From NCBI RefSeq assembly GCF_020523795.1, contig NZ_JAJALI010000001.1, forward strand, positions 744,001 through 808,000: a DNA stretch of 64,000 nucleotides, written 5' to 3'. Each line of letters opens with the position of its first letter. Position 1 is the first letter of the stretch. This stretch comes from Ancylobacter sp. Lp-2 (GTDB lineage: Bacteria; Pseudomonadota; Alphaproteobacteria; Rhizobiales; Xanthobacteraceae). The notes under the pieces were generated by a model. That model was not told the origin of the DNA. It did not search any database and was given only the letters and a program-made list of their open reading frames with translations. Below are positions 1 to 64,000 of the stretch, piece after piece. The position numbers and the translations under genes are program-made.

Positions 1-2
1 GC

Positions 3-623
3 GGAAAGCTGCGGGTCAGTGCACCGGTCGGCAGCGAGGGATGGAACCGGGTCGTGTTGCGGTTCATGGCGAATTTCCCGGACGTCGATCTGGAGGTCAG
101 TTACACCAATCGCCTGGTCGACCTGATAGAAGAAGGGTTCGATGTCGTCTTGCGCATTGGCCCGCTCGAGGACTCGCGCCTGATCACGCGGCGGGTGGGT
201 ACCTTCAGCCTGATGCTGGTGGCGTCTCCCGCCTATCTGGCTCGGCGGGGAACGCCCGAGACGGTCGAGGACCTGCTGGGCCATGATTGCCTGCGCAATC
301 GCAACGTTTCGCGCAATCGTCTCGACAATTGGCCACTCGGTGCGGCGTATGCACATGTGAATGCTGAGTTGTCCAACAGATTCGTCGCCGACAATTACGC
401 TGTGCTTTTGTCGGCGGTCTTGGACGGGCTTGGTCTAGCCTGCATGCCAAGCTTCTGGGTCAAAGAGTACGTTGCCCAAGGGGCCCTGTGCCACCTGCTT
501 GCCGATCAAATGGCGAATGAGCGAGCGGTATCCGCCGTTTGGCCCGCAGGGCGCGGGTTTCCGATCAAGCTGGCAGCTTTCGTCGACTTCATGGCGCAGA
601 ATCTACCGGCGATCCTTCGTTGA
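3..623 (+). CDS. LysR-family transcriptional regulator, C-terminal part (cut by window edge)
   Basis: The frame is open from the left edge (GKLRVSAPVGSEGWNRV...) and ends at TGA 621-623, so only the C-terminal half is present. It matches the LysR effector-binding (periplasmic-binding-protein-like) domain: the GKLRVSAP opening, DLEVSYTNRLVDLIEEGFDVVLRIG, LITRRVGTFSLMLVASPAYLARRG, and the late segment with LDGLGLACMPSFWV. The N-terminal winged HTH lies outside the window. Such proteins bind a small co-inducer and regulate a neighbouring, usually divergent, gene, which is also outside. The pattern is closest to the large LysR subgroup with the ...VLRIGPLEDSRLITRRV... strand. An internal ATG at 108 is not the start, because homology continues upstream of it. 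Confidence 0.85.
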   Translation, partial: GKLRVSAPVGSEGWNRVVLRFMANFPDVDLEVSYTNRLVDLIEEGFDVVLRIGPLEDSRLITRRVGTFSLMLVASPAYLARRGTPETVEDLLGHDCLRNRNVSRNRLDNWPLGAAYAHVNAELSNRFVADNYAVLLSAVLDGLGLACMPSFWVKEYVAQGALCHLLADQMANERAVSAVWPAGRGFPIKLAAFVDFMAQNLPAILR

Positions 624-765
624 CCCGCACTGGTCCGCTGCCCGCGAAGTGCAAGCTCATGCACGAAATTGCATAATGACCGGCATTTCCGCCAATCCTC
701 GCTGCCCGTATTTCCTTAGTGTGCCGGCGCAAGCTGTCTGAGGTCAGCTGCTACGGGAGGGTGAG

Positions 766-1686
766 GTGATTGAGCGGCACGAGCGACCCGCTGCATTTAA
801 GGAGCAACTGTACCGTCAGTTCGGAGTGGCTTCAGAGATGGTCGTGAGCACCAGTTCGGATTGCAGGGTCAGTCTTGAAATGGCCCGTCTCCGTTACGAT
901 CAGCCAAATTTTGGCGAGGTATCTGTCCCGGCCAATGCTTCTGGATTCATAATCAATATCCAGCTCGGAGATCTGCATAAACGGAAAGTGCGCTGCGGGA
1001 AGACGGATAGTATTATCACATATAATCGCGATGCAATAAGCATTCACGATTTGAGAGAAGATTATAGTGCCGAACTATTGACACCTTTCGATTTCGCTGT
1101 GTGTCATGTGCCGTATGAAACATTCGAGGCCATCGCACAGGAAGTTGGGATCAAGAATTTCAGCACCTTTGATTGCTCTATCACGACGTGTGATCCCGTA
1201 GCTGCGAGTCTCTGCCGCGCCCTCTTGCCTGGCCTGCACCGACAGCGCACAAGTGAGGCCATCTTCGTGGATTCAACCGCGGTGGCGCTCGTTTCTCATC
1301 TTGCGAGCACCTATGGTGGGCGAGCGCCCGCGCCAGCGACGGGACACGGTGGGCTGGCCGAATGGCAGAAGCGCCGCGCGATCGAACTTCTCTCCCTGAC
1401 CGGTGACGCGGCGCGAAACATGTCTGTCGCGATTATTGCGGCAGAGTGTCGACTGTCACGCAGTCATTTCGTCCGGTTGTTCAAGAAAACGACGGGCCTG
1501 CCGCCGCATCGCTGGCTGACCGAGTACCGCCTTGACAAGGCGAGGCGCCTTCTTATGGAAGGTAGCCATTCGATCGCCGAGATTGCCGATAGATGCGGAT
1601 TTTCCGATCAGGCGCACCTGACACGCTCTTTTGCCTCGGCCGTGGGGATCACGCCGGCCGCGTGGCGCAAGCGCCTCAAATCCTGA
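766..1686 (+). CDS. AraC-family transcriptional regulator (cupin-like sensor + HTH_18)
   Basis: A 306-residue protein starts at GTG 766, 5 nt after GGGAGG. Residues about 35-170 resemble the AraC-binding-like sensor of the NahR/FeaR-type group (CRVSLEMARLRYDQP..., later IAQEVGI...). Residues 205-305 form the double HTH: AAECRLSRSHFVRLFKKTTG, PPHRWLTEYRLDKARRLL, then IAEIADRCGFSDQAHLTRSF and GITPAAWRKRLKS. It should bind DNA and activate a nearby gene; the nitrilase-like gene on the opposite strand ends 24 nt past its stop. A second AraC protein at 2620-3627 shares the same architecture (sensor motif and LAGWQERRA/LAEWQKRRA linker), so the two are paralogues flanking the hydrolase. Confidence 0.9.
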   Translation: MIERHERPAAFKEQLYRQFGVASEMVVSTSSDCRVSLEMARLRYDQPNFGEVSVPANASGFIINIQLGDLHKRKVRCGKTDSIITYNRDAISIHDLREDYSAELLTPFDFAVCHVPYETFEAIAQEVGIKNFSTFDCSITTCDPVAASLCRALLPGLHRQRTSEAIFVDSTAVALVSHLASTYGGRAPAPATGHGGLAEWQKRRAIELLSLTGDAARNMSVAIIAAECRLSRSHFVRLFKKTTGLPPHRWLTEYRLDKARRLLMEGSHSIAEIADRCGFSDQAHLTRSFASAVGITPAAWRKRLKS

Positions 1687-1709
1687 ACATTCGCGTCATG
1701 CGACCCGTA

Positions 1710-2498
1710 TCAACCGGGCATCGCCTCCAGCGCCCCGCCCTCTGCCAAGTAGCACGGATAGCGACATTTCTGGCGTCGCGCCACGCGGGCGTCGATATCG
1801 ACTACAACAACAGCTTGGCTGGACGAGGTTGTCGCCATGAGCTCACCGTCGGGTGCGAAGGCGAAACCCGATCCGCCGAATTCCGGATTGTTTCCGGCTC
1901 GACCCATACGATTGGAGCTGACCACGTAACTCCCTGACACAATGGCAGCCATCGCACCGGCCGTCACGCACGGAGACGCTGCGTCCGTGGCGCGCGGCAC
2001 GACGATCAACTCAGCTCCGTCGCCGCCCAGATTGCGGGCGAGCTCATTGAACATTAGCTCCGTACACAACAGCATTCCAACCCGAACACCGAGGACATCA
2101 GCGAGCAGGGGGGCTCCACGACCGGGCCGAAACCAGGTTCTTTCCCGCCAGCCTTCCTGATCGGGTAGCACGAGCTTGCGGTGCAGGTAGCGAATGCGTC
2201 CGCCTTCGAGTACCACGCCTTCATTGGCCAGACGACCGTCCGACCAGACCGGGCGAGACGTGATGACGGCAGGGAGGTCGAGGTCGGACAGCGCGATGAT
2301 GCCCTGCTCGTGAATAGCAATGCTTTCCGCGGCCACCTTCTCATCATAGCGGGGCGATTCCGCGATCCATCGTCCGAACGGCAATTGGTTCGTCACCAGA
2401 ATGTCCGGGCCGGCGGCTTCGATGTCGCTAGCGAGAGCTTGCCATTCCGGGCTGGAGGGAACGAGCCCGTCGGGCCATTGGACAAACGCTACGCGCAA
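1710..2498 (-). CDS. Carbon-nitrogen hydrolase (nitrilase superfamily) with a Gln at the catalytic Glu site
   Basis: A 262-residue single-domain protein with the CN-hydrolase fold, from MRVAFVQWP to the C-terminal DIDARVARRQKCRYPCY. Members cleave C-N bonds of amides or nitriles using a Glu-Lys-Cys triad. The lysine (K108 in LHRKLVLP) and the nucleophile cysteine (C145 in GMLLCTELMFNE) are present. The glutamate normally found in the family motif N-E-x-P-F-G is replaced by glutamine (Q38 in TNQLPFGRW, codon CAA at 2387-2385). One base change (GAA to CAA) would explain this. The protein may be inactive, slow, or a binding protein. It lies between two paralogous AraC regulators and starts divergently from the second one, which is the likely regulator. 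Confidence 0.85.
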   Translation of the reverse strand: MRVAFVQWPDGLVPSSPEWQALASDIEAAGPDILVTNQLPFGRWIAESPRYDEKVAAESIAIHEQGIIALSDLDLPAVITSRPVWSDGRLANEGVVLEGGRIRYLHRKLVLPDQEGWRERTWFRPGRGAPLLADVLGVRVGMLLCTELMFNELARNLGGDGAELIVVPRATDAASPCVTAGAMAAIVSGSYVVSSNRMGRAGNNPEFGGSGFAFAPDGELMATTSSSQAVVVVDIDARVARRQKCRYPCYLAEGGALEAMPG

Positions 2499-2619
2499 GG
2501 AGACCTCCAGTCCGACTCGTCAAGGTGCCAGTGGCTGATGCTTCGCCTTACTCACGACAATTCTACCCTATCGGCCCTGCTAAAATCACAGCCTTCAAAA
2601 GCCGTGCTCCCGCGCTATT

Positions 2620-3627
2620 TTGACACCGCGCCGAATAGTGCAACACTATATCGTCCGGGCGAGTGACGCTAGTTTGATCTTTTTGAAGCACGGGTTGGGC
2701 CGTGAATTGATCTCCGGGGACCGATCCGTGAATGGGAGGAACTATGGTGCCAACATTGCTCGGCATATACATTTGAGCGACGCTCCACATCTTGTCATCG
2801 GTACGGCGGCGCAGATGCAGCTGGCGGTCACGCGCCTTCGCTCGGATGCTGCACCGCCCGCCGCGACACTGCCGATCCCGTGCGAGCCGGCGTTCATGGT
2901 GAGCCTGCAACTTCGGCACAATGCCGATCACGAGCTCTGGCTCAACGGAAAGCGGGAATTCAGGGGAGCCTATCGGCAAAATACCGTGAGTGTCGTCGAT
3001 CTCCGGCACAATCCCATCGCTCGTCCACGCAACGCATTCGATTTTATCAGCTTTTATGTCACGCAATCGTCCCTCGACAACGTTTCCCGTGAACATGACG
3101 GTCACGCCATAACCTCCCTGAACTGGCCCCGAGGAACGGAAGACCCGATATTGGCGGCCTTGGGAAGATCTTTGATTCCCGCCTTGGAAGAGCGATCCGA
3201 TCCCGGTTCGCCAACTGTTCAACACATCGGGCTCGCAATTCGCATCCATATAGCGTGGGCCTATGGGGGTCTCGATGCAGCGCGGCTGGTGACCGCCGGT
3301 GGCCTCGCCGGTTGGCAGGAGCGCCGCGCAAAAGAATATATCCGCGAGAACTTCGCCACTTCGCTCAGTATTTCCGACATCGCGCGCGAGTGCGGACTGT
3401 CACCAAGCCATTTTACTCGGGCATTTCGGAAAAGCACGGGGATGCAACCGCATCGCTGGCTCACCCATCATCGGGTAGAAACCGCGAAGGCGCAGTTGTT
3501 AGAAAGTAAAATGACGGTCGCTGAGATTGGGATCTGCTGCGGATTTGGCGACCCAAGCAATTTTGCGCGCGTCTTCTCATCCGTAGTCGGATTAAGTCCG
3601 AGTCTCTGGCAGCGAATGCATCGCTGA
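2620..3627 (+). CDS. AraC-family transcriptional regulator
   Basis: The open frame gives up to 335 residues from TTG 2620, but the start is uncertain because no clear Shine-Dalgarno precedes it. Conservation with the AraC protein at 766-1686 begins only near residue 60 (MQLAVTRLRSDAAPP). The C-terminal 105 residues are the AraC/XylS HTH pair: SISDIARECGLSPSHFTRAFRKSTG, QPHRWLTHHRVETAKAQLL, then MTVAEIGICCGFGDPSNFARVF and VGLSPSLWQRM. The N-terminal part is the sensor domain. It is divergent from the nitrilase-like gene across a 121-bp gap that should hold both promoters, so control of that hydrolase is the simplest guess. Confidence 0.85.
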   Translation: MTPRRIVQHYIVRASDASLIFLKHGLGRELISGDRSVNGRNYGANIARHIHLSDAPHLVIGTAAQMQLAVTRLRSDAAPPAATLPIPCEPAFMVSLQLRHNADHELWLNGKREFRGAYRQNTVSVVDLRHNPIARPRNAFDFISFYVTQSSLDNVSREHDGHAITSLNWPRGTEDPILAALGRSLIPALEERSDPGSPTVQHIGLAIRIHIAWAYGGLDAARLVTAGGLAGWQERRAKEYIRENFATSLSISDIARECGLSPSHFTRAFRKSTGMQPHRWLTHHRVETAKAQLLESKMTVAEIGICCGFGDPSNFARVFSSVVGLSPSLWQRMHR

Positions 3628-3763
3628 GGCCGGCGTCGAACGAACTCGCCAACGTGATCGTACCGAGGGATTCTGTTTCAGAGTTTGGTCACGCCGCCGT
3701 GGCCTCGGATCCACGGAACGGCGGCAGAGCAGCCTGGAGTGATCTCGATCTTCAGGAGGCAGC

Positions 3764-5497
3764 TCATGTCGCGGTGCGTGCAAGATAAGTGTGAATCTGG
3801 GAAACGACTGCGGCTCCTTCGCCAACGGCGGCGGCAACTCGCTTCGTCGATCCGGCCCGGACGTCGCCGATGGCAAACACACCTGGCCTGCTGGTCTCGA
3901 GCGGCAGTACCACGGGCCGGTCAGGACCACCTTGTTGCCCGGTGACTACGAAGCCATGAGCATCGCTATCCACGCACCCGTCCAGCCATTCGGTATTCGG
4001 ATCAGCGCCGATGAACAGGAATAGATGGTGCACGGGTAGGGTGACTGACCTTCCCTCGTCAAGTCGACGACACACTACCCCGCGAAGGCCATGGCCCGTA
4101 TCACCTTCCAACGCCACGACCTCTGTTCTTGTATGCATCTCCACATTCGGAAGCGAGCCGATGCGGTCGATGAGGTAACGCGACATCGACGCCTCCAATC
4201 CACTCGCCCGAACAATGAGGTGAAGTCGCTTCACCTTTGGTGCGAGGAAAGCGATAGCCTGCCCGGCGGAGTTGCCTCCCCCGACCAGCGCCACGTCCTG
4301 GCCTGTGCAAAGGCGGGCCTCGATGGGTGATGCCCAGTAAGCTACGTCCGACCCCTCAAATGTCGCGAGATTGGCGACGTGCGGGCGCCGATATCGTGCT
4401 CCAGTAGCAATCACGACGGTGCGCGCCTGCACTGTCGTGTCGTTGGATAGTGCGAGACGCCATGGCTCCACGCCGTCCTTCTCGCAGTCGAGCCGCTTCA
4501 CCTCTAAAGGAATTGCCAGTTCGGCACCAAACTTCTGTGCCTGGTTATAGGCTCGCCCGGCCAAGGCCTGGCCGGAAATGCCGGTGGGAAACCCCAGATA
4601 ATTCTCAATGCGAGCAGATGCGCCCGCCTGCCCGCCGATGGCTCGTTGGTCCAGCACCAGCACCGAAAGTCCCTCGGACGCCGCATACACAGCCGTTGCC
4701 AGCCCGGAGGGCCCGGCCCCTACCACCGCGACGTCGTAGACCCTTTCGGGATCAAGCCGGGGTAGCATGCCGAGGCAGGTCGCGACCTCAGCCGTGGTGG
4801 GGCGCTTGAGTATCGTGCCGGTCGGGCAGATCAGCAATGGCAAGTCATCGGACAGGACGCCGAGCCGTTGCACAACAGCGCGGCCTTCCTCGTCCTTCGA
4901 TGCATCGAGAAAGGTAAAGGGGTAGCCGTTTCTCGTTAGCAGTCCCTCGATTACGACAAGCAGTCCCTCGCCAGGCCGGCCGACGAGAACCGAGCCTGCC
5001 GCTCCGCCCTCGATGAGCCCCACGCGCCGCAGTATCAGAGCACGCATCAGCAGCTCCCCGATCTCCGCTGAGCCTATGGCAAGAGCTCGCAAGTGAGAGG
5101 CATCCAAGGGGAGTGCCGTGCATCCCTCTGGACCTGCGGTCGCTGCGGCATACGACGGACGTCCCGCCAACTGGCTGACTTCTCCCGTAAATTGACCAGG
5201 GCCCTGCACGGTGATCGGCTTTTCCCGGCCAAGTCCATCGCGACGCACGATCGCGATCGAACCTTTCAGGATAAGCCATGTCGGGACCGCGACGTCACCG
5301 ACGTTGAATACCGGCTCACCTGGATGGAAATGCCGTTCCGGGCCGCTCGCGAAGCGTTGCACCATCTGCATTTGCATCGCGGTGAGGACGGGAAACATCT
5401 GATGCTTGCGTTCGTCGATGAGGCTCACGATTACGATTCCCGTCCGGCCGTCATTGTCTGGGCAAGGCTCCAGCCTCCACCGTTTCAGCGTGCCCAC
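3764..5497 (-). CDS. Cyclic-nucleotide-binding domain fused to thioredoxin-reductase-like FAD/NAD(P) oxidoreductase
   Basis: A 577-residue fusion with GTG start 5497; a later start near VSLIDERKHQ is possible. Residues about 40-150 form a CRP-type cyclic nucleotide-binding fold (HFHPGEPVFNVGDVAVPTWLILKG, GPGQFTGEVSQLAGRPS). The middle 160-240 is a thioredoxin-fold-like linker. Residues about 255-577 are a pyridine-nucleotide-disulfide reductase: FAD motif VVGAGPSGLATAVYAASEG, IGGQAGASARIENYLGFP, NAD(P) motif VALVGGGNSAGQ, and C-terminal AIGDVRAGSTKRVA. The redox CxxC of true thioredoxin reductases (YCATC region) reads AYWASPIEARLC, so the disulfide is absent. It is therefore a TrxR-like flavoprotein, not a thioredoxin reductase. 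It lies 84 nt downstream of iorB on the same strand and may be co-transcribed. Confidence 0.88.
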   Translation of the reverse strand: MGTLKRWRLEPCPDNDGRTGIVIVSLIDERKHQMFPVLTAMQMQMVQRFASGPERHFHPGEPVFNVGDVAVPTWLILKGSIAIVRRDGLGREKPITVQGPGQFTGEVSQLAGRPSYAAATAGPEGCTALPLDASHLRALAIGSAEIGELLMRALILRRVGLIEGGAAGSVLVGRPGEGLLVVIEGLLTRNGYPFTFLDASKDEEGRAVVQRLGVLSDDLPLLICPTGTILKRPTTAEVATCLGMLPRLDPERVYDVAVVGAGPSGLATAVYAASEGLSVLVLDQRAIGGQAGASARIENYLGFPTGISGQALAGRAYNQAQKFGAELAIPLEVKRLDCEKDGVEPWRLALSNDTTVQARTVVIATGARYRRPHVANLATFEGSDVAYWASPIEARLCTGQDVALVGGGNSAGQAIAFLAPKVKRLHLIVRASGLEASMSRYLIDRIGSLPNVEMHTRTEVVALEGDTGHGLRGVVCRRLDEGRSVTLPVHHLFLFIGADPNTEWLDGCVDSDAHGFVVTGQQGGPDRPVVLPLETSRPGVFAIGDVRAGSTKRVAAAVGEGAAVVSQIHTYLARTAT

Positions 5498-5581
5498 TGC
5501 CCGATCAAGATGACGCGGCTGCGCGGCGGTCGTCTTCCGGACCCGAACGAGATCGGGGGGCGTGGTTTTGCGATACGCCCA

Positions 5582-7834
5582 TCATGTGCCGGCCCTAGGC
5601 CGGCCGGCGAGCAGGTTTTGCGGGCGAATTTTCGCGGCATCGAGGGGCAACGCATGTAGTCGTTGTCCGGTGGCGTCACGCACAGCGTTCGCGATGGCCG
5701 CTCCTGTCGGCCCTTGCGCGGCCTCGCCCGCTCCAAGGAAGGGAAGGCCGGGGCGGTCGACGATGTGGACGTCGATCGCGCGCGGCACATGGGCGAAGCG
5801 CAGAATGGGATACGCCGCCCAGTCGATCGACGTGATGCGGCGCCGATCAAAGCGCACGCCCTCGAACAGCGTCCAGCTCGTCGCCTGTACGATCCCGCCC
5901 TCGATCTGGTTGCGCACGCCATCGGGATTGACGACCTGTCCGGTGTCCACGGCGGCCGTCGCCCGCTCCACGATCGTGCGGCCAGTGTCCTGATCGATAG
6001 ATATCTCCAGCGCCACGGCGCACCAAGCTTCGAGATTCTTGTAGCGCGCGAAGCCAAAGCCGTATCCGCCTCCCGCCGGCAGCTTGGGCCGTCCATCCCA
6101 GCCGAAGCGTTCGGCCGCCGTGATGATCACCGCCTTCGCCCTCTCATCGGCGAGATGACGCAAGCGGAACGCTACGGGATCCTGCTTCGACAGACGCGCA
6201 AGATCATCCATGGTGCTTTCGATAGCGAACACATTGAGATAGCCGCCAAGCGAGCGCATGGAAGATCCGCGCAGGAGCATTTCCGGCAGGAAATGATTCA
6301 CGGCCCGTGCATTCGGCAGCACATAGAGCGGTATTGCGTTGCGGTCTCCTCCACCTTCGGGCATCGGCAGGTCGACGGGAGGCGGCGGTGGGAACGGATC
6401 GGCCTTTTCCCGCGCGGCGAGCAAGGTGCCCGGTGGACCCGGCCGCATCATGTGAGATTGGCTCCAGACCTCCTGCCGCCAGGTGGAGATCATACCATCG
6501 GCGCCGAGCGCCGTCTGCAAATGGACGACCATGCCGGGGCCGAAAGGCTCCCAGGCGTGCTCCTGCTCGCGCATCCATTGCACGCGCACCGTCCGGCCAG
6601 GCAGGGCGCGCGCCAGCATCGCGACGTCGGCGCCGACATCGTCAGCACCGTTTTGGCCATAGCAGCCAGCACCTTCAACCTGGATGCACCGTACGTTCTC
6701 GCGAGGCATGGCGAAGAGCTCCGCCAGCGCATTGCGTAGTGGAAACACGCCCTGTGTGTGAGTCCAGACCGTGAGCGTGTCGCTGTCCATCCGCGCCACG
6801 GCACAGGAAGGGCCGATTGATCCGTGCGCGAGATAGGGGCGACTGAAGCTTGCATCAACATCATATTGCGCGGCGTCAGGCTTTCCGACGTCGAGAATGA
6901 CGGTATCTTGCGTAGGCAGGGCCATCAGCGCCTCGGCTAACCGGGACTCGTCGGGAAGTTCGGCCGTCTCGTTCCATTTCGCGAGCGCCGCGAGCTGCCG
7001 CATGGCTTGGATGGCCGTCCATTCCTTCTCGGCGATCACACCGAGAAACGAACCGTCTTTCACGACCTTCACTACGCCGGTCATTCCTTCGACGGAGGTG
7101 GCATCGATCGAGACAAGACGGGCCCCATAACTGGGCGGGCGGACGACGCGCCCATGAAGCATGCCGGGCACCCGCATGTCCTGCACATAGGAGGCCACCC
7201 CGGTGAGCTTGGCGGGGATGTCGACGCGCGGCACCGGCTTGTCCATGACCGTAAAGTCTTTGGGGTCGGTCAGGTTGGAGGTGGGCTGCGCTTCGACATG
7301 CAGTAGTTGGGGCGAGACAAGCTCGCCATAGCTGAGGCGAAGGCCACCCGGACCGGTGACGACGCCATCGCGCGCTACCAACTCATCGGCGCCCGCGCCG
7401 GTACGACGTGAGGCCTCACCGATGAGAATCTCGCGGACCTGCGCGGCTGCGTTGCGAATGGCGGTACCGGAATCCTGAACGGAATGGCTGGCGGCGGTAT
7501 ACCCCTCGTTCGGTGTGCGTCCGGTGTCCGCCGTCACTAGCGTCAGCCGTGTAAGCGGCAGCTTCAATTCTTCCGCCGCCACTTGAAGCAGGGCGGTCTT
7601 GATGCCCTGGCCGAGTTCGGCCTTGCCGGTGAAGATCGTGGCACTGTCATCGGGATCAATGCGAATCCACGCGTCCAGCATCGGCGTGGAATCAAGATCG
7701 CCGGGCAGCCTGTGCACCGAAGTGTCGCCTACGCCGGTTTCCGTGAGGGCGAATGCCCGTCGTGTGAGCGCAAAGGACAAGATTAGCGCGCCGGTGCCTT
7801 GCAACACTGCGCGTCGGGAGATGTCGTGTCTCAT
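5582..7834 (-). CDS. iorB: Molybdopterin-binding subunit of a xanthine dehydrogenase-family hydroxylase (IorB-like)
   Basis: A 750-residue protein starting at ATG 7834, overlapping iorA by ATGA. The N-terminus MRHDISRRAVLQG followed by a hydrophobic stretch ending RAFA is a Tat signal, so it is exported folded with its cofactor. The body is the aldehyde oxidase/xanthine dehydrogenase molybdopterin domain in the isoquinoline 1-oxidoreductase beta form: DDSATIFTGKAELGQGIKTALLQ, LTRLTLVTADTGRTPNEG, GAGCYGQNGADDVGADVAMLAR, PGRTVRVQWMREQEH, and C-terminal GGIVQATSWTLFEGV and FLGAGEAAQGPTGAAIANA. It works with the 2Fe-2S subunit and the cytochrome encoded upstream to hydroxylate an aldehyde or N-heterocycle. 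The true substrate cannot be read from sequence. Confidence 0.93.
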   Translation of the reverse strand: MRHDISRRAVLQGTGALILSFALTRRAFALTETGVGDTSVHRLPGDLDSTPMLDAWIRIDPDDSATIFTGKAELGQGIKTALLQVAAEELKLPLTRLTLVTADTGRTPNEGYTAASHSVQDSGTAIRNAAAQVREILIGEASRRTGAGADELVARDGVVTGPGGLRLSYGELVSPQLLHVEAQPTSNLTDPKDFTVMDKPVPRVDIPAKLTGVASYVQDMRVPGMLHGRVVRPPSYGARLVSIDATSVEGMTGVVKVVKDGSFLGVIAEKEWTAIQAMRQLAALAKWNETAELPDESRLAEALMALPTQDTVILDVGKPDAAQYDVDASFSRPYLAHGSIGPSCAVARMDSDTLTVWTHTQGVFPLRNALAELFAMPRENVRCIQVEGAGCYGQNGADDVGADVAMLARALPGRTVRVQWMREQEHAWEPFGPGMVVHLQTALGADGMISTWRQEVWSQSHMMRPGPPGTLLAAREKADPFPPPPPVDLPMPEGGGDRNAIPLYVLPNARAVNHFLPEMLLRGSSMRSLGGYLNVFAIESTMDDLARLSKQDPVAFRLRHLADERAKAVIITAAERFGWDGRPKLPAGGGYGFGFARYKNLEAWCAVALEISIDQDTGRTIVERATAAVDTGQVVNPDGVRNQIEGGIVQATSWTLFEGVRFDRRRITSIDWAAYPILRFAHVPRAIDVHIVDRPGLPFLGAGEAAQGPTGAAIANAVRDATGQRLHALPLDAAKIRPQNLLAGRPRAGT

Positions 7835-8310
7835 TTGGTTGCCTCCGCTGCCGCGGACAGGCTCCGTGCGGCGTGTTTCACGGCGCGGATGATGCGCATA
7901 TGTGTGCCGCAACGGCAGAGTTGCGGCTCGAGGGCGCCGCGGATCTCGTCGTCGTCGGGGTTCGGACTGCGTTCCAGCAAGGCTTGCGTCCGCATGATCA
8001 TCCCAGCGATACAGTAGCCGCACTGTGCTGCCTGCTCCGCAATGAAGGCGGCCTGCACAGGGCCGGGATTCTCCAGCGTGCCCAGGCCCTCCAGGGTGCG
8101 TACTTCGCGGCCCTCCAGCAGAAGGAGTGGCGTGAGGCATGAAAAGACCGGCTGACCGTCGATCAGGACGGTACAGGCTCCGCACTGGCCAAGACCACAG
8201 CCGAACTTGGCACCGTTCAGCTCGAGTTCGTCGCGCAGCACGTAAAGGAGCGGCGTATCCGGATCGGAGGAAACAGTCCGGAGCTCGCCGTTGACGATAA
8301 GATGGGTCAT
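7831..8310 (-). CDS. iorA: 2Fe-2S subunit of the molybdenum hydroxylase (IorA-like)
   Basis: A 159-residue small subunit. The N-terminal plant-type ferredoxin cluster motif is GAKFGCGLGQCGACTVLIDG with a fourth Cys at FSCLTPL. The C-terminal helical cluster domain has AAQCGYCIAGMIM and QLCRCGTHMRI. These eight cysteines bind two 2Fe-2S clusters that pass electrons from the Mo site of IorB to the cytochrome. Both ends overlap neighbours by 4 nt (ATGA at 8307-8310 and 7831-7834), indicating translational coupling in the order cytochrome-iorA-iorB. The start MTHLIVNGEL was chosen for this overlap; the frame stays open upstream but runs across the cytochrome gene. Confidence 0.95.
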   Translation of the reverse strand: MTHLIVNGELRTVSSDPDTPLLYVLRDELELNGAKFGCGLGQCGACTVLIDGQPVFSCLTPLLLLEGREVRTLEGLGTLENPGPVQAAFIAEQAAQCGYCIAGMIMRTQALLERSPNPDDDEIRGALEPQLCRCGTHMRIIRAVKHAARSLSAAAEATK

Positions 8311-9650
8311 CGTGTGGCTCGCACATGGATCGGAGGGGAGGCGGCTTTCCGGGCCGCTGCGACAGCGGCGGGGAGGTCGGGCCAGGCCGATTTGCCGGCA
8401 ACCTCCACTCGTAAGAAAGTCAGGAGGGAGGCCAGCGTCGCGTTGGTCATGGATCCGGCGAAACCCGGCATAATGAGCGCCGGGTTGCCATCGCTTGCCG
8501 GCACGCCGTTCAACACGATGTCGAGGAGATTTTGCGGTGTGGAGGCCGATAGGCTGGTCGACAGGGCGAGATCGACCCCACCCAGCGGAAGCGGCCGCTC
8601 GCTGAGATGACAAGAGGCGCAAGCGGCGGAGAAGATCGCCCGGCCGATCGGGCCACCCGCCGCAGGAGTTGAAATAGCCGCCTGCCAGCCCGCTGACTGC
8701 GGGCGTTGGCCTGACGCATCGGGAGAAACGGTCGGTATCTGAACAGAGGGCCCCGCCGTGGCTCCGAGCGAAGCGAGGTAGTGCGCCATGGCCGCCACGT
8801 CTTGCGCCGGCGCCTCGGCTAGGTTCTCCACCACCGGCCGCATGGGGCCGAGAGCCACGCCATGGTGGGCCTGCCAGCCCTCTCGTAGATAGTGGTTCAG
8901 GGCATCCTCTGTCCATGGAATGGGCGCGGGCGAAAGACGCCCAAGCGGGAAGGCGGACCATCCTTCCACCTCGCCACCGGCGTAGTCCTCGGAGCGAGTC
9001 TCGGCGCCCATGAAATTGCGCGGCGTGTGGCACGCCCCGCAATGGGCGAGTCCCTCGACCAGATAGCGCCCACGATTCCAGATATCGTCATGCGTCGGAT
9101 CGGTCGTGTAGCGCGCGGGATGGAAAAATAGCAGCTTCCATCCGGCGAGGACGAGACGCACATTGATTGGAAAGGGCAGATCGTTGGCTGGCGCTTCGGC
9201 CACGATGGGATCGCGGGTCATGAGAAACGCGTAGAGCGCCTTCATGTCCACATCGGTGGTCAGGCTGAAATGGTCATAGGGAAAGGCTGGGTAGAGATGG
9301 CGCCCTTCCCGGTCGACGCCCTCGCGCATGGCACGGGTGAACGCCTCAAGCGACCACTGCCCGATTCCCGTCCGTGCGTCGGGCGTGATGTTGGTAGAAT
9401 AGATCGTTCCGAACGGAGTGGGCATGGCAAGGCCACCCGCGAATGTCCGCCCCCCGGGCGCGGTGTGGCAGGTGCGGCAATCACCGATTAGCGCCAGATC
9501 TGCGCCGTACCTCACCTCGGAGGCGTCAAAGCCTGTGGGTGATGGTGGGGCAATTGGAGGCAGGGCCGGTTGCCAGGCATAGATGAGCGCCGCGCTGCCT
9601 GCGCCGCATGCGAGGATAAAAGCAGTTGTAACGATCCGTTTGATGGTCAT
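8307..9650 (-). CDS. Tri-haem c-type cytochrome subunit
   Basis: A 447-residue protein with an N-terminal signal/anchor (MTIKRIVTTAFILACGAGSAALIYAW) and three CxxCH haem sites: CRTCH near residue 58, CGACH near 206 and CASCH near 338. Each is followed by distal methionine-bearing regions typical of cytochrome c domains in alcohol/aldehyde dehydrogenase cytochrome subunits. Members sit at the periplasmic face and carry electrons from a dehydrogenase to the quinone pool or terminal oxidase. Its overlap with iorA and iorB says it is the third subunit of a membrane-bound aldehyde or N-heterocycle hydroxylase. The start ATG 9650 has GGAG about 9 nt upstream. Confidence 0.93.
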   Translation of the reverse strand: MTIKRIVTTAFILACGAGSAALIYAWQPALPPIAPPSPTGFDASEVRYGADLALIGDCRTCHTAPGGRTFAGGLAMPTPFGTIYSTNITPDARTGIGQWSLEAFTRAMREGVDREGRHLYPAFPYDHFSLTTDVDMKALYAFLMTRDPIVAEAPANDLPFPINVRLVLAGWKLLFFHPARYTTDPTHDDIWNRGRYLVEGLAHCGACHTPRNFMGAETRSEDYAGGEVEGWSAFPLGRLSPAPIPWTEDALNHYLREGWQAHHGVALGPMRPVVENLAEAPAQDVAAMAHYLASLGATAGPSVQIPTVSPDASGQRPQSAGWQAAISTPAAGGPIGRAIFSAACASCHLSERPLPLGGVDLALSTSLSASTPQNLLDIVLNGVPASDGNPALIMPGFAGSMTNATLASLLTFLRVEVAGKSAWPDLPAAVAAARKAASPPIHVRATR

Positions 9651-10165
9651 GCTGGAACTCCATCGCCGCAGTGAATAATGGGCGATGGATTAGATTTCTT
9701 CTGAGAATGCACACATCGGGATTGGTCATCGTTGTTTGTCGCGGTGTCTCATATCGATGGAATTGGCTGGCGATGCATGACGATGCCTTAGCGAACGTCC
9801 CCGTAGGCCTGGCTTAGCCTGGGCGAGCTTCGCGCCATGGGAGAAACGTAAACCCAAGTATTATTTTGGCACGCCAACAAGCAATTTCGCGCGTCGAACC
9901 GAACGGCAAATATGACGGCGTGGGTTGAGGAGCGGACAGGCGTTGAGATGCCGGCCTCCGTTCAGCTTGCGGCGTGCCATGTGGCCCGTCGTCCGGGGCT
10001 TTGGGGCTTGATAAGCCGCAGGTTACCGGCCCGTTGACGCAACGGAGGTCGCCATATGCTCGCGGCAACACGCAGGACGATTGCCCTTTTTGAACTCAGG
10101 CGTACCGAGGGTAGTTGCGCCGCGCCAGGCGCGGTCGTGATGTGCCGCGCGCAAGGAATTTCGGT
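9651..10165. other. 515-bp intergenic region between the cytochrome operon and dsbA-like gene
   Basis: No convincing gene is seen. Frames here are short and lack family motifs. The region must hold the leftward promoter for the cytochrome-ior operon and the rightward promoter for the DsbA-like gene. An 8-bp inverted repeat (CCTCCGTT at 9955-9962 and AACGGAGG at 10041-10048) is present but widely spaced. Confidence 0.5.
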
Positions 10166-10696
10166 ATGACCCGTTCCGTTCCGCCCGTGAGTGTCGGGGA
10201 TCACTCGATCGGATCCCACAACGCCTTGGTCACGCTGATCGAATACGGGGACTACGAGTGCCCGTACTGCGGTGAGGCCTATCCGGTCCTCAAAGCCGTG
10301 CAACAGGCGATGGGTATGCGGCTGCGCTTCGTTTTCCGCAATTTTCCCCTTGTCGATATGCATCCACATGCGCTGCGTGCGGCTGAATTTGCCGAAGCTG
10401 CGGCAATCGAAGGGCAGTTCTGGGCGGCTCACGACCTGCTTTATGAGCACCAGAACGCGCTCGATGACGAAAGCCTTATTGTCTATGGCGATCGTCTGGG
10501 CCTCAGTCGGGTGGGTTTGCTCGCAGCCTTCGAGGGGAGCGTCGACGCCAAGATCCGCACGGATTTTTCGGGCGGCGTATATGGTGGTGTGAACGGCACA
10601 CCGTGCCTGTTCATCAACGGTGCCCGTTACGACGGTCCGCGTGATGTCGACAGCCTTGTCGCGGTTCTCGATCAGATGGCGCGGACCAGCGCCTGA
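10166..10696 (+). CDS. DsbA-family thioredoxin-fold protein
   Basis: A 176-residue protein starting at ATG 10166 with AAGGA 9 nt upstream. The thioredoxin fold is marked by [17 protein letters not shown] with CPYC at residues 32-35, a helical insertion rich in Ala/Glu, and the cis-proline loop [18 protein letters not shown]. It resembles thioredoxin_4/DsbA-type disulfide oxidoreductases. No signal peptide or anchor is visible, so it is probably cytoplasmic, which sets it apart from periplasmic DsbA. It is followed 85 nt later by an MFS gene on the same strand. A role in thiol redox or electrophile stress would fit the nearby Old Yellow Enzyme, but that is inference. Confidence 0.88.
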
Positions 10697-10781
10697 TTTC
10701 CACGTTCGCATGATGTTTCGCATCGGCACCGTCCTGAGGGGGCGGCGTCGTTCGCTTTCCCATTCACGATGGAATGTTTCC

Positions 10782-11972
10782 ATGACGATGCAGCACACCG
10801 TTCAGGATAGTGAACCCACCACTTCCGTCCTTGGGGCCGGGGCGACTTTTGCGATGGCTACGGCCGCTGGTCTGGCCGTTGCCAACATTTATTATAATCA
10901 GCCTATGCTCGAATTGATCGAGCAGGACCTGCCCGGATCGCTGGCGGGGGCGATCCCCACGGCGACCCAGCTGGGTTATGCAGTTGGTCTCTTCCTCCTG
11001 GTCCCGCTTGGAGATCTCGTCGAACGGCGGCGCCTGATTGTCGCCCAGTTCCTTGTACTTGCCGTCGCCCTGCTGGGTGCGGCGATAGCGCCAAGCGCGC
11101 TACTTCTTGTATTTGCATCTCTCGCAGTCGGTCTCGTGTCGACGGTCGCACAACAGATTGTACCCTTCGCCGCACATCTTGCGGCTCCCGAGAAGCGCGG
11201 CGCAACGGTCGGCACCGTGATGGCGGGGCTGTTGACCGGCATCCTGCTCAGCCGGACGTTGGCAGGGTTTGTCGCTTCGCATGCCGGTTGGCGCGAAATG
11301 TTCTGGTTGGCCGTACCGCTCGCTGTCGGGGCAGCCGGCCTGATGATCGCCATCCTGCCACGGAGCACGCCGGACTCCACGCTCAGCTATCCCCGCCTTT
11401 TGCATTCGATCTGGCACCTGTGGCGTGAATTTCCAGCGTTGCGCCTCGCCGCTTTGACTCAGTCGGCGCTGTTCGCCGCCTTCACGGTGTTCTGGACCAT
11501 TCTTGCCTTTCGGCTTGCCGAGCCGCGTTATGGCTTCGGCGCGGAGATCGCGGGGCTTTTCGGTCTTGTGGGTGCCGTCGGCATTCTTGCCGCGCCACTG
11601 GCGGGGCGTTTCGCCGACAAGCGCGGGCCGACACAGGCCGTGGTGCTTGGCGCGTTGGTCACGCTCGTCTCATGGATCGTATTCGGCCTTTGGACCTCGC
11701 TCGCCGGGTTGGTTGTCGGCGTCATATTGCTCGATTTCGGCATACAGAGCGCGCTTGTCTCGAACCAGCACATCGTGTTCGCGCTTCGGCCTGAAGCCCG
11801 CGCCCGGCTGAACACAGTGCTTATGGGCACGATGTTTCTCGGCGGAGCTCTTGGTTCGGCAACCGCGACCCTGGCTTGGGGAAGTGGTGGATGGTTGCTG
11901 GTCAGTGTGCTCGGCACCGCCTTCGCAGCGTTCGCTGCAGGACTTCAATTTTTGGCGTGGCGTTCTCGTTAG
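10782..11972 (+). CDS. Major facilitator superfamily transporter
   Basis: A 396-residue membrane protein with about 12 hydrophobic segments, from ATG 10782. Features include the N-terminal [22 protein letters not shown] and the MFS motif-A-like loop between TM2 and TM3 ([17 protein letters not shown]), repeated in the second half as [15 protein letters not shown]. It resembles the sugar-efflux/YnfM-like DHA1 group that begins with NIYYNQP. Substrate cannot be assigned. It lies between the DsbA-like gene and an Old Yellow Enzyme (21-nt gap), so export of an electrophile or drug is plausible. An upstream in-frame extension to 10620 overlaps the dsbA-like gene and is rejected. Confidence 0.9.
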
Positions 11973-11993
11973 TATCCAATGGGAGGCATGAAA

Positions 11994-13133
11994 ATGTCGG
12001 ATCTTCTGTTCAGCTCCATCCAGGTCGGCAGGATGTCGCTCGCGTCACGCATCGTGATGGCACCACTGACCCGGTCGCGTGCCGGCGCCGGCAATGTTCC
12101 GACCGGAATCAATGTCGAATACTACCGGCAGCGGGCCGGAGCCGCGCTGATCATCACCGAGGCGACACAGATTTCCCAACAGGGCCAGGGCTATGCGTGG
12201 ACGCCTGGCATCTATTCCGACGCTCAGGTCGAGGGATGGCGACCCATAGCGAAAGCCGTGCATGAAAAGGGAGGGCACATCTTCATGCAGCTTTGGCACG
12301 TGGGTCGTGTGTCGCATCCAAGTTTCCAGCCGGGCGGCGGGTTGCCGGTCGCACCGACGGCCATGCCGGTGGAAGGCAAGACCTTCATTGTGGATGCCGA
12401 CGGCAACGGTACCTGGGCCGACCTGCTTGTCCCGCAGGAGCTGACGCTCGACGGTATTAAGGCGATTATCGCAGATTACGCGACAGCCGCAGTCAACGCA
12501 CTCGCCGCGGGCATGGACGGTATCGAGATTCATGCCGCCAATGGCTATCTGATCGACCAGTTCATCAACAGCGCGAGCAACCACCGACGCGATGCTTATG
12601 GTGGTCCGGTCGCCCATCGTGCGCGACTTCTGCTCGAAATCGTCGACGCGGTCATTGCGGTGGCCGGCGAGGACCGCGTCGGCGTCCGACTGACGCCGCT
12701 GGGACGTTTCATGGGAATGGGCGACGACACGCCGGAGGAAACCTTCGACTATATCGCAACCGCGCTGGATCGGAGAAAGATCGCCTATCTGCACGCCGTC
12801 GAACCGACGACGTTCGGCGTCGAGACCGACATGCCGATCACGCCGGAGGGAGAAGCCATGATGCGCCTCATCCGTAAGCGTTTCTCGGGAACTATCATCG
12901 TCGCCGGCGGCTATGACCAGCGAAAGGCCGAACAGGCACTCGCTGACGGACGTGCCGATATGGTCGCGTTCGGGAAGCTCTTTATTTCCAATCCCGATCT
13001 CCCTGTCCGCTTTTCTGTGGGAGCCGCGCTCAACGAGGCGGATCGTGCGACTTTCTTCGGCGGAGGGGCTCATGGCTACACGGACTATCCATCGCTGCCT
13101 TCGTCTGTGACCCTGGAAGCCATTGCAGGATGA
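11994..13133 (+). CDS. Alkene reductase, Old Yellow Enzyme family
   Basis: A 379-residue FMN-dependent TIM barrel. ATG 11994 was chosen because GGGAGG at 11981-11986 lies 7 nt upstream; ATGs at 11979 and 11988 are badly spaced. Family motifs in order: RIVMAPLTRSRA, GIYSDAQVEGWRPI, HIFMQLWHVGRVSHP, DGIEIHAANGYLIDQFINSASNHR, DAYGG, VGVRLTPLGRF, and the phosphate-binding end IIVAGGYDQRKAEQAL followed by DMVAFGKLFISNPDLPVRF. Such enzymes use NAD(P)H to reduce activated C=C bonds of enones, nitro-olefins or maleimides. It is the last gene of the rightward dsbA-like/MFS/OYE cluster and is followed by a strong hairpin. Confidence 0.93.
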   Translation: MSDLLFSSIQVGRMSLASRIVMAPLTRSRAGAGNVPTGINVEYYRQRAGAALIITEATQISQQGQGYAWTPGIYSDAQVEGWRPIAKAVHEKGGHIFMQLWHVGRVSHPSFQPGGGLPVAPTAMPVEGKTFIVDADGNGTWADLLVPQELTLDGIKAIIADYATAAVNALAAGMDGIEIHAANGYLIDQFINSASNHRRDAYGGPVAHRARLLLEIVDAVIAVAGEDRVGVRLTPLGRFMGMGDDTPEETFDYIATALDRRKIAYLHAVEPTTFGVETDMPITPEGEAMMRLIRKRFSGTIIVAGGYDQRKAEQALADGRADMVAFGKLFISNPDLPVRFSVGAALNEADRATFFGGGAHGYTDYPSLPSSVTLEAIAG

Positions 13134-13148
13134 TGCTCCGGACTGTTG

Positions 13149-13193
13149 CCGGCTCCGTGGGGACCAACGTTTGGAGGCATTTCACGGAGCCGG
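13149..13193 (+). terminator. Nested inverted repeat downstream of the OYE gene
   Basis: A perfect 11-bp inverted repeat (CCGGCTCCGTG 13149-13159 with CACGGAGCCGG 13183-13193) encloses an inner CCAA/TTGG hairpin. It lies 15 nt after the OYE stop, so it may end transcription. No U-tract follows, so an intrinsic terminator is only one reading; an mRNA 3'-stabilising stem is another. Confidence 0.5.
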
Positions 13194-13415
13194 AGACAGA
13201 CTGGGCACGGCAATGCCTGATTTCGACGACGCGCCCTCCATCTGAAACCAACCCTTGATCGTGCTCGCTACTGACCATGCTCCGGTAGATTGACGTGCTG
13301 ATGTCGTGGGGCAGTCCGGTGCCGGGGCGATCCTGGCGGTTGAGGCGAAAGACGTTCCCCTTTTGTGGCTCGCACAAGGAGCTCGGCAAGCCGAAGAACG
13401 ATCGGGCGAAGCAGC

Positions 13416-15053
13416 TTAGTCACCGGAAGCGGTCTGGAAGGCGGCCTCGGCGAGATCCATCTCCCGCAGCAATTTGTGGGCGATATCGCTCGATATGCGG
13501 TGGCTGCGCACCATAGCGATGATGGCGGCGCTTTCGGCTCTCAGAGCCAATACGTGCAGTTGCTCCTCGTCGTGCAGAGTGCCTTCCTCCCGAGGCTGCT
13601 GAGCTCCGGGCTGTAGCTGAGTCAGGCGGTGCTGGTAGTAGTCGGCAACGGCGGCAATCGCCGCCAAACGACTGCCCGCTTCCGGCCCCTGGTGCTCTCC
13701 GGCTCGCCCAAGCGCGGCGATCGCTGCCTTTGCCGCCTCAATGCGGGCCATCAGCTCTTGCTGGTCCTGTCGAGGTTCCTCCGGCATAGGCACCCCCTTC
13801 AACAGTCTCGGCAAACCGACATTGGCCAGGATCAGCGAACCGAGGATCACCCCTGCTGCGATGAGGATGGCAAGATCACGGGAGGGAAACGGCGACCCGT
13901 CAGGCAGCAGCAATGGGAGGCTGAGAGCGCCTGCAAGCGTGACGGTACCCCGGACGCCCGCCATCGACATCGCCAGGACCAGCCGGCTGTTCGGCATCCG
14001 TTGGCCATGGGCGAGCGTTGTGTTGAGCCGCAGCCAGATGAACACCGAGATCCAGACCCAGGCGAAACGCAGCACCGCAAGGGCGGCGATCACGGCCAGC
14101 ACATAGATGGCGAGCCAGCCGAGCTGCGCATGGCCGCTCTCGGCAGCGCTCGCGCCAACGCGCGCCATGATGCCGGGCAATTGCTCACCGAGCAGCAGGA
14201 AAATGGCCCCGTTGAGTGCGAATTGCAGCGTCTCCCATACCGCGTTGCGGCGGATGCGTGTCACGGCAAGCGCCTGACCGCTCACCTCGATCCAACTCAT
14301 CATCATGCCGGCAGCCACCGCCGCCAGCACCGGCGAGCAGCCGATCGCATCAGCCAGTGCATAGGCTCCGTAGGGGTTGAGGAGGCTGATCAGGATCTGG
14401 GAGGACGTGTTCTCCCCCAGCCGCGCCACCACCCACAGCTTGACCGAGGCGATGACCCTGCTGAAGGCGAGGCCAAGCGCCACCCCGCCGATCGTTGCCC
14501 AGGCAAGTCCGCCCACCGACGGCCAGAAGGGAAAGGTGCCGGTCATCATCACCGCTACGGCGAGGCGGAGGCAGACGAGACCGGACGCGTCGTTGAAAAG
14601 GGCTTCACCTTCCAGAATTCGGAGCAGCCGACGCGGGATCGGCACATCCGTCACCATGGCGGTGGCTGCCACGACGTCGGTGGGTGACAGCACCGCCGCC
14701 AGTGCAAAGCAGACCGGGAGCGGCATGGCGGGGAGGATCACGTGCAGCATGAGCCCAACCCCGAGCACGGTGAAGAAAACGAGCCCGAAAGCAAGCGACA
14801 GGACGATCGCCGCATTGTCCTGAAGGTCGCGCTTCGGCACGCGCCAGCCGTCGAGGAACAGAAGCGGCGGCAGGAACAGCAGGAAGAACAGTTCAGGTTG
14901 TAGCGTCACGCCGAAATCGGTGGTGAGGCCGATGACGGCGCCGGCGGCGATCTGGATGAGTGGTGGGGCGATCCGCCCCCCTGCTGCGCCGGCGATCCAA
15001 TGGGTGGCAACGACCCCGACCAAGAGCACGAGGATGATCCAGAGCAGGTTCAT
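13416..15053 (-). CDS. Na+/H+ antiporter, CPA1 (NhaP/NHE-like) family
   Basis: A 545-residue protein. The first about 410 residues form 12-13 membrane segments, with the CPA1 core motifs LFFLLFLPPLLFLDGW, ALAAVLSPTDVVAATAM and EGEALFNDASGLV (Asp residues that bind the cation), and a late RGTVTLAGALSLPLLL. The last about 130 residues are a cytosolic, helical, charged tail (EEPRQDQQELMARIEAAKAAIA... ALRAESAAIIAMVRSHRISSDIAHKLLREMDLAEAAF), which is usual for this bacterial subgroup. It exchanges Na+ or K+ for protons in pH and salt homeostasis. It is convergent with the OYE gene and isolated from other genes. Confidence 0.93.
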   Translation of the reverse strand: MNLLWIILVLLVGVVATHWIAGAAGGRIAPPLIQIAAGAVIGLTTDFGVTLQPELFFLLFLPPLLFLDGWRVPKRDLQDNAAIVLSLAFGLVFFTVLGVGLMLHVILPAMPLPVCFALAAVLSPTDVVAATAMVTDVPIPRRLLRILEGEALFNDASGLVCLRLAVAVMMTGTFPFWPSVGGLAWATIGGVALGLAFSRVIASVKLWVVARLGENTSSQILISLLNPYGAYALADAIGCSPVLAAVAAGMMMSWIEVSGQALAVTRIRRNAVWETLQFALNGAIFLLLGEQLPGIMARVGASAAESGHAQLGWLAIYVLAVIAALAVLRFAWVWISVFIWLRLNTTLAHGQRMPNSRLVLAMSMAGVRGTVTLAGALSLPLLLPDGSPFPSRDLAILIAAGVILGSLILANVGLPRLLKGVPMPEEPRQDQQELMARIEAAKAAIAALGRAGEHQGPEAGSRLAAIAAVADYYQHRLTQLQPGAQQPREEGTLHDEEQLHVLALRAESAAIIAMVRSHRISSDIAHKLLREMDLAEAAFQTASGD

Positions 15054-15613
15054 GTGGTCTCACCGGGAGAGATGCGGAGCGGGTTTCGTTGGGATGTTCT
15101 GGCTGGCGACATGATGCAGGCTTGAACGGTCGATCCCTCCGCTCGCATGGCGGATGGTCTGAAGAGGAGGGGGGGACGAAATCCCTCGGGAGAGGGCGAC
15201 GGCTCAGGCCGCTGCGGGCGAGCATGCCGGGCGGGAGCGTGTCGGTCTTTTCGATCCACATCGCTGATGCGGTTTCGATCGGCGGGACGTCACGCTGGAG
15301 GCTGCGGGGCGGGTGAGAGCCATGGCCGTTTCCGGACGACGCTCGCATCCGTAAGCGCCTGACACAAAGCACTGTTATTTCTCACAATCCGCTCGACTTC
15401 GCTGCGCTGTGGAGCGATCAGTGGTCGCCAGGACGACGACGCAAACGAGGGGCTCCGGGACAAGGCTGCGTTGGCTGAAGCTCCCTGGCTTCGGTCAGCG
15501 GATAGACGGCCGGGCGATCTCCGCTTCGCCGCATTGACGGCAGGATGGCTCCCGTTTCGGGGGCTTGTGGCAGTGGCGGCGCTGATGCCGCCAGATCCCA
15601 ACGGAGCTGCCTC
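15054..15613. other. 560-bp region upstream of the DUF3489 module
   Basis: No gene is supported; short frames on both strands have no recognisable motif. It should contain the promoter of the leftward antiporter gene and that of the rightward DUF3489 gene. It may also contain the left boundary of the DUF3489-DUF2924-recombinase module, but no repeat was found that marks it. Confidence 0.4.
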
Positions 15614-16168
15614 ATGCCGCGTGCGTTCAAACCCACTGACACCCACCTCGTTCTGCTGTCGGCTGCGGCCCAGCGCGACGATCTGCTGCTCGATCTGGCC
15701 TCCCGCCTGGAAGGCGCTGACCTGCAGCGTACCGGAGAGAAGCTGCTGGCCGCGGGCCTGGTTGCTGAGACGGTGGCGGGACCGGATCAACCGACCTGGC
15801 GCAGCGACGATAACGAGCAGCGCATCGGCCTGATGCTCACGCCGTCCGGCTTGGCCGCGATCGGGGTGGAAGCTGGCGCCTCCACGGAGGTCGATGTTGT
15901 GGCGACGGGGGAGGGCGCGGAGACGGCGGTTGTCGCACCTCGCGAACGCAGCGGTACCAAGCGCGCCCTGGTGATCGATCTGCTGAGCCGGGAGGAGGGG
16001 GCCTCGGTTGCCGACCTCATGAGCGCGACCGGCTGGCTGGCGCACACCACCCGTGCGGCGCTCACCGGCCTGCGCAAGCAGGGCCATGTGCTGATCAAGG
16101 CGTCGGGACCGGATGGCAAGACGATCTACCGGATTGTCGTGGCGTCCACGGCTGTGGCGGGAGCGTGA
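15614..16168 (+). CDS. DUF3489 domain-containing protein
   Basis: A 184-residue protein from ATG 15614; the frame continues upstream but MPRAFKPTDTHLVLLSAAAQRDD is the usual family beginning. The N-terminal half has a helical DUF3489 pattern (LLDLASRLEGADLQRTGEKLLAAGLVAE). The C-terminal half is a winged-helix-like DUF3489 core (GTKRALVIDLLSREEGASVADLMSATGWLAHTTRAALTGLRKQGH followed by GKTIYRIV). Function is unknown, though the HTH suggests DNA binding. It is followed after 4 nt by a DUF2924 gene and then a large serine recombinase, a module seen repeatedly in alphaproteobacterial mobile DNA. Confidence 0.88.
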   Translation: MPRAFKPTDTHLVLLSAAAQRDDLLLDLASRLEGADLQRTGEKLLAAGLVAETVAGPDQPTWRSDDNEQRIGLMLTPSGLAAIGVEAGASTEVDVVATGEGAETAVVAPRERSGTKRALVIDLLSREEGASVADLMSATGWLAHTTRAALTGLRKQGHVLIKASGPDGKTIYRIVVASTAVAGA

Positions 16169-16172
16169 GGTC

Positions 16173-16703
16173 ATGCCGGCGATGACCCTCACCCCGGAGG
16201 CGCTCGAGCGGGAGCTGGCGAACCTCGGGACGCTCGACCTGCCGGAGCTCAGGGACATGTTCCTTGAGCTGATCGGCACGCCGCTGCCGAAATTCCTGCG
16301 CACGGGCTTCGTCCGGCGCGTGGTCGCCCATGCACTGCGTGAACGCGCGGACGGCGGTCTCGACCGCGAGACCCGCAGGCAGCTCGACGATCTGGTAGCG
16401 CAGATCACCCCGAACGGTCAGGCGCCACTGATGCGACCGAACCGCAAGCTGCGCTCCGGCACCCGGCTGGTGCGCGAATGGCAGGGCAAGGTCCATGAGG
16501 TCGCCGTCACCAAGGACGGTTATGTCTGGAACGGCACCACCCACCAATCACTGTCGAAGATCGCCAGCTCCATCACCGGCACGCGCTGGAACGGCTGGGT
16601 GTTCTTCGGGGTGAAGAAGCCGGCACCGCCGGAGCGCGATGCCTTGCCGACCCCGGCGAACTCGGGTGCCGGTCGCACGCGTCGGGAGGCCGCCCATGGC
16701 TGA
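16173..16703 (+). CDS. DUF2924 domain-containing protein
   Basis: A 176-residue protein from ATG 16173. Family features: PEALERELANLGTLDLPELRDMFLELIG, PLPKFLRTGFVRRVVAHALRERADGGL, then LRSGTRLVREWQGKVHEVAVTKDGYVWNGTTHQSLSKIASSITGTRWNGWVFFG. The last part looks like a small DNA- or protein-binding beta fold. It overlaps the start of the recombinase by 8 nt. DUF2924 proteins are found beside large serine recombinases in phages and genomic islands and may be accessory factors, but this is unproven. Confidence 0.9.
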   Translation: MPAMTLTPEALERELANLGTLDLPELRDMFLELIGTPLPKFLRTGFVRRVVAHALRERADGGLDRETRRQLDDLVAQITPNGQAPLMRPNRKLRSGTRLVREWQGKVHEVAVTKDGYVWNGTTHQSLSKIASSITGTRWNGWVFFGVKKPAPPERDALPTPANSGAGRTRREAAHG

Positions 16704-18300
16704 GACCCGACGCACCATCCGCTGTGCCATCTACACCCGCAAATCCAGCGAGGAGGGGCTGGAGCAGGACTTCAACTCCCTGCATGCCCAGCGCGAGGCC
16801 TGCGAGGCCTTCATCGCCAGCCAGAAGCACGAGGGCTGGCAGCTGCTGCCGGCCCGCTATGACGATGGCGGCTACTCCGGTGGCAACATGGAGCGTCCGG
16901 GTCTGACCCGGCTGCTGGCCGACATCGCCTCGGGTAGCATTGATGTGGTGGTGGTCTACAAAGTCGACCGTCTCACCCGCTCGCTGACCGATTTCGCCCG
17001 CATCGTCGAGGTGCTCGACCATAGCAATGCCAGCTTTGTGTCGGTGACCCAGTCCTTCAACACCACCACCAGCATGGGGCGGCTGACGCTGAACGTGCTG
17101 TTGTCCTTTGCCCAGTTCGAGCGTGAGGTCACCGGCGAACGCATCCGCGACAAGATCGCCGCCTCGAAGAAGACGGGGCTGTGGATGGGCGGCCATGTGC
17201 CGCTCGGCTACGACGCCGCGGGGCGCACCCTCGTCCTCAACCCACCTCAGGCCTAGACGATCCGCACCATCTATCGTCTCTATCTCGAGCTACGCTCGGT
17301 CGATGCGGTGAAGGAGGAACTGGCCCGCCGGGGACTTCGCGCCACCAACAGCCCCTTCTCCCGCGGCCATCTCTACCGCCTGCTGGAGAACCCGATCTAT
17401 ATCGGCCGCATCCGGCACAAGGCGACCATCTACAAGGGCCAGCACCCGGCGCTCATCGATCGGCCGCTCTGGGATCAGGTGCAGGCGCTGCTGGCGCAGA
17501 ACCGCGCTGGCCAGCCGCACCGTTCGAGATCGAAGAACCCCAGCCTGTTTGCTGGTTTGCTGTTCGATCACAAGGGCCGGAGACTTCTGTCCACCCATGC
17601 GGTGAAGCGCGGGGTGCGCTATCGCTACTATGTCAGCCCGGACCGGCTGAAGCGTCAGGCCGATGCACCATCTCCCGATGCGGCGCCTGGCCTGCGGCTT
17701 GCCACCGCCGAAGTGGAGGACGCCATCCTCGCGCTGCTGAAGCGCCTGCTGCGCGATCGCGACTGGCTGCTCGGCGCGGTCATCCCGCCGCAGGCCTCCC
17801 TCGACCTGCAGCAGACGATCCTCCGCCGGGCCGACCATCTCGCAGAGCGTCTCGCCAGCGACAATCCGGTCACAAGGCGCGATGCCGTGCTCACTCTGCT
17901 GCAGCGTGTCGATCTCCGCGACGACGAGGTGCAGCTGACGCTGCAACCGCAAGCACTGGGCCATGCCACGACCCCGATCGCCGTCGCCCGCCCGCTTGCA
18001 CTTCGCCGCCGCGGCGTCGAGACCAAGCTGATCATCGAGGGGGAGGGGCCGGCCGATCCGCAGCCCGATCCCGCCATGGTGCGCGCTCTCGCGCAGGCGC
18101 ATCGCTGGTGGCGCGATCTCCTCGACAAGCGCTACCCGACGATGAAGGAGATCGCCCAGGCCTACCGCACCGACGAGCGCTACGTCGCCCGGATCATCCC
18201 GCTCGCCTTTCTTCCTGCCCAACTCACCCGCGACATCCTCAACGGCACCCAGCCGCCCGAGATGACATTGGTCGAGCTGATGGCGGGCGAGGGTGCTTGA
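16696..18300 (+). pseudogene. Large serine recombinase interrupted by an in-frame amber codon
   Basis: The resolvase domain starts at ATG 16696 (CAIYTRKSSEEGLEQDFNSL with catalytic Ser, then GGNMERPGLTRLLADIASG, DVVVVYKVDRLTRSL, LLSFAQFEREVTGERIRDKIAASKK). Reading stops at TAG 17254-17256 after LNPPQA. The same frame resumes at once with TIRTIYRLYLELRS, the recombinase domain (NSPFSRGHLYRLLENPIYIGRIRHK), a zinc-ribbon-like region and a helical tail ending LMAGEGA at 18300. Family members read EAETIRTIYRLYLEL-like here, so a single GAG-to-TAG change is the simplest cause. The two open pieces are 186 and 347 residues. Without suppression, only the catalytic domain is made. The flanking DUF3489 and DUF2924 genes are intact, so the decay looks recent. 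Confidence 0.85.
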
Positions 18301-18359
18301 GGGACCGAATGTCGGCATGCGGAACGGGAAGTGTTGACCCGAAGTAGGTCGCAAGCCGC

Positions 18360-18920
18360 CTACCGTTCGTGAACCGTCAGCCGGGCCTGAGCAGCGGCAT
18401 TTCTCCCCTTCTGACGCTGGACTGCAGCTCGATCTACCGCCGTTGGATTACCGTGAGGGTCGAACGGCTTTTTGAAATCGAACGCGAAGTAGGTGGGGCC
18501 ATGGTCGTGAATGTGCTCCAGCCGCTCGACACCCTCTTGCCAACTCGGAACAGAGCCCTCGCGGACCCACCAGAGGACGTAAGGTGGCCATTTGTGCCGA
18601 TCGAACCACTGCCGGGCGTTCTGCATCGCCTCGATGTGAATGCCCGAGTAGGTGAAGGCGAACAACGAGGATAGGTCCCGCCACAGCGACAGCGATGACG
18701 GGGCCCAGCCGTCGCCGTTATCGACATAGAAGCGCGGAAACACTTGAGGCCCCCAGCTGGCTGGGGCCTCTTCCTCCCCGTGACCGGACCGGGCGATAAA
18801 CCCTTCGCTGATCTCCGCAGCGCGAAAATTCAGGTCGTTCCTGTCGTGGAAGCCTTGGTTGATCGGCTCGTCTGACGGGACTCGGAAATTATTGAAATTG
18901 TAGATGGCAAGGTGATGCAT
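18360..18920 (-). CDS. DUF3291-like protein
   Basis: A 186-residue protein; the start MHHLAIYNFNNFRVP at ATG 18920 fits the usual family opening. Visible pattern: NQGFHDRNDLNFRAAEISEGFIARSG, SWGPQVFPRFYVDNG, SLSLWRDLSSLFAFTYSGIHIEAMQNARQWFDRHKWPPYVLWWV and DHGPTYFAFDFKKPFDPHG. This is the dimeric alpha/beta-barrel-like DUF3291 fold, related to antibiotic-biosynthesis monooxygenase-type domains; biochemical role is unknown. It is convergent with the broken recombinase and appears to be an independent passenger gene. Confidence 0.75.
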   Translation of the reverse strand: MHHLAIYNFNNFRVPSDEPINQGFHDRNDLNFRAAEISEGFIARSGHGEEEAPASWGPQVFPRFYVDNGDGWAPSSLSLWRDLSSLFAFTYSGIHIEAMQNARQWFDRHKWPPYVLWWVREGSVPSWQEGVERLEHIHDHGPTYFAFDFKKPFDPHGNPTAVDRAAVQRQKGRNAAAQARLTVHER

Positions 18921-19400
18921 GCCTTCGCCGTTTACTCCGGTTTGTACGACCACTTTTGATCAGAATATTCGGGCTGCGCTTCGGCTACTAGGGGTCGGGA
19001 GCAGAGCGGCAGCTGCGCGGCATACGCAGCCCGATAGCTGACCGTCCGGAGACGGCCCCTAACCGGCCATTCGTCGCCGCCGTAGCGAACTTCTGCTTCT
19101 GGCGCAAAGGCGCCCGACTTGCCCGCCTCGCTAATGTCCGCTTTTGGGCCGCGGTCGTCACCAGATGAATGACCGAGAACGCGGCGCAAAGCGTACGTCG
19201 CCGAAAGGGCAGTCGAGGGCTGGTATGGGTCACGAATACCACTCTGACGTTTCAGTCGGGTGCGAGCAGAAGCATCATTTTTCGCGTCGGTTTTTATGTG
19301 CTGAACGAAGTCAGAGGTTCCCAAATAAACCACCGCGGCACACTGTGCGCATCGGCTGCCACTGTTCGCCGAGACGTAAATGAGCTGCAGGGCAGCTAAA
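18921..19400. other. 480-bp region without a supported gene
   Basis: Frames such as 18932-19438 on the minus strand are open but have no family motif, no good start and unusual composition, and one overlaps the end of the ParB-like gene. It may be the remnant left at the boundary between the DUF3291 passenger and the recombinase-ParB-ParB operon. Confidence 0.4.
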
Positions 19401-20303
19401 CTACGCTGCCTGGTCCGCAAAGGAGGCGGCGTCAGCAATTGCCTGAAATTGCTCTAGGTATTCGGGTCGATGCTGAAGGAGATAGCGCACGACGCGTGGA
19501 TTGCCGAGCAGCTTCCCGAGGTACCCCCTTACGACGGTAAGTTGGAGATGATCCTTGCCATAGGTCTCGTGGATCTCGGCCATCGATTCCTGAAGCCGGG
19601 CAAGCTCCTTCTCCATCCTGGCCATTGCCTCCGGCGTGACGCCGCGCACCTTCTTCGATTTCTTCTCCCCGGCGAGTTCGCTGGACGGGGTACCGGCGAG
19701 CAATGCCGTCGCGTAGGCCGCCGTGTAGTTGTTCGCCGCGATCATCAGCTCGGTGGCCTCGATCTGCCGCAGAGGCTTCATCCGCTTGAGGATCTCGAAC
19801 ACAGCCATCGGACACATCGTGTCCTTTAGCATCGAGACGACCTCGTGACTGATACCGTCGAGAAGGTTCGCCTTCCGCCTCACACTGTTGACATGGAGGC
19901 TGAGCGCGCGGGCGATTTTTTCGCTGGAGACGCCCCGGGCGATGGCCTTCCGGATCATGGCGTGTTCCTGGACGGCAGACAGGCGGCTGATCCGCTTGTT
20001 GAAGGTGAAGGCCTCGTCGTCGGTCGAGACCAAACACTCGACCTCGGTCCTATCGAGGTCCTTCAGGATCTCCACGCGGACATGTCCGTCGAGTAGGAGG
20101 AAGTTCTTTGGATTGCCTTCTATCCTGGCAACGACAGGCGGCTCGACTAGCCCGACCTCGATCACCGAGGTGCGGATCTGCTGGTACTTGTGGCTCGCTT
20201 TGACCGAGGGCCTCGGGGGACGGACAGGTAGGAGGGCAGCGATCGGCACGGTGATGCATTCGGGCTCGAAAGCGATCCGCGCGAAGGTCTCGATCTCGCT
20301 CAT
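19401..20303 (-). CDS. ParB/RepB-type protein, third gene of the recombinase-ParB-ParB operon
   Basis: A 300-residue protein. Residues about 15-100 are a ParB nuclease-type N-domain (ITVPIAALLPVRPPRPSVKASHKYQQIRTSVIEVGLVEPPVVA, FLLLDGHVRVEILKDLD). The HTH follows (RGVSSEKIARALSLHVNSVRRKANLLDGISHEVVSMLK). The C-terminus fits the RepB partition protein family (MKPLRQIEATELMIAANNYTAAYATALLAGTP), then a coiled-coil and QLTVVRGYLGKLLGNPRVVRYLLQHRPEYLEQF. The DGHVR motif replaces the GxxR motif of CTP-binding ParB, so CTPase activity is doubtful. It overlaps the preceding gene by 4 nt. Partner of the recombinase rather than of a ParA, judging by operon structure. Confidence 0.85.
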   Translation of the reverse strand: MSEIETFARIAFEPECITVPIAALLPVRPPRPSVKASHKYQQIRTSVIEVGLVEPPVVARIEGNPKNFLLLDGHVRVEILKDLDRTEVECLVSTDDEAFTFNKRISRLSAVQEHAMIRKAIARGVSSEKIARALSLHVNSVRRKANLLDGISHEVVSMLKDTMCPMAVFEILKRMKPLRQIEATELMIAANNYTAAYATALLAGTPSSELAGEKKSKKVRGVTPEAMARMEKELARLQESMAEIHETYGKDHLQLTVVRGYLGKLLGNPRVVRYLLQHRPEYLEQFQAIADAASFADQAA

Positions 20304-21193
20304 GCCGCTTCTCCCAAGATGCGCATCTCCAGGTCCTTCGGCATGGTGTCAAGCTTCTCAGCCCGGAGCAGGGTGACAAAGTTTTCGTCGACCCGCAGAT
20401 TCTTGAGCGCCTCGACGATGAAAAGGAGACGCGTCTGCGTGACCTCGGCCTTCTTGACGAGCAGACGCTGTTTGTCGGCCTCCTGCTGGAAAATCCGGAC
20501 AAAGGCCTCGGAGGTCCTTGCCCGTGTCAGCTTTTTGCCGAATGCGTTCATGGAGATGTGTTTGCCTCGCCGGGTCCGCTGTTCGATCAGGCGCCGCATC
20601 TTGATGAGCCGCGGTCCCGTAATTTTCCCCTCTGTATAGGCCTCCGCGAGCATGTGTTGGATCACCTCGTCGTCGGCACGGACGATCTCGATCGCCACCG
20701 AGATTGGGATCGTCCCGGCGTCGACGGCCTCGATGAGGCGTTGTTCGCCCTTCTCGATCAGCAATGCCATCATGCTTACCCATTCGGGCGTGGTGCCGAT
20801 CTTGTCAGCGATCTGCCGGTCCGTGTAGCCGCGCTTCCGCAGCGTGGCGACATCCTGGAGCAAATCAATGGATCGGTGCTGCCGCCGGGCGCAATTCTCC
20901 ACGAGGCTCATGATCAGGCACTCTTCGTCGGACGCTGCCGTCACGATTGCGGGGATCTCGGTTCGCCCGAGCTCTCGGAACGCCTCAATGCGTCCTTGGC
21001 CGCAGGCGAGCCCGTAGGATCGCTGGCCGTCCGCTCCCATCATCGTGTTCACCCGAATCGGACGCTTCAGGCCAACCGTCCGGATGCTCTCGACCACGTC
21101 CATGAACTTGCGCCGGTTGCGGACGCGCGGGTTCAGCACGACGATCCGGTCGATCGGGATCATCTGCACGCAGGTATTCGTCGCTTGGGTCAT
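20300..21193 (-). CDS. ParB-like protein, second gene of the recombinase-ParB-ParB operon
   Basis: A 297-residue protein with a ParB N-domain at residues about 8-100: MIPIDRIVVLNPRVRNRRKFMDVVESIRTVGLKRPIRV, then YGLACGQGRIEAFRELGRTEIPAIVT and LIMSLVENCARRQHRSIDLLQDVATL. The HTH RGYTDRQIADKIGTTPEWVSMMALLIEKGEQRLIEAVDAGTIPISVA is the classic KorB/Spo0J type. The C-terminus resembles RepB (GPRLIKMRRLIEQRTRRGKH). It differs from its downstream neighbour in sequence, so the two are not simple duplicates. It overlaps both neighbours by 4 nt (20300-20303, 21190-21193). Confidence 0.88.
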   Translation of the reverse strand: MTQATNTCVQMIPIDRIVVLNPRVRNRRKFMDVVESIRTVGLKRPIRVNTMMGADGQRSYGLACGQGRIEAFRELGRTEIPAIVTAASDEECLIMSLVENCARRQHRSIDLLQDVATLRKRGYTDRQIADKIGTTPEWVSMMALLIEKGEQRLIEAVDAGTIPISVAIEIVRADDEVIQHMLAEAYTEGKITGPRLIKMRRLIEQRTRRGKHISMNAFGKKLTRARTSEAFVRIFQQEADKQRLLVKKAEVTQTRLLFIVEALKNLRVDENFVTLLRAEKLDTMPKDLEMRILGEAA

Positions 21194-22707
21194 GCCGCCT
21201 CCTCAAACAGTGCTCGGGCCGCCAGGGAGAAAAAGAAGTCGAGGGTCTCGAAGCGATAGCTATCCAGGGATAGGCCGTTGCTCTCCCCGAGCCGAAGCCT
21301 GTGTTCGGCCATGTCGAGACGCGGTAGCAGATAGTAGTCGAGCGGGGAGACGTTGATGCGATCCATGCGCACCGCGACTGTGATGTCGGGCACCAGTCCG
21401 GTGTCGAGCCGAATGCGCCAGCGCGGCGAGCCCCCCTGCGTTTCGCCGCAGCGCGCAACGACCACGGAGGCGGTGAACTCGCCGTTGACGTCGAGCAAGC
21501 CGGTGTGGGGATCGACTTGAACCTCGCCGCCTGCGTTCCTCAAACCGTCCACCACCAATGCGACTACGTCGGGATGCATCGCCCGTAGGCGCCGGTTGAT
21601 CTCGACATAGCGATAGTCACGCCGCGGGTTGTACCCGACGAGATGGTAAGCACGCAGCAGGCTGCCAAAGCGGCTTCGGTAGACGCTGCTTGACGGCATA
21701 TCCTCATGCTCGTCGATGACTAGGCAGGAGAGCGCGCCCTGCTCAAGGAGGAGCGACCGGAGCAGGTCGAGGAGATCAGCGTCAGTCAGCCTCCGGCTGC
21801 GATCCTCCACGATCCTGGCGGCGCGCTCGAAAGTGGCGGCATCGACGATAGGTGTGAAAACGGCGCGCGCACGAACCCAATGCTCCGGGGCGTTCACGAC
21901 GCGGCGCATCTTCAGCTTGAAGGAAACGCGATTGAAAACGTTGTCGCCGATGTATTTGGGGCTCGTCAGGACCTGATGGACGGTCCCGCGCGTCCATGGA
22001 CGCCCGAGGTTGGTGACGATGCCATCGCGATTCAGGCTGGTTGCGATCTCGGATTCCTGGATACCCTTCTCGACGAAGAGTCGGTAGATGCGCCGGACTG
22101 TCTCGACCTCGTCGAGTGGTCCGGGGACCAGGATCACCCGTTCGGTCTGAAGGCTCTTGCGCTCGCCGATCGCGAGTTCGGCCTTCGGCTCGCCATGCTC
22201 GTCGATGAGGAGCCGCCGAAGTCCATATCCGGCCATTCCCCCTTGCCGAAACCCCTTCTCGACGAGGCGGCACTGGCCGGCGAAGACTTTGACCGAAAGC
22301 TCGCGGCTGTATTCGCCGGCCATGACCCGCTTGACGGTCTTCAGCAGGTTGGAGCCAATGCTGCCGTCGTTTTCGAACTGTTCAGCGCAATAGTGGACAA
22401 CGATGTCCGCGCGATAACACATGAATTCGAGGTGGGCGCCGTGGTCGGCGTTTTGGAAGCGCCCCCAGCGGCTCACGTCATAGACAAGGATCGTGCCGAA
22501 ATCCGCGGCGCTCCGCTCGACGTCGGAAAGAAGCCGTTGGAACGCGTCGCGTCCCTCCAAGTTTAGTCCACTCTTGCCGGCATCCTCATAAACGCGGACG
22601 ATTTCGATGTCCCTTGCTGCGGCGAACCTCCGGATGGTGTCGAGCTGGTTCTCGGTTGAATAGCGCTGATGGTCGGTCGACATCCGCACATAGGCGGCTG
22701 CCCGCAT
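21190..22707 (-). CDS. Large serine recombinase of the recombinase-ParB-ParB operon
   Basis: A 505-residue protein; ATG 22707 gives MRAAAYVRMSTDHQRYSTENQ with catalytic Ser10. Resolvase features follow: DIEIVRVYEDAGKSGLNLEGRDAFQRLL, ADFGTILVYDVSRWGRFQNAD, LLKTVKRVMAGEYSRELSVKVFAG. The recombinase domain follows (RGTVHQVLTSPKYIGDNVFNR), then a long C-terminal region without the usual zinc-ribbon cysteines. It should cut and rejoin DNA at specific sites. Translation is coupled to two ParB-like genes by ATGA overlaps, so the three proteins probably act together. It is divergent from a small HTH gene at 22833 across a 125-bp promoter region. Confidence 0.92.
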   Translation of the reverse strand: MRAAAYVRMSTDHQRYSTENQLDTIRRFAAARDIEIVRVYEDAGKSGLNLEGRDAFQRLLSDVERSAADFGTILVYDVSRWGRFQNADHGAHLEFMCYRADIVVHYCAEQFENDGSIGSNLLKTVKRVMAGEYSRELSVKVFAGQCRLVEKGFRQGGMAGYGLRRLLIDEHGEPKAELAIGERKSLQTERVILVPGPLDEVETVRRIYRLFVEKGIQESEIATSLNRDGIVTNLGRPWTRGTVHQVLTSPKYIGDNVFNRVSFKLKMRRVVNAPEHWVRARAVFTPIVDAATFERAARIVEDRSRRLTDADLLDLLRSLLLEQGALSCLVIDEHEDMPSSSVYRSRFGSLLRAYHLVGYNPRRDYRYVEINRRLRAMHPDVVALVVDGLRNAGGEVQVDPHTGLLDVNGEFTASVVVARCGETQGGSPRWRIRLDTGLVPDITVAVRMDRINVSPLDYYLLPRLDMAEHRLRLGESNGLSLDSYRFETLDFFFSLAARALFEEAA

Positions 22708-22832
22708 CGACCGGTCCTCGCCGGCCCTCGCCGTTCGCGGGAGTCCCTCCACCCTGCTCACACGCTGACGCTCCACTTTCTGGCGTCGACTGCCGGCGCA
22801 CTCCCTCGGCACTAGAGCGCGGAGCTGATGGA

Positions 22833-23243
22833 ATGTCCTTTCTGGATTCGGGCACTATCTTTCCCAAACGGCGCAGCCGTGAGCCTGCAAGACCGTCATT
22901 TGCCAAGCTAGTCTCCACGGCATTGCGAGCTTCGCTGCGTGGCCAGTCCTCCTCTATCAAGACGGTGGCGCTCTGGACCGGCGCGAATGAACGGACCGTA
23001 AAGAACTGGTTCGCCGGTGATCGGGCCCCGTCCGGAGATCATTTTCTAGGGTTGGCAGCAAACTCGCCTGCGGTGCTCGCGGCCTTCCTGGCGGCCATCC
23101 ACCGGAATGACTGCCTCGTCATGGCCGATATCGAGGAGGCGCGCGCCAAGGTCGCTGCGGCGCTTGTAACCTTGGATGCCGTGCGCGCCGTGCAACTGGA
23201 AGCTATTGGAAGGACGGGGAACTCCGACCCACGGAGCGGCTGA
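22833..23243 (+). CDS. Small HTH-containing protein divergent from the recombinase operon
   Basis: A 136-residue protein from ATG 22833; the frame is open upstream, but that part overlaps the recombinase start. Residues about 20-70 form a helix-turn-helix: KLVSTALRASLRGQSSSIKTVALWTGANERTVKNWFAGDRAPSGDHFLGL. The rest is helical (SPAVLAAFLAAIHRNDCLVMADIEEARAKVAAALVTLDAVRA). This pattern is found in small regulators next to integrases in Hyphomicrobiales. It may control or direct the recombinase operon it faces. Exact function unknown. Confidence 0.75.
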   Translation: MSFLDSGTIFPKRRSREPARPSFAKLVSTALRASLRGQSSSIKTVALWTGANERTVKNWFAGDRAPSGDHFLGLAANSPAVLAAFLAAIHRNDCLVMADIEEARAKVAAALVTLDAVRAVQLEAIGRTGNSDPRSG

Positions 23244-23304
23244 CGAACCTCAGGAGATGGCTTTGTTTTGGGTGAGTCCGGAGCGATGCCTCAACTCCGG
23301 CCCC

Positions 23305-23745
23305 CTAGTCTTTCTCTGGTCCTACAACATCCTCAACGATCTCCTGCCGCAGCTGCGGCCCCTTGGCGAGGCGCCGGCCGAGCGCGCTGGTGTAGGCCGC
23401 GTAGCGCTCGGAAACCTTGGCCCGGGCCGCCTGGGCGGCCGGTTCGGGCAGCGCGGGGGTGGTGGCGAGCCAGAAGCGTACGAAGGTGGCGAAGGCTTCG
23501 GTCGAGATGCCAAGGTCGCGCTCCAGCCGCGCGAGGCGGCGATCGATCTGGCCGAGGCGCCGGGCAAGAGCGGCCTCCTGACGCTCGGCACTGTCGGGCG
23601 ACAGGAAGGAGGCGATCGCGGCCTGGGCGATCAGGGACATGGACTGGTCGCGCTGGGCGGCGTAGTGCGCCAGCATGTCCATGATGTCGGGCTCGAGATA
23701 GACGGAGATCTGCGCTTTCTTCGTGCGACCTGCCAAGGCGATCAC
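23305..23745 (-). CDS. CopG-family ribbon-helix-helix protein of the traG-rlx operon
   Basis: A 146-residue protein with GTG start 23745 overlapping the traG stop (GTGA). The N-terminus is a ribbon-helix-helix (RTKKAQISVYLEPDIMDMLAHYAAQRDQSMSLIAQAAI). The rest is helical with a coiled-coil (AERQEAALARRLGQIDRRLARLERDLGISTEAFATFVRFWL). In related ICEs this gene sits between traG and trbB and is taken to be a regulator of transfer genes. Here the next gene in the leftward direction is not trbB; the recombinase-ParB module with its HTH gene begins 61 nt beyond. Confidence 0.88.
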   Translation of the reverse strand: MIALAGRTKKAQISVYLEPDIMDMLAHYAAQRDQSMSLIAQAAIASFLSPDSAERQEAALARRLGQIDRRLARLERDLGISTEAFATFVRFWLATTPALPEPAAQAARAKVSERYAAYTSALGRRLAKGPQLRQEIVEDVVGPEKD

Positions 23746-25733
23746 AGCTCCATGCCGTCATTGGGATTGAGGCTGACCTGTCGGGCGACGCCTTGCATCA
23801 GTCCGGTCAAGCGCCGGTTCCTCGCCGCGACGTCCTCCATCTCGTCGTCGCGATCTATGTCGAAATCGAACTCGTTCTCGATTGGCTGCATTTTCTCGGC
23901 CGCCTTCACGCGGCTGAGCTCGGGCTGGTGCCGCGGTTCTGATCCGGTCTGGTCATCGTCTCGACCTTCAACGGCGGCGCTTCCGCCTGTGCCTTCCTGT
24001 GGCTTTGGCAGTGGCAGCGCGGTCCAATCATCGTATTGGGCATTCGAACCACGGGAGGGCGTTGGCGGCGGCAGGAGTCGATCCCGAAAGCGCGGATCCT
24101 CGTAGTAGCGCGCCTTCTTCGCCCGGATCGGGGGTGTGCCGGCGACCATGACGATCTCGTCCGTGGGCGGCAGCTGCATGATCTCGCCGGGCGTGAGCAA
24201 CGGGCGGGCGGTTTCTGAGCGCGATACCATGAGATGACCCAGCCATGGCGAGAGCCGGTGCCCGGCATAGTTCTTCATCGCCTTCATCTCGGTGGCGGTG
24301 CCGAGCGCATCGGAGACGCGCTTGGCGGTGCGCTCGTCATTCGTGGCGAAGCTCACCCGGACATGGCAGTTATCGAGGATGGAGTTGTTCGGGCCATAGG
24401 CCTTCTCGATCTGGTTCAGCGACTGGGCGATGAGGAAGGCTTTCAGGCCATAGCCGGCCATGAAGGCAAGCGCGCTCTCGAAAAAGTCGAGCCGGCCCAG
24501 CGCTGGAAATTCGTCGAGCATGAGCAGCAGGCGATGGCGTCCGCCCTTGGCCTGCAGGTCTTCGGTGAGGCGCCGACCGATCTGGTTGAGCAGGAGGCGG
24601 ATTAGCGGCTTGGTGCGATTGATGTCGGAGGGCGGCACCACGAGGTAGAGGGTCGAGGGAGCCTTGCCGCCGACGATATCGGCGATGCGCCAGTCGCAGC
24701 GTCGCGTCACCTCGGCGATCACCGGATCGCGGTACAGGCCGAGGAAGGACATGGCGGTGGAGAGCACACCGGATCGCTCATTGTCGGATTTGTTGAGCAG
24801 TTCGCGGGCGGCGCTGGCGATGACGGGGTGCGGGCCCGCCTCGCCGAGGTGGGCGGTCTTCATCATGGCGTCGAGCGTGGTCTCGATCGGCCGCTTCGGA
24901 TCAGAAAGGAAGGCGGCAACGCCGGCAAGCGTCTTGTCCGTCTCGGCATAGAGAACGTGGAGGATGGCACCGACGAGGAGCGCGTGGCTGGTCTTCTCCC
25001 AGTGGTTCCGCTTTTCCAGTGAGCCTTCGGGATCGACGAGGATGTCGGCGATGTTCTGCACGTCACGGACTTCCCATTCGCCGCGGCGCACCTCGAGCAG
25101 CGGATTATAGGCGGCGGACTTGGCATTGGTCGGGTCCCACAGCAGCACACGGCCATGCCGGGCGCGGAAGCCGGCGGTGAGCTGCCAGTTCTCGCCCTTG
25201 ATGTCATGGACGATGGCCGATCCCGGCCAGGTCAGCAGCGAGGGCACCACGAGGCCGACGCCCTTGCCGGACCGGGTTGGCGCGAAGCACAGCACATGCT
25301 CGGGCCCGTCATGGCGCAGATAGGCACGGTCGAAGCGGCCGAGCACGACGCCATCCGTGCCGAGCAGCCCGGCGGCCCGAACTTCCTCCCTCTCGGCCCA
25401 GCGCGCCGAACCATAGGTCTCGACCTTTGAGGCCTCACGGCCCCGCCAGACCGACAGGGCGATGGCCACGGCGATGGCGAGGAAGCCGCCGGAGGCGGCG
25501 ATCAGTGCGCCCCGGAAAAATACGTCCGGCGCATAGGCATCGAAAAAGTACCACCACCAGAAGAAGGCCGGCGGGTAGTAGATTGGCAGGTCGAGAAGCG
25601 CGAACCACGGTGCGCCAAGCTGCGCCTGAAAACCGAGGCTCCAGGCCACATATTGTGTTGCACCCCAGATTGCCGTGAGCACGATCAGCAGCACGGAGAG
25701 GATCTGACCCCAGAGGATTTTCGTCGCCGACAT
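23742..25733 (-). CDS. traG: Conjugal transfer coupling protein TraG (VirD4 type)
   Basis: A 663-residue type IV coupling protein. It has N-terminal membrane segments (residues about 8-30 and 75-100) and a Walker A-like APTRSGKGVGLVVPSLLTW. Further motifs are KGENWQLTAGFRARHGRVLLWDPTN and the Walker B stretch LLLMLDEFPALGRLDFF, with ATP-binding closure around LIAQSLNQIEKAYGPNNSILDNCHVRVSFATND. The C-terminal about 90 residues are acidic and low-complexity. It pumps the relaxase-DNA complex into the T4SS channel. It lies between the relaxase gene (21-nt gap) and copG on the same strand. Full length for the family. Confidence 0.95.
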   Translation of the reverse strand: MSATKILWGQILSVLLIVLTAIWGATQYVAWSLGFQAQLGAPWFALLDLPIYYPPAFFWWWYFFDAYAPDVFFRGALIAASGGFLAIAVAIALSVWRGREASKVETYGSARWAEREEVRAAGLLGTDGVVLGRFDRAYLRHDGPEHVLCFAPTRSGKGVGLVVPSLLTWPGSAIVHDIKGENWQLTAGFRARHGRVLLWDPTNAKSAAYNPLLEVRRGEWEVRDVQNIADILVDPEGSLEKRNHWEKTSHALLVGAILHVLYAETDKTLAGVAAFLSDPKRPIETTLDAMMKTAHLGEAGPHPVIASAARELLNKSDNERSGVLSTAMSFLGLYRDPVIAEVTRRCDWRIADIVGGKAPSTLYLVVPPSDINRTKPLIRLLLNQIGRRLTEDLQAKGGRHRLLLMLDEFPALGRLDFFESALAFMAGYGLKAFLIAQSLNQIEKAYGPNNSILDNCHVRVSFATNDERTAKRVSDALGTATEMKAMKNYAGHRLSPWLGHLMVSRSETARPLLTPGEIMQLPPTDEIVMVAGTPPIRAKKARYYEDPRFRDRLLPPPTPSRGSNAQYDDWTALPLPKPQEGTGGSAAVEGRDDDQTGSEPRHQPELSRVKAAEKMQPIENEFDFDIDRDDEMEDVAARNRRLTGLMQGVARQVSLNPNDGMEL

Positions 25734-25754
25734 GGTGATAATCCCTCTCGCGGG

Positions 25755-27494
25755 TCAGAGGCCAAGGCCGCGCTTGCGACCGAAACTCCAGTCGACGCCT
25801 CCATCGTCACGGGCGACGCCGGAGACATGCTTGCCGAGCTGGCGTTCCAGAGAGGGCGACCAGGGCACGAGCTGGAAGCCGAGCCCATCATCGAGCATGG
25901 CGAAGCGACCGGAGGCGAGCACAAGGCGCTGGCGATACGTGCCGGCGACATACTCGCCGGTACCGGCCTTGTTGAATGGCAGGCCGGTCTCGTCGGCGAG
26001 CTTCTCGCCGACGGCCTCCAGTTCCCGGCGGCGGAGTATCTCGATGAGGTTGCGGGCGAAGACGACGCGCCGTCCCTGCCGCTCGGCCATGCCCTCGCGG
26101 ATGAGATGCTCGGCGCGTCGGTCAAGTGCCTGGCTCACCTCGGCGCCAAAGCCGCCGTCTGACAGAGCAACGGGATCACGCGCAATGGCCTGCCGGTCAA
26201 GCCAGGTGGCGCCGGTGGCAGTCACCTGATGGGCGAGATCGAGATCGGAGCGCACAGCGAGTGCCACACGCCGCTTGCCGTGCGCATCATCGAAAGTCCG
26301 GAGCTCGATGATGGAGCCCGGCGCGCCATCGCCAGCGGCATCGAGGTCGGGCAGCCGGATGTGATGGGAGCGCCCGTCCACGCCATCGACGATGGCATAG
26401 GCGGAGCCGTGGAGTTCATCATCGAGACCGCGCGCGACCAGCCGGCCGATGACCGGCACATCGAGGCTCTCGGCGGCGAGGACATAGCTGGCCGTGCCGC
26501 GCTCGATCCCCCGCTCGGTCAGAGCGCGGTGCATGCGCTTGATGATATCGCCGCGCTCACCGAGCGCGCGCAATGTAGCCTCGGCTTCCGGCTCCACCAC
26601 CCATTGCGCGTTGCCGATCTCGGTGGCGAGGCCGAGCGTCTCGAGTTTGCGAAGGCGCCCGATCTTGAGCGCATGATGTTCATCAGGCTGTCGGCCCGGA
26701 ACCGGCGCCATGTCGATGATGCCGCTCTCGCGGACCTCGCGGACAAGCTGCCGGTCGAGCTCGGTCCAGCGCTCGGCCTCGATCTGGCGTTCCAAACCCC
26801 GGCGGATATCGAGCTCGGTGCGCGGGCCGAGTTCCTGGGTGATCAGGTCACGGGCGCGATCGCGCATGCCCTCCTTGATGTAGTCACGGGAGATCACGAG
26901 ATCCTGGCCATCGTCGCGGCGGCCACGGACGATCAGGTGCACATGGGGATGCTCGGTGTTCCAGTGATCGACGGCGACCCAGTCGAGACCGGTGCCGAGG
27001 TCCTTTTCCATCTGCCGGGTGAGGTCACGTGTGAAGGTGCGCAGATCCTCCATCTCCAACGCGTCGTCAGGCGAGATGATGAAGCGGAAATGGTGACGGT
27101 CCTCGCGGCAGCGCTCAGCGAAGGCGTCGACATCCACGCTCTCGATCTCGGGACCAAACAGCCGCGCCTTCTCACCGTCGCGGGTCACCCCCTCGCGGCG
27201 GAGATAGGTGAGGTGTTGACTGAGGGAGCCCGCACGGGCGGTGTGTCGCACGACGCGGGCTTTCACCACGGCGCCACGCGAGTGCGGCGTGATCCGGCGG
27301 CTGGCCTGAAGGCTGGCAACCTGCCCGCTGCCGAAACGCGAGCGGTTGCCGGCGGCAATCTTGCCGGAGCGAGAGACCCCGCCGCCGGCCTTCCGGGCCG
27401 CGGCGAGCGCCTGGGCGATGAAAGGTCGGGCCTGCTGGGCGCGGGTCGAGCGGATGCGGCCGGGACGGACGTGGAACTCGCGATCATCGCTCAT
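25755..27494 (-). CDS. Relaxase, VirD2/TraI-like with DUF3363 C-terminal domain
   Basis: A 579-residue protein from ATG 27494 (MSDDREFHVRPGR). The basic N-terminus is followed by the relaxase domain at about 75-260. Motif I contains the candidate catalytic tyrosine (GSLSQHLTYLRREGV), and motif III has the metal-binding histidines (VDHWNTEHPHVHLIVRGRR). The C-terminal half matches DUF3363 (ELDRQLVREVRESGIIDMAP..., YAIVDGVDGRSHHIRLPDLDA). It nicks oriT and leads the strand into the recipient. The candidate oriT lies directly upstream in the 243-bp gap. Intact and full length. Confidence 0.93.
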   Translation of the reverse strand: MSDDREFHVRPGRIRSTRAQQARPFIAQALAAARKAGGGVSRSGKIAAGNRSRFGSGQVASLQASRRITPHSRGAVVKARVVRHTARAGSLSQHLTYLRREGVTRDGEKARLFGPEIESVDVDAFAERCREDRHHFRFIISPDDALEMEDLRTFTRDLTRQMEKDLGTGLDWVAVDHWNTEHPHVHLIVRGRRDDGQDLVISRDYIKEGMRDRARDLITQELGPRTELDIRRGLERQIEAERWTELDRQLVREVRESGIIDMAPVPGRQPDEHHALKIGRLRKLETLGLATEIGNAQWVVEPEAEATLRALGERGDIIKRMHRALTERGIERGTASYVLAAESLDVPVIGRLVARGLDDELHGSAYAIVDGVDGRSHHIRLPDLDAAGDGAPGSIIELRTFDDAHGKRRVALAVRSDLDLAHQVTATGATWLDRQAIARDPVALSDGGFGAEVSQALDRRAEHLIREGMAERQGRRVVFARNLIEILRRRELEAVGEKLADETGLPFNKAGTGEYVAGTYRQRLVLASGRFAMLDDGLGFQLVPWSPSLERQLGKHVSGVARDDGGVDWSFGRKRGLGL

Positions 27495-27567
27495 GGCGAA
27501 GCCTCGCAATGTGTGATGAAGCGTTGATGCGTCGCCATTTGGGGGACGCGTGAAACGTGTGGTTTGG

Positions 27568-27666
27568 CTCCGCAACGTGCGGAGGGCGCGGAAAACACCC
27601 GAAAAAACAACACCACGACCGCCGCGCACTGTGCGCCCTTTTATCCTGCCCTCGTGCGGTCGTGGT
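27568..27666 (+). other. oriT: Candidate oriT in the gap between relaxase and lytic transglycosylase genes
   Basis: The 243-bp gap 27495-27737 contains no gene but carries three perfect inverted repeats. These are CTCCGCA/TGCGGAG (27568-27574, 27578-27584), ACCACGACCGC/GCGGTCGTGGT (27612-27622, 27656-27666), and nested inside the latter GCGCAC/GTGCGC (27624-27629, 27631-27636). Just inside the right arm is TATCCTGCC (27642-27650), which equals the IncP/Ti nic-region consensus YATCCTG-Y. Cleavage would fall after G27648. Position directly upstream of the relaxase gene, an IncP-type nic core and flanking stems are the expected anatomy of an oriT served by a MOBP-like relaxase. Confidence 0.7.
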
Positions 27667-27737
27667 CCCTGTCCTGCGCTTCCTTGCTCGCCATGGAACG
27701 CCAGAGCCCGACACCATGCGAAAGCGGAGCAGCCTGC

Positions 27738-28400
27738 TCATGATGCCCTCCGCGATGGCGAAGGTGCAACGAACAGCGCGTCCGATCCTGGCGCGAGGAA
27801 CGCGGCTTCGACTGGATAGCTGCGCGCGGGCGGCGTGGCGAACAGCGGAGCCTCGCGCCAGCTTTGCGCCATTGGACGCACCAATCCGGTGGCGCCGGCT
27901 GCAGACTCTTTGTCGAGGATGGTCGCGAGAGCCGCGATGTAAGTGTGCGTCTCCGGCGGCAACGGCTTGCCGGCAAGCGAGGCCTCATAGCGCGCAGGCC
28001 CGGCATTGTAGGCCGCGAGCATGGCGCGGATGCTACCATAGCGGTCATGGAGCTGGCGCAGATAGGCGGCACCGGCGAGGATGTTGTTGCGCGGGTCGAA
28101 CGGATCGGCGCCGAGACCGTAGTGGACGCGAAGCTCGTCCCAGGTCGCGGGCATGATCTGCATCAGCCCCATGGCACCGGCGGGTGAGACTGCGCGGGGA
28201 TCGGCGCCGCTCTCGGCCCGCAGGACCGCGCGGATCCAGTTGGCCGGAAGCTCGAAGCGCTGCGCAGCCTCGTCGATAAAGGCGGCGTAGGACGTGACGG
28301 AATACGCCACGGTCGGCAGCGTGGTTTGCGCGGCGGCAGAGCCGGGCGATGCACCGCCGATCAACAGCCCGGATGCGAGGAAGAGCACAGAGCGATGCAT
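27738..28400 (-). CDS. Lytic transglycosylase of the transfer operon
   Basis: A 220-residue protein from ATG 28400, with signal peptide MHRSVLFLASGLLIGGASPGSAAAQ. The SLT domain runs about 35-165, with catalytic Glu63 in RAVLRAESGADPRAVSPAGAMGLMQIMP, then ILAGAAYLRQLHDRYGSIRAMLAAYNAGP and THTYIAALATIL. It opens peptidoglycan for the conjugation channel (VirB1-like role). It lies 1 nt from the traF gene and upstream of the relaxase in the same leftward operon. The C-terminal 50 residues are proline/alanine-rich. Confidence 0.93.
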   Translation of the reverse strand: MHRSVLFLASGLLIGGASPGSAAAQTTLPTVAYSVTSYAAFIDEAAQRFELPANWIRAVLRAESGADPRAVSPAGAMGLMQIMPATWDELRVHYGLGADPFDPRNNILAGAAYLRQLHDRYGSIRAMLAAYNAGPARYEASLAGKPLPPETHTYIAALATILDKESAAGATGLVRPMAQSWREAPLFATPPARSYPVEAAFLAPGSDALFVAPSPSRRAS

Positions 28401-28401
28401 G

Positions 28402-28947
28402 TCAGCGCACCGCAGCGCGCCAGGTGAAGTTGCCGTCGCCGGCCTCATCCGTGAGCAGTGGCATTGCCCGCCCGATGACGGTCGTAGCCGGGATCGGGCC
28501 GAAGTAGCGCCCGTCGAGACTGTCGCCGACGTCCGGGTTCATCAGGAACAGATAGCCGGAAGCGATACGCCGACAGCCCTGCCAGACCGGCAGATCGCGG
28601 CCCGTGCGGTCGCGCCGAAGGGCTCCTCCCAACGGCACGCGATCGACAGTGATGGCGTTGCCGAGGCGGCAGACCTCCTGTCCCGGAAGCCCCATCACGC
28701 GTTTCAACAGCGGCGTGCCTTCGCCGATATAACCGCGCGCGACGAGGAAAACGGCGAGCGGCGGTGGCGGCATCACCGCGACTAGATCGGTGATCTCGAG
28801 AGCATCCGCCGGCTCGACAGAATAGAGGCCGACAGGGACGCTCGCCGAGACATTCCAGATCAGCTTGAGTGGCGTCGGCACCGTCGCGGCGAGGGCCACA
28901 CCGACGCTGGCGGTCGCAGCCATTAGCACATAGGCGGCGCGGTTCAT
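28402..28947 (-). CDS. traF: S26-family signal peptidase TraF
   Basis: A 181-residue protein; ATG 28947 was chosen (MNRAAYVLMAATASVGVALAA, an N-terminal membrane segment) for its ATGA overlap with the DUF2840 gene. S26 motifs: catalytic Ser36 in SASVPVGLYSVEP, Lys82 in LLKRVMGLPGQEVC, and the C-terminal box YLFLMNPDVGDSLDGRYFGPIPATTVIGRAMPLL. In RP4 TraF cuts and helps cyclise the TrbC pilin. Its presence implies that a TrbC-type pilin exists in the complete element, though no trb gene is seen in this window. Confidence 0.92.
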   Translation of the reverse strand: MNRAAYVLMAATASVGVALAATVPTPLKLIWNVSASVPVGLYSVEPADALEITDLVAVMPPPPLAVFLVARGYIGEGTPLLKRVMGLPGQEVCRLGNAITVDRVPLGGALRRDRTGRDLPVWQGCRRIASGYLFLMNPDVGDSLDGRYFGPIPATTVIGRAMPLLTDEAGDGNFTWRAAVR

Positions 28948-29465
28948 TGTTCGCACTCCCGCCGCTTCAGCCACGCCTGATGGCGCTCCATGCTATAGGC
29001 GCGCGGCTCGAATCCGACACTGATGCGGTGCGCGACATGCCCCCAGTGATCAGGGGCGACGGTTGCCCCATCGATGCCGATCGCCTCGATGGCGTCGATG
29101 TGCTGAAGGATTTTCTCGACCTTCGGCCAGCCATCCACCCGCAGCAGGATTTCGCCGCCGGGGCGCACGAAGGGCAGCGTCTGGTAGCTCTCGCCCGGCG
29201 CCACGCAGCGCACGATGTCGAGGCGGGAGGCCACGGTGCCGAAGTCGTTCGAGGCCCATCGGACAAAGGCGAAGATGCAGCCGGGAGGGAAAGACAGGAT
29301 GCGCCGGCGGCGATCCAGAAGCTGCTCATGTGCGTGATGGCCGAAGCGAATCCAGTTCTCGATGCGCTTCTCGATATGGGTCAGCTCGACATGGGTCAGG
29401 GCATCGGATGGGGGACTGGATGGGGATGCCGTGCTTGCCGCACGGGGCGCAAACGCTTCGCTCAT
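28944..29465 (-). CDS. DUF2840 domain-containing protein
   Basis: A 173-residue protein. After a disordered N-terminus the conserved block is LTHVELTHIEKRIENWIRFGHHAHEQLLDRRRRILSFPPGCIFAFVRWASNDFGTV, then VRPGGEILLRVDGWPKVEKILQHIDAIEAIGID and the C-terminal SVGFEPRAYSMERHQAWLKRR. DUF2840 genes are almost always found between parA/RHH and traF in this ICE family; function unknown. It overlaps both neighbours by 4 nt. Confidence 0.92.
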   Translation of the reverse strand: MSEAFAPRAASTASPSSPPSDALTHVELTHIEKRIENWIRFGHHAHEQLLDRRRRILSFPPGCIFAFVRWASNDFGTVASRLDIVRCVAPGESYQTLPFVRPGGEILLRVDGWPKVEKILQHIDAIEAIGIDGATVAPDHWGHVAHRISVGFEPRAYSMERHQAWLKRRECEQ

Positions 29466-29713
29466 GGCAGATCTCCAGATTGGGGAGGGAATTCGCGCGC
29501 GAGGAGGGCGCGCAGCATCTCGGCGACGGTGACGCCGCGCCGGAAGGCGGCGACCTTGATCCGCCCGCGCAGTTCGGGCGTCACATCGATGGTGAGGCGC
29601 GCGGTGAACGCGGCGCCGGGGCGGTGCTCTGGCGCGACATCTGCCGCCTTGATCCAGTGCTCGGGATCGGCAGGCCTAGAGGCAAAGTCGCGGCGGATCG
29701 GGCGTTCGCTCAT
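29462..29713 (-). CDS. Small ribbon-helix-helix protein next to parA
   Basis: An 83-residue protein with a flexible N-terminus (MSERPIRRDFASRPADPEHW) and a C-terminal ribbon-helix-helix (FTARLTIDVTPELRGRIKVAAFRRGVTVAEMLRALLAREFP). The layout recalls ParG/Omega-type centromere-binding partners of Walker-type ParA proteins, and it directly follows parA with a 4-nt overlap. A role as the DNA-binding partition partner is likely but not shown. Confidence 0.85.
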   Translation of the reverse strand: MSERPIRRDFASRPADPEHWIKAADVAPEHRPGAAFTARLTIDVTPELRGRIKVAAFRRGVTVAEMLRALLAREFPPQSGDLP

Positions 29714-30363
29714 GGCGCGCGCCTCCCGAGGTCAAGACCATTGATCTCGGCGCAGAGCGCGGCGATCTCGCGCGTGGCTGGCCCGGCATCGTCTCGCTCG
29801 AAGACGAGACGCCCGGACTGCGCCGCCGCCGCAAAGGCGATGCGCTGGCCGATGGTGCTGGTGAGCACCGGCGGATCATGGTCAGCCAGCGTCCGCGCGG
29901 TCTCGCGCGCGAGAACCGTGCGCGCGCCGCAGCGGTTGAGGACGAACCGGACCAACAGCGCTGGGCGGTAGATCCGCGCCTCCCGGATCAGCGCCAGCAT
30001 CTCGGCCGACGCCCAGCCGTCGAATGGCGACGGCTGCACAGGGATCAGCACCAGATCGGCAGCGAGCAGCGCCGATCGCATCAGCCCGGCGACGCGGGGT
30101 GGTCCATCGATGACGATGTGATCGGCGTCACGCGCAAGCTCGGGCGCCTCGCGGTGCAGCGTATCGCGGGCAAGCCCGACCACACCGAACAGCCGTGGCA
30201 GGCCCTCGTGGCTGCGCTGCTCCGACCAGTCGAGGCTGGAGCCCTGCGGATCGGCATCGATCAGCGTGATCCGCTGTCCCTGCCGGGCCCATTGCCCGGC
30301 GAGATGCAGCGCCAGGGTGGTCTTGCCGGCCCCGCCCTTCTGGTTGAGGAGCGCGACGATCAT
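29710..30363 (-). CDS. parA: ParA-family partition ATPase
   Basis: A 217-residue protein: deviant Walker A NQKGGAGKTTLALHLA, Walker A' ITLIDADPQGSSLDWSEQRS, Walker B VIDGPPRVAGLMRSALLAADLVLIPVQPSPFDGWA, and C-terminal FVLNRCGARTVLARE. It is a short ParA without an N-terminal HTH (type Ib). With the RHH protein it should segregate the excised element. It lies downstream of repA and the iterons in the same orientation. Confidence 0.93.
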   Translation of the reverse strand: MIVALLNQKGGAGKTTLALHLAGQWARQGQRITLIDADPQGSSLDWSEQRSHEGLPRLFGVVGLARDTLHREAPELARDADHIVIDGPPRVAGLMRSALLAADLVLIPVQPSPFDGWASAEMLALIREARIYRPALLVRFVLNRCGARTVLARETARTLADHDPPVLTSTIGQRIAFAAAAQSGRLVFERDDAGPATREIAALCAEINGLDLGRRAP

Positions 30364-30504
30364 GGCGCGCTCCGCACGTTCACCGGGGTCGCGCTCGTCG
30401 TAGTAGAATGGCGTAGTTCCGTTAGAAAGATTCCGAAGGAATCCGGGTTAGAGAAGTTACGGACGCCGGAAGCCTCTGATTCAGAAGACTGAATCGTCGA
30501 TTTT

Positions 30505-30569
30505 GGTCCCCGATAGCACGAGGATCCGGTCCCTGATGGCACGAGGGTGCTGGTCCCCGATAGCACGAG
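30505..30569 (-). repeat. Three direct repeats (iterons) between repA and parA
   Basis: Three 18-bp direct repeats occur at 30505-30522, 30528-30545 and 30552-30569. On the plus strand they read GGTCCCCGATAGCACGAG, GGTCCCTGATGGCACGAG and GGTCCCCGATAGCACGAG. Copies 1 and 3 are identical; copy 2 differs at two positions. Spacing is 23 and 24 bp, about two helical turns, as for replication-initiator iterons. They lie 6 bp beyond the repA stop codon. The 211-bp gap 30364-30574 has no supported gene. They are the likely RepA-binding part of an origin. Confidence 0.8.
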
Positions 30570-30574
30570 ATGAT

Positions 30575-31462
30575 TCACAGCTTGTCCCCAGATCGGATGG
30601 CCGCGAGACGGCGGCGGGTTGGGAGGGCAAGGCGTGCAGCGTCGATCTCGACGAAAGAGAGGATGTCAGCACCGTCCGTCTGGCGGCGCATGCCGAGCCG
30701 GTAGCCGGGCAGCGCCTGGCGGCCGACGATCGCGCGCAGGTCATAGGCGAAGTGCTTGAGGGGCGAGAGGCTGCCGGATTTGGCGTGGAGGTGAGCGACG
30801 TCGAAGCTCCAGCCGTGGTCCTGGTGCCCGCCATGCTTGCGCACCAGACGGTAGAGCCAGCGCTCAAGTCCGCCCGTCAGCCCGAAATAGGCCCGGTCGA
30901 TGGTGAGCACGAGCGCATCGTCGAGCACGGCCCTGTAGAACCAGTCCGGCAGGATGAGGTCGACGCCGTCGGGCCGGCCGTTGCGGTCGGTGCGCTCCTG
31001 CCATTCATTGATCCAGGAGAAGCGGTGCCGGCGTCCCTCTGCCGGCTGGCGGATGGTGGTCGACACTGTCGTCGACTGGAGACGGTCGAGTGCGGCCTTG
31101 AGGCGCTGATAGTCGCGCAGGGAGGTGCCGCGCCCGACAAAGGTGAGGATCTCATAGGGTGTCGCCGCCATCAGGCGCGAGGTGTGCAGCCCCGCGTCGC
31201 GGGCTTCAACGATCTGGCTCGCCGCCCAGATGAGAATGTCGGCGTCCCAGATGGTCGCCATGCCGTGGTCGGGCACGGCCTCGACCCGGATGGCGATGCT
31301 GCCGGTCCGGAAATCGATCGGCGCGACGCGCGGCGTCTTGGAGAGGGAGAAGAAGGGATAGGTCATGAGATCCTGCGCATCTCGTGGCGCGAAGTCCCCC
31401 GGCAGGGCGCGGAACAGATCGAGCTGTCCGCGCTCCGAGAGGCTGTGATGCCGCGCCGCCAT
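30575..31462 (-). CDS. repA: Replication initiator protein A (RPA family)
   Basis: A 295-residue protein. Family hallmarks: QLDLFRALPGDFAPRDAQDLMTYPFFSLSKTPRVAPIDFRTGSIAIRVEAVPDHGMATIWDADILIWAASQIVEARD, MAATPYEILTFVGRGTSLRDYQRLKAALDRLQSTTVST and the C-terminal YRLGMRRQTDGADILSFVEID. This is the winged-helix initiator typical of IncP-like and ICE-borne replicons. It indicates that the excised circle can replicate from the adjacent iterons. It is followed leftward by iterons and parA, and preceded 8 bp upstream by the AlpA-like gene. Confidence 0.93.
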   Translation of the reverse strand: MAARHHSLSERGQLDLFRALPGDFAPRDAQDLMTYPFFSLSKTPRVAPIDFRTGSIAIRVEAVPDHGMATIWDADILIWAASQIVEARDAGLHTSRLMAATPYEILTFVGRGTSLRDYQRLKAALDRLQSTTVSTTIRQPAEGRRHRFSWINEWQERTDRNGRPDGVDLILPDWFYRAVLDDALVLTIDRAYFGLTGGLERWLYRLVRKHGGHQDHGWSFDVAHLHAKSGSLSPLKHFAYDLRAIVGRQALPGYRLGMRRQTDGADILSFVEIDAARLALPTRRRLAAIRSGDKL

Positions 31463-31470
31463 GGAAGCGT

Positions 31471-31752
31471 TCAGCGCGCGGCGCGGCCAGCGAACGAACC
31501 TGCGGCAAGCGCGTGGCGCTTGGCCGGCAGGACGGAGCCGCGCGGATCGGAGGTCGAGGTGACCGCGCCGCGCTCAGTCCAGGCCTGGAGGTCGTCGATG
31601 GAATAGACGACGCGTCCGCCGAGCTTGCGATAGGCGGGACCGGTGCCATAGGTGCGGTGCTTTTCCAGCGTGCGGGCCGACAGACTGAGAAACTCGGCGG
31701 CTTCCTTGGTGCGCAGATAGCGCGGCGGGAGGGTGGCGAGATCGGGTCGCAT
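31471..31752 (-). CDS. AlpA/excisionase-like helix-turn-helix protein
   Basis: A 93-residue protein from ATG 31752 (MRPDLATLPPRYLRTKEAAEFL). The MerR-like winged helix is LRTKEAAEFLSLSARTLEKHRTYGTGPAYRKLGGRVVYSIDDLQAWTERG, characteristic of AlpA and recombination directionality factors. It sits between the DUF6499/DUF2285 genes and repA. In ICEMlSymR7A the FseA protein (DUF6499-DUF2285) activates the excisionase gene rdfS, so this protein is a reasonable RdfS-like candidate. The integrase, however, lies 24 kb away. Confidence 0.85.
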   Translation of the reverse strand: MRPDLATLPPRYLRTKEAAEFLSLSARTLEKHRTYGTGPAYRKLGGRVVYSIDDLQAWTERGAVTSTSDPRGSVLPAKRHALAAGSFAGRAAR

Positions 31753-31871
31753 GGAGCGGGCCTCCGTGGGCGTGGCGGGAGCCGCCGGAGTGCGGCGGCG
31801 GACGGTGACCACGGTGGCGGAGGAGGATTGTCGGGAGGGATGGGGAAGATTAGGGGGCTAAAGTCCCCACC

Positions 31872-32603
31872 CTAGCGGGGCGACGTGTGGCGGCGTCGCC
31901 GATGAAGGAGCTTGCGGTAATCGCCCTCGATCATGCGCCGCGCATCCTCCACGAGCGCGATGACGGTGTCGCGCAGGGAGGATGTCTTCCAGGGCGCTGC
32001 CGCGACCCGAGCCTTATCGAACAGGCTGGTGGCGATCTCACGATAGGTCGCGCCCGCACGGCGACCGTCCCCCGCTTGAAACATGTGGCGCAAGCGACGG
32101 CGCTGCTGGAGTGTGATCCTCCGGTCTGGCGGCACGGCCGCTCTCTGCATATGGGCCCAGAGCCGTACCAGAGCCTCGATACGATCCGGCAGATGCGCGT
32201 CCATCCGGACGAGGGCACAGAGGGATGGATCGAGGCGATGGCCTTCTGGCAGCATAACGGTGATCGCGTCGCGGCCCGCGCCGACTATCACACAGCTGGA
32301 TGCATGCAGGTGATGGTCCGTGTCTTGAGATGTATTACCAGTGGTCAGGCGGCCACAGGCGGTGTCGCGCTGCGCGACAAGCATGATGAGGCCAGGGTCG
32401 GTTTCCAGGTCCCAGACGACAGAAACGGTTCGGGCATCACGTGCGGGATCGATCGGGAAATCGTAGACCCCAGCGGGCTTGCATGAGCGCCGCGAGGGTC
32501 TCCTTCTCGGGATCGTCGACCACACGGAACCTGGCGTAGTCCCGTCGATACGCCTCGTTGCGCCGAAGCCATTCCCAGGCGAGCTGTGAGGGTGAGAGAG
32601 CAT
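31872..32603 (-). CDS. DUF2285 (RovC DNA-binding-like) part of a split FseA-like activator
   Basis: The frame is open from 32603, but recognisable sequence starts near 32470 (DFPIDPARDARTVSVVWDLETDPGLIMLV). It ends with the DUF2285 domain (ITLQQRRRLRHMFQAGDGRRAGATYREIATSLFD..., LVEDARRMIEGDYRKLLHRRRRH). No usable start codon lies at the beginning of the conserved part. The upstream DUF6499 frame overlaps it in the relative -1 register, so ribosomes would need a +1 shift to join them. In ICEMlSymR7A the equivalent genes msi172 and msi171 are joined by programmed +1 frameshifting into FseA, which activates excision. The sequence TTTCCCG at 32460-32454 (minus strand) is a candidate slip site in the overlap. 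A plain mutational frameshift is the alternative. Confidence 0.8.
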   Translation of the reverse strand: MLSHPHSSPGNGFGATRRIDGTTPGSVWSTIPRRRPSRRSCKPAGVYDFPIDPARDARTVSVVWDLETDPGLIMLVAQRDTACGRLTTGNTSQDTDHHLHASSCVIVGAGRDAITVMLPEGHRLDPSLCALVRMDAHLPDRIEALVRLWAHMQRAAVPPDRRITLQQRRRLRHMFQAGDGRRAGATYREIATSLFDKARVAAAPWKTSSLRDTVIALVEDARRMIEGDYRKLLHRRRRHTSPR

Positions 32604-32652
32604 CTACGAAGGCGTAGGCCTCTGATGACTGCCAGGCGGTTTCCAGGACCAT
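32437..32652 (-). CDS. DUF6499 (transcriptional-regulator) part of the split FseA-like activator
   Basis: A 71-residue protein: MVLETAWQSSEAYAFVDALSPSQLAWEWLRRNEAYRRDYARFRVV..., ending RWGLRFPDRSRT at TGA 32439-32437. The W..SSEAYAF and LAWEWLRRNxxY pattern is the DUF6499 N-terminal domain. It is usually fused to or translated with DUF2285. Conserved sequence continues past the stop in the +1 frame, as described for the DUF2285 part. The short product may also have its own role, as unshifted FseA N-terminus is also made. Confidence 0.82.
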   Translation of the reverse strand: MVLETAWQSSEAYAFVDALSPSQLAWEWLRRNEAYRRDYARFRVVDDPEKETLAALMQARWGLRFPDRSRT

Positions 32653-32759
32653 CGGGATCCCTTTCGAGCGTGCCGCGATACGCCTGACGATCTCGTCTGA
32701 AGGGAGCTTCCGGAAGAAACGCCAGAGACATGGTCTGATGCCAGGCCGGCATCACCCGA

Positions 32760-33020
32760 TCACTTGTCGGGTCGACGCAGGAGTTCCTGATATCCTTGCG
32801 CCGACATCCAGCGCGCCCGCGCCAGATGGGCTGCGTGGACACGCCTGGCATGTTCCGGCGCGGTGAGCGGGTCCAGGCCGAACAGCAGCGCTACAACTTC
32901 CTCCCAGTCGGCGCCCGCCGCTTCGGCATCGAGCAGCCGCAGATAGAGCACGGCATGCCTGCGATCATAGTCGGTGACGGTCGGCGAATCGGGCGGCGTA
33001 TCGTGGAAGGCTCGGGTCAT
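32760..33020 (-). CDS. QseM-like small DUF2285-type protein
   Basis: An 86-residue protein: DYDRRHAVLYLRLLDAEAAGADWEEVVALLFGLDPLTAPEHARRVHAAHLARARWMSAQGYQELLRRP. This pattern parallels the DUF2285 domain of the gene downstream (RAGATYREIATSLF ... EGDYRKLL). In ICEMlSymR7A the antiactivator QseM is a single DUF2285-type domain that blocks FseA and is transcribed divergently from the XRE gene qseC. Here too an XRE gene (33346) lies divergently upstream. Assignment as QseM-like is inference from domain and position. Confidence 0.72.
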   Translation of the reverse strand: MTRAFHDTPPDSPTVTDYDRRHAVLYLRLLDAEAAGADWEEVVALLFGLDPLTAPEHARRVHAAHLARARWMSAQGYQELLRRPDK

Positions 33021-33189
33021 GGCGAGCGTCGCTCTTCATCGTGATGAGCGAGAGACTAGGCCGAACAAGTGGTGGGACGGCAGGCCGTGGAGCGGCATCA
33101 TGTGATGAGGCCACGGCATCGCGGGAGCGTGCCCAGATGCGTACGCCCGCACGTGATCGGCGGCCGGTTAGACGGGTAGCACTCTGTTC

Positions 33190-33289
33190 TACTCTCAGAA
33201 CAATCGAAGCCGCCGGCATCGAGTTCATTCCCGAGAATGGTGGCGGAGCTGGCGTTCGCTTCAGGACGCCATCGCGCAAAGCAGATTAG
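33190..33289 (+). pseudogene. C-terminal remnant of an XRE-type regulator
   Basis: About 32 codons ending at TAG 33287-33289 read TLRTIEAAGIEFIPENGGGAGVRFR. This matches the usual tail of short XRE regulators (A-L-E-A-A-G-V-E-F-I-x-E-N-G-G-G-x-G-V-R-L-R). No HTH precedes it in any frame; the upstream part of the open frame from 33041 is not conserved. It is a decayed fragment inside the 325-bp region between the QseM-like gene and the intact XRE gene. Confidence 0.55.
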
Positions 33290-33292
33290 TCG

Positions 33293-33317
33293 TTACATAT
33301 TATAGTTGATAAACTTG
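33293..33317 (+). promoter_or_regulatory. 25-bp upstream element of XRE gene 1, identical to one at 46615
   Basis: This AT-rich element begins TTACATATTATAG and ends TTGATAAACTTG, and lies 29 nt before the XRE start codon. The same 25 bases occur at 46615-46639 before the second XRE gene, at 28 nt. It contains the short inverted repeat AGTT-GATA-AACT. Perfect conservation upstream of diverged coding sequence points to a functional site, probably an autoregulatory operator overlapping the promoter. Confidence 0.7.
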
Positions 33318-33345
33318 ATCGTCAGAATCCGCGACCGCTTGCGCC

Positions 33346-33621
33346 ATGGACATGCGCAAGCTGGTCGGCCGCAATCTCGCGCGCCTGCGTCAGGCTCAGA
33401 AGCTGACTCAGGAGGAGCTTGCCATGCGTTCGGGGTTCAGCCAGCAATATCTGTCCGACGTTGAGCGCGGCCTCAAGAATCCGACGATCATCACACTGTA
33501 CGAGATCGCGCTGGCCCTGAGCGTGAGCCATGTGGCGCTCGTCGAGCCGGACGGCATGGCGGAGGAGACGGCGCCACAGCCTAAGCGAAGGCGCGCCGCG
33601 GGGACCGGCCGGATCAAGTGA
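33346..33621 (+). CDS. XRE-family regulator 1 (QseC-like)
   Basis: A 91-residue protein from ATG 33346. The Cro/C1 HTH is KLVGRNLARLRQAQKLTQEELAMRSGFSQQYLSDVERGLKNPTIITLYEIALALSVSHVALVEP. A basic tail follows (PKRRRAAGTGRIK). It is transcribed divergently from the QseM-like gene, the arrangement of qseC-qseM in ICEMlSymR7A, where QseC represses and thereby sets ICE transfer state. A paralogue at 46668-46886 is about three-quarters identical and bounds the other side of the cargo island. Confidence 0.9.
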   Translation: MDMRKLVGRNLARLRQAQKLTQEELAMRSGFSQQYLSDVERGLKNPTIITLYEIALALSVSHVALVEPDGMAEETAPQPKRRRAAGTGRIK

Positions 33622-33644
33622 CACGACAACGGAATGTGCGGAGA

Positions 33645-34583
33645 TCACGTTCGGACAGCGCACCGGTGGCCCGGGTATTTCCTTAGTTCGCGCGCGACGG
33701 ACAAAAACCGCGTCAGAGCCGGGTTGGGATTCGAGCGTGACCAGACGGCACGAAGCGGCAATCGCTGTCCTGTGAGAGGACGGCAGGTGACCGGTGCATG
33801 AGATGACACGGAAACGGTCGTCAGCGTCAGGCCCTGTCCAAGCGCGACCAGCTGCAGGAGGTTTGTCTCCCGGGCGAGCGGCTCAACCGAGAAGCAAACG
33901 GTAGACACCTGGGCCAAGAGGTTTCGGAAAACGGGCAGAGCCGGGTCGCCCGCCATGAAAATGAAATGTCTCCCGGCCAGTTCGTCGAGGTCAATCGCGG
34001 GCGACCCGGCGAGAACATCCCGCTCTGCCATGACGATGAGTACCGGCTCGTCCCACAGATCGAGTTCGGCCTCGCCCTTCAGCGCTGGTGCCCCGGCTTG
34101 AATCACGACATCAAGTTCATGCCGCCGAGCCGCCTGACATTGCGAGGCCGGATCTGTGTCGACGAGTTCGACACGGATGTGCGGACAGACCTGTAGGAAG
34201 CGATGAAGCAGCTGCGTGAGGCGGGCGCCCGGTGTGATCGGGGGTAGACCGATGCGAAGCACGCCATCCTGCGCGGTTCCAGCGCGCTCCACCGCCAGTG
34301 CGGCCTGCGATGCCTGTGCCAGAATCTCCCGCGCGGGTCCGAGCAGACGACCTCCCGCGAAAGTCGGCCGCACGCCGGCATGGGACCGGGCAAAAAGGGT
34401 GGCCCCCATGGCATCCTCAATGTCACGAATACGCCGGCTCAGCGTCGATTGCTGTACCCCCAGCCGGTCCGCTGCTCGTCGGAAGCTGCCCTCTTCCGCC
34501 GCGGCTAGAATGAACCGCCAATGTTTCAGCAGGAAGGGATCCAGGCGCTGCGCAATGGCGGCAATATCCCGCTGTGCCTTCAT
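33645..34583 (-). CDS. LysR-family transcriptional regulator
   Basis: A 312-residue protein. The N-terminal winged HTH is HWRFILAAAEEGSFRRAADRLGVQQSTLSRRIRDIEDAMGATLFARSHAGVRPTFAG. The effector domain follows (GVLRIGLPPITPGARLTQLLHRFLQVCPHIRVELVDTD). This LysR type is a frequent companion of trb clusters in ICEs. Here it overlaps the methyltransferase gene by 4 nt (34580-34583) and is downstream of it, so both come from one transcript. It is convergent with XRE gene 1, only 23 nt apart. Confidence 0.9.
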   Translation of the reverse strand: MKAQRDIAAIAQRLDPFLLKHWRFILAAAEEGSFRRAADRLGVQQSTLSRRIRDIEDAMGATLFARSHAGVRPTFAGGRLLGPAREILAQASQAALAVERAGTAQDGVLRIGLPPITPGARLTQLLHRFLQVCPHIRVELVDTDPASQCQAARRHELDVVIQAGAPALKGEAELDLWDEPVLIVMAERDVLAGSPAIDLDELAGRHFIFMAGDPALPVFRNLLAQVSTVCFSVEPLARETNLLQLVALGQGLTLTTVSVSSHAPVTCRPLTGQRLPLRAVWSRSNPNPALTRFLSVARELRKYPGHRCAVRT

Positions 34584-35413
34584 GCGTCGTCCTCGCGAGG
34601 CGTCGACAGGTGGAAGGCGGCGTAGATATAGCCGGTCGTGCGCTCCAGCCGATCATCCATGCCTTGCTCGGCCATCAAGGCGAGGATGGAGGCGCGCTCC
34701 TGCGCGGTCGAGAACCGCCGCTGGCGTTGTCGAAGGTGTGGGCACTCGGTTGTGACGAGACCGAACCCCGCCAGCATCGAGGCAATGTCCTCATAGCCAA
34801 AGGGATGCATCACGAAGCTCGCCACCCAAGGGCGGGACGCGGCGGTCACCTCGTAGACCCGTTTGAATGTTCGGACGGTCGCATAGCCGACGCAGCCCGT
34901 GCTGATGATCAGATCGGCGTCACGGAGAGCTTCACGGTCCGTTGGCGTGAGTTCCTCGGTCTCCAGATTGGCTGTCACGGCTGCTCCAATCAGGCCGACG
35001 TCATGGGCGTAGCGCAACGCCTGGCGGCTGGGATCCAGCCCCACGATCTCAAGGTCCTCCCGCAGCTTCTGGCACGTGAAGAAGGCCTCGTGATCCTCAA
35101 GGCTTTGCGACGCCAGCGGCCCATCCGCCAGGGTATAGGCGGCGTAGAGATCGTCCAACGAGAGCGGAGCGCGCAGCAGGGCCGCGTTGAGCCCGTAGGA
35201 CGCACCGATATCCACGATCTTGAGAGGTCGATGCGGCCGCTGGTGGCGGAGGCGCGTGATGATGGTCTCGAACACCGACTTGGCCCGGTCGCAGATCATG
35301 TAGTCGAGAGCGAGATGGGCCAGGTAATAGGCCTGCGGCCAAGGCTGGTCATAGGTCGGCGAGAAATCGTGCTTGGCCGCCCGCACCCCCGATTCAGATC
35401 CGCTCATCGACAT
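34580..35413 (-). CDS. Class I SAM-dependent methyltransferase-like protein
   Basis: A 277-residue protein; ATG 35413 has an AAGG about 10 nt upstream (ATG 35407 is an alternative). The AdoMet motif I is LKIVDIGASYGLNAALLR, with a preceding helix YYLAHLALDYMICDRAKSVFETII and later strands EIVGLDPSRQALRYAHDVGLIGAAVTANLE and ADLIISTGCVGYATVRTFKRVYEVT. It resembles Rossmann methyltransferases, but the acceptor is unknown. It is divergent from the GntR-ABC-amidase operon. The shared 203-bp region holds several palindromes, suggesting joint control. Confidence 0.8.
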   Translation of the reverse strand: MSMSGSESGVRAAKHDFSPTYDQPWPQAYYLAHLALDYMICDRAKSVFETIITRLRHQRPHRPLKIVDIGASYGLNAALLRAPLSLDDLYAAYTLADGPLASQSLEDHEAFFTCQKLREDLEIVGLDPSRQALRYAHDVGLIGAAVTANLETEELTPTDREALRDADLIISTGCVGYATVRTFKRVYEVTAASRPWVASFVMHPFGYEDIASMLAGFGLVTTECPHLRQRQRRFSTAQERASILALMAEQGMDDRLERTTGYIYAAFHLSTPREDDA

Positions 35414-35490
35414 TATCCGCCTTCGCATTCCCGCGTGTGATAGCGAGGAATTTTCGCGGCGGGAGCTGTCGATAGCAAACTACTTTCAGG

Positions 35491-35594
35491 AATGTACCAG
35501 ACATTTCAAAAACTTACTCCAACTGACGTAAACCAGTATACCGGTTATCGAATCCGGAACTCGGTCGTTGACGGTACATATTTTAAGATGTACC
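35491..35594. promoter_or_regulatory. Divergent promoter region with three palindromes
   Basis: Three inverted repeats lie between the methyltransferase gene (leftward) and gntR (rightward): AATGTACCAGACATT (35491-35505), AACCAGTATACCGGTT (35531-35546, 14 of 16 symmetric) and GGTACAT/ATGTACC (35573-35579, 35588-35594, 8-bp spacer). The word ATGTACCA occurs in the first and third, about 96 bp apart. These are candidate operators for the GntR protein encoded just downstream. Confidence 0.6.
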
Positions 35595-35616
35595 ACTTGG
35601 ACAACAGGAGGCCGCC

Positions 35617-36300
35617 ATGACAGTGACTGTTGAGAGCCGACCCACGCCGAGGGAGCGGTTTTCCGCGATCCACCGCGCTTTGCGCGACCGCATCTGTCTT
35701 CTGATTTACCCGCCCGGGACGGCACTCAGCGAAGCCGAGCTCGCGCGCGAATTCGGTGTCAGCCGCACCCCCATGCGGCGGGTGATGCAGGCGCTGGAGA
35801 ATGAAGGGCTGATCGAGACCACACCCAATGTCGGCTCGATGGTAACGTCGGTGGAACTCAAATCCCTGCGCGATGCCTATGCGCTGCGCATGAAGCTTGC
35901 CGAACTGCTCGGCGACCTCAACCCAGCGTCCATGCTCGACGCCATTACCGCGACGCTCCGCGAGCTTCTGGCCGAATGCCAGCCCCTCAGCGGTCAGGTC
36001 GATGTGCGGGCTCTAGCCCAGATCAGCCATCGGCTTCAGGACGAAATCCTGCATCTTTCGGGCAATGCCGAATACCGGCAGGTTTCCGAGGTTCTCTACT
36101 ACAAGACGATCCGCGCCTATCTCGAGATCCTGCCCGAACTGAACTGGGCGGCTGAAGTCGTGGCGCAAGCCGACGAGATCACCGAGATACTGGCCTCGCT
36201 CGCTGCCGGAGACGTCCGCGCGGTGGGCTTCATCCGGCGCAACCACATCGCCCGCACCCTTAACCGCATCACCAGCTTCATGCTGGGTGATCACGATTGA
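35617..36300 (+). CDS. GntR-family (FCD-type) transcriptional regulator of the ABC-amidase operon
   Basis: A 227-residue protein; ATG 35617 lies 6 nt after an AGGAGG-like sequence. The winged HTH is IHRALRDRICLLIYPPGTALSEAELAREFGVSRTPMRRVMQALENEGLIETTPNVGSMVTSV. The C-terminal all-helical FCD-type domain follows (LAQISHRLQDEILHLSGNAEYRQVSEVLYYKTIRAYL). It is the first gene of a rightward operon that runs through the ABC transporter to the amidase (9-nt gap to the ATPase). It is a paralogue of the GntR protein at 45877-46563. Confidence 0.92.
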   Translation: MTVTVESRPTPRERFSAIHRALRDRICLLIYPPGTALSEAELAREFGVSRTPMRRVMQALENEGLIETTPNVGSMVTSVELKSLRDAYALRMKLAELLGDLNPASMLDAITATLRELLAECQPLSGQVDVRALAQISHRLQDEILHLSGNAEYRQVSEVLYYKTIRAYLEILPELNWAAEVVAQADEITEILASLAAGDVRAVGFIRRNHIARTLNRITSFMLGDHD

Positions 36301-36309
36301 GGGGCGCCC

Positions 36310-37431
36310 ATGCTGATGAAGGTTACCAGCGCGCTGGCGCCATCAGGCAACGGGATCCAGGCGGAAGCTCTCGTGTTGCGCCGCGTCGATAAGACCTATG
36401 ACGGTGTCAGCAAGGTGGTGGACGCGCTTGATCTCGACGTTCACCCGGGCGAGTTCCTGACGATTCTCGGTCCCTCAGGCTCCGGTAAGACCAGCCTCCT
36501 GATGATGCTCGCCGGCTTCGAGGCGCCGAGTGCCGGTACAATCGAGATCGGTGGGCGGGACGTGTCCAGGCTGCCGCCCTACAAGCGCAATATCGGCATG
36601 GTGTTCCAGCATTATGCGCTGTTCCCGCACCTGACCGTCGGCGAGAACCTCGCTTATCCGCTCCAGGCGCGCGGCTGGCGTAAATCGGACATCGCCGAGC
36701 GGGTCGACTGGGCGCTGCAGCTGATCCATCTCGATGGCATGCAGGACCGGCGGCCGGCGCAGCTGTCCGGCGGGCAGCAGCAGCGCATCGCCGTGGCTCG
36801 GGCGCTGATCTACAGGCCGCAGCTCGTGCTCATGGACGAGCCGCTGGGCGCGCTCGACAAGCAGCTGCGCGAGCAGATGCAGGACGAGATCGTCAGGATC
36901 CATCGCGAACTGCGGCCGACCATAGTCTATGTCACCCATGACCAGAGCGAGGCTTTGTCGCTTTCGGATCGTGTGGCTGTGTTCGAAGCGGGACGGATTG
37001 CCCAGATCGGCACCCCCTCGGAACTCTACGAGCAGCCCGGGACTGCCTTCGTGGCCGGATTCATTGGTGAGAACAATCGCATCACCGGCAGCGTGATCGC
37101 CGTCACGACCGAGTTCTGCCATGTCCGCTGTGCCGATGGCGCCATCGTTGAGGCGCGAAACATCGCCGACGTGCGGATTGGCGACCGCGTGAACCTTGCG
37201 GTCCGGCCCGAGCGTCTTCGACCGACCCAGGCTGGGGACGGGTCATCGGTCGAGGTGGAGGTCGCCGACATCACCTATCTCGGTGAGGTTTCCCGTGTGC
37301 GCTGCCGGATGCGCGACGGCACCGAGATCATCTGGAAGCTGCCCAATTGTGGCCAGAGCGAGCGCCCCAATCGCGGCGCCACCATCGCTCTCGGCTTCAG
37401 CCGAGAGGACGCCCGGGCCTTCGCCGCCTGA
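36310..37431 (+). CDS. ABC transporter ATP-binding protein (PotA-like)
   Basis: A 373-residue protein. Walker A is LGPSGSGKTSLLMMLAG, the Q-loop region is NIGMVFQHYALFPHLTVGENLAYPL, the signature is QLSGGQQQRIAVARAL, and Walker B is VLMDEPLGALDKQLREQ. The switch His is in YVTHDQSEALSLSDRV. A C-terminal TOBE domain follows (RIGDRVNLAVRPERLRP ... VADITYLGEVSRVRCRMRDG). This is the spermidine/putrescine-type importer ATPase. It powers uptake with the two permeases and binding protein encoded next. Confidence 0.95.
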   Translation: MLMKVTSALAPSGNGIQAEALVLRRVDKTYDGVSKVVDALDLDVHPGEFLTILGPSGSGKTSLLMMLAGFEAPSAGTIEIGGRDVSRLPPYKRNIGMVFQHYALFPHLTVGENLAYPLQARGWRKSDIAERVDWALQLIHLDGMQDRRPAQLSGGQQQRIAVARALIYRPQLVLMDEPLGALDKQLREQMQDEIVRIHRELRPTIVYVTHDQSEALSLSDRVAVFEAGRIAQIGTPSELYEQPGTAFVAGFIGENNRITGSVIAVTTEFCHVRCADGAIVEARNIADVRIGDRVNLAVRPERLRPTQAGDGSSVEVEVADITYLGEVSRVRCRMRDGTEIIWKLPNCGQSERPNRGATIALGFSREDARAFAA

Positions 37432-37462
37432 GCGCACCCTTCCCATCTTAAGGAGGTTCACC

Positions 37463-38536
37463 ATGGTCATCGCGTGCCCGAAAGTGTCGTCCGCAGCTCT
37501 TCTCTGCCTTATGATTACTTATGGCCCCGCGTGCGCAGCGGACGCTCTGACCATTGCCTCCTTCGGCGGTCAATACACGGCCAGCCAGAAAAAGTCGCAG
37601 TATGAACCATTCACCGCCAGCACGGGCGTGACGATCAAGTCGGTCGATTACAATGGGGGACTGGCCGAACTGACCGCCCAGGTGCGTTCCGGAACGGTGA
37701 GCTGGGACGTCGTCGATGTCGAGTTGCAGGATCTTGATCGTGGCTGCGCCGACGGTCTGTTCGAGAAGATCGATCCGGCGCAACTACCGGCAGGCTCCGA
37801 TGGGGTTCCGGCCATCAAGGACTTTGTTACCGGGTCACTTCATGAGTGTGGTGTCGGCACCGTCATCTGGTCCAATGTGCTGGCCTTCAGCGATCCGGCC
37901 TTTCCCGATGCCAAGCCGAGTCGGATTGAGGACTTCTTCGATCTGGAGAGGTTTCCAGGCCGGCGCGGGCTGCCCAAGCGTCCTCACGCCATACTGGAAT
38001 GGGCGTTGATGGCCGATGGCGTCGCCCCCTCTGAGGTCTACGGGGTGCTGGCAACGCCGGAAGGTCTCGACCGTGCCTTCGCCAAGCTGGACACGATCAA
38101 GTATCACGCCGTCTTCTGGGAGACCGGGGCGCAAATGATCCAGCTTCTCGCCGATGGCGAGGTCGCGCTGTCCGCTGCCTATAATGGCCGGGTACAATCG
38201 GCGATCTCGGACGACGCCAAGCCGCTGAAGATCATCTGGGATCGGCAGATCTGGAACGCGGATTATTATGCCGTTGTCGCCGGCACCCAAGCCAAGAACA
38301 CCGCATTTGATTTCGTGCGCTTTGCCACTGGAACCGTTCCGCTGGCCGAGCAGACGAAATACATCGCTTATGGGCCAGCGCGCCGATCCTCTCAGCCGCT
38401 GATCGCGCCGGCGATCGCCGCCACACTTCCGACGGCACCGGCCAATTTCAACAACGCCCTGGCCTTCGACGCCGCCTGGTGGACCGCTCATGGCGACGCG
38501 ATCAATGAACGCTATGCGGCGTGGCTGGTCCAATGA
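37463..38536 (+). CDS. ABC transporter substrate-binding protein (PotD/F-like)
   Basis: A 357-residue protein. ATG 37463 has a strong AAGGAGG at 37450-37456. The signal peptide is MVIACPKVSSAALLCLMITYGPACA, then mature ADALTIASFGGQYTASQKKSQYEPF. Other family blocks: GTVSWDVVDVELQDLDRGCADGLFEKID, VGTVIWSNVLAFSDPAF, RIEDFFDLERFPGRRGLPKRPH, FWETGAQMIQLLADGEVALSAAYNGRVQSA and WNADYYAVVAGTQAKNTAFDFVRFAT. Binds a small, probably cationic or amide-bearing, solute; identity is unknown. Ends in a 4-nt overlap with the first permease gene. Confidence 0.93.
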   Translation: MVIACPKVSSAALLCLMITYGPACAADALTIASFGGQYTASQKKSQYEPFTASTGVTIKSVDYNGGLAELTAQVRSGTVSWDVVDVELQDLDRGCADGLFEKIDPAQLPAGSDGVPAIKDFVTGSLHECGVGTVIWSNVLAFSDPAFPDAKPSRIEDFFDLERFPGRRGLPKRPHAILEWALMADGVAPSEVYGVLATPEGLDRAFAKLDTIKYHAVFWETGAQMIQLLADGEVALSAAYNGRVQSAISDDAKPLKIIWDRQIWNADYYAVVAGTQAKNTAFDFVRFATGTVPLAEQTKYIAYGPARRSSQPLIAPAIAATLPTAPANFNNALAFDAAWWTAHGDAINERYAAWLVQ

Positions 38537-39711
38537 ACGCGGTTTCGCCCTCCCGCGCCGGCTGGGCGCTCGTGCTTCCCCTGGTCGCCTTCATCGTGAT
38601 CGCCTTCCTGGCGCCCATCGCGACCATGCTCCTGCGCAGCGTCCATGACCCGGAAATCGCCGATCTGATGCCGCGTACGCGCCAGACCCTCGCTCGATGG
38701 GATGGGATCGGCGTTCCCCAAATGGCCACTGAAGCCGTCACCGCGGATCTACGGGAGGCGAGCGCGACCAACCAAATCGGTCGGCTCGCCCAGCGTCTCA
38801 ACCGCGAGCGGAATGGGCTTCGCGTGCTGATCGACGTTACCGCGCGACATCTGGAGCGGGAGCCTGACACCAAGCTTTCGCGGATCGATCCAGGCTGGAG
38901 CGATCCCGCCCTCTGGCAGATTCTGGCGCGCGTCACCTCGCCCTGGACGGGACAACATCTGCTCAATGCACTGGATCTGACCGTAACGCCTGATGGAGCA
39001 ATGGTTCGGCAGGAGGAGGCGCGGCGACTTTATGTCGATCTCTTCCTGCGCACAGCCTGGGTTGCTGCTCTTGTCACACTCATCTGTGCGCTGCTCGGCT
39101 ATCCCTATGCCTATGCCTATGCCATGGCGGCGGCGGGCCCCTCACTACGTGCGCTACTGCTCTTCCTGGTGCTGCTGCCGTTCTGGACCTCATTGCTGGT
39201 GCGCGCCACGGCCTGGATCGTGCTGCTGCAACGGCGCGGCGTCATCAATGAAGGGCTCCTCGCGGCGGGCCTCATTGGCGAGACCGGCCGTCTGGACCTG
39301 ATCTACAACATGACGGGGACCATCATCGTCATGGTTCACGTGCTGCTGCCCTTCTTTGTGCTTCCGCTTTATTCGGTGATGGCGGGACTGCCGACGTCCT
39401 ATGTGCGCGCCTCAGCAAGCCTGGGAGCGCATCCAGTGCGGACCTTCGCACGCGTCTATCTTCCACTGACCTATCCCGGTGTCGCTGCGGGTGGCCTGCT
39501 CGTCTTCATCCTGTCGCTAGGCTATTACGTCACCCCGGCCCTGGTGGGAGGACGAACCGGCCAGCTCATCAGCAATCAGATCGCTTTCCACATGCAGAGG
39601 AGCCTGAACTGGGGCTTGGCGGCTGCTCTTGGGACGTTGCTCCTGCTTGCGGTTCTGCTCCTCGCTTTGACGCTGCCGCGTCTCGCCGAACGCGGAGGGC
39701 TGCGCGCATGA
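38533..39711 (+). CDS. ABC transporter permease (PotB-like)
   Basis: A 392-residue protein from ATG 38533, overlapping the previous stop. TM1 (residues 10-35) is followed by a large, about 130-residue, periplasmic loop before the remaining five segments. The same insert is seen in the subgroup of PotB-like permeases longer than 380 residues. The ATPase-contacting EAA loop reads VRASASLGAHPVRTFARVYLPLTYPG. It forms the channel with the next gene product. Confidence 0.92.
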   Translation: MNAVSPSRAGWALVLPLVAFIVIAFLAPIATMLLRSVHDPEIADLMPRTRQTLARWDGIGVPQMATEAVTADLREASATNQIGRLAQRLNRERNGLRVLIDVTARHLEREPDTKLSRIDPGWSDPALWQILARVTSPWTGQHLLNALDLTVTPDGAMVRQEEARRLYVDLFLRTAWVAALVTLICALLGYPYAYAYAMAAAGPSLRALLLFLVLLPFWTSLLVRATAWIVLLQRRGVINEGLLAAGLIGETGRLDLIYNMTGTIIVMVHVLLPFFVLPLYSVMAGLPTSYVRASASLGAHPVRTFARVYLPLTYPGVAAGGLLVFILSLGYYVTPALVGGRTGQLISNQIAFHMQRSLNWGLAAALGTLLLLAVLLLALTLPRLAERGGLRA

Positions 39712-40526
39712 ACCGGCTCGCCCGTTTTGGGTTCTATCTTCTATGCGGCCTGATCGCGGCCTTCCTTGTCCTGCCACTCCTCGTGATAGTGCCGCTGTCC
39801 TTCAATCCGGAGCCGTATTTTTCCTTCACGCCGGCCATGCTCCAGCTTGATCCTGCTGGATGGTCGCTGCGCTGGTACCGGGAAATTGCGGAAAGCGCGC
39901 AGTGGCGGCTGGCGCTGCGCAACAGCCTGGGCATCGCGGCTGTCGTCACCCCGCTGGCAACCCTTCTCGGCACGATGGCGGCGCTTGGATTGCGGCGGCT
40001 ACCGACGCGGCCGCGTAAGATGTTGGCTGTCATCATCGCGTCTCCGCTGGTGGTGCCGGTCATCCTGTTCGCCACGGGAATCTATTTCTTCTTGGCGCCG
40101 CTGGGGCTGACCCAATCCTTTGCCGGTATCATTCTCGCCCATACCGCATTGGCGGCACCCTACGTGGTGGTGACGGTCGGCAGCGCGCTCACCACCTTTG
40201 ACGAGCGCCTGCTCCGCGCCGCGTCTATTCTGGGTTCGCCGCCTTTATCCACCTTTTTCAAGGTGACCTTGCCGCTGATCGCTCCTGGGATCGCTTCAGG
40301 TGCTCTATTCGCCTTTGTCACATCCTTCGATGAAGCCGTCATCGCCCTGTTCCTCGCAGGCTATGACCAGCGCACCATTCCGTTGCAGATGTGGTCGGGT
40401 GTGCGGGACCAGTTGAGTCCCGCCGTGCTCGCCGCAGCGACGCTCATGGTGCTTCTCGTCACCATCGTAATGCTCGGCGCGATGCTGATCGCTCGCTCCG
40501 CGCGATCGGCAGGAACACGCAGATGA
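39708..40526 (+). CDS. ABC transporter permease (PotC-like)
   Basis: A 272-residue protein with six membrane segments. The EAA loop is LLRAASILGSPPLSTFFKVTLPLIAPGIASG, followed by FVTSFDEAVIALFLAGYDQRTIPLQMW. It overlaps the upstream permease by 4 nt and the downstream AtzG-like gene by 4 nt, so five or more genes are translationally coupled. Confidence 0.93.
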   Translation: MNRLARFGFYLLCGLIAAFLVLPLLVIVPLSFNPEPYFSFTPAMLQLDPAGWSLRWYREIAESAQWRLALRNSLGIAAVVTPLATLLGTMAALGLRRLPTRPRKMLAVIIASPLVVPVILFATGIYFFLAPLGLTQSFAGIILAHTALAAPYVVVTVGSALTTFDERLLRAASILGSPPLSTFFKVTLPLIAPGIASGALFAFVTSFDEAVIALFLAGYDQRTIPLQMWSGVRDQLSPAVLAAATLMVLLVTIVMLGAMLIARSARSAGTRR

Positions 40527-40747
40527 CGAGTCAAGACTGGCTCGATGCCGACTTTCTGGCGGACGTCGCTGCGCGGCTTGCCGGGCGTAACTGGCCCGCC
40601 GCGAAGTTAGCGCCGCTGGTACAGGGGGCGGGGCATGGCCTCGTCAGTGGCCTGGGCGATCTGCTGGCAGGCTTGCAGAGGCTCGCCGATGGGGATCTCG
40701 CCGACATCGGACCGGCAATCCCTCCTTTCCAGGAAACAGGCCAATGA
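40523..40747 (+). CDS. AtzG-like (DUF4089-type) small partner of the amidase
   Basis: A 74-residue protein from ATG 40523: LDADFLADVAARLAGRNWPAAKLAPLVQGAGHGLVSGLGDLLAGLQRLADGDLADIGPAIPPF. It is small, helical and ends in a Pro/Phe motif like AtzG, which pairs with the amidase AtzE. It is squeezed between the permease and the amidase with 4-nt overlaps on both sides. Length, position and pattern all fit a structural partner of the amidase; sequence conservation is modest. Confidence 0.7.
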   Translation: MTSQDWLDADFLADVAARLAGRNWPAAKLAPLVQGAGHGLVSGLGDLLAGLQRLADGDLADIGPAIPPFQETGQ

Positions 40748-42186
40748 GCGACCTCACGCGTTTGTCCTTGCGCAAGCTCCGGCGGCTGATGGTCTCCGGG
40801 GAGGTCCGGCCGGAGGAGGTGACCGTGGCGTTTCTGGCGCGAGCCGAAGCCCGCAATAGTCGAGATCTCAGCTTTGTCTCGATCGGCTTGGAAGAAGCTC
40901 TGGCGTGCGCTAGCCGGGTGGAACAGGCTGGCGCATCGGGGCGCATCGCCGGCATCCCCTTCTCCTGCAAGGATGTGTTCGACACAGTAACGTTGCCGAC
41001 CACGGCCGGCTCGCGCGCCATGGATGATTACCGGCCAATCAGAGACGCGCAGGCGCTTGAACGCCTCAAGGCGTCTGGCGCCATCCTTTTGGGAAAGAAC
41101 AATCTGCACGAGTTCTGCTACGGCATCACTGGCGCCAACCCGACCTTCGGCACGCCGGCCAACCCGCATGACCGACGCCGCCTGGCGGGCGGATCCTCCA
41201 GCGGCTCCGCCGTTGCGGTCGCTAACCGCACGGCGATGTTTGCCCTCGGCACCGATACGGGCGGCTCGGTGCGCGTTCCCGCCAGCCTGTGCGGCCTTGT
41301 CGGCTTCAAGCCGACGCGCGGGCAGATCAGCCTGAAGGGTGTGGTGCCTTTCTGCTGGTCGCTGGACCATGCCGGGATTCTTGCTCGAAGCTGTGGGGAC
41401 GCGGCCAACGTGTTCCTGGCCGTTCGCGAGGCGGATGAGGCCATCTTGGCGCCGAAGGCCGATCATTCCGAGCGTGGTAACTCTCTGCATGGGCTGCGCA
41501 TTGGCGTTCCCAAGGGAGCCTTTCTCGAGAATGTGGCGTCCGACATAGCGTTGCGCGTGCATCAGCTGATTGCGGAATGCCGCCGGTTCGGAGCCCACAT
41601 CGTCGACGTGGTGATGCCGGACGCCACCCATGTGCGCACAGCCTCGCTGGCCGTCCAGCTCGTCGAAGCTTTTGCCTGGCACCGGACAAATCTCCAGCGC
41701 CGGTTCGATCTCTATGGCGAGGATGTCCGTGAGGGGCTGCTTCAGGGCCAGTTCATCCTGGCCGAGCATTATGTGCAGGCGCTCCGGCTGATCGCCGCGA
41801 AGCAGGCCGAGGTCAGCGAGCGGCTCAAGGATATCGATGTGCTGATGACGCCGACGACGCCGATCGTCGCGCCAGCGCTGGATCAGAAGCAGGTGTCACT
41901 AGCGGGCGTTGCGGTGCCTGTCGGCAATGCGCTGTCGCACTTCACCTGTCTTTTCAACTTGACTGGTCACCCCGCGCTATCCGTTCCCATCGGTCGGGAC
42001 GGTGATGGCCTGCCGATCGGAGTGCAACTGATCGGTGCGCATCATCGGGACATGAAGCTCCTGGCGATCGGCGCTGCACTGGAACGGGTCGGTCTGGCCG
42101 GCTGGATCGAGCCGAATGACGAGATGGATGATGGCACCGTCATGCCGTCTCCGCTGGCGCAGCAGCGAGAGTTCTATGCGCATTAG
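40744..42186 (+). CDS. Amidase-signature hydrolase
   Basis: A 480-residue protein of the amidase signature family with its Ser-cisSer-Lys triad: Lys76 in IPFSCKDVFD, cis-Ser in LAGGSSSGSAVAVANRT (residues 148-163) and nucleophile Ser175 in GTDTGGSVRVPASLCGL. C-terminal features are LMTPTTPIVAPAL and LTGHPALSVPIGRDGDGLPIGVQLIGAHHRDMKLL. Hydrolyses an amide taken up by the adjacent ABC system. Pairing with an AtzG-like gene recalls AtzE (1-carboxybiuret hydrolase), but the substrate is open. It is the last gene of the gntR operon. Confidence 0.93.
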   Translation: MSDLTRLSLRKLRRLMVSGEVRPEEVTVAFLARAEARNSRDLSFVSIGLEEALACASRVEQAGASGRIAGIPFSCKDVFDTVTLPTTAGSRAMDDYRPIRDAQALERLKASGAILLGKNNLHEFCYGITGANPTFGTPANPHDRRRLAGGSSSGSAVAVANRTAMFALGTDTGGSVRVPASLCGLVGFKPTRGQISLKGVVPFCWSLDHAGILARSCGDAANVFLAVREADEAILAPKADHSERGNSLHGLRIGVPKGAFLENVASDIALRVHQLIAECRRFGAHIVDVVMPDATHVRTASLAVQLVEAFAWHRTNLQRRFDLYGEDVREGLLQGQFILAEHYVQALRLIAAKQAEVSERLKDIDVLMTPTTPIVAPALDQKQVSLAGVAVPVGNALSHFTCLFNLTGHPALSVPIGRDGDGLPIGVQLIGAHHRDMKLLAIGAALERVGLAGWIEPNDEMDDGTVMPSPLAQQREFYAH

Positions 42187-42244
42187 GGATACGGGCGCTA
42201 CGGATACTGTCCAACTCCGAGTGGCACCGCCTGTGGAGAAGGCG

Positions 42245-42283
42245 TTCCCAATTTGGGAAAATGCCTTGTTCCCGATTCGGGAA
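42245..42283. promoter_or_regulatory. Twin palindromic operators upstream of higBA
   Basis: Two 15-bp palindromes, TTCCCAATTTGGGAA (42245-42259) and TTCCCGATTCGGGAA (42269-42283), lie 24 bp apart, centre to centre, just before the toxin gene. They fit TTCCCRATTYGGGAA. Tandem palindromes at this position are the usual binding sites of the HigA antitoxin for autorepression. Confidence 0.75.
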
Positions 42284-42299
42284 TTCGCTATAAGCTCCT

Positions 42300-42596
42300 A
42301 TGCAGATCATCGCTCGCCGGACTCTCAAGCTCTTCTGGGAGCGCTATCCGCAAGCTGAGACGCCACTCGTGCTCTGGTATGCCCGCGTGGCGAAGGCCGC
42401 GTGGGCCGGCCCTCAGGACGTGAAAGCGACCTTCGGGACTAACGTGGATTTCGTAGGGGACAACCGCCTGATCTTCGATGTCGGTGGCAACAAGTTCCGA
42501 CTCATCGTCCACGTCGCCTATCCATTCCGTCGGGTGTTGATCAAGTTCGTGGGCACTCACGCTGAATATGACGCCATAGATCCGGAGACCGTTTGA
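42300..42596 (+). CDS. higB: HigB-type mRNA interferase toxin
   Basis: A 98-residue RelE-superfamily protein: MQIIARRTLKLFWERYPQAETPLVLWYARVAKAAWAGPQDVKATFGTNVDFVGDNRLIFDVGGNKFRLIVHVAYPFRRVLIKFVGTHAEYDAID. The C-terminal FVGTHAEYD motif marks the HigB toxin group, which cleaves mRNA on the ribosome. Toxin precedes antitoxin, as in higBA, with a 1-nt overlap. Confidence 0.92.
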   Translation: MQIIARRTLKLFWERYPQAETPLVLWYARVAKAAWAGPQDVKATFGTNVDFVGDNRLIFDVGGNKFRLIVHVAYPFRRVLIKFVGTHAEYDAIDPETV

Positions 42597-42970
42597 TGGA
42601 CATTCGACCGATCAAGACCGACGCGGACTATGAGTGGGCGCTGGCCGAGGTAACACGCTATTTCGAGCAACAGCCTGAACCGGGCTCGACAGAAGGGGAC
42701 CGCTTCGACGTGCTCTCGGACCTTATCGCGGCGTATGAGGAGCGGCACTTTCCGCTGCCAGATGCCGATCCTGTCGAAGCGCTGCGCGCTTTCCTTGAAG
42801 CGACCGGGCGAACGCAGCAGGATCTTGCGGCGTTGCTCGGCTCCGCACCGCGCGCATCGGAAGTCCTGCGCCGCAAGCGAGCCCTGACCGTCGATATGAT
42901 CGGCAAGTTGAGCAAGGAGTGGGGTATTCCGGCGGATGTCCTGGTGCGGCCTTACAGGCTGGCGGCGTAA
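42596..42970 (+). CDS. higA: HigA-type antitoxin (XRE HTH)
   Basis: A 124-residue protein; ATG 42596 was chosen over TTG 42593. The N-terminus MDIRPIKTDADYEWALAEVTRYF is the HigA beginning. The C-terminal HTH is FLEATGRTQQDLAALLGSAPRASEVLRRKRALTVDMIGKLSKEWGIPADVLVRPY. It neutralises HigB and should bind the twin palindromes upstream. The pair probably stabilises the cargo island. Confidence 0.93.
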   Translation: MDIRPIKTDADYEWALAEVTRYFEQQPEPGSTEGDRFDVLSDLIAAYEERHFPLPDADPVEALRAFLEATGRTQQDLAALLGSAPRASEVLRRKRALTVDMIGKLSKEWGIPADVLVRPYRLAA

Positions 42971-43127
42971 AACGTCCCCAAGGAAAGTTTCATCGCGCCG
43001 CGGGATGGTGCTGGTACGATCAAGCTCGATTTGCGAAGGGGGACCGATCAGTGGGGAAATTGAGATCCACAGTGTCCGCCTTTCAGGACATTACTCGGTC
43101 GAGGTGATGTCCTCCCGATCACACGCG

Positions 43128-43835
43128 TTAGTCCTGCATCAAGGATGTTGCGAGCGCGCGCATGACCAGATCCGGCAGCGCCGCCTCAAGAACCCGGAAA
43201 TGATCATTCAGAGCGATCACAGCCGCCCCCATTTTTCCGTCGGTCAGTGCTGAGGTCAGCGCGGCGAGGGAGGCATGCAGCGGCACGGTCAGATCGGATG
43301 ATCGATAGGCGCAGCGGCGAACATGATGGGTCCGCTCGCACAAATCGGCCACGTTGCGCTCGATCACATCGCTGCCCGTCCATCGGCTCATGCCGATGAA
43401 GAGGGCTTCGGTCCGGCGGGCCAGCGCAATGGCCGTCCTTGGGTCGCAGGGTGGGAAGGGGGGAGGTCCCATGTCGGGCAAGGGTCGCAATGATGCCTGA
43501 CGAGCGACCACTTCGAGGCTGTGTCGGAGGAGTATCTGCAGGAGGTCGTGGATTTCCTGCATTTCGCGCAGACGCAGTTCGCGAGCGAAGAAACCTCGCG
43601 CGGGAACAGCGGCAATATGGCCTTCGGCATGCAGTCGGATGAGCGCTTCGCGAACGGGCGTGTTGCTGACCTTCAGCTGGTCCGACAATTCGACGACGGC
43701 CAGATGCTGGCCGGGACGGAACCTGTAGAGGAGCGCCCGTGTCTTCAGGGCGCGGTAGACCTGATGCCGCCGGTCCCCGCCGAGACATCCTGATGGCCGC
43801 GATCCCGGGTGAAATCGGTCCCCGTCACGTTTCAT
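43128..43835 (-). CDS. GntR-family transcriptional regulator next to the M24 hydrolase
   Basis: A 235-residue protein from ATG 43835 (MKRDGDRFHPGSRPSG); a TTG at 43862 overlapping the M24 stop is an alternative. The winged HTH is QVYRALKTRALLYRFRPGQHLAVVELSDQLKVSNTPVREALIRLHAEGHIAAVPARGFFARE. A helical FCD-like domain follows (MQEIHDLLQILLRHSLEVVARQ). It is downstream of the M24 gene on the same strand and probably controls it. It is more diverged from the other two GntR proteins of the island. Confidence 0.88.
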   Translation of the reverse strand: MKRDGDRFHPGSRPSGCLGGDRRHQVYRALKTRALLYRFRPGQHLAVVELSDQLKVSNTPVREALIRLHAEGHIAAVPARGFFARELRLREMQEIHDLLQILLRHSLEVVARQASLRPLPDMGPPPFPPCDPRTAIALARRTEALFIGMSRWTGSDVIERNVADLCERTHHVRRCAYRSSDLTVPLHASLAALTSALTDGKMGAAVIALNDHFRVLEAALPDLVMRALATSLMQD

Positions 43836-43858
43836 CCTCGCGTCCACGGCTCCCTGCC

Positions 43859-45010
43859 TCAAAGAACCTTCAGGTTGCGGGGATAGGGCGTGAGATAGTC
43901 GAAACCGTCCTCGGTCACGACGATGGAGTCGCCGATCCGTCCGCCGCCCTTGCCGGGCACGGTGATGCCGCCATCGACGGCAAAGGTCATGCCGGCACGC
44001 AGCTCCCGCGTCTCGCCGCGCTTGAGTTCCGGCGCCTCCAGCAGCGACATGCCGACCGAGCGGCCGGTTCGATAGCCCGGAGAGAAGCCGGCCGCCGCAT
44101 AGGCCTCTTCCGCCGCGGCATTGACCGCCTCGCAGCGTATGCCGGGGCGGATCGTGGCCAGTGCCGCGCGCTGGGCGGCCAGAGCGGCTTCCTGGATGCG
44201 CGCCTGCTCATCGGTCACAGCCCCCGCGAAGAACTGGCGGTCGAAGCCGAGCTTGTAGTTGCGGAAACTCACCATGCCGCAGAAGCACAGATAGACCGGA
44301 TCGCCCAGCTCCAGCGGTCGCACGGCGGCGCGGCGATGTACCATGCAGGTATCCGTGCCCGATTGCAGGATCTGCAGATTGTGGATCAGTGGCGAGACAT
44401 AGCGGTCCTGCGGATCGCGCAGCAGAGAGGCGGCACGGCGCGTGCCGGCCTGCATGGCGGCGAGTGCGATCTCATACTCGGGCACGCCGGGACCTATCGC
44501 GTCCGCGGCCGCATCCATCATGGAAACGGCAACCTCGCCGGCCTGGCGCATGATGGCAATCTCGTCCGGAGACTTGATCATGCGCTGCTCTGCGATCAGC
44601 GGAGCAATATCCGTCAGGATGCGAGCTGGAAGTTGCTCCCTGATCTCGGCGGCGATCACATTCGGTAGCCGGGCCGCTTCGATCCCGATCGGCGTGGCCG
44701 TTGCGGGGCTGCCCAGCAGGCCAATGAGCAGGTCCCGCCATTCCCGGCCGCCGTCGGTCCATGGCCGGATGTCGCCGACCCAGCTCATGGCGGCACACAT
44801 TTCCGACTCCATCAGCGGCGTGACGATGACCGGTGATTGGCCAGGTGCGACGATCATCAGCGTCGGGCGTCCGAACTCCATGCCGAGATAATTCCAGTAA
44901 CCCCCGTAATAGGCGATCGAGTCCGGATCGCTGAGGACGGCGAGGCTGATGCCGGCGTTCTCAAGAGAGTGGGCAAGGAGATGCACGCGGACCTCGAAGG
45001 GGCTTGTCAT
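43859..45010 (-). CDS. M24 (creatinase/aminopeptidase P-like) hydrolase with degenerate metal site
   Basis: A 383-residue protein. The N-terminal creatinase-type domain (about 5-140) is followed by the pita-bread fold (about 160-383). Of the five M24 metal ligands, the first Asp position reads VYLCFCGMVSFRN (Cys), the second Asp is kept in KLGFDRQF, the His of the GHGIG motif reads GRSVGMSLLEAPEL, and the last Glu is in IVVTEDGFDYL. Loss of metal ligands is also seen in creatinase-like, metal-independent members and ectoine hydrolase (DoeA/EutD) relatives. So C-N hydrolysis without metal is more likely than peptidase action. It is divergent from the decarboxylase-like gene. Confidence 0.85.
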   Translation of the reverse strand: MTSPFEVRVHLLAHSLENAGISLAVLSDPDSIAYYGGYWNYLGMEFGRPTLMIVAPGQSPVIVTPLMESEMCAAMSWVGDIRPWTDGGREWRDLLIGLLGSPATATPIGIEAARLPNVIAAEIREQLPARILTDIAPLIAEQRMIKSPDEIAIMRQAGEVAVSMMDAAADAIGPGVPEYEIALAAMQAGTRRAASLLRDPQDRYVSPLIHNLQILQSGTDTCMVHRRAAVRPLELGDPVYLCFCGMVSFRNYKLGFDRQFFAGAVTDEQARIQEAALAAQRAALATIRPGIRCEAVNAAAEEAYAAAGFSPGYRTGRSVGMSLLEAPELKRGETRELRAGMTFAVDGGITVPGKGGGRIGDSIVVTEDGFDYLTPYPRNLKVL

Positions 45011-45019
45011 TTTTCGACC

Positions 45020-45122
45020 TGTATGCAGCTATGATGTGCGCAACGATAATGAGGCAAAAAATGCCTTGTCAATCTGTCTATATGGCAGACATGCAAAATG
45101 GATCGCATCTAAGCTGCATACA
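45020..45122. promoter_or_regulatory. Divergent promoter region with an 11-bp inverted repeat pair
   Basis: TGTATGCAGCT (45020-45030) and its exact complement AGCTGCATACA (45112-45122) lie 81 bp apart, between the M24 gene (leftward) and the decarboxylase-like gene (rightward). Similarity extends a few bases inward (GATG on each arm). A shorter symmetric TGTCT/AGACA lies between them. Two oppositely placed copies of one site suggest one operator per promoter, probably for a GntR protein of the island. Confidence 0.65.
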
Positions 45123-45138
45123 TCATGGAGTGGGAAAC

Positions 45139-45876
45139 GTGCGTGAGATCAAGAGCGATGCCGGACGCCATCACCGGGCAAAGATCGGCTTCGTGCTGCT
45201 GGCGATGGAGCAGACCATCGAAGACGACATGTTCACGCTCCGTCCGAAGGGCGTGGGCATTCACTTCACCCGCGCGCCCATGGCGAACCGCGTCAGCGTC
45301 GACACGCTGGCGGCCATGGCGTCAGGCATTGCCGATGCCGCTAGCCTCCTACTGCCCGACGAGCCGCTTGATGTCGTCTGCTATGCCTGCACCTCGGGCA
45401 GCGTCGTCATCGGCGAGGAACGGGTCTTTGCAGAGCTGAACCGCGGCAAGCCAACGGCCCGGGCGACCTCGCTGATCACCTCGGTGATGCGGGCGCTGGA
45501 GGCGTTGAAGGTGCAGCGCATCGCCATCGCCACCCCCTATCTCTCTGAGGTCGATGCTATTGAGCGCAGCTACATGACGGCGCGCGGCTTCGATATCGTT
45601 CACATACAGGGATTGGGCATCGAGAAAGACGCCGATATGGTGAGGGTCACGCCGGAAGCCATTCTGGATTTTGCCCTCAGCGTCGATCGTCCCGAAGCAG
45701 AGGCGCTGTTCATCAGCTGTGGCGCACTGCGCTCCCTCGACGTGATTGAGGAACTTGAACGCAGGCTCGGCAAACCGGTCGTGACCAGCAATCAGGCGAT
45801 GATGTGGGACTGCCTGCGTCTTGCCGGGATCGCGGACCAGCGGGATGATTATGGCATTCTGCTTCGGGAGCATTGA
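45139..45876 (+). CDS. Arylmalonate decarboxylase/maleate isomerase-like protein (Asp/Glu racemase superfamily)
   Basis: A 245-residue protein. GTG 45139 is preceded at 8 nt by GGAG and gives the usual family length; longer starts would overlap the operator. The paired catalytic cysteine motifs are VVCYACTSGSVVIGEERVF and ALFISCGALRSLDVIEELERRLGKPVVTSNQAMMWDCLRLAGI. This is the AMDase/maleate isomerase group, which includes EutA of ectoine utilisation. It may racemise, isomerise or decarboxylate a dicarboxylate product. The divergent M24 gene also has ectoine-pathway relatives. The stop is directly followed by the GntR start. Confidence 0.88.
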   Translation: MREIKSDAGRHHRAKIGFVLLAMEQTIEDDMFTLRPKGVGIHFTRAPMANRVSVDTLAAMASGIADAASLLLPDEPLDVVCYACTSGSVVIGEERVFAELNRGKPTARATSLITSVMRALEALKVQRIAIATPYLSEVDAIERSYMTARGFDIVHIQGLGIEKDADMVRVTPEAILDFALSVDRPEAEALFISCGALRSLDVIEELERRLGKPVVTSNQAMMWDCLRLAGIADQRDDYGILLREH

Positions 45877-46563
45877 GTGAACGAGAGCGCGACGAACGAG
45901 ACCTCAAGGACGCGGGCACCGCGCGGTCAGGTCACGGACATCTACCGGGCCTTGCGCGACCGGATCTGTCTGCTGCGCTATCCCCCGGGGATGCTGCTCG
46001 GCGAACACGAGCTTGCTGAGGAGTTCACAGTCAGTCGCACGCCGGTGCGCCAGGCGCTGCAGCGGCTGGAATATGACGGGCTCACCGAGACCCGCAACGG
46101 CGTCGGAACCATGGTCACCGGTGTCGACCCCAACGCCTTCCGCGATATCTACGCGTTCCGGCTGCGCCTGAGCGAAATGATGGGCGAGTTCCCAGCGGAA
46201 GACGAGGCGCCGCACGCCCTCTCAACGATCCTGCTGCTTCAGGACCGACTGGCGGCCCTGAAAGGCCAGCGAGACATGGAGGCGTTCTGGCAGCTCAATC
46301 ACGAGCTTCATCACGCCACCAACCGGCTGATCGCCAATCTCGCTTTGCGTGAGACTCATGAACGCTATTACTTCCAGGCCTCTCGCATCTGGTACAGCGT
46401 GATCGAAGCCTTCTTCGAGGAGCAGCTCGCCGATCTGGCCAGCGAACTCAGCGAGATCGCGGGCGCGCTTCGGGCCGGCGACATCAGGGCAGTCGGCTAT
46501 ATCCAGCGCAACCACATCGCCTTTGGCCTGCATCGTGTTGCGAGCGCGCGCACCACCGGTTGA
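45877..46563 (+). CDS. GntR-family (FCD-type) transcriptional regulator
   Basis: A 228-residue protein with GTG start immediately after the decarboxylase-like stop. The winged HTH is IYRALRDRICLLRYPPGMLLGEHELAEEFTVSRTPVRQALQRLEYDGLTETRNGVGTMVTGV. The C-terminal helical domain follows (FWQLNHELHHATNRLIANLALRETHERYYFQASRIWYSVI). It shares length, the RALRDRICLL-YPPG segment and the terminal VGxIxRNHIAxxLxR with the GntR at 35617. The two regulators therefore derive from one ancestor and may recognise related operators. Confidence 0.92.
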   Translation: MNESATNETSRTRAPRGQVTDIYRALRDRICLLRYPPGMLLGEHELAEEFTVSRTPVRQALQRLEYDGLTETRNGVGTMVTGVDPNAFRDIYAFRLRLSEMMGEFPAEDEAPHALSTILLLQDRLAALKGQRDMEAFWQLNHELHHATNRLIANLALRETHERYYFQASRIWYSVIEAFFEEQLADLASELSEIAGALRAGDIRAVGYIQRNHIAFGLHRVASARTTG

Positions 46564-46614
46564 TTCCGTCAGTTCTGACCGGACGCGGGACAAGTCGTAT
46601 ACGGCCCTCTGCGC

Positions 46615-46639
46615 TTACATATTATAGTTGATAAACTTG
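46615..46639 (+). promoter_or_regulatory. 25-bp upstream element of XRE gene 2
   Basis: Identical over 25 bases to 33293-33317, and 28 nt before the XRE gene 2 start. Flanking bases on both sides differ between the two loci, so conservation is confined to the element itself. Confidence 0.7.
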
Positions 46640-46667
46640 GCATGCTGGAATTGCGATCGGTCTGCGC

Positions 46668-46886
46668 ATGGATATGCGCAAGCTGGTCGGACGAAATTTC
46701 GCCCGCCTCCGTCAGGCCAAGGACCTGACGCAGGAACAGGTTGCCGAGCGCTCGGGGCTGAGCCAGCAGTATCTCAGTGGTCTCGAACGCGGCCGACGCA
46801 ATCCGACGATCATCACGCTTTATGAGCTGGCACGTGCTCTCGATGTTAGCCATGTCGAGTTGGTTTTCCCACCGGACGAGAAGTGA
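46668..46886 (+). CDS. XRE-family regulator 2
   Basis: A 72-residue protein that is little more than a Cro/C1 HTH: MDMRKLVGRNFARLRQAKDLTQEQVAERSGLSQQYLSGLERGRRNPTIITLYELARALDVSHVELVFPPDEK. It is a paralogue of XRE 1 at 33346 but lacks the basic tail. It is convergent with DUF736 across a hairpin, the usual backbone neighbourhood in this ICE family. It may therefore be the original resident and XRE 1 the extra copy, or the reverse. Confidence 0.92.
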   Translation: MDMRKLVGRNFARLRQAKDLTQEQVAERSGLSQQYLSGLERGRRNPTIITLYELARALDVSHVELVFPPDEK

Positions 46887-46901
46887 GGGGTGCCGGTGTG
46901 A

Positions 46902-46921
46902 CCCCGGCCATGAGGCCGGGG
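46902..46921. terminator. Bidirectional hairpin between XRE 2 and DUF736
   Basis: Perfect 8-bp stem CCCCGGCC/GGCCGGGG with loop ATGA, 15 nt after the XRE stop and 19 nt beyond the DUF736 stop. The convergent arrangement fits a shared terminator. No U-tract is present on either side. Confidence 0.6.
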
Positions 46922-46940
46922 CCCTGATCCAGGAGAGGTC

Positions 46941-47267
46941 TTAGTCGCTGCGGCGCCCGTTGGGGCGGGACCAGATGAGGGAGAAGTTCTCGCCGTCCTC
47001 GTCGTCGAAGAGGTTGGCGTAGATGGCGGCGGTGAAGCTGGGATCGTCGAGCTTGAGGCCCAGATAGTCGCGGCCCTCGGTGGAGCGCTTGGACCAGGCG
47101 GCCCCTATCTCGGCGCGACCGACCAGGACCCGGTGGCTGGGTGCGTTCTCGCCGGTGGCGCGGGTGTCGGGGATGATGCGTACGCCCCGGGCCTGTACGC
47201 CGAGGGTGACGATGTCGCCGGTGAACTCGTTGGTGCCGGTCTTCTTGAAGGTGCCGATGGTGGCCAT
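46941..47267 (-). CDS. DUF736 domain-containing protein
   Basis: A 108-residue protein from ATG 47267: MATIGTFKKTGTNEFTGDIVTLGVQARGVRIIP, then GENAPSHRVLVGRAEIGAAWSKRSTEGRDYLGLKLDDPSFTAAIYANLFDDEDGENFSLIWSRPN. DUF736 proteins are small beta-rich proteins almost restricted to proteobacterial ICEs and plasmids; function unknown. The frame is open far upstream, but the family begins at this Met. Confidence 0.93.
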   Translation of the reverse strand: MATIGTFKKTGTNEFTGDIVTLGVQARGVRIIPDTRATGENAPSHRVLVGRAEIGAAWSKRSTEGRDYLGLKLDDPSFTAAIYANLFDDEDGENFSLIWSRPNGRRSD

Positions 47268-47899
47268 GTTCCGTCTCCGTCCTGTCTCCTGAGCCCGCAC
47301 CATTGCGGCCTCGATGGCGATCGGGAGGCCGGAGGCGAGCGACGCCACATCGCCTCGGGGTTCCCGTCGCGCTCGCGCGATGGGGTGAGGATTGCGACCG
47401 CAGCGCAGCGGAGGACGGCGCGAGCGCGACTTTGTTGCTTCGCGAGGAATGATGGCGATCCGGGGTCCCCGCGCAGTGCGCGGGGTGGGCGTCGGCAGGG
47501 GAAGAAAGTTGGGACGCGCCGTTGTGGCATAGGCGCTCGAGGCGCAGCCGTCCTTCGGCCAGATCAGGCCATTGAAGAGGCCGCTTGGAGCGGGCACGGG
47601 CGGATGGATGAGGGAGATGGTTTGGCCTCGCGCCGGATATAGAGACCCGACCGGCCAGCATCGGCGGGCGATACCCTGAGCTTGGCCAAGCTGCGCATTC
47701 CCCGTCCCGCCAATGTCGCGCATGCTCTGCCCCGTGGGGCCTTTCGACTGCGCCACGGCCGCCGTTCACCGCGCTCGCCAACCCTGCCGTACAGCATGGC
47801 GAAACGGACGCTCTAGACTTCCGCTCCCTTCCGGCCCAGCCGGTTGAAGCGGACGCTAAGTCATTCGCCGTCTGGTGCAGCCGAGCGGACGTCGCGGTG
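47268..47899. other. 632-bp region upstream of DUF736 with a repeated sequence element
   Basis: No gene is supported, though minus-strand frames stay open. At 47401-47447 the plus strand reads CAGCGCAGCGGAGGACGGCG, then a variable stretch, then TTTGTTGCTTCGCGAGG. A matching element lies at 50714-50760 upstream of the DUF2493 gene. Both are about 135-155 nt before a leftward gene, so they may be shared 5'-leader or promoter elements. Confidence 0.5.
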
Positions 47900-48340
47900 T
47901 CAGGGAGCAGAGCTGTGCCCGTCAGAAGGGCCGAACGCCTTCCTTCCGGTGATGCGCACGAAGGCAACAATGCCAACGGCGGCGGCTCCGAGGATCGAAA
48001 ACACCATCTGCCACGTCTGGGAGGGCATGGTGTGCTTCACGATGCAATGGGTGGCGTGGAAGCCTGCCGCCACGGCCGGGACGACGAACACGGAGGCGAT
48101 GAGCAGACGCGCCCAGATCGGACGGACGGTGGCGAGCAGGAACCGGCCCAGACCGAAGGTCAGGGCTGCGGCAGCAAAGCCGACAAGGATAGCGCCGAGC
48201 CATCCGGCGCCGGTGCCATAGGCCCAAGTGCCCGCCGTGATGCCCGCAAACAGCGACAACGCAAACACCGCCAGCGTGAAAAGCGGCCAGCAGAGGAATG
48301 CAATCGTCGCCATGCCGAGGAGAATGCCGATGAAGATCAT
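47900..48340 (-). CDS. Hypothetical multi-pass membrane protein
   Basis: A 146-residue protein with four hydrophobic segments: MIFIGILLGMATIAFLCWPLFTLAVFALSLFAG, GAGWLGAILVGFAAAALTFGLG, LLIASVFVVPAVAAGFHATHC and MVFSILGAAAVGIVAFV. A short hydrophilic C-terminus follows. No family function is recognised. It lies in the ICE backbone between DUF736 and a small protein and may be an ICE-specific membrane factor. Confidence 0.7.
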   Translation of the reverse strand: MIFIGILLGMATIAFLCWPLFTLAVFALSLFAGITAGTWAYGTGAGWLGAILVGFAAAALTFGLGRFLLATVRPIWARLLIASVFVVPAVAAGFHATHCIVKHTMPSQTWQMVFSILGAAAVGIVAFVRITGRKAFGPSDGHSSAP

Positions 48341-48468
48341 GGTGGCGGCTCCATAAGGTCAATGGATGCGCCTCCACCGCCTCAGTCACACCGGCACGAT
48401 GGGCAGAGTTGGCAGCAGTCTCGGTGTGGAGGCGACCGGCCACCATTCACAGCCGCCTGTTCGGCTGC

Positions 48469-48636
48469 TCATGATGGGAAGAGGTCGATTTCGCGGACGA
48501 TGGCGGCTTCGTCGCCGTCATATTCGGCAGCCGGGGCGACGGAGAGCGTGCCGTCGCCGGCGCGGAAGATGACGACGGTGGCCATCAGGGTGGTGGCGAG
48601 GCTGAAGTCGAAGGCGTGAGCGATCTGGGCGGACAT
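48469..48636 (-). CDS. Small hypothetical protein (55 aa)
   Basis: ATG 48636 with AGGAG about 10 nt upstream gives MSAQIAHAFDFSLATTLMATVVIFRAGDGTLSVAPAAEYDGDEAAIVREIDLFPS. It is compact, probably beta-rich, with an acidic C-terminus. No function is recognised. Good codon pattern and Shine-Dalgarno support a real gene. Confidence 0.6.
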   Translation of the reverse strand: MSAQIAHAFDFSLATTLMATVVIFRAGDGTLSVAPAAEYDGDEAAIVREIDLFPS

Positions 48637-48874
48637 CGACCTGGCTCCTGCGCGAGCGGAGGTCCATCCCCCGCTGACAGGCGCCCGAAAGGGCCGGCCG
48701 TTGGCCGCAATCATCGCGTGAGGCGCAGCCGGAGCGGCGGCACGCGCAGCGTAGTCCGACCCTTCATGGGTTGATGGCGTCAGGCCATCGCTGGACCCAA
48801 GGATCAGCGTCGTGAAGCGGGGGTGGTCGTCCGGTCAGGAGACCGTGATGGCGGGTTGCCGCGCTGGTAGGTCG

Positions 48875-49297
48875 TCAGCGGTACACGTTCCACGGATTGA
48901 TGACCGCCACACCGGCGGCGTCGAACGCGCTGGTATCGCGCGTGGCCACAGTGAAGCCCCGGGAGGCGGCGATCGCAGCGATATAGCCGTCGGGCGTCGG
49001 AAAGCCCTTCCCAGCCGCGCGCGCCTTCACGGCGAGGTCGGCATAGCGTTGCGCGGCAGCGACATCGAAAGGCGAGACGCGGTCGGCGAACAGCTCCATC
49101 ACCCCGTCCATGGCATCCGTGAGCCGGTCCTTGCGCTTGCCCGCGGGTAGCGCACCGATGCCGAACAACAGCTCGGCGATGGTGACGCTGGAGAGATAGA
49201 GCGTCTCGGCCGCCTGTTCGTCGAGCCACGCCCGGACGGTGTCATCGGGCGCGGGCTTCATCGCCTCCGAGATGACATTGGTGTCGAGAAGGATCAT
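48875..49297 (-). CDS. vapC: VapC-type PIN-domain toxin
   Basis: A 140-residue PIN domain with the acidic residues Asp5 (MILLDTNVISE), Glu42 (SSVTIAELLFGIG), Asp103 (GFPTPDGYIAAIAASRG) and Asp121 (VATRDTSAFDAAGVAVINPW). VapC toxins are Mg-dependent RNases. It overlaps the antitoxin gene by 4 nt and is of the FitB-like kind. Confidence 0.93.
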   Translation of the reverse strand: MILLDTNVISEAMKPAPDDTVRAWLDEQAAETLYLSSVTIAELLFGIGALPAGKRKDRLTDAMDGVMELFADRVSPFDVAAAQRYADLAVKARAAGKGFPTPDGYIAAIAASRGFTVATRDTSAFDAAGVAVINPWNVYR

Positions 49298-49548
49298 TCG
49301 AAGCTCATGGGCTCGGCGGGCGTCCGGTCGCGCGCCGGGCTGAGGGCGTCGATGTCCTCATTGGTCAGGCCGAGGCGGCGGCTGCGCTCCGCGAGCGCCG
49401 TGCCAAGCCGAAGGCGCGTGTCAGGGCGAACGGCGGTCTCTAGGATGTCGCGCATCTCGGCTTCGGTGCTGCGGCCGTGCTGTGCCGCGCGCACCTTGAG
49501 GGCGCGGTGCGTCGCCTCTGAGAGGTTACGGATTGTCACGGCGGGCAT
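49294..49548 (-). CDS. FitA-like ribbon-helix-helix antitoxin
   Basis: An 84-residue protein from ATG 49548: MPAVTIRNLSEATHRALKVRAAQHGRSTEAEMRDILETAVRPDTRLRLGTALAERSRRLGLTNEDIDALSPARDRTPAEPMSFE. The N-terminal RHH (the FitA/Arc pattern with VTIRNL and HGRSTEAEMRDIL) binds DNA; the C-terminal tail inhibits the PIN toxin. An extension to 49608 is possible but lacks conservation. Confidence 0.92.
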   Translation of the reverse strand: MPAVTIRNLSEATHRALKVRAAQHGRSTEAEMRDILETAVRPDTRLRLGTALAERSRRLGLTNEDIDALSPARDRTPAEPMSFE

Positions 49549-49632
49549 GGTGGCGCCTCCAGTAAGGCTGATAGCGTTGATAGCAAAATAGAGGAATTGC
49601 CATCGCATTCAAGATGACCGGTTTGGCGGCGC

Positions 49633-50559
49633 TTATGCGCCACCAGTTCCGAACCGATAGACCGGGATGCCCATCTTGCGGGCCTTGTCGGCCAGATTGT
49701 CCTGAATGCCTGTGCCGGGGAAGATCACGACCCCGATCGGCACCACGTTCAGCATCTGGTCGTTGCGCTTGAAGGGAGCGGCCTTGGCGTGCTTCGTCCA
49801 GTCGGGTTTGAAGGCCACCTGCGGCACCTTGCGGCTGGCGGCCCAGAGGGACGCGATCTTTTCGGCGCCCTTGGGCGAGCCGCCATGCAGCAGCACCATG
49901 TCCGGGTGCTTGGCGTGGATCTGATCGAGCTTGGCCCAGATCTGCCTGTGATCGGCGGTGTCGCCACCCGAGAAGGCGATCTTTGGCCCGGCGGGCACGA
50001 GCACCTCGTTATCGGCGCGCCGCCGGGCGGCGAGGAAATCCCGGCTATCGATCAGCGATGCGGTGAGGTGGCGATGGTTGGTCCGTGATCCGGCCCGTGG
50101 CGTCCAGGGCGAGCCGGTGACGATACGGTAGCGGTTGGCGGCGGCCTCGCGGAAGGTTTCCATGCTGTCGCGCCGGCCGACCAGGTTCATGCCGATGTCG
50201 GTCAGGCGCTCGAGCTCCAGTGACTTCACTTCCGAGCCGTCCTGTTCGCGCTGAAGCTGCTTCTGGGCCTGCTCATTATCGTCAAGCTTCTGTTCGATCC
50301 GGTTCACGCCGCGGTGGAACATGTTGACGGTCGACCAGAGGAGATCGGGGAGGTCGGCATCGAGGCTGGTGTCGGTGACCGTGGCGACGAGGGCGTCGAA
50401 GATGTCGGCGATGGCGCCTTCGATGAGGCGGTCTTCCGGTAGCGGGCGCGGATCGCGTTCGTCTTCGGAAGGACGATGGCCGTGGAGCTGCAATGCCTGG
50501 ATCAGGTGGTCGGTCGGGGATGAGACGTGGTGCGGCTCGTGGTCGTCATGCGCGCTCAT
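49633..50559 (-). CDS. DUF2493 (SLOG-like) domain protein
   Basis: A 308-residue protein; ATG 50559 has GGAG 6 nt upstream. The N-terminal about 170 residues are helical (DRLIEGAIADIFDALVATVTDTSLDADLPDLLWSTVNMFHRGVNRIEQKLDD). The C-terminal DUF2493 domain has KIAFSGGDTADHRQIWAKLDQIHAKHPDMVLLHGGSPKGAEKIASLWAASRKVPQVAFKPDW and VVIFPGTGIQDNLADKARKMGIPVYRF. The Rossmann-like fold resembles SLOG nucleotide-binding proteins. Standard backbone gene of this ICE family, function unknown. Confidence 0.9.
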   Translation of the reverse strand: MSAHDDHEPHHVSSPTDHLIQALQLHGHRPSEDERDPRPLPEDRLIEGAIADIFDALVATVTDTSLDADLPDLLWSTVNMFHRGVNRIEQKLDDNEQAQKQLQREQDGSEVKSLELERLTDIGMNLVGRRDSMETFREAAANRYRIVTGSPWTPRAGSRTNHRHLTASLIDSRDFLAARRRADNEVLVPAGPKIAFSGGDTADHRQIWAKLDQIHAKHPDMVLLHGGSPKGAEKIASLWAASRKVPQVAFKPDWTKHAKAAPFKRNDQMLNVVPIGVVIFPGTGIQDNLADKARKMGIPVYRFGTGGA

Positions 50560-50927
50560 GGGATGCTCCATCGGTTTGGACCGCTTGCCGTGGCGGCCTT
50601 CATGGCGACGAAGCCGTCGGGCGGGACGGACCTGTACTCGGAGCGCGGGCAGGGTCCCTGAAAGTGGGAACCGGTTTCGGGACAAGACCATGCCGGAAAA
50701 GCGCACAGGGCCGAAGCGCAGCGGAGGATGGCGACAAGCCGGCGATTTTGCTTCGCGATGGAAAGCGGCCTGAAGGCCGCGCCGGAAAATCTTCGGCGGC
50801 AGCCATTGCCGATCCGGCCCGGCTGACGGCCGATCGCCCTCTCGAAGGCGCAAGGCGCGGTCCTTTCCGTGGGCTGACGCATCCTTGCGGGTATGGCAGC
50901 CACGTCTCGCGGTTCAGCCCGTTCCGG
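50560..50927. other. 368-bp region upstream of DUF2493 with second copy of a repeated element
   Basis: No gene is supported. The plus strand at 50714-50760 repeats the element at 47401-47447, with the word CGCAGCGGAGGAYGGCG, a variable middle and TTGCTTCGCGA. Both copies precede leftward backbone genes. Confidence 0.5.
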
Positions 50928-51962
50928 CTATCGGGGCAGGCTCATGAAGCGCAAGACGTCTTCCGGGGCGAGTTGCAACCGAACGCACGCCCGGAGCGCA
51001 TCCATACCCAGCCGCTGGAGATCCTCGTTAAAGTTCCCGAGGGTGGGCGATAGGCAAATAGCCTCGATGCCCTCGGCGTTCGCCCGTTCCATCGGCATGT
51101 CCCGCGCGGCGTCACCGGCAGGATCGTTGTCGCGGACGATATAAAGCCGCCTCAAGGCAGGCGGGAACAGGATGGCGGCCAGATGCGCGGCCGAAAGCGC
51201 CGGTGCCATCGCCATGTTGGGCAGTACCTGCCGGAGCGACAGCATGGTCTCGATGCCTTCGCCTGCCGCCATCACGCTGTCGGGCACGCCGATGCGGACG
51301 GTAGACCCAAGCAGATCACCCATCGCCTTGCGCGGCGCGTCGACCGGAGCCTTGTCGGAACCGTCGGGCGCGAGCCAGGTGCGGTGTATGCCGGTGATCC
51401 GGCCGGTGAGATCGGTGACGGCGGCGATCATGGCGGGCCAGGTCTCTGACGGGCCGTCGCCAGGCTTGTAGTAGCAGCGTGGATGAAAACGCAGGTTTCC
51501 GGTTCCGTGCAAAAGCGTAATGCCGCGTCGGCGCAAATACGTCTCTGCAAGGGTCCCGGCGAGGGGTTGCGACATGGCGAACAGTCGGCGTGCCGCTTCC
51601 ACGTGCCCTGCTGGAGCTGGTACGACGCGGCGACGTAGTGTTGAGGGCTCCGGTTCGGGATGCCGCAAGTTGAGAAAGGTCCGCGCTTCATTGGCAACGT
51701 CAGCGAAGTCGGTGAGACCGCGCGATCCGCGGATGACGTCGAGAAGATCTCCATGCTCGCCGGTGGCGGCATCGGTCCATTTGCCCGCCGGCCCCTTCGC
51801 GGATGCCTGGAGCCGGACAAAGAGCGAGCGGCCGGGCGTGTTCCTGATATCGCCGACGAGCCAGTAGCGGCCCTCCCGGCGCCCATTGGAGAGATAGTGA
51901 CGGCAAACGGCTTCGGCCCGATCGGCGAGCCGGTGCGACAGATCGTGAGCAATCCCGGACAT
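50928..51962 (-). CDS. Toprim domain-containing primase-like protein
   Basis: A 344-residue protein. The N-terminal zinc-less primase-like region has YWLVGDIRNTPGRSLFVRLQ, GKWTDAATGEHGDLLDVI and AETYLRRRGITLLHGTGNLRFHPRCYYKPGDG. The toprim fold has VMAAGEGIETMLSLRQVLPNMAMAPALSAAHLAAI (acidic Glu) and RRLYIVRDNDPAGDAARDM (DxD). This group (DUF7146 plus toprim) is found in plasmids and ICEs and probably makes primers for strand synthesis after transfer. Confidence 0.9.
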   Translation of the reverse strand: MSGIAHDLSHRLADRAEAVCRHYLSNGRREGRYWLVGDIRNTPGRSLFVRLQASAKGPAGKWTDAATGEHGDLLDVIRGSRGLTDFADVANEARTFLNLRHPEPEPSTLRRRVVPAPAGHVEAARRLFAMSQPLAGTLAETYLRRRGITLLHGTGNLRFHPRCYYKPGDGPSETWPAMIAAVTDLTGRITGIHRTWLAPDGSDKAPVDAPRKAMGDLLGSTVRIGVPDSVMAAGEGIETMLSLRQVLPNMAMAPALSAAHLAAILFPPALRRLYIVRDNDPAGDAARDMPMERANAEGIEAICLSPTLGNFNEDLQRLGMDALRACVRLQLAPEDVLRFMSLPR

Positions 51963-51970
51963 AGCGAGCT

Positions 51971-52007
51971 TTCAAAAACAAAGGCCCGCCGACAGAGCCG
52001 GCGGGCC
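51971..52007 (-). terminator. Rho-independent terminator of the parB gene
   Basis: On the minus strand a 9-bp GC stem (GGCCCGCCG/CGGCGGGCC, arms 51999-52007 and 51983-51991) begins 24 nt after the ParB stop. It is followed directly by TTTGTTTTTG. This is a classical intrinsic terminator separating parB from the toprim gene. Confidence 0.85.
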
Positions 52008-52030
52008 GAGGTTCAGGATCGTGTTGAGGG

Positions 52031-54088
52031 TTACTCCGCCGCCACGGCAGGGGGGATGTCCGTGGTGTCTTCAGTATCCTCAAGACTCTCGTCTTCGCCC
52101 ATGGCCGTTGTGCCGTCCTGCGCCGCCGTTTCTTCGCCTGCCGCCGGTTCGGCTCCGCGCAGCGGTTCCGGCAGCCAGCCGGTATCAGCCAGCAACGTTT
52201 CGGCCTCGCGGGCCATGTCGCCCTTCTTCAGGTGCGCGATGCGCTCTGCCGCACGCGGCCCCTTGGCCTCGCTCACCGTCTGCAGAATGCGGGCCTTGGT
52301 CACGCGCCCGAGGAAATTGTCTACGGTCGGCCTCCACCCGACGGCCGCCATGTCGAGTTCGACGGCGCGGGCGAGTTGATCGGCATGGTGGAGTGAGCGG
52401 GGGCGCCGGCTCCAGGCCTCATGAACAGCATTCACCGACAGGCTCACCACATGGGCGAATAGGCCAGAGCGGCTGTCGCTGTCCCAGTCGTGCAGAGCCT
52501 CCCAGAGATTGGCCGAGTCCTTGGGCAGGACCTTCGCCCAGCCTTCATGCCGGGCGTGGATCGCCGCGGCCGAGGCGCTGTCATTCAGCCCCGGCCCCTG
52601 CGCGCTGAAGGCGATGCACTTCAGGTCGAGTTCGAGGCAGCTATCCGAGCCGTAGCGGTAGAAGCTCTTCAGCGTCAGGGCATGCAGGGCCGCGAGGAAG
52701 GCGACCTCCGGCCGCTCGCCCAGCGCCTGGCGCAGGCCGAGTGTGCGATGCGAGGTCAGTTCGGTCATGAGCCGGTCCGAGAGCGCCGACAGCCCTTCGT
52801 CCTCCTCGGGCTCGGGCGCGTCTGCCATGACGGCCTCGCCGGTACGCATGGCCGCAACCGCGCAAACGTGCGCCCCGGCGTCTTCCGCCGCGGCTTCGGG
52901 CTCCACCGGCAGTTCGTCCTCAGGCCGGACATAACCACGTTCAATGCGAGCCACACCATCATGGGCGATGCTGACGAAGGCGCCCGCGCGCGCCACCTCC
53001 GCCGGATCGAAGGTGATCGGACGCGCCTCGAAGGCTTCGATCGCCGTCTCGATCTCGCCGAGCCGCGCGTCGACCTCCTCCGGAAGATCATCCGCCTCGG
53101 CGTATTCCGCGGACAGGCGATCATATTCCGCCTGCAGGGCGTCGCGGCTGGCTTCCTCCTCGGTGGTGAGCGGGATGGTCTCGCCGCGCAGCTGTCGCAG
53201 GCCGTAGGTGTGGCCATAGGCGAAGTCAGGGGCCATTTCGACCCATTTCCAGCCCTCCATGGTGACAGCGTCCGCTTCGGCCTTGAGCTTCTCGGCCACC
53301 AGCCGGTCGACCAGCGCGACATCCTGCAGCCAGCCGCCATCATCACCTTGGAAGAGATCCCGCAGGATGATGCCGCCAGCCTCGACATAGGCCTCGAGGC
53401 CTATGAACTGGGCCCGCTTGTCGCAGGCGCGGACAGCACCCTCGGTCAGCATGCGACGGATGGCATAGGGCTGCTTGTCATAGGAGGTCTTCAGCCGCTC
53501 GAAGACCTGCTCCTGACGCACATGGTCGCCGGAGACGGTGAAGGCCATGAGCTGGTCGAGCGTCATGCCGTCCTCGGCATAGACCTCCAGCAGCACCGGC
53601 GAGATCGAGGCGAGCTTGAGGCGCTGCTTCACCACGCCGACGGAGATGAAGAAGGCAGCCGCGATCTCTTCTTCCGACTGGCCCTTCTCCCGCAGCGCCA
53701 GAAAGGCGCGGAACTGGTCGAGCGGGTGCAGCGGCGCGCGCTGGACATTCTCGGCGAGCGAATCCTCCTCGGCGATGCCGCCCTCCCGGATGACGCAGGG
53801 CACCGGCGCGGTCTTGGCAAGGCGCTTCTGCTTCACCAGCAGTTCCAGCGCCCGGTAGCGCCGCCCGCCCGCCGGGATCTCGAACATGCCGGTCTCGATA
53901 CCGGCGTCGTCGACGACAGGCCGGACGCTGAGGCCCTGCAGCAGGCCACGGCGGGCGATGTCCTCGGCCAGTTCCTCGATCGAGACGCCGGCCTTGATGC
54001 GCCGGACGTTCGACTGGCTGAGCAGGAGCTTGTTGAAGGGGATGTCACGCGAGGGGGAGAGCGTGATCTTCTGAACATTGGTCGCCAT
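52031..54088 (-). CDS. Large ParB/RepB/Spo0J-family protein of the ICE backbone
   Basis: A 685-residue protein from ATG 54088. The ParB N-domain is DIPFNKLLLSQSNVRRIKAGVSIEELAEDIARRGLLQGLSVRPV, FEIPAGGRRYRALELLVKQKR, CVIREGGIAEEDSLAENVQRAPLHPLDQFRAF. The HTH is EKGQSEEEIAAAFFISVGVVKQRLKLASISPVLLEVY. A long C-terminal region follows with no catalytic motif I recognise. GGRRYRA is the CTP-binding GxxRxxA motif, unlike in the operon ParB proteins at 19-21 kb. It is a standard backbone gene of this ICE family, unlinked to the parA at 29.7 kb. Confidence 0.92.
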   Translation of the reverse strand: MATNVQKITLSPSRDIPFNKLLLSQSNVRRIKAGVSIEELAEDIARRGLLQGLSVRPVVDDAGIETGMFEIPAGGRRYRALELLVKQKRLAKTAPVPCVIREGGIAEEDSLAENVQRAPLHPLDQFRAFLALREKGQSEEEIAAAFFISVGVVKQRLKLASISPVLLEVYAEDGMTLDQLMAFTVSGDHVRQEQVFERLKTSYDKQPYAIRRMLTEGAVRACDKRAQFIGLEAYVEAGGIILRDLFQGDDGGWLQDVALVDRLVAEKLKAEADAVTMEGWKWVEMAPDFAYGHTYGLRQLRGETIPLTTEEEASRDALQAEYDRLSAEYAEADDLPEEVDARLGEIETAIEAFEARPITFDPAEVARAGAFVSIAHDGVARIERGYVRPEDELPVEPEAAAEDAGAHVCAVAAMRTGEAVMADAPEPEEDEGLSALSDRLMTELTSHRTLGLRQALGERPEVAFLAALHALTLKSFYRYGSDSCLELDLKCIAFSAQGPGLNDSASAAAIHARHEGWAKVLPKDSANLWEALHDWDSDSRSGLFAHVVSLSVNAVHEAWSRRPRSLHHADQLARAVELDMAAVGWRPTVDNFLGRVTKARILQTVSEAKGPRAAERIAHLKKGDMAREAETLLADTGWLPEPLRGAEPAAGEETAAQDGTTAMGEDESLEDTEDTTDIPPAVAAE

Positions 54089-54217
54089 GGAAGGCACCTC
54101 CGCGACGGGCGGCCAAGAGCCTCTCTCTCGGCCTCCAACCCGTCACGCAGCGCTGCGCCGCCCTCTCACTCTGGAGGGCGACGCCGCAGAACCGCAGATC
54201 CGCAAAAGCGCAAAGCA

Positions 54218-54257
54218 GGAAAGCCGGAGACAGGGATGTCCGCGTCTCCGGCTTTCC
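54218..54257. terminator. Long hairpin between the DUF932 fragment and parB
   Basis: A perfect 14-bp stem, GGAAAGCCGGAGAC (54218-54231) with GTCTCCGGCTTTCC (54244-54257), has a 12-nt loop. It starts 5 nt beyond the DUF932 stop on the minus strand. Only short T-runs follow. Probably a terminator for the DUF932 gene. Confidence 0.7.
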
Positions 54258-54262
54258 GGAAA

Positions 54263-54904
54263 TCAGGCGGCCCGATCGAGCAGCTTCTTGGCCCGGCCCT
54301 CAAGATCGAGCCGGGCATCCTGGTGAGGTTTGTCGCGTGCGACGGCAGTGATGCCCTGCACGAAGTCGAAGATGCTCTCGGGCTTGCGCCCTTCCTCGGC
54401 CAGAACCGTATCGATGATTTTGGCGGCCTCCACCTTGGAGAAGCCCCGGTTGCGCAGGAAGTCGCTGCGGTCCTCGTCGGTGCGCGCGACGATCTTCTCC
54501 CGAGCTGCCTTGATGCCGTTGACGAAGGGCCTCGGCGAGGAATTGGCGAAGCGGGTCAGGGCCGGCGCTGCCTCATGGGCGAAGCGCGAGGCCGCGTACT
54601 TGGAGTGGCGGATGGTGGTTTCCTGGAAATCCTCGACGCCCCAGAGATTGCGGTTCTGGCACACGGCACGCAGATAGAAACTCGCGATGCCGAGCGTCTT
54701 CGCACCAACCTCCGAGTTCCAGCAATAGAAGCCCCGGAAATAGAGGTCCGGCGAGCCGTCGGGCAGTCGCCCGGCCTCGATCGGGTTCAGATCGTCGACC
54801 AGGAAGAGGAAGACGTCGCGGTCGGAGGCGTAGAGCGTCGTCGTGTCCTTGGTGATGTCGACACGCGGATTATAGACGCCCGTCGACCAGTCGCAGGCGT
54901 TGGG
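54263..54904 (-). pseudogene. DUF932-domain protein, 5' half deleted
   Basis: The C-terminal about 210 codons are well conserved: WSTGVYNPRVDITKDTTTLYASDRDVFLFLVDDLNPIEAG, DLYFRGFYCWNSEVGAKTLGIASFYLRAVCQNRNLWGVEDFQETTIRHSKYAASRFAHEAAP and FLRNRGFSKVEAAKIIDTVLAEEGRKPESIFDFVQGITAVARD. Upstream of about 54904 the frame stays open but changes to unrelated sequence that reads sensibly only on the opposite strand. DUF932 proteins are ICE backbone genes of about 350-420 residues, so roughly the N-terminal half is lost. Confidence 0.75.
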
Positions 54905-55174
54905 ACCTCCACGAGCCAACCGTCCAACAGCCAATCTGAGAGCGGAACGATAGTCCATCGTAGATGGCGTGATGCACGCATCGGCGTGATCGCCAATGGC
55001 ACTTCGATCCCGCTTCAGGTTCAGCGAGAAAAAGATCAAGGAACTCCAATCGACGAGGCGATTCCGTTCGGTCTTGCGGTCACGATCGATATGCCCGGAG
55101 CGGCGCAGATCTACGAGCAGGTTCGTGCGAACATTCAAGTCCAGCCGCGCACTTTCGTGCGGGTGCAGGGCTGA
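54905..55174 (+). pseudogene. C-terminal fragment resembling an S8 (subtilisin-like) peptidase tail
   Basis: About 89 codons read ...SESGTIVHRRWRDARIGVIANGTSIPLQVQREKDQGTPIDEAIPFGLAVTIDMPGAAQIYEQVRANIQVQPRTFVRVQG and stop at 55172-55174. This looks like the beta-rich C-terminal domain of S8 peptidases that are encoded next to an AAA ATPase. The catalytic domain and start are absent; the coding sequence begins abruptly at the point where the DUF932 sequence ends. The family call is tentative, but the coding nature of the fragment is likely. Confidence 0.45.
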
Positions 55175-55362
55175 GTCCTCATATTTGCATTGCCTTCCAT
55201 AATACGGCTGCAGACGATCACTGCAATCTGGACGCGGGGACCCATGAAGATCCCCCTGGGGCCGTATGAACGCTGGTCGCTTGCCTTCGTATCGGAGCAG
55301 ATCACCTGCAGCCCTACGGCTACACATCGTTACCGTCGTGGAACGCCACACTTGGGCATGCC

Positions 55363-56673
55363 TCATTCCGATGGCGGAGATATCGCCGCCGGCCGATGCC
55401 CCGACCGGGCTTCTCGGACAGCCCGGTCGGGATCATCCAAGATCGCGTCAATCTCGTCGGCAACCCTGTCGGCGGCGAGCCTGAGCGCTTCGTCTATATG
55501 GATATAGCGCTGCGTCACGCCCCGAGCTGCATGGCCCAGTAGCGCGGCAATGGTCAGTTCGGAAAAGCCCAGGTCGGCCGCGACGCTGGCAAATGTGTGC
55601 CTCAATGTATGCGGGGTTACGTCGTCCAGCTTCGCGCTGGCACACAGCCGATCGAGCACCCGAACGACGCCGATAAAGTGGCCCTCGCCCCAATCCGCCG
55701 GGAAGAAGTACGGTGATGCTGTGTTGGGCTGCCCCAATAAAAGGTCCATAGCTGCGCGGCCTATGACCCGTGTCTGGGCTCCGCTTTTGGTATCTGGAAA
55801 ACGGACCGAGCCTTCATCCGTGTTGAGCCAAAGCCGCTTCACCCCAAGGCCCTCCATTCGCCGAAAACCCGTGAGGAGCAGGAAGCGGATGGCAGCCAGC
55901 CCCGTCGGATGCTCTCCAGCCTCTGCAGCGAAACGTATGGCCCTCCCAAGACGAGCGATTTCGCTGCGGCTGAGGCGGCGTTCCCGCGCCTTTCCGGCAA
56001 GCCTACGAACGCCACGCGCGGGATTGGCGTCGATCTTTCCAAGGCGGACGGCGTGTTCAAAGATGGCATGCAGCGTCGACATGGTGCGCGCGGCCACCCC
56101 TTCCCCGCCGGTGGTCGCTCCGCCTCGACTGCCCGCGCGAGGTTTGGATGTTCTGCCGACGGCAATATCTGCCTGCGCCCCTTCGATATCCCCGAGCTTC
56201 AGCGTGGCAATCAGTCGTCGGCCGAGCAATGGCTTGATGTGAACCTCGATCCGGCTCTTATCCATGGCCAGGGTCGATGCCTTGATGGGGCGACGGCTGC
56301 GGCCGAGTATGCGGCCGGCCTCGGCCTCGGCCAGATACCAGTCGCATACCTCGGCAACCGTGATGCCCTTCAGCTTGCTGTCCGGGCTATCCAGCGGATC
56401 GAGACCCTTGGAGACGGCCACCAGCTTTTCATGGGCGATCCGGCGCGCCTCCTCGACCGTCATCAGCCCGTACCGTCCAATCACGGCGCGACGAGGCCGT
56501 CCTTCGGGCGAGCGATACTGGATCACAAAGCTCTTCAGCCCCGAGGGCATGACCTGAACGCCGAAGCCTCGAAGCTCCCGATCCCAGGCAAAACTCTCCC
56601 GAACCTTGACCCCAACCTTCGAAGGTTTCGGAACTTCCAGCGCGTCGATAAAACGCTTCGTCAGCTTTTCCAT
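55363..56673 (-). CDS. int: Tyrosine-type site-specific integrase (P4-like, DUF4102 type)
   Basis: A 436-residue protein. The N-terminal DUF4102-type arm-binding domain is MEKLTKRFIDALEVPKPSKVGVKVRESFAWDRELRGFGVQVMPSGLKSFVIQYRSPEGRPRRAVIGRYG. A SAM-like core-binding domain spans about 100-230. Catalytic residues: Arg in LLLTGFRRMEGLGV, HTLRHTFASVA, and LLGHAARGVTQRYIH with the Tyr nucleophile. It lies 203 bp from a tRNA-Gly 3' fragment, so it is the integrase that placed this element in tRNA-Gly(GCC). The AT-rich 203 bp between them probably contains arm sites and attR. Confidence 0.95.
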   Translation of the reverse strand: MEKLTKRFIDALEVPKPSKVGVKVRESFAWDRELRGFGVQVMPSGLKSFVIQYRSPEGRPRRAVIGRYGLMTVEEARRIAHEKLVAVSKGLDPLDSPDSKLKGITVAEVCDWYLAEAEAGRILGRSRRPIKASTLAMDKSRIEVHIKPLLGRRLIATLKLGDIEGAQADIAVGRTSKPRAGSRGGATTGGEGVAARTMSTLHAIFEHAVRLGKIDANPARGVRRLAGKARERRLSRSEIARLGRAIRFAAEAGEHPTGLAAIRFLLLTGFRRMEGLGVKRLWLNTDEGSVRFPDTKSGAQTRVIGRAAMDLLLGQPNTASPYFFPADWGEGHFIGVVRVLDRLCASAKLDDVTPHTLRHTFASVAADLGFSELTIAALLGHAARGVTQRYIHIDEALRLAADRVADEIDAILDDPDRAVREARSGHRPAAISPPSE

Positions 56674-56876
56674 AGTGAGTTCAAAGCCCTATCGAAAATC
56701 TGCTTAGATTTTGCGAGGCTAGCCGGATTCTAATCAAATTCCAAGCTCTCAGAAGCGCAAAATAGCGTATGAAGCGTGGCCTTTAGCGCGCACCACTCAA
56801 AAAATAATCATTTATTTATAGAAGATTATCGCACTTTAGCAAACTAGGGGATATTGCAGCGAACGGCTCTCGGGCA

Positions 56877-56923
56877 CCTTGCCAAGGTTGGGGTCGTGGG
56901 TTCGAATCCCATCGCCCGCTCCA
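56877..56923 (+). other. tRNA-Gly(GCC) 3' fragment: att site at the right end of the ICE
   Basis: These 47 nt form the 3' part of tRNA-Gly. They have an anticodon stem-loop CCTTGCCAAGG with anticodon GCC, a variable loop, the T-arm GTGGGTTCGAATCCCAT, the 3' acceptor strand CGCCCGC, discriminator T and encoded CCA. The sequence 5' of 56877 does not resemble the D-arm or the 5' acceptor (GCGGGCG expected), so the tRNA is incomplete. This is the displaced chromosomal 3' end left by integration. The intact, restored tRNA-Gly should lie at the other end of the element, left of this window. Confidence 0.85.
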
Positions 56924-57278
56924 ATTTTACCTTTATATTTCAAGAAATTAATAGGCTGCCGCAAGGTGGCCTTTTCGTTTTCGAGGGTGCGTACAACACC
57001 CGTGCAACACGGCGCTTGAGAATTCAGCGGCCGCGGGCCGTCATCCAGTGCCGGATCTCACCGCGAAGGTCGGCTGGCCTCGGCTTGCGAGGGACAATCG
57101 GCGCCGCGCGGCATCCATCCTTCCTTCGTTGAGGTGTGTCGACGAACCCGCAGCGGGCCAGGGAAGCCACGTTTCGAGCGTCGCGTGGATCGTGACCATC
57201 TCGACGGAGCTACACGACGCCCGACAGGTCCGCGACACGGCGGCTCGTATCCGGATCAGCACGTTGTGGGGTCTCTGC
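56924..57278. other. 355-bp region between att site and autotransporter gene
   Basis: No gene is supported. It contains the 3' flank of the tRNA fragment and the untranslated end of the leftward autotransporter gene. Confidence 0.4.
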
Positions 57279-59102
57279 CTAAAAGCGGCCCTTCACGCCG
57301 ATAGAGCCCGCATGGCTCTGCGCATTGCCGCTGATTTCACCGTCATAGCGAACGAAGCCCGTCACCGCTCCTTCGAGCGCCAATCCCAGCCCAATGACGG
57401 CGGCGTCGCGATCCGGCGACGGGCCGTAGACGACGAAGGACGCGCTGGGAAGCTGCACGAAGCTCGATTCCACCGATCGGCTCGGGTCCGACACGTCGTG
57501 CGCCCATGCCACGCGCAGGTTAGCCACCACGGCGTTCCGTTGCCGGGCAGCTCCCTGCGGGACATCTCCTTGCCCGAGATCGAACCTGTGCCGGACATCC
57601 ATCCCGGCAAGGCTGCGTGCCGCGGTCATGTCGCGGCCGGCAATGGCGAGATCGAGTTGCTCCGCCCCCTGCTCGGTGAAGGCATCCTGGTGCAGGCTGA
57701 CCACCTGCAGCCCGACATTGGGGATGATCGACGTGGTCGCCGATACATCGAAGCGGTAGCCGGCCTCGATGGCGCCGATGAAGGCGTCCCCCGCGGTGTC
57801 ACCGACCGTCGTGCCCTGCTGGCCGACGAAGGCGATGCTGCGGTTGATATCCGTGTCCGAACGGGCATAGCCGGCTACGGCGTCAATATAGGCGAGTCCG
57901 AACTGCAGGGATCCGGAGACGGTCGCGTAATAATTGTCCGCGTTGCCGCCGGTCGCGAGGTCATCAACCGAAAACGACGCGCGGGAGTAACCCAGGGCGG
58001 CGCCGACCGTAAAGGCGGGCGTCAGTTTGTAATCGATACCGCCGGCGAAGGTGGTGAAGTTGCTGTCGAGCCCGTGCGTGTCGCCATTACCATTGATGTC
58101 GGCGGTGCTGGCGCCGACATCCAGCCAGAGATTGATGTCGGCGGACGATCTGCCCGGCTGCTCGTCGGACGACCAGGACGGTCCCGTTCCCCGGAACTGG
58201 TTCCGCAGCACGCCGAGGAAGTTATAAGCGCCCTGGAGGCTTACCGAGGCGATGTCAGCATTGCCTTCGCCACTGAGTTGGGCGAGCGCTCCGCGGAAGC
58301 CGTCGGCATCCGTGAAGTTCAGCAGGTCCAGGCTGTTGTAGACGCTGTCCATCGGCGTGAACGGCTGCGGGTAGTCCGCATTGTCGAGCGCACTGGCGAC
58401 GGCCGCGGGGTTTCCGGTACCGGCATTGGGCTCATACGCAAGGGCCTTGGTGCCGAGGGTGGTCAGTGCGATGTAGCTCGTCTCCGGCAGGTTCTCCGGA
58501 TCGGCGCAGTTTCCTGCCGAGGTCTGCCCGACGATGTAATATTGCGGCACGCCGGCAGCACCCCACGGCCCTGCCGTGGGCACCGCGGGCGGATCGGCCG
58601 GGAAGTTGCCCAAAGCCGGATTGCCCGGCCCTCCCAGAACGCAGGTGCCGGCGGGCACCTGGACGATGGCAACCGCGTTGGGCAGGTCCGGCAGGGCGAG
58701 AACGTTCTTGATTTCCTCCGCCGTGAGCCCGCGTACCGAATTGGTGGTGGCGATCCACGGCCCGTCCGCCGGGCCGAGCGTGTCATAGTCGTACTGATTG
58801 TAGAAACGGACGAACTGGGTAGGCACCGAGGTGCGCACGACGGTCGCCGGTTCCGTCGGAATGAAGCCGCCTTCAATGGCGCCTACATAGATATTGGCGT
58901 CCGCGCCGGTGGTGATGGAGGGAAGGCTCGGCCCATCGGTATTGCCGATCGGTCCTATGACCACCTCTCCGGGGGGCATGGGTACGCTCTGCGCATGCCC
59001 CGCGAGGGGTATGAGGGCCAGCAACAGCCCTGCCGGCCATACCGAAGAACGGCCTGCCCGTAGGCCGGGGCGCACCCGGTCCAGCCCCATTCGTTGCCGC
59101 AT
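57279..59102 (-). CDS. Autotransporter outer-membrane beta-barrel protein
   Basis: A 607-residue protein from ATG 59102 (or 59090), with signal peptide ...SSVWPAGLLLALIPLAGHAQ. The passenger (about 40-320) has an unusual acidic/proline-rich sequence, with FVRFYNQYDYDTLGPADGPWIAT and LTAEEIKNVLALPDLPNAVAIVQVPAG. A linker LLNFTDADGFRGALAQLSGEGNADIASVSLQGAYNFLGVLRNQF is typical of the region just before an autotransporter barrel. The C-terminal about 270 residues form the 12-strand barrel (WLDVGASTADINGNGDTHGLD..., ending SHAGSIGVKGRF with terminal Phe). Surface display or secretion is expected; passenger function unknown. Confidence 0.88.
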   Translation of the reverse strand: MRQRMGLDRVRPGLRAGRSSVWPAGLLLALIPLAGHAQSVPMPPGEVVIGPIGNTDGPSLPSITTGADANIYVGAIEGGFIPTEPATVVRTSVPTQFVRFYNQYDYDTLGPADGPWIATTNSVRGLTAEEIKNVLALPDLPNAVAIVQVPAGTCVLGGPGNPALGNFPADPPAVPTAGPWGAAGVPQYYIVGQTSAGNCADPENLPETSYIALTTLGTKALAYEPNAGTGNPAAVASALDNADYPQPFTPMDSVYNSLDLLNFTDADGFRGALAQLSGEGNADIASVSLQGAYNFLGVLRNQFRGTGPSWSSDEQPGRSSADINLWLDVGASTADINGNGDTHGLDSNFTTFAGGIDYKLTPAFTVGAALGYSRASFSVDDLATGGNADNYYATVSGSLQFGLAYIDAVAGYARSDTDINRSIAFVGQQGTTVGDTAGDAFIGAIEAGYRFDVSATTSIIPNVGLQVVSLHQDAFTEQGAEQLDLAIAGRDMTAARSLAGMDVRHRFDLGQGDVPQGAARQRNAVVANLRVAWAHDVSDPSRSVESSFVQLPSASFVVYGPSPDRDAAVIGLGLALEGAVTGFVRYDGEISGNAQSHAGSIGVKGRF

Positions 59103-59824
59103 ACCGCAGTGCCCCAGACGATTCCGGCCCGGAAATCCAAGGTATCCTAGCATGGCGCACGAATGGCCATCAAAGGCCTCGACAGAGGCGCATATCCGCA
59201 TCTCGTGCACCATCAAGAAGGTGGCCGACTCGCCCGCATTCGCAATCGGCCAACCGCAGTCGCGTTCAGCTCTTTGAGGGCCGCCAGGCTGTTCGCAGAG
59301 ATCGGCATTGGCGACCACTACCCCGGCGAACTCGACGAGCGGGATATCGGTGGTCGCCAGTCTCAGCACCTTCGACGAGATGCACAGGCTCGTTATTGTC
59401 GCGGATGCAGCGGCTCGAAGCGGTTGCAGGCCGCATACTATATGCCCTCAGCCGCACTCCCGCTCCTCGCCATTCTCCGCGACGAAGATCGCGCCGGCGG
59501 CTGCTTGGCTAGCCGCACGCCTGGCTGCCTGTGGTTCAGAAATTCGGCCCCTGCCGTTTCGAGAGCGCTCATGACGGCGCGGATCTCGGCGAGGCCACTG
59601 GCAAGTATCCGCTCTCCCTGCTTTTCCATCGAACCGAGAGTGGCCGATTCCGCCCGGCGCGCGGCGCGACTCGCCGAGGGCTTCCAGCCGACGATATCCT
59701 TTTTTGTGCTATATATGAACAAATATCAATTAACGCACAAATCTCTTGCTCGATTTTTCGCCGACTTCTATTTCTCACCGACGACAGATGCCCCGTCCGA
59801 CAAGGGGCCGGTGGGAGGACGCGG
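59103..59824. other. 722-bp region upstream of pcaIJF with possible XRE remnant
   Basis: No intact gene is supported. The minus strand at 59722-59438 reads KDIVGWKPSASRAARRAESATLGSMEKQG...LAEIRAVMSALETAGAEFLNHRQPGVRLAKQ, which resembles the second half of short XRE regulators but with an eroded HTH; listed separately. The AT-rich stretch 59701-59760, with the inverted repeat TTGTGC/GCACAA (59704-59709, 59735-59740), is the likely pcaIJF promoter. Confidence 0.5.
59438..59722 (-). pseudogene. Degenerate short XRE-type regulator
   Basis: A 94-codon frame (TTG 59722) whose C-terminal third, AEIRAVMSALETAGAEFLNHRQPGVRLAK, matches the conserved tail of short XRE regulators. The preceding VGWKPSASRAARRAESATLGSMEKQG matches their HTH only loosely (family: LLGWSQxDLAxxAGVSxxTIxRxE). 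The N-terminus is missing about 10 residues. It is divergent from pcaI. It may be a relic, or a diverged but working gene. Confidence 0.4.
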
Positions 59825-60532
59825 ATGGACAAGACGGTCGGATCCCTGGCCGAGGCGGTCGCGCCGATCGGCGACGGCGCCAGCGTGATGATCGGCGGCT
59901 TCGGCGGCGCCGGTGCGCCGATCGAGCTGATCCACGCACTGATCGACAAGCGGCCGAAGGGCCTCACCGTGGTCAACAACAATGCCGGCAACGGGCGCAT
60001 CGGCATCGCGGCGATGATCGATGCCGGCATGGTCGCCAAGATGATCTGCTCGTTCCCGCGCTCCTCCGATCCGCGCGCTTTCACCGAGCGCTATCTGCGA
60101 GGCGAGATCGAGCTGGAGCTGGTGCCGCAGGGCACGCTCGCCGAGCGCATCCGCGCCGGGGGAGCCGGGATCCCGGCCTTCTACACCCCGACCAGCTACG
60201 GAACCGAGCTCGCCGAGGGCAAGGCCATCGCCGAATTCGAGGGCCGGCACTATGTGCGGGAGCGCTGGCTGAAGGCCGACTTCGCGCTGGTGAAGGCGCA
60301 GCTGGGCGACCCGCAGGGCAACCTCACCTACAACCAGGCGGCGCGCAATTTCAGCCCGCTGATGTGCATGGCGGCGGCCACTACCATCGTCCAGGTCTCG
60401 CGAATCGTGCCGCCCGGCGGCATCGACCCGGAGAACGTCATCACCCCCGGCATCTTCGTCGACCGCGTCGTCGAGGTCGCCGATCCCCAGCAGGAAGAAG
60501 ACCTCATCCGGGCCGGAGCGGTGTACGCATGA
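59825..60532 (+). CDS. pcaI: 3-oxoacid (3-oxoadipate) CoA-transferase subunit A
   Basis: A 235-residue protein; ATG 59825 follows GGGAGG by about 6 nt. Family motifs: VMIGGFGGAGAPIELIHALIDKRPKGLTVVNNNAGNG (CoA-binding GGFGxxG), MVAKMICSFPRSSDPRAFTERYLRGEIELELVPQGTLAERIRAGGAGIPAFYTPTSYGTELAEGK, and VITPGIFVDRVVEV. With subunit B it moves CoA from succinyl-CoA to 3-oxoadipate in aromatic catabolism. Overlaps the next gene by 4 nt. Confidence 0.95.
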   Translation: MDKTVGSLAEAVAPIGDGASVMIGGFGGAGAPIELIHALIDKRPKGLTVVNNNAGNGRIGIAAMIDAGMVAKMICSFPRSSDPRAFTERYLRGEIELELVPQGTLAERIRAGGAGIPAFYTPTSYGTELAEGKAIAEFEGRHYVRERWLKADFALVKAQLGDPQGNLTYNQAARNFSPLMCMAAATTIVQVSRIVPPGGIDPENVITPGIFVDRVVEVADPQQEEDLIRAGAVYA

Positions 60533-61233
60533 CCCTCGCACTCTCTCACAACGCCAAGCTTTCCAACGCCAAGCTCTCCAACGCCCAGATCGCCTGGCGG
60601 GCGGCGCAGGACATCGCCGACGGCGCCTATGTCAATCTCGGTATCGGCTTTCCCGAAATGGTGGCGAGCTATCAGCCGCCCGGCCGCGAGGCGATCTTCC
60701 ACACCGAGAACGGCATCCTCAATTTCGGCGAGCCACCCGCGCCGGGCGAGGAGGACTGGGATCTGATCAATGCCGGAAAGAAGGCGGTGACGCTGAAGCC
60801 CGGCGCGGCGTTCTTCCACCATGCCGACAGCTTCGCCATGGTGCGCGGCGGCCATCTCGACGTCGCCATCCTCGGCGCCTACCAGGTGTCGCAGGCCGGC
60901 GATCTCGCCAATTGGCGGGTCGGCGCCAAGGGCGTGCCGGCGGTGGGCGGCGCCATGGACCTGGTGCATGGCGCCAAGCAGGTCTTCGTCATCACCGAGC
61001 ACCTGACCAGGACCGGCGAGCCCAAGCTGGTGGAGCGTTGCAGCTTCCCGCTCACCGGCGTCGCCTGCGTCACCCGCGTCTACACCAGCCATGCGGTGGT
61101 CGACATCGCCGGCGGCCGCTTCGTGCTGCGCGAGAAGCTGCCGGACCTGCCCTTCGACGCGCTGCAGGCGATGACCGGCGCGACGCTGCATGTCGACGGG
61201 CCGGTCGGCGATCTCGTCGCGCCCGAGCTGTGA
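60529..61233 (+). CDS. pcaJ: 3-oxoacid (3-oxoadipate) CoA-transferase subunit B
   Basis: A 234-residue protein. The catalytic Glu60 is in AIFHTENGILNFGEPP, with NLGIGFPEMVA and GGHLDVAILGAYQVSQAGDLANW and TRVYTSHAVVDIAGGRFVLREKLPDL. The N-terminus carries a small internal duplication (AKLSNAKLSNA) not usual in the family. It forms the alpha2beta2 enzyme with PcaI. Confidence 0.95.
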   Translation: MTLALSHNAKLSNAKLSNAQIAWRAAQDIADGAYVNLGIGFPEMVASYQPPGREAIFHTENGILNFGEPPAPGEEDWDLINAGKKAVTLKPGAAFFHHADSFAMVRGGHLDVAILGAYQVSQAGDLANWRVGAKGVPAVGGAMDLVHGAKQVFVITEHLTRTGEPKLVERCSFPLTGVACVTRVYTSHAVVDIAGGRFVLREKLPDLPFDALQAMTGATLHVDGPVGDLVAPEL

Positions 61234-61243
61234 GGACCGCACC

Positions 61244-62446
<1,203 letters not shown>

Positions 62447-62453
62447 CGCTCGG

Positions 62454-62474
62454 CCCAGGGAGAGCTTCCCTGGG
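62454..62474 (+). terminator. Hairpin downstream of pcaF
   Basis: Perfect 8-bp stem CCCAGGGA/TCCCTGGG with a 5-nt loop, 7 nt after the pcaF stop. No U-tract, so its strength as a terminator is uncertain. Confidence 0.55.
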
Positions 62475-62561
62475 ATGGCGAGGCGCGCCGGTCGGACATG
62501 CAGGCCGGGCGGCGCGCGAACGTCGTTCGCCGACCGCTGCCCGCAAGGCGGTGGGATCCCC

Positions 62562-63590
62562 CTAGAAACCCGGCGCGCCGGCTTCGCGATAGAACGTCCG
62601 CAACTGGATCGCGTCCGTTTCGAACCAGTCGGCAAGCCATTGGTGATAGGCTTGGGGGAGCGCGGCGCGGGGCGCCTTCCCGGTCAGGCCGGCGGCGGTC
62701 AGGTGGCCGGCCATCATGCCGGACATCAGGCCCTTCAGCACGCCGTGGGACGAGGTCGGGTCGAGCGTGGCAGCGGCATCGCCGACCATGAACCAGCCGG
62801 GGCCTGCGGTCCGGCTGGCTATCCGCCACGTCACATCCGCTCCCCTCACAGGGCCGAGAGCGGCGAGATTGCGCAGCTCCTCCGGTGGCCCATCGCCGGC
62901 CGTCGCGGCGGAGCCGAGGCGAACGCGGGTCCATTGATACACCCCCGGCCGTACGCGAGCCGTCCACGTCCAGCCCAGGGCGTTGCTGACCAGCAGCGGT
63001 GCGTCATCCCGCGCAGGACAGGAACCTTCGACATAGCCATAGCGCGCGATCAGCTGCGGCGAGCGGGGCGTGCTGTCGATGTCGAGAGCGCGGGCCAGCC
63101 ACCGTGCCGCGCCGGTCGCGTCTACGACGACATGGGAGGCGACGTCGCCGTCTTTCGTCCGTACGCCGCCGACATCGTTCCCGTTGGCCAGTAGCCCCGT
63201 TGGCGCGCAGCCCAGGCGGACATCGACACCCAGGGCCCTGGCGCGTTCAAGCAGCAGGGCATCGAAATCGGCCCGCCAGACCTGGAAACCCCTCCAGGGG
63301 GCCGCCGCGTCGCCGCCGAAGGCCTCGAAGCGCCGGACGCCGTCGGTTTCGATCCAGGTGCCGCAGTGCCGGGCGCCGGTGACCTGCGCGAGCCGATCGG
63401 CCACGCCGAGCTGGCCCAACAGGGGCTCGACGCCCGGATGAAGCGTTTCACCCGGCCGATGCCGCTCCTGCGGTTCGCGCTCGTACAGCCGGACCCGAAG
63501 GCCGCGCGCCGCGCAGGAGATCGCCGCCGCGCTGCCTGCCGGCCCGCCTCCGACGACGATTACGTCGGCATCGACTGGTCGGCCACCCAT
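62562..63590 (-). CDS. FAD-dependent oxidoreductase (halogenase/geranylgeranyl-reductase-like)
   Basis: A 342-residue flavoprotein. The FAD motif is ADVIVVGGGPAGSAAAISCAARGLRVRLYER, followed by RPGETLHPGVEPLLGQLGVADRL, and the second FAD-contact region is GWFMVGDAAATLDPTSSHGVLKGLMSGMMAG. It resembles the tryptophan halogenase/LodB-like group; GETLHPG and GDAAATLDPTSSHG are typical of LodB-type flavoproteins that mature quinone-cofactor oxidases. Overlaps the start of an upstream small gene by 31 nt. If LodB-like, a LodA/GoxA-type oxidase should be encoded to the right, outside the window. Confidence 0.85.
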   Translation of the reverse strand: MGGRPVDADVIVVGGGPAGSAAAISCAARGLRVRLYEREPQERHRPGETLHPGVEPLLGQLGVADRLAQVTGARHCGTWIETDGVRRFEAFGGDAAAPWRGFQVWRADFDALLLERARALGVDVRLGCAPTGLLANGNDVGGVRTKDGDVASHVVVDATGAARWLARALDIDSTPRSPQLIARYGYVEGSCPARDDAPLLVSNALGWTWTARVRPGVYQWTRVRLGSAATAGDGPPEELRNLAALGPVRGADVTWRIASRTAGPGWFMVGDAAATLDPTSSHGVLKGLMSGMMAGHLTAAGLTGKAPRAALPQAYHQWLADWFETDAIQLRTFYREAGAPGF

Positions 63591-63985
63591 GAGGCTCCCT
63601 CGCGCTGGATGAGGGCCGTATTGCCGGAAACATAGGCCGTCGCCTGCTCGATGACCTCCACGTGGACGGTGTGCTGGTCATTCGGATCGACCGCCTGCTT
63701 GCCCCAGCGATAGACGTGGAACCGGTAGCGGCGCTGGCCGTCCAGCGTCGCTCCGGTGGCCTGCACGGCGTCCTTCAGGCCGGCATCGTCCGCGGCGGTC
63801 GCGCGGAAGGAAATGACTGCCCACTTCGCCTTGTCCCGCAGCACGTGGTTCACCGCCTCCTCGGCGCCGAAGCGCTCGACATATTCTGGATCGTGAATGC
63901 CGAGGGCCCAGTACATGGCCGCCATGGCGAGGACGCGCGCCTTGTACTCCACAGCGTCGACGCGGGCGGTCAGTGCGGCGGTCAT
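63560..63985 (-). CDS. Hypothetical protein upstream of the FAD oxidoreductase
   Basis: A 141-residue protein: helical N-terminus (VDAVEYKARVLAMAAMYWALGIHDPEYVERFGAEEAVNHVLRDKAKWAVISFRATA), then beta-rich QATGATLDGQRRYRFHVYRWGKQAVDPNDQHTVHVEVIEQATAYVSGN. No family is recognised and no signal peptide is visible. Its 31-nt overlap with the flavoprotein gene implies a shared function. Confidence 0.75.
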   Translation of the reverse strand: MTAALTARVDAVEYKARVLAMAAMYWALGIHDPEYVERFGAEEAVNHVLRDKAKWAVISFRATAADDAGLKDAVQATGATLDGQRRYRFHVYRWGKQAVDPNDQHTVHVEVIEQATAYVSGNTALIQREGASWVADQSMPT

Positions 63986-64000
63986 GGTGCCGACCAGATC

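Follow-up and report, generated by a model that had tools for sequence, protein, structure and literature searches.

A split fseA activator gene with a putative programmed +1 frameshift in an integrative and conjugative element of Ancylobacter sp. Lp-2

We analyzed a stretch of 64,000 nucleotides of the genome of Ancylobacter sp. Lp-2 (hereafter, the window) and identified in it two overlapping reading frames that likely constitute one gene, fseA, encoding an FseA-type activator of excision. The window fseA is not a damaged copy, and the sequence predicts that its full-length product arises only through a +1 shift at TTT|C. We put the probability of the mechanism as a whole at about 85%: the +1 shift in fseA would yield FseA, FseA would switch on rdfS, and RdfS would drive excision of the host integrative and conjugative element (ICE), with a QseM-like protein as a brake and an XRE-family regulator in control. 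The accessible text of PMC10359603 describes the FseA family with its +1 site, the way QseM acts and the FseA box; that of PMC11963761 and PMC5882170 gives further biology of the family. The switch in the window is a new example of this known system, in a genome where no quorum-sensing genes were detected.

Both parts of fseA are located on the minus strand of the window, where they overlap in the +1 register, as an earlier note made from the sequence alone had proposed. ORF1 (32437-32652) encodes the DUF6499 half (Pfam PF20109, E 5.4e-21) and the ORF2 frame (31872-32603) encodes DUF2285 (PF10074, E 2.4e-32); together they give the domain layout of the FseA family, with an N-terminal DUF6499 and a C-terminal DUF2285. 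The DUF6499 motif, AWEWLRRN versus AWEFLRRN, carries a single change, Phe34 to Trp in the published numbering. The shift site TTT|C (32457-32460, minus strand; TTT at 32460-32458, next C at 32457) is found in the context TGG GGT CTA CGA TTT CCC G and leads onward into C CCG ATC GAT CCC, while ORF1 stops 6 codons past the slip codon. The heptamer TTTCCCG, suggested in the earlier note as a slip site, indeed lies in the overlap at 32460-32454. Reading across TTT|C gives W-G-L-R-F|P-I-D-P. Single-frame homologues compared by eye are ungapped over WGLRF (WGLRF-FSDP in P0006, which is 38% identical over 96% of the query, and WGLRF-GVDP in P0022), so the join requires exactly one skipped base here. 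This comparison points to TTT|C as the place of the shift and bears out the claim that conserved sequence runs straight across it.

Past the shift, ORF2 (31872-32456, minus strand) covers the middle region and the DUF2285 DNA-binding half of the protein. In seven close copies this part varies mainly at third codon positions (37/33/97 by position), and codon periodicity is weak in the ORF1 half of the same copies (15/10/19). P0006 is the nearest single-frame homologue found; the further ones (P0022-P0024 and P0026) are 26-29% identical. The existence of single-frame homologues implies that the shift is dispensable for the protein family as such. Five matches with at least 66% identity span the ORF2 part only (65-76% of the query), as expected if those genes are split too. 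A search of solved structures in PDB returned no match for ORF2, and an ORF2 scan of named genomes gave 4 loci only, too few for a wider comparison.

The split is conserved in the bacterial family of the host, where DUF6499 is present in 107 of 296 genomes. Taking the listed DUF6499 matches as loci, we obtained 150 usable readings, which represent 129 copies that differ around the junction; one further match is identical to a copy already counted. DUF2285 is in the +1 frame in 125 of these 129 copies, in another frame in three, and cut by a contig end in one, and not a single distinct copy has DUF6499 and DUF2285 fused in one frame. These three copies look decayed, their +1 frame closing early; in a further copy (L144) the 0 frame is long, but DUF2285 again lies in +1. 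Of the 129 slip codons, 120 are TTT and 9 are TGT, all of them ending in T, and C follows in 128 copies. Elsewhere in the same genes TTT accounts for 194 of 759 Phe codons. The codons around the site are also biased, CGA representing 77 of 94 Arg codons before the slip codon (9.8% background) and GGG 90 of 127 Gly codons at the site (10.8% background), with both background frequencies computed from 102 copies. Of the 44 conserved columns in 96 aligned copies for which synonymous codons exist, the slip column is alone in having its commonest residue encoded by a single codon throughout (Phe, 93/93; the remaining 3 copies have Cys). We base the codon-bias case on 39 clusters of these copies at 60% identity (38 with TTTC and one with TGTC) rather than on binomial P values, which treat related copies as independent. 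Thus, conservation, codon constraint and homologies all support the programmed +1 frameshift put forward in the earlier note.

The nine TGT copies include eight related ones and an unrelated one (L174). All nine retain an intact ORF2 and have qseM and rdfS in place, and xre is in view in eight of them. L174 shares 60-65% identity with five TTT copies, and 22% with the four of the other eight TGT copies to which it was compared; since it is nearer to the TTT copies, TGT arose at least twice. The alignment of the eight related copies is gap-free and most of their variation is at third codon positions (8/10/23 in ORF1 and 47/34/100 in ORF2), and thus they look maintained. Re-pairing from UGU to GUC is poor, and P-site re-pairing offers no explanation for these variants. 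That all eight keep the third T says little when taken alone, given that only 9 of the 33 columns that can be compared show any variation.

The presence of two frames rather than one, the single-frame homologues at 26-38% identity and the three family copies that look decayed past the junction (L025, L048, L072) could suggest that a one-base insertion simply broke fseA in this copy. However, no indel interrupts the junction when the window is aligned with six same-genus copies, and these six relatives are 85-97% identical to it over the aligned part of the module; the +1 relation prevails in the family, the variation in ORF2 is mainly at third positions and the third base of the slip codon is invariant. 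The same junction in relatives and the 125/129 copies in +1 rule out plain mutation, an explanation of negligible probability that we consider refuted for practical purposes. Close relatives with one uninterrupted frame, named in the earlier note as the evidence that would count against a shift, did not turn up, the six same-genus copies being split like the rest of the family.

It is also very improbable that each of the two frames is translated from its own start and that the two products work jointly, the view taken of rihF1b/rihF1a in ICEAc; the accessible text of PMC9601964 reports that this pair is required as a unit and states that no frameshifting occurs there. Each frame in the window does have a start and a stop, the ORF2 ATG being at 32603, but among 102 family copies only 48 offer the ORF2 frame an ATG, GTG or TTG upstream of the slip with no stop in between, only 31 have an ATG or GTG within 20 codons past it, and the ORF1 tails past the slip vary from 2 to 130 codons. 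Moreover, fused homologues run over the junction gap-free, separate translation leaves the constrained slip codon unexplained, and the fusion in R7A is published (PMC10359603). Little probability likewise attaches to a join by another route, such as a +1 step taken at CGA-U, ahead of the slip codon, or slippage of RNA polymerase. A shift one codon earlier would give the same protein in TTT copies, as TTC also encodes Phe; CGA is strongly enriched among the Arg codons before the slip codon, and the TGT variants do not fit re-pairing. On the other hand, polymerase slippage is disfavoured by the shortness of the runs at the site (TTT and CCC, three bases each), and TTT followed by C is the most constrained feature, which fits re-pairing from UUU to UUC. 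A +1 shift at TTT|C remains our preferred reading.

The genes flanking fseA encode the other components of the switch. On the minus strand, the order between 33020 and 31471 is the qseM-like gene, fseA ORF1, fseA ORF2 and the rdfS-like gene, with an XRE gene divergent from them. The qseM-like gene (32760-33020, minus strand) encodes a lone DUF2285 protein (E 1e-8), a predicted FseA antiactivator similar to QseM of R7A (PDB 7uqt, E 1.9e-17). The two proteins align without gaps and share Asp31, a published key residue of QseM (the aspartate of RLLDA; numbering inferred from chain length). The net charge of the QseM-like protein is -2, versus +9 for the DUF2285 part of FseA. The rdfS-like gene for a recombination directionality factor (31471-31752, minus strand) has the Pfam domain HTH_17 and is similar to RdfS of R7A (PDB 8dgl, E 8.3e-10); its frame (31471-31812) is open to a GTG at 31812, and the start is probably the ATG at 31752. 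The earlier note had thus correctly named an upstream QseM-like and a downstream AlpA/RdfS-like gene, the latter lying outside the range 31872-33621 that the note described. Among family copies with enough flank, qseM directly precedes fseA in 109 of 128, rdfS follows it in 115 of 126, and a divergent xre is present in 65 of 123. The identification of FseA, QseM and RdfS holds on the basis of Pfam domains, the structure matches to R7A QseM and RdfS, and gene order in relatives.

The gap between qseM and fseA contains no good sigma-70-like promoter (the best site scores 7/12), and a stricter scan lists no promoter or terminator in 31700-33400. On this ground, qseM and fseA may be co-transcribed. 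Variation in the gap is not coding-like (5/10/10 by codon position), and it was rejected as a coding extension upstream of the ATG at 32652. As for RNA signals, the fold of 32380-32500 (minus strand) is unconvincing as a stimulatory structure at the shift (z -1.9), and an Rfam search of 29000-35000 gave no match up to E 0.1.

A candidate FseA box, the inverted repeat TGGGGA-N17-TCCCCA, is located upstream of rdfS (31841-31869, minus strand). Exact TGNNNA inverted hexamers with a spacing of 15-17 were found downstream of fseA in 16 of 95 family copies, versus 0.07 expected, and their arms fall into five sequences in which both sides change together. The published box consists of inverted hexamers with a spacing of 16 (15 or 16) bp (PMC10359603). 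The spacer of 17 in the window exceeds by one base both the published one and that of four of the five near relatives whose box is perfect; among the best-scoring 24 of 95 family copies, it is the commonest spacer (13/24). The near arm of the window box is 89-94 nt upstream of the ATG at 31752, versus 62-67 nt in the published case.

The divergent XRE regulator, XRE1 (33346-33621, plus strand), has an HTH_3 domain (E 1.4e-15). The position and domain given for it in the earlier note were right; the label QseC-like comes from position and a shared operator-like repeat, not from comparison with QseC of R7A. This repeat is a 25-bp operator-like element, TTACATATTATAGTTGATAAACTTG, between XRE1 and qseM (33293-33317). 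A second, identical copy (46615-46639) precedes XRE2 (46668-46886, plus strand), a second QseC-like paralogue of 72 aa. Of 102 family copies, 17 contain the element with at most 7 mismatches; in the control, one base-composition shuffle per copy, it never had fewer than 10. The best promoter-like site for qseM, TTCTGA-N17-TATAAT (33327-33299, minus strand; 9/12), has its TATAAT inside the 25-bp element, and the stricter scan lists no site for this gene. A. sonchi (L095) lacks the 13.3 kb that separate the two elements, with a crossover within the 25 bp, so that qseM there faces XRE2. The sequence between XRE1 and XRE2 is present in four other relatives (G241, G268, G022, G084), which makes loss in A. 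sonchi the simpler reading.

The element that hosts this switch has the genes of an ICE: an integrase, att repeats, a relaxase, a coupling protein and mating-pair genes. The tyrosine integrase gene (55363-56673, minus strand; PF00589) adjoins attR (56876-56923, plus strand), whose 48 bp match the 3' end of a tRNA-Gly gene (C11:682599-682673) exactly, from which we conclude that the ICE spans ~118 kb and occupies the tRNA-Gly gene. Behind rdfS, on the minus strand, are a repA-like gene (30575-31462; PF10134, E 2.2e-89), a parA-like gene (29710-30363; PF13614/PF01656) and transfer genes for DUF2840, a TraF-like S26 peptidase, an SLT transglycosylase, a relaxase/DUF3363 and a TraG coupling protein (23742-29465). 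Genes of the TrbI, CagX, VirB8, TrbL, TrbE-like and T2SSE types are found near the left end of the ICE. The earlier note saw no quorum-sensing genes, and this extends to the whole genome: a Pfam profile search gave no match to LuxI (PF00765) and none to the autoinducer-binding domain Autoind_bind (PF03472). The PF00765 search had matches in 29 of 61 family genomes and in 0 of 14 controls; for PF03472 the E. coli control was positive.

The closest described system is ICEMlSymR7A of Mesorhizobium japonicum R7A, which likewise combines a two-frame +1 DUF6499-DUF2285 activator, a lone-DUF2285 antiactivator, RdfS, an inverted repeat upstream of rdfS, a tyrosine integrase, insertion in a tRNA gene and TraG/relaxase/trb transfer genes. 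The same gene set is present in the window, as the earlier note held in equating the two layouts, but the order differs. In the window qseM is directly upstream of and co-directional with fseA, rdfS is directly downstream, and xre diverges from all three, whereas fseA of R7A lies behind traI2 (PMC5882170). The window also differs in the repA and parA genes that follow rdfS, in two XRE genes behind identical 25-bp repeats, in insertion into tRNA-Gly instead of tRNA-Phe and in the box spacer of 17. Finally, ICEMlSymR7A has traR/traI, none of which were detected in the genome of the window.

ICEAc of Azorhizobium caulinodans ORS571 (rihF1b/rihF1a-rihF2-rihR) shares with the window a split FseA homologue, an XRE gene and a circuit with no traR. 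Its regulation includes the LysR protein AhaR according to the published account, and the window has a LysR gene adjoining XRE1 (33645-34583). It differs in that, according to the accessible text of this account, there is no frameshift and the XRE protein RihR does not affect the fseA homologue rihF1; loss of transfer was seen for rihF1 and rihR and not shown by deletion of rihF2 (PMC9601964), which we take as the counterpart of qseM. These RihR and rihF2 results speak against the XRE step as proposed here. A distant relative of FseA (PMC10359603) is the DUF2285 transcription factor RovC of Yersinia, after which PF10074 is named; it differs in controlling type VI secretion, and the PDB search with ORF2 gave no match to it at E up to 1. 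None of the papers in the literature collection searched names Ancylobacter together with 'integrative and conjugative'.

In the proposed mechanism, ribosomes would pause where the sequence is GGGG-rich and at CGA, a rare codon, and the Phe tRNA would move from UUU to UUC. The FseA made in this way may bind as a dimer to the inverted repeat upstream of rdfS and turn rdfS on, and RdfS would then drive excision of the 118-kb ICE by the integrase. The QseM-like protein is predicted to bind the DUF6499 half and block FseA, while the divergent XRE protein may act on the promoter of qseM by way of the 25-bp element. Where quorum sensing is lacking, how often the element excises would be decided by the setting of this XRE switch together with a low rate of frameshifting.

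A broader reading joins a shift made with no re-pairing, the shift alone setting the escape of FseA, and recombination at the 25-bp element; we hold it tentatively and regard it as rather doubtful. It supposes that the shift is driven by G-U wobble pairing in the P site next to a slow codon in the A site, and not by slippage from UUU to UUC. That re-pairing is not needed is argued from UGU-C in 9 of 129 copies, which belong to two unrelated lineages and keep qseM, rdfS and ORF2. In elements devoid of quorum sensing, the present one included, activator and antiactivator would share one XRE-controlled transcript, so that the shift alone would set how much FseA escapes QseM, and recombination between the identical 25-bp operators could swap the XRE paralogue that runs the switch.

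Of 4709 FseA homologues surveyed in 2023, about 61% have the +1 site (PMC10359603). In the family analyzed here none of the 129 copies is fused, which makes a published and often misannotated switch the prevailing form in one bacterial family. As the host genome has no detectable quorum sensing, the frameshift and the antiactivator would work there with no TraR-type partner. The TTT and TGT sites that occur in nature offer a ready test set for the mechanism of +1 frameshifting in bacteria.

Two identical 25-bp direct repeats (window 33293-33317 and 46615-46639), each located upstream of an XRE gene, flank a 13.3 kb cargo of LysR, ABC transporter and decarboxylase-like genes. Comparison of the window with the Ancylobacter sonchi locus (L095 4058-4307) demonstrated that the latter lacks this cargo, and that the crossover falls within the 25-bp repeat. 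Extra DNA of ∼4.3 kb is present in A. sonchi relative to the window just inside the integrase (L095 12332-16606, corresponding to window 54892).

The LysR regulator gene (window 33645-34583) is convergent with XRE1 and adjoins it. In ICEAc of Azorhizobium caulinodans, too, a LysR protein, AhaR, is used to control the integrase. By analogy with this use of a LysR protein, the window regulator may provide an input signal. Elsewhere in the window, a large serine recombinase and two RepB genes (window 19401-22812) adjoin traG, which is separated from the trb cluster by ∼74 kb; the top NCBIfam match of the recombinase is CcrB, far below the cut-off.

The genome also harbours a second element (C11:93026-116898 in contig coordinates; loci L004, L097 and L002), which possesses its own split fseA (TTT CCC), rdfS and repA, but whose qseM-like gene and, as identified by eye, XRE and LysR genes lie ∼20 kb away. 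Since the sole TrbE-type match in this genome (C11:690486) lies inside the ICE of the window, the second element may be devoid of mating-pair genes of its own.

Among fseA-type loci of the family, the slip codon is TGT instead of TTT in two unrelated lineages, one comprising L090, L091, L106, L166, L167, L171, L176 and L181, and the other L174. These fseA copies are otherwise intact, and re-pairing in the P site, the classic route, fails to account for a +1 shift at TGT sites. The +1 frame ends early in L103 (genome G264), L010, L025, L048 and L072, in which fseA has likely decayed. Finally, part of a metagenome bin labelled Ferrovibrio (L143) shares 90% identity with window 30246-33127, which would imply either that the DNA has recently moved between distantly related genera or that the contig was assigned to the wrong bin.
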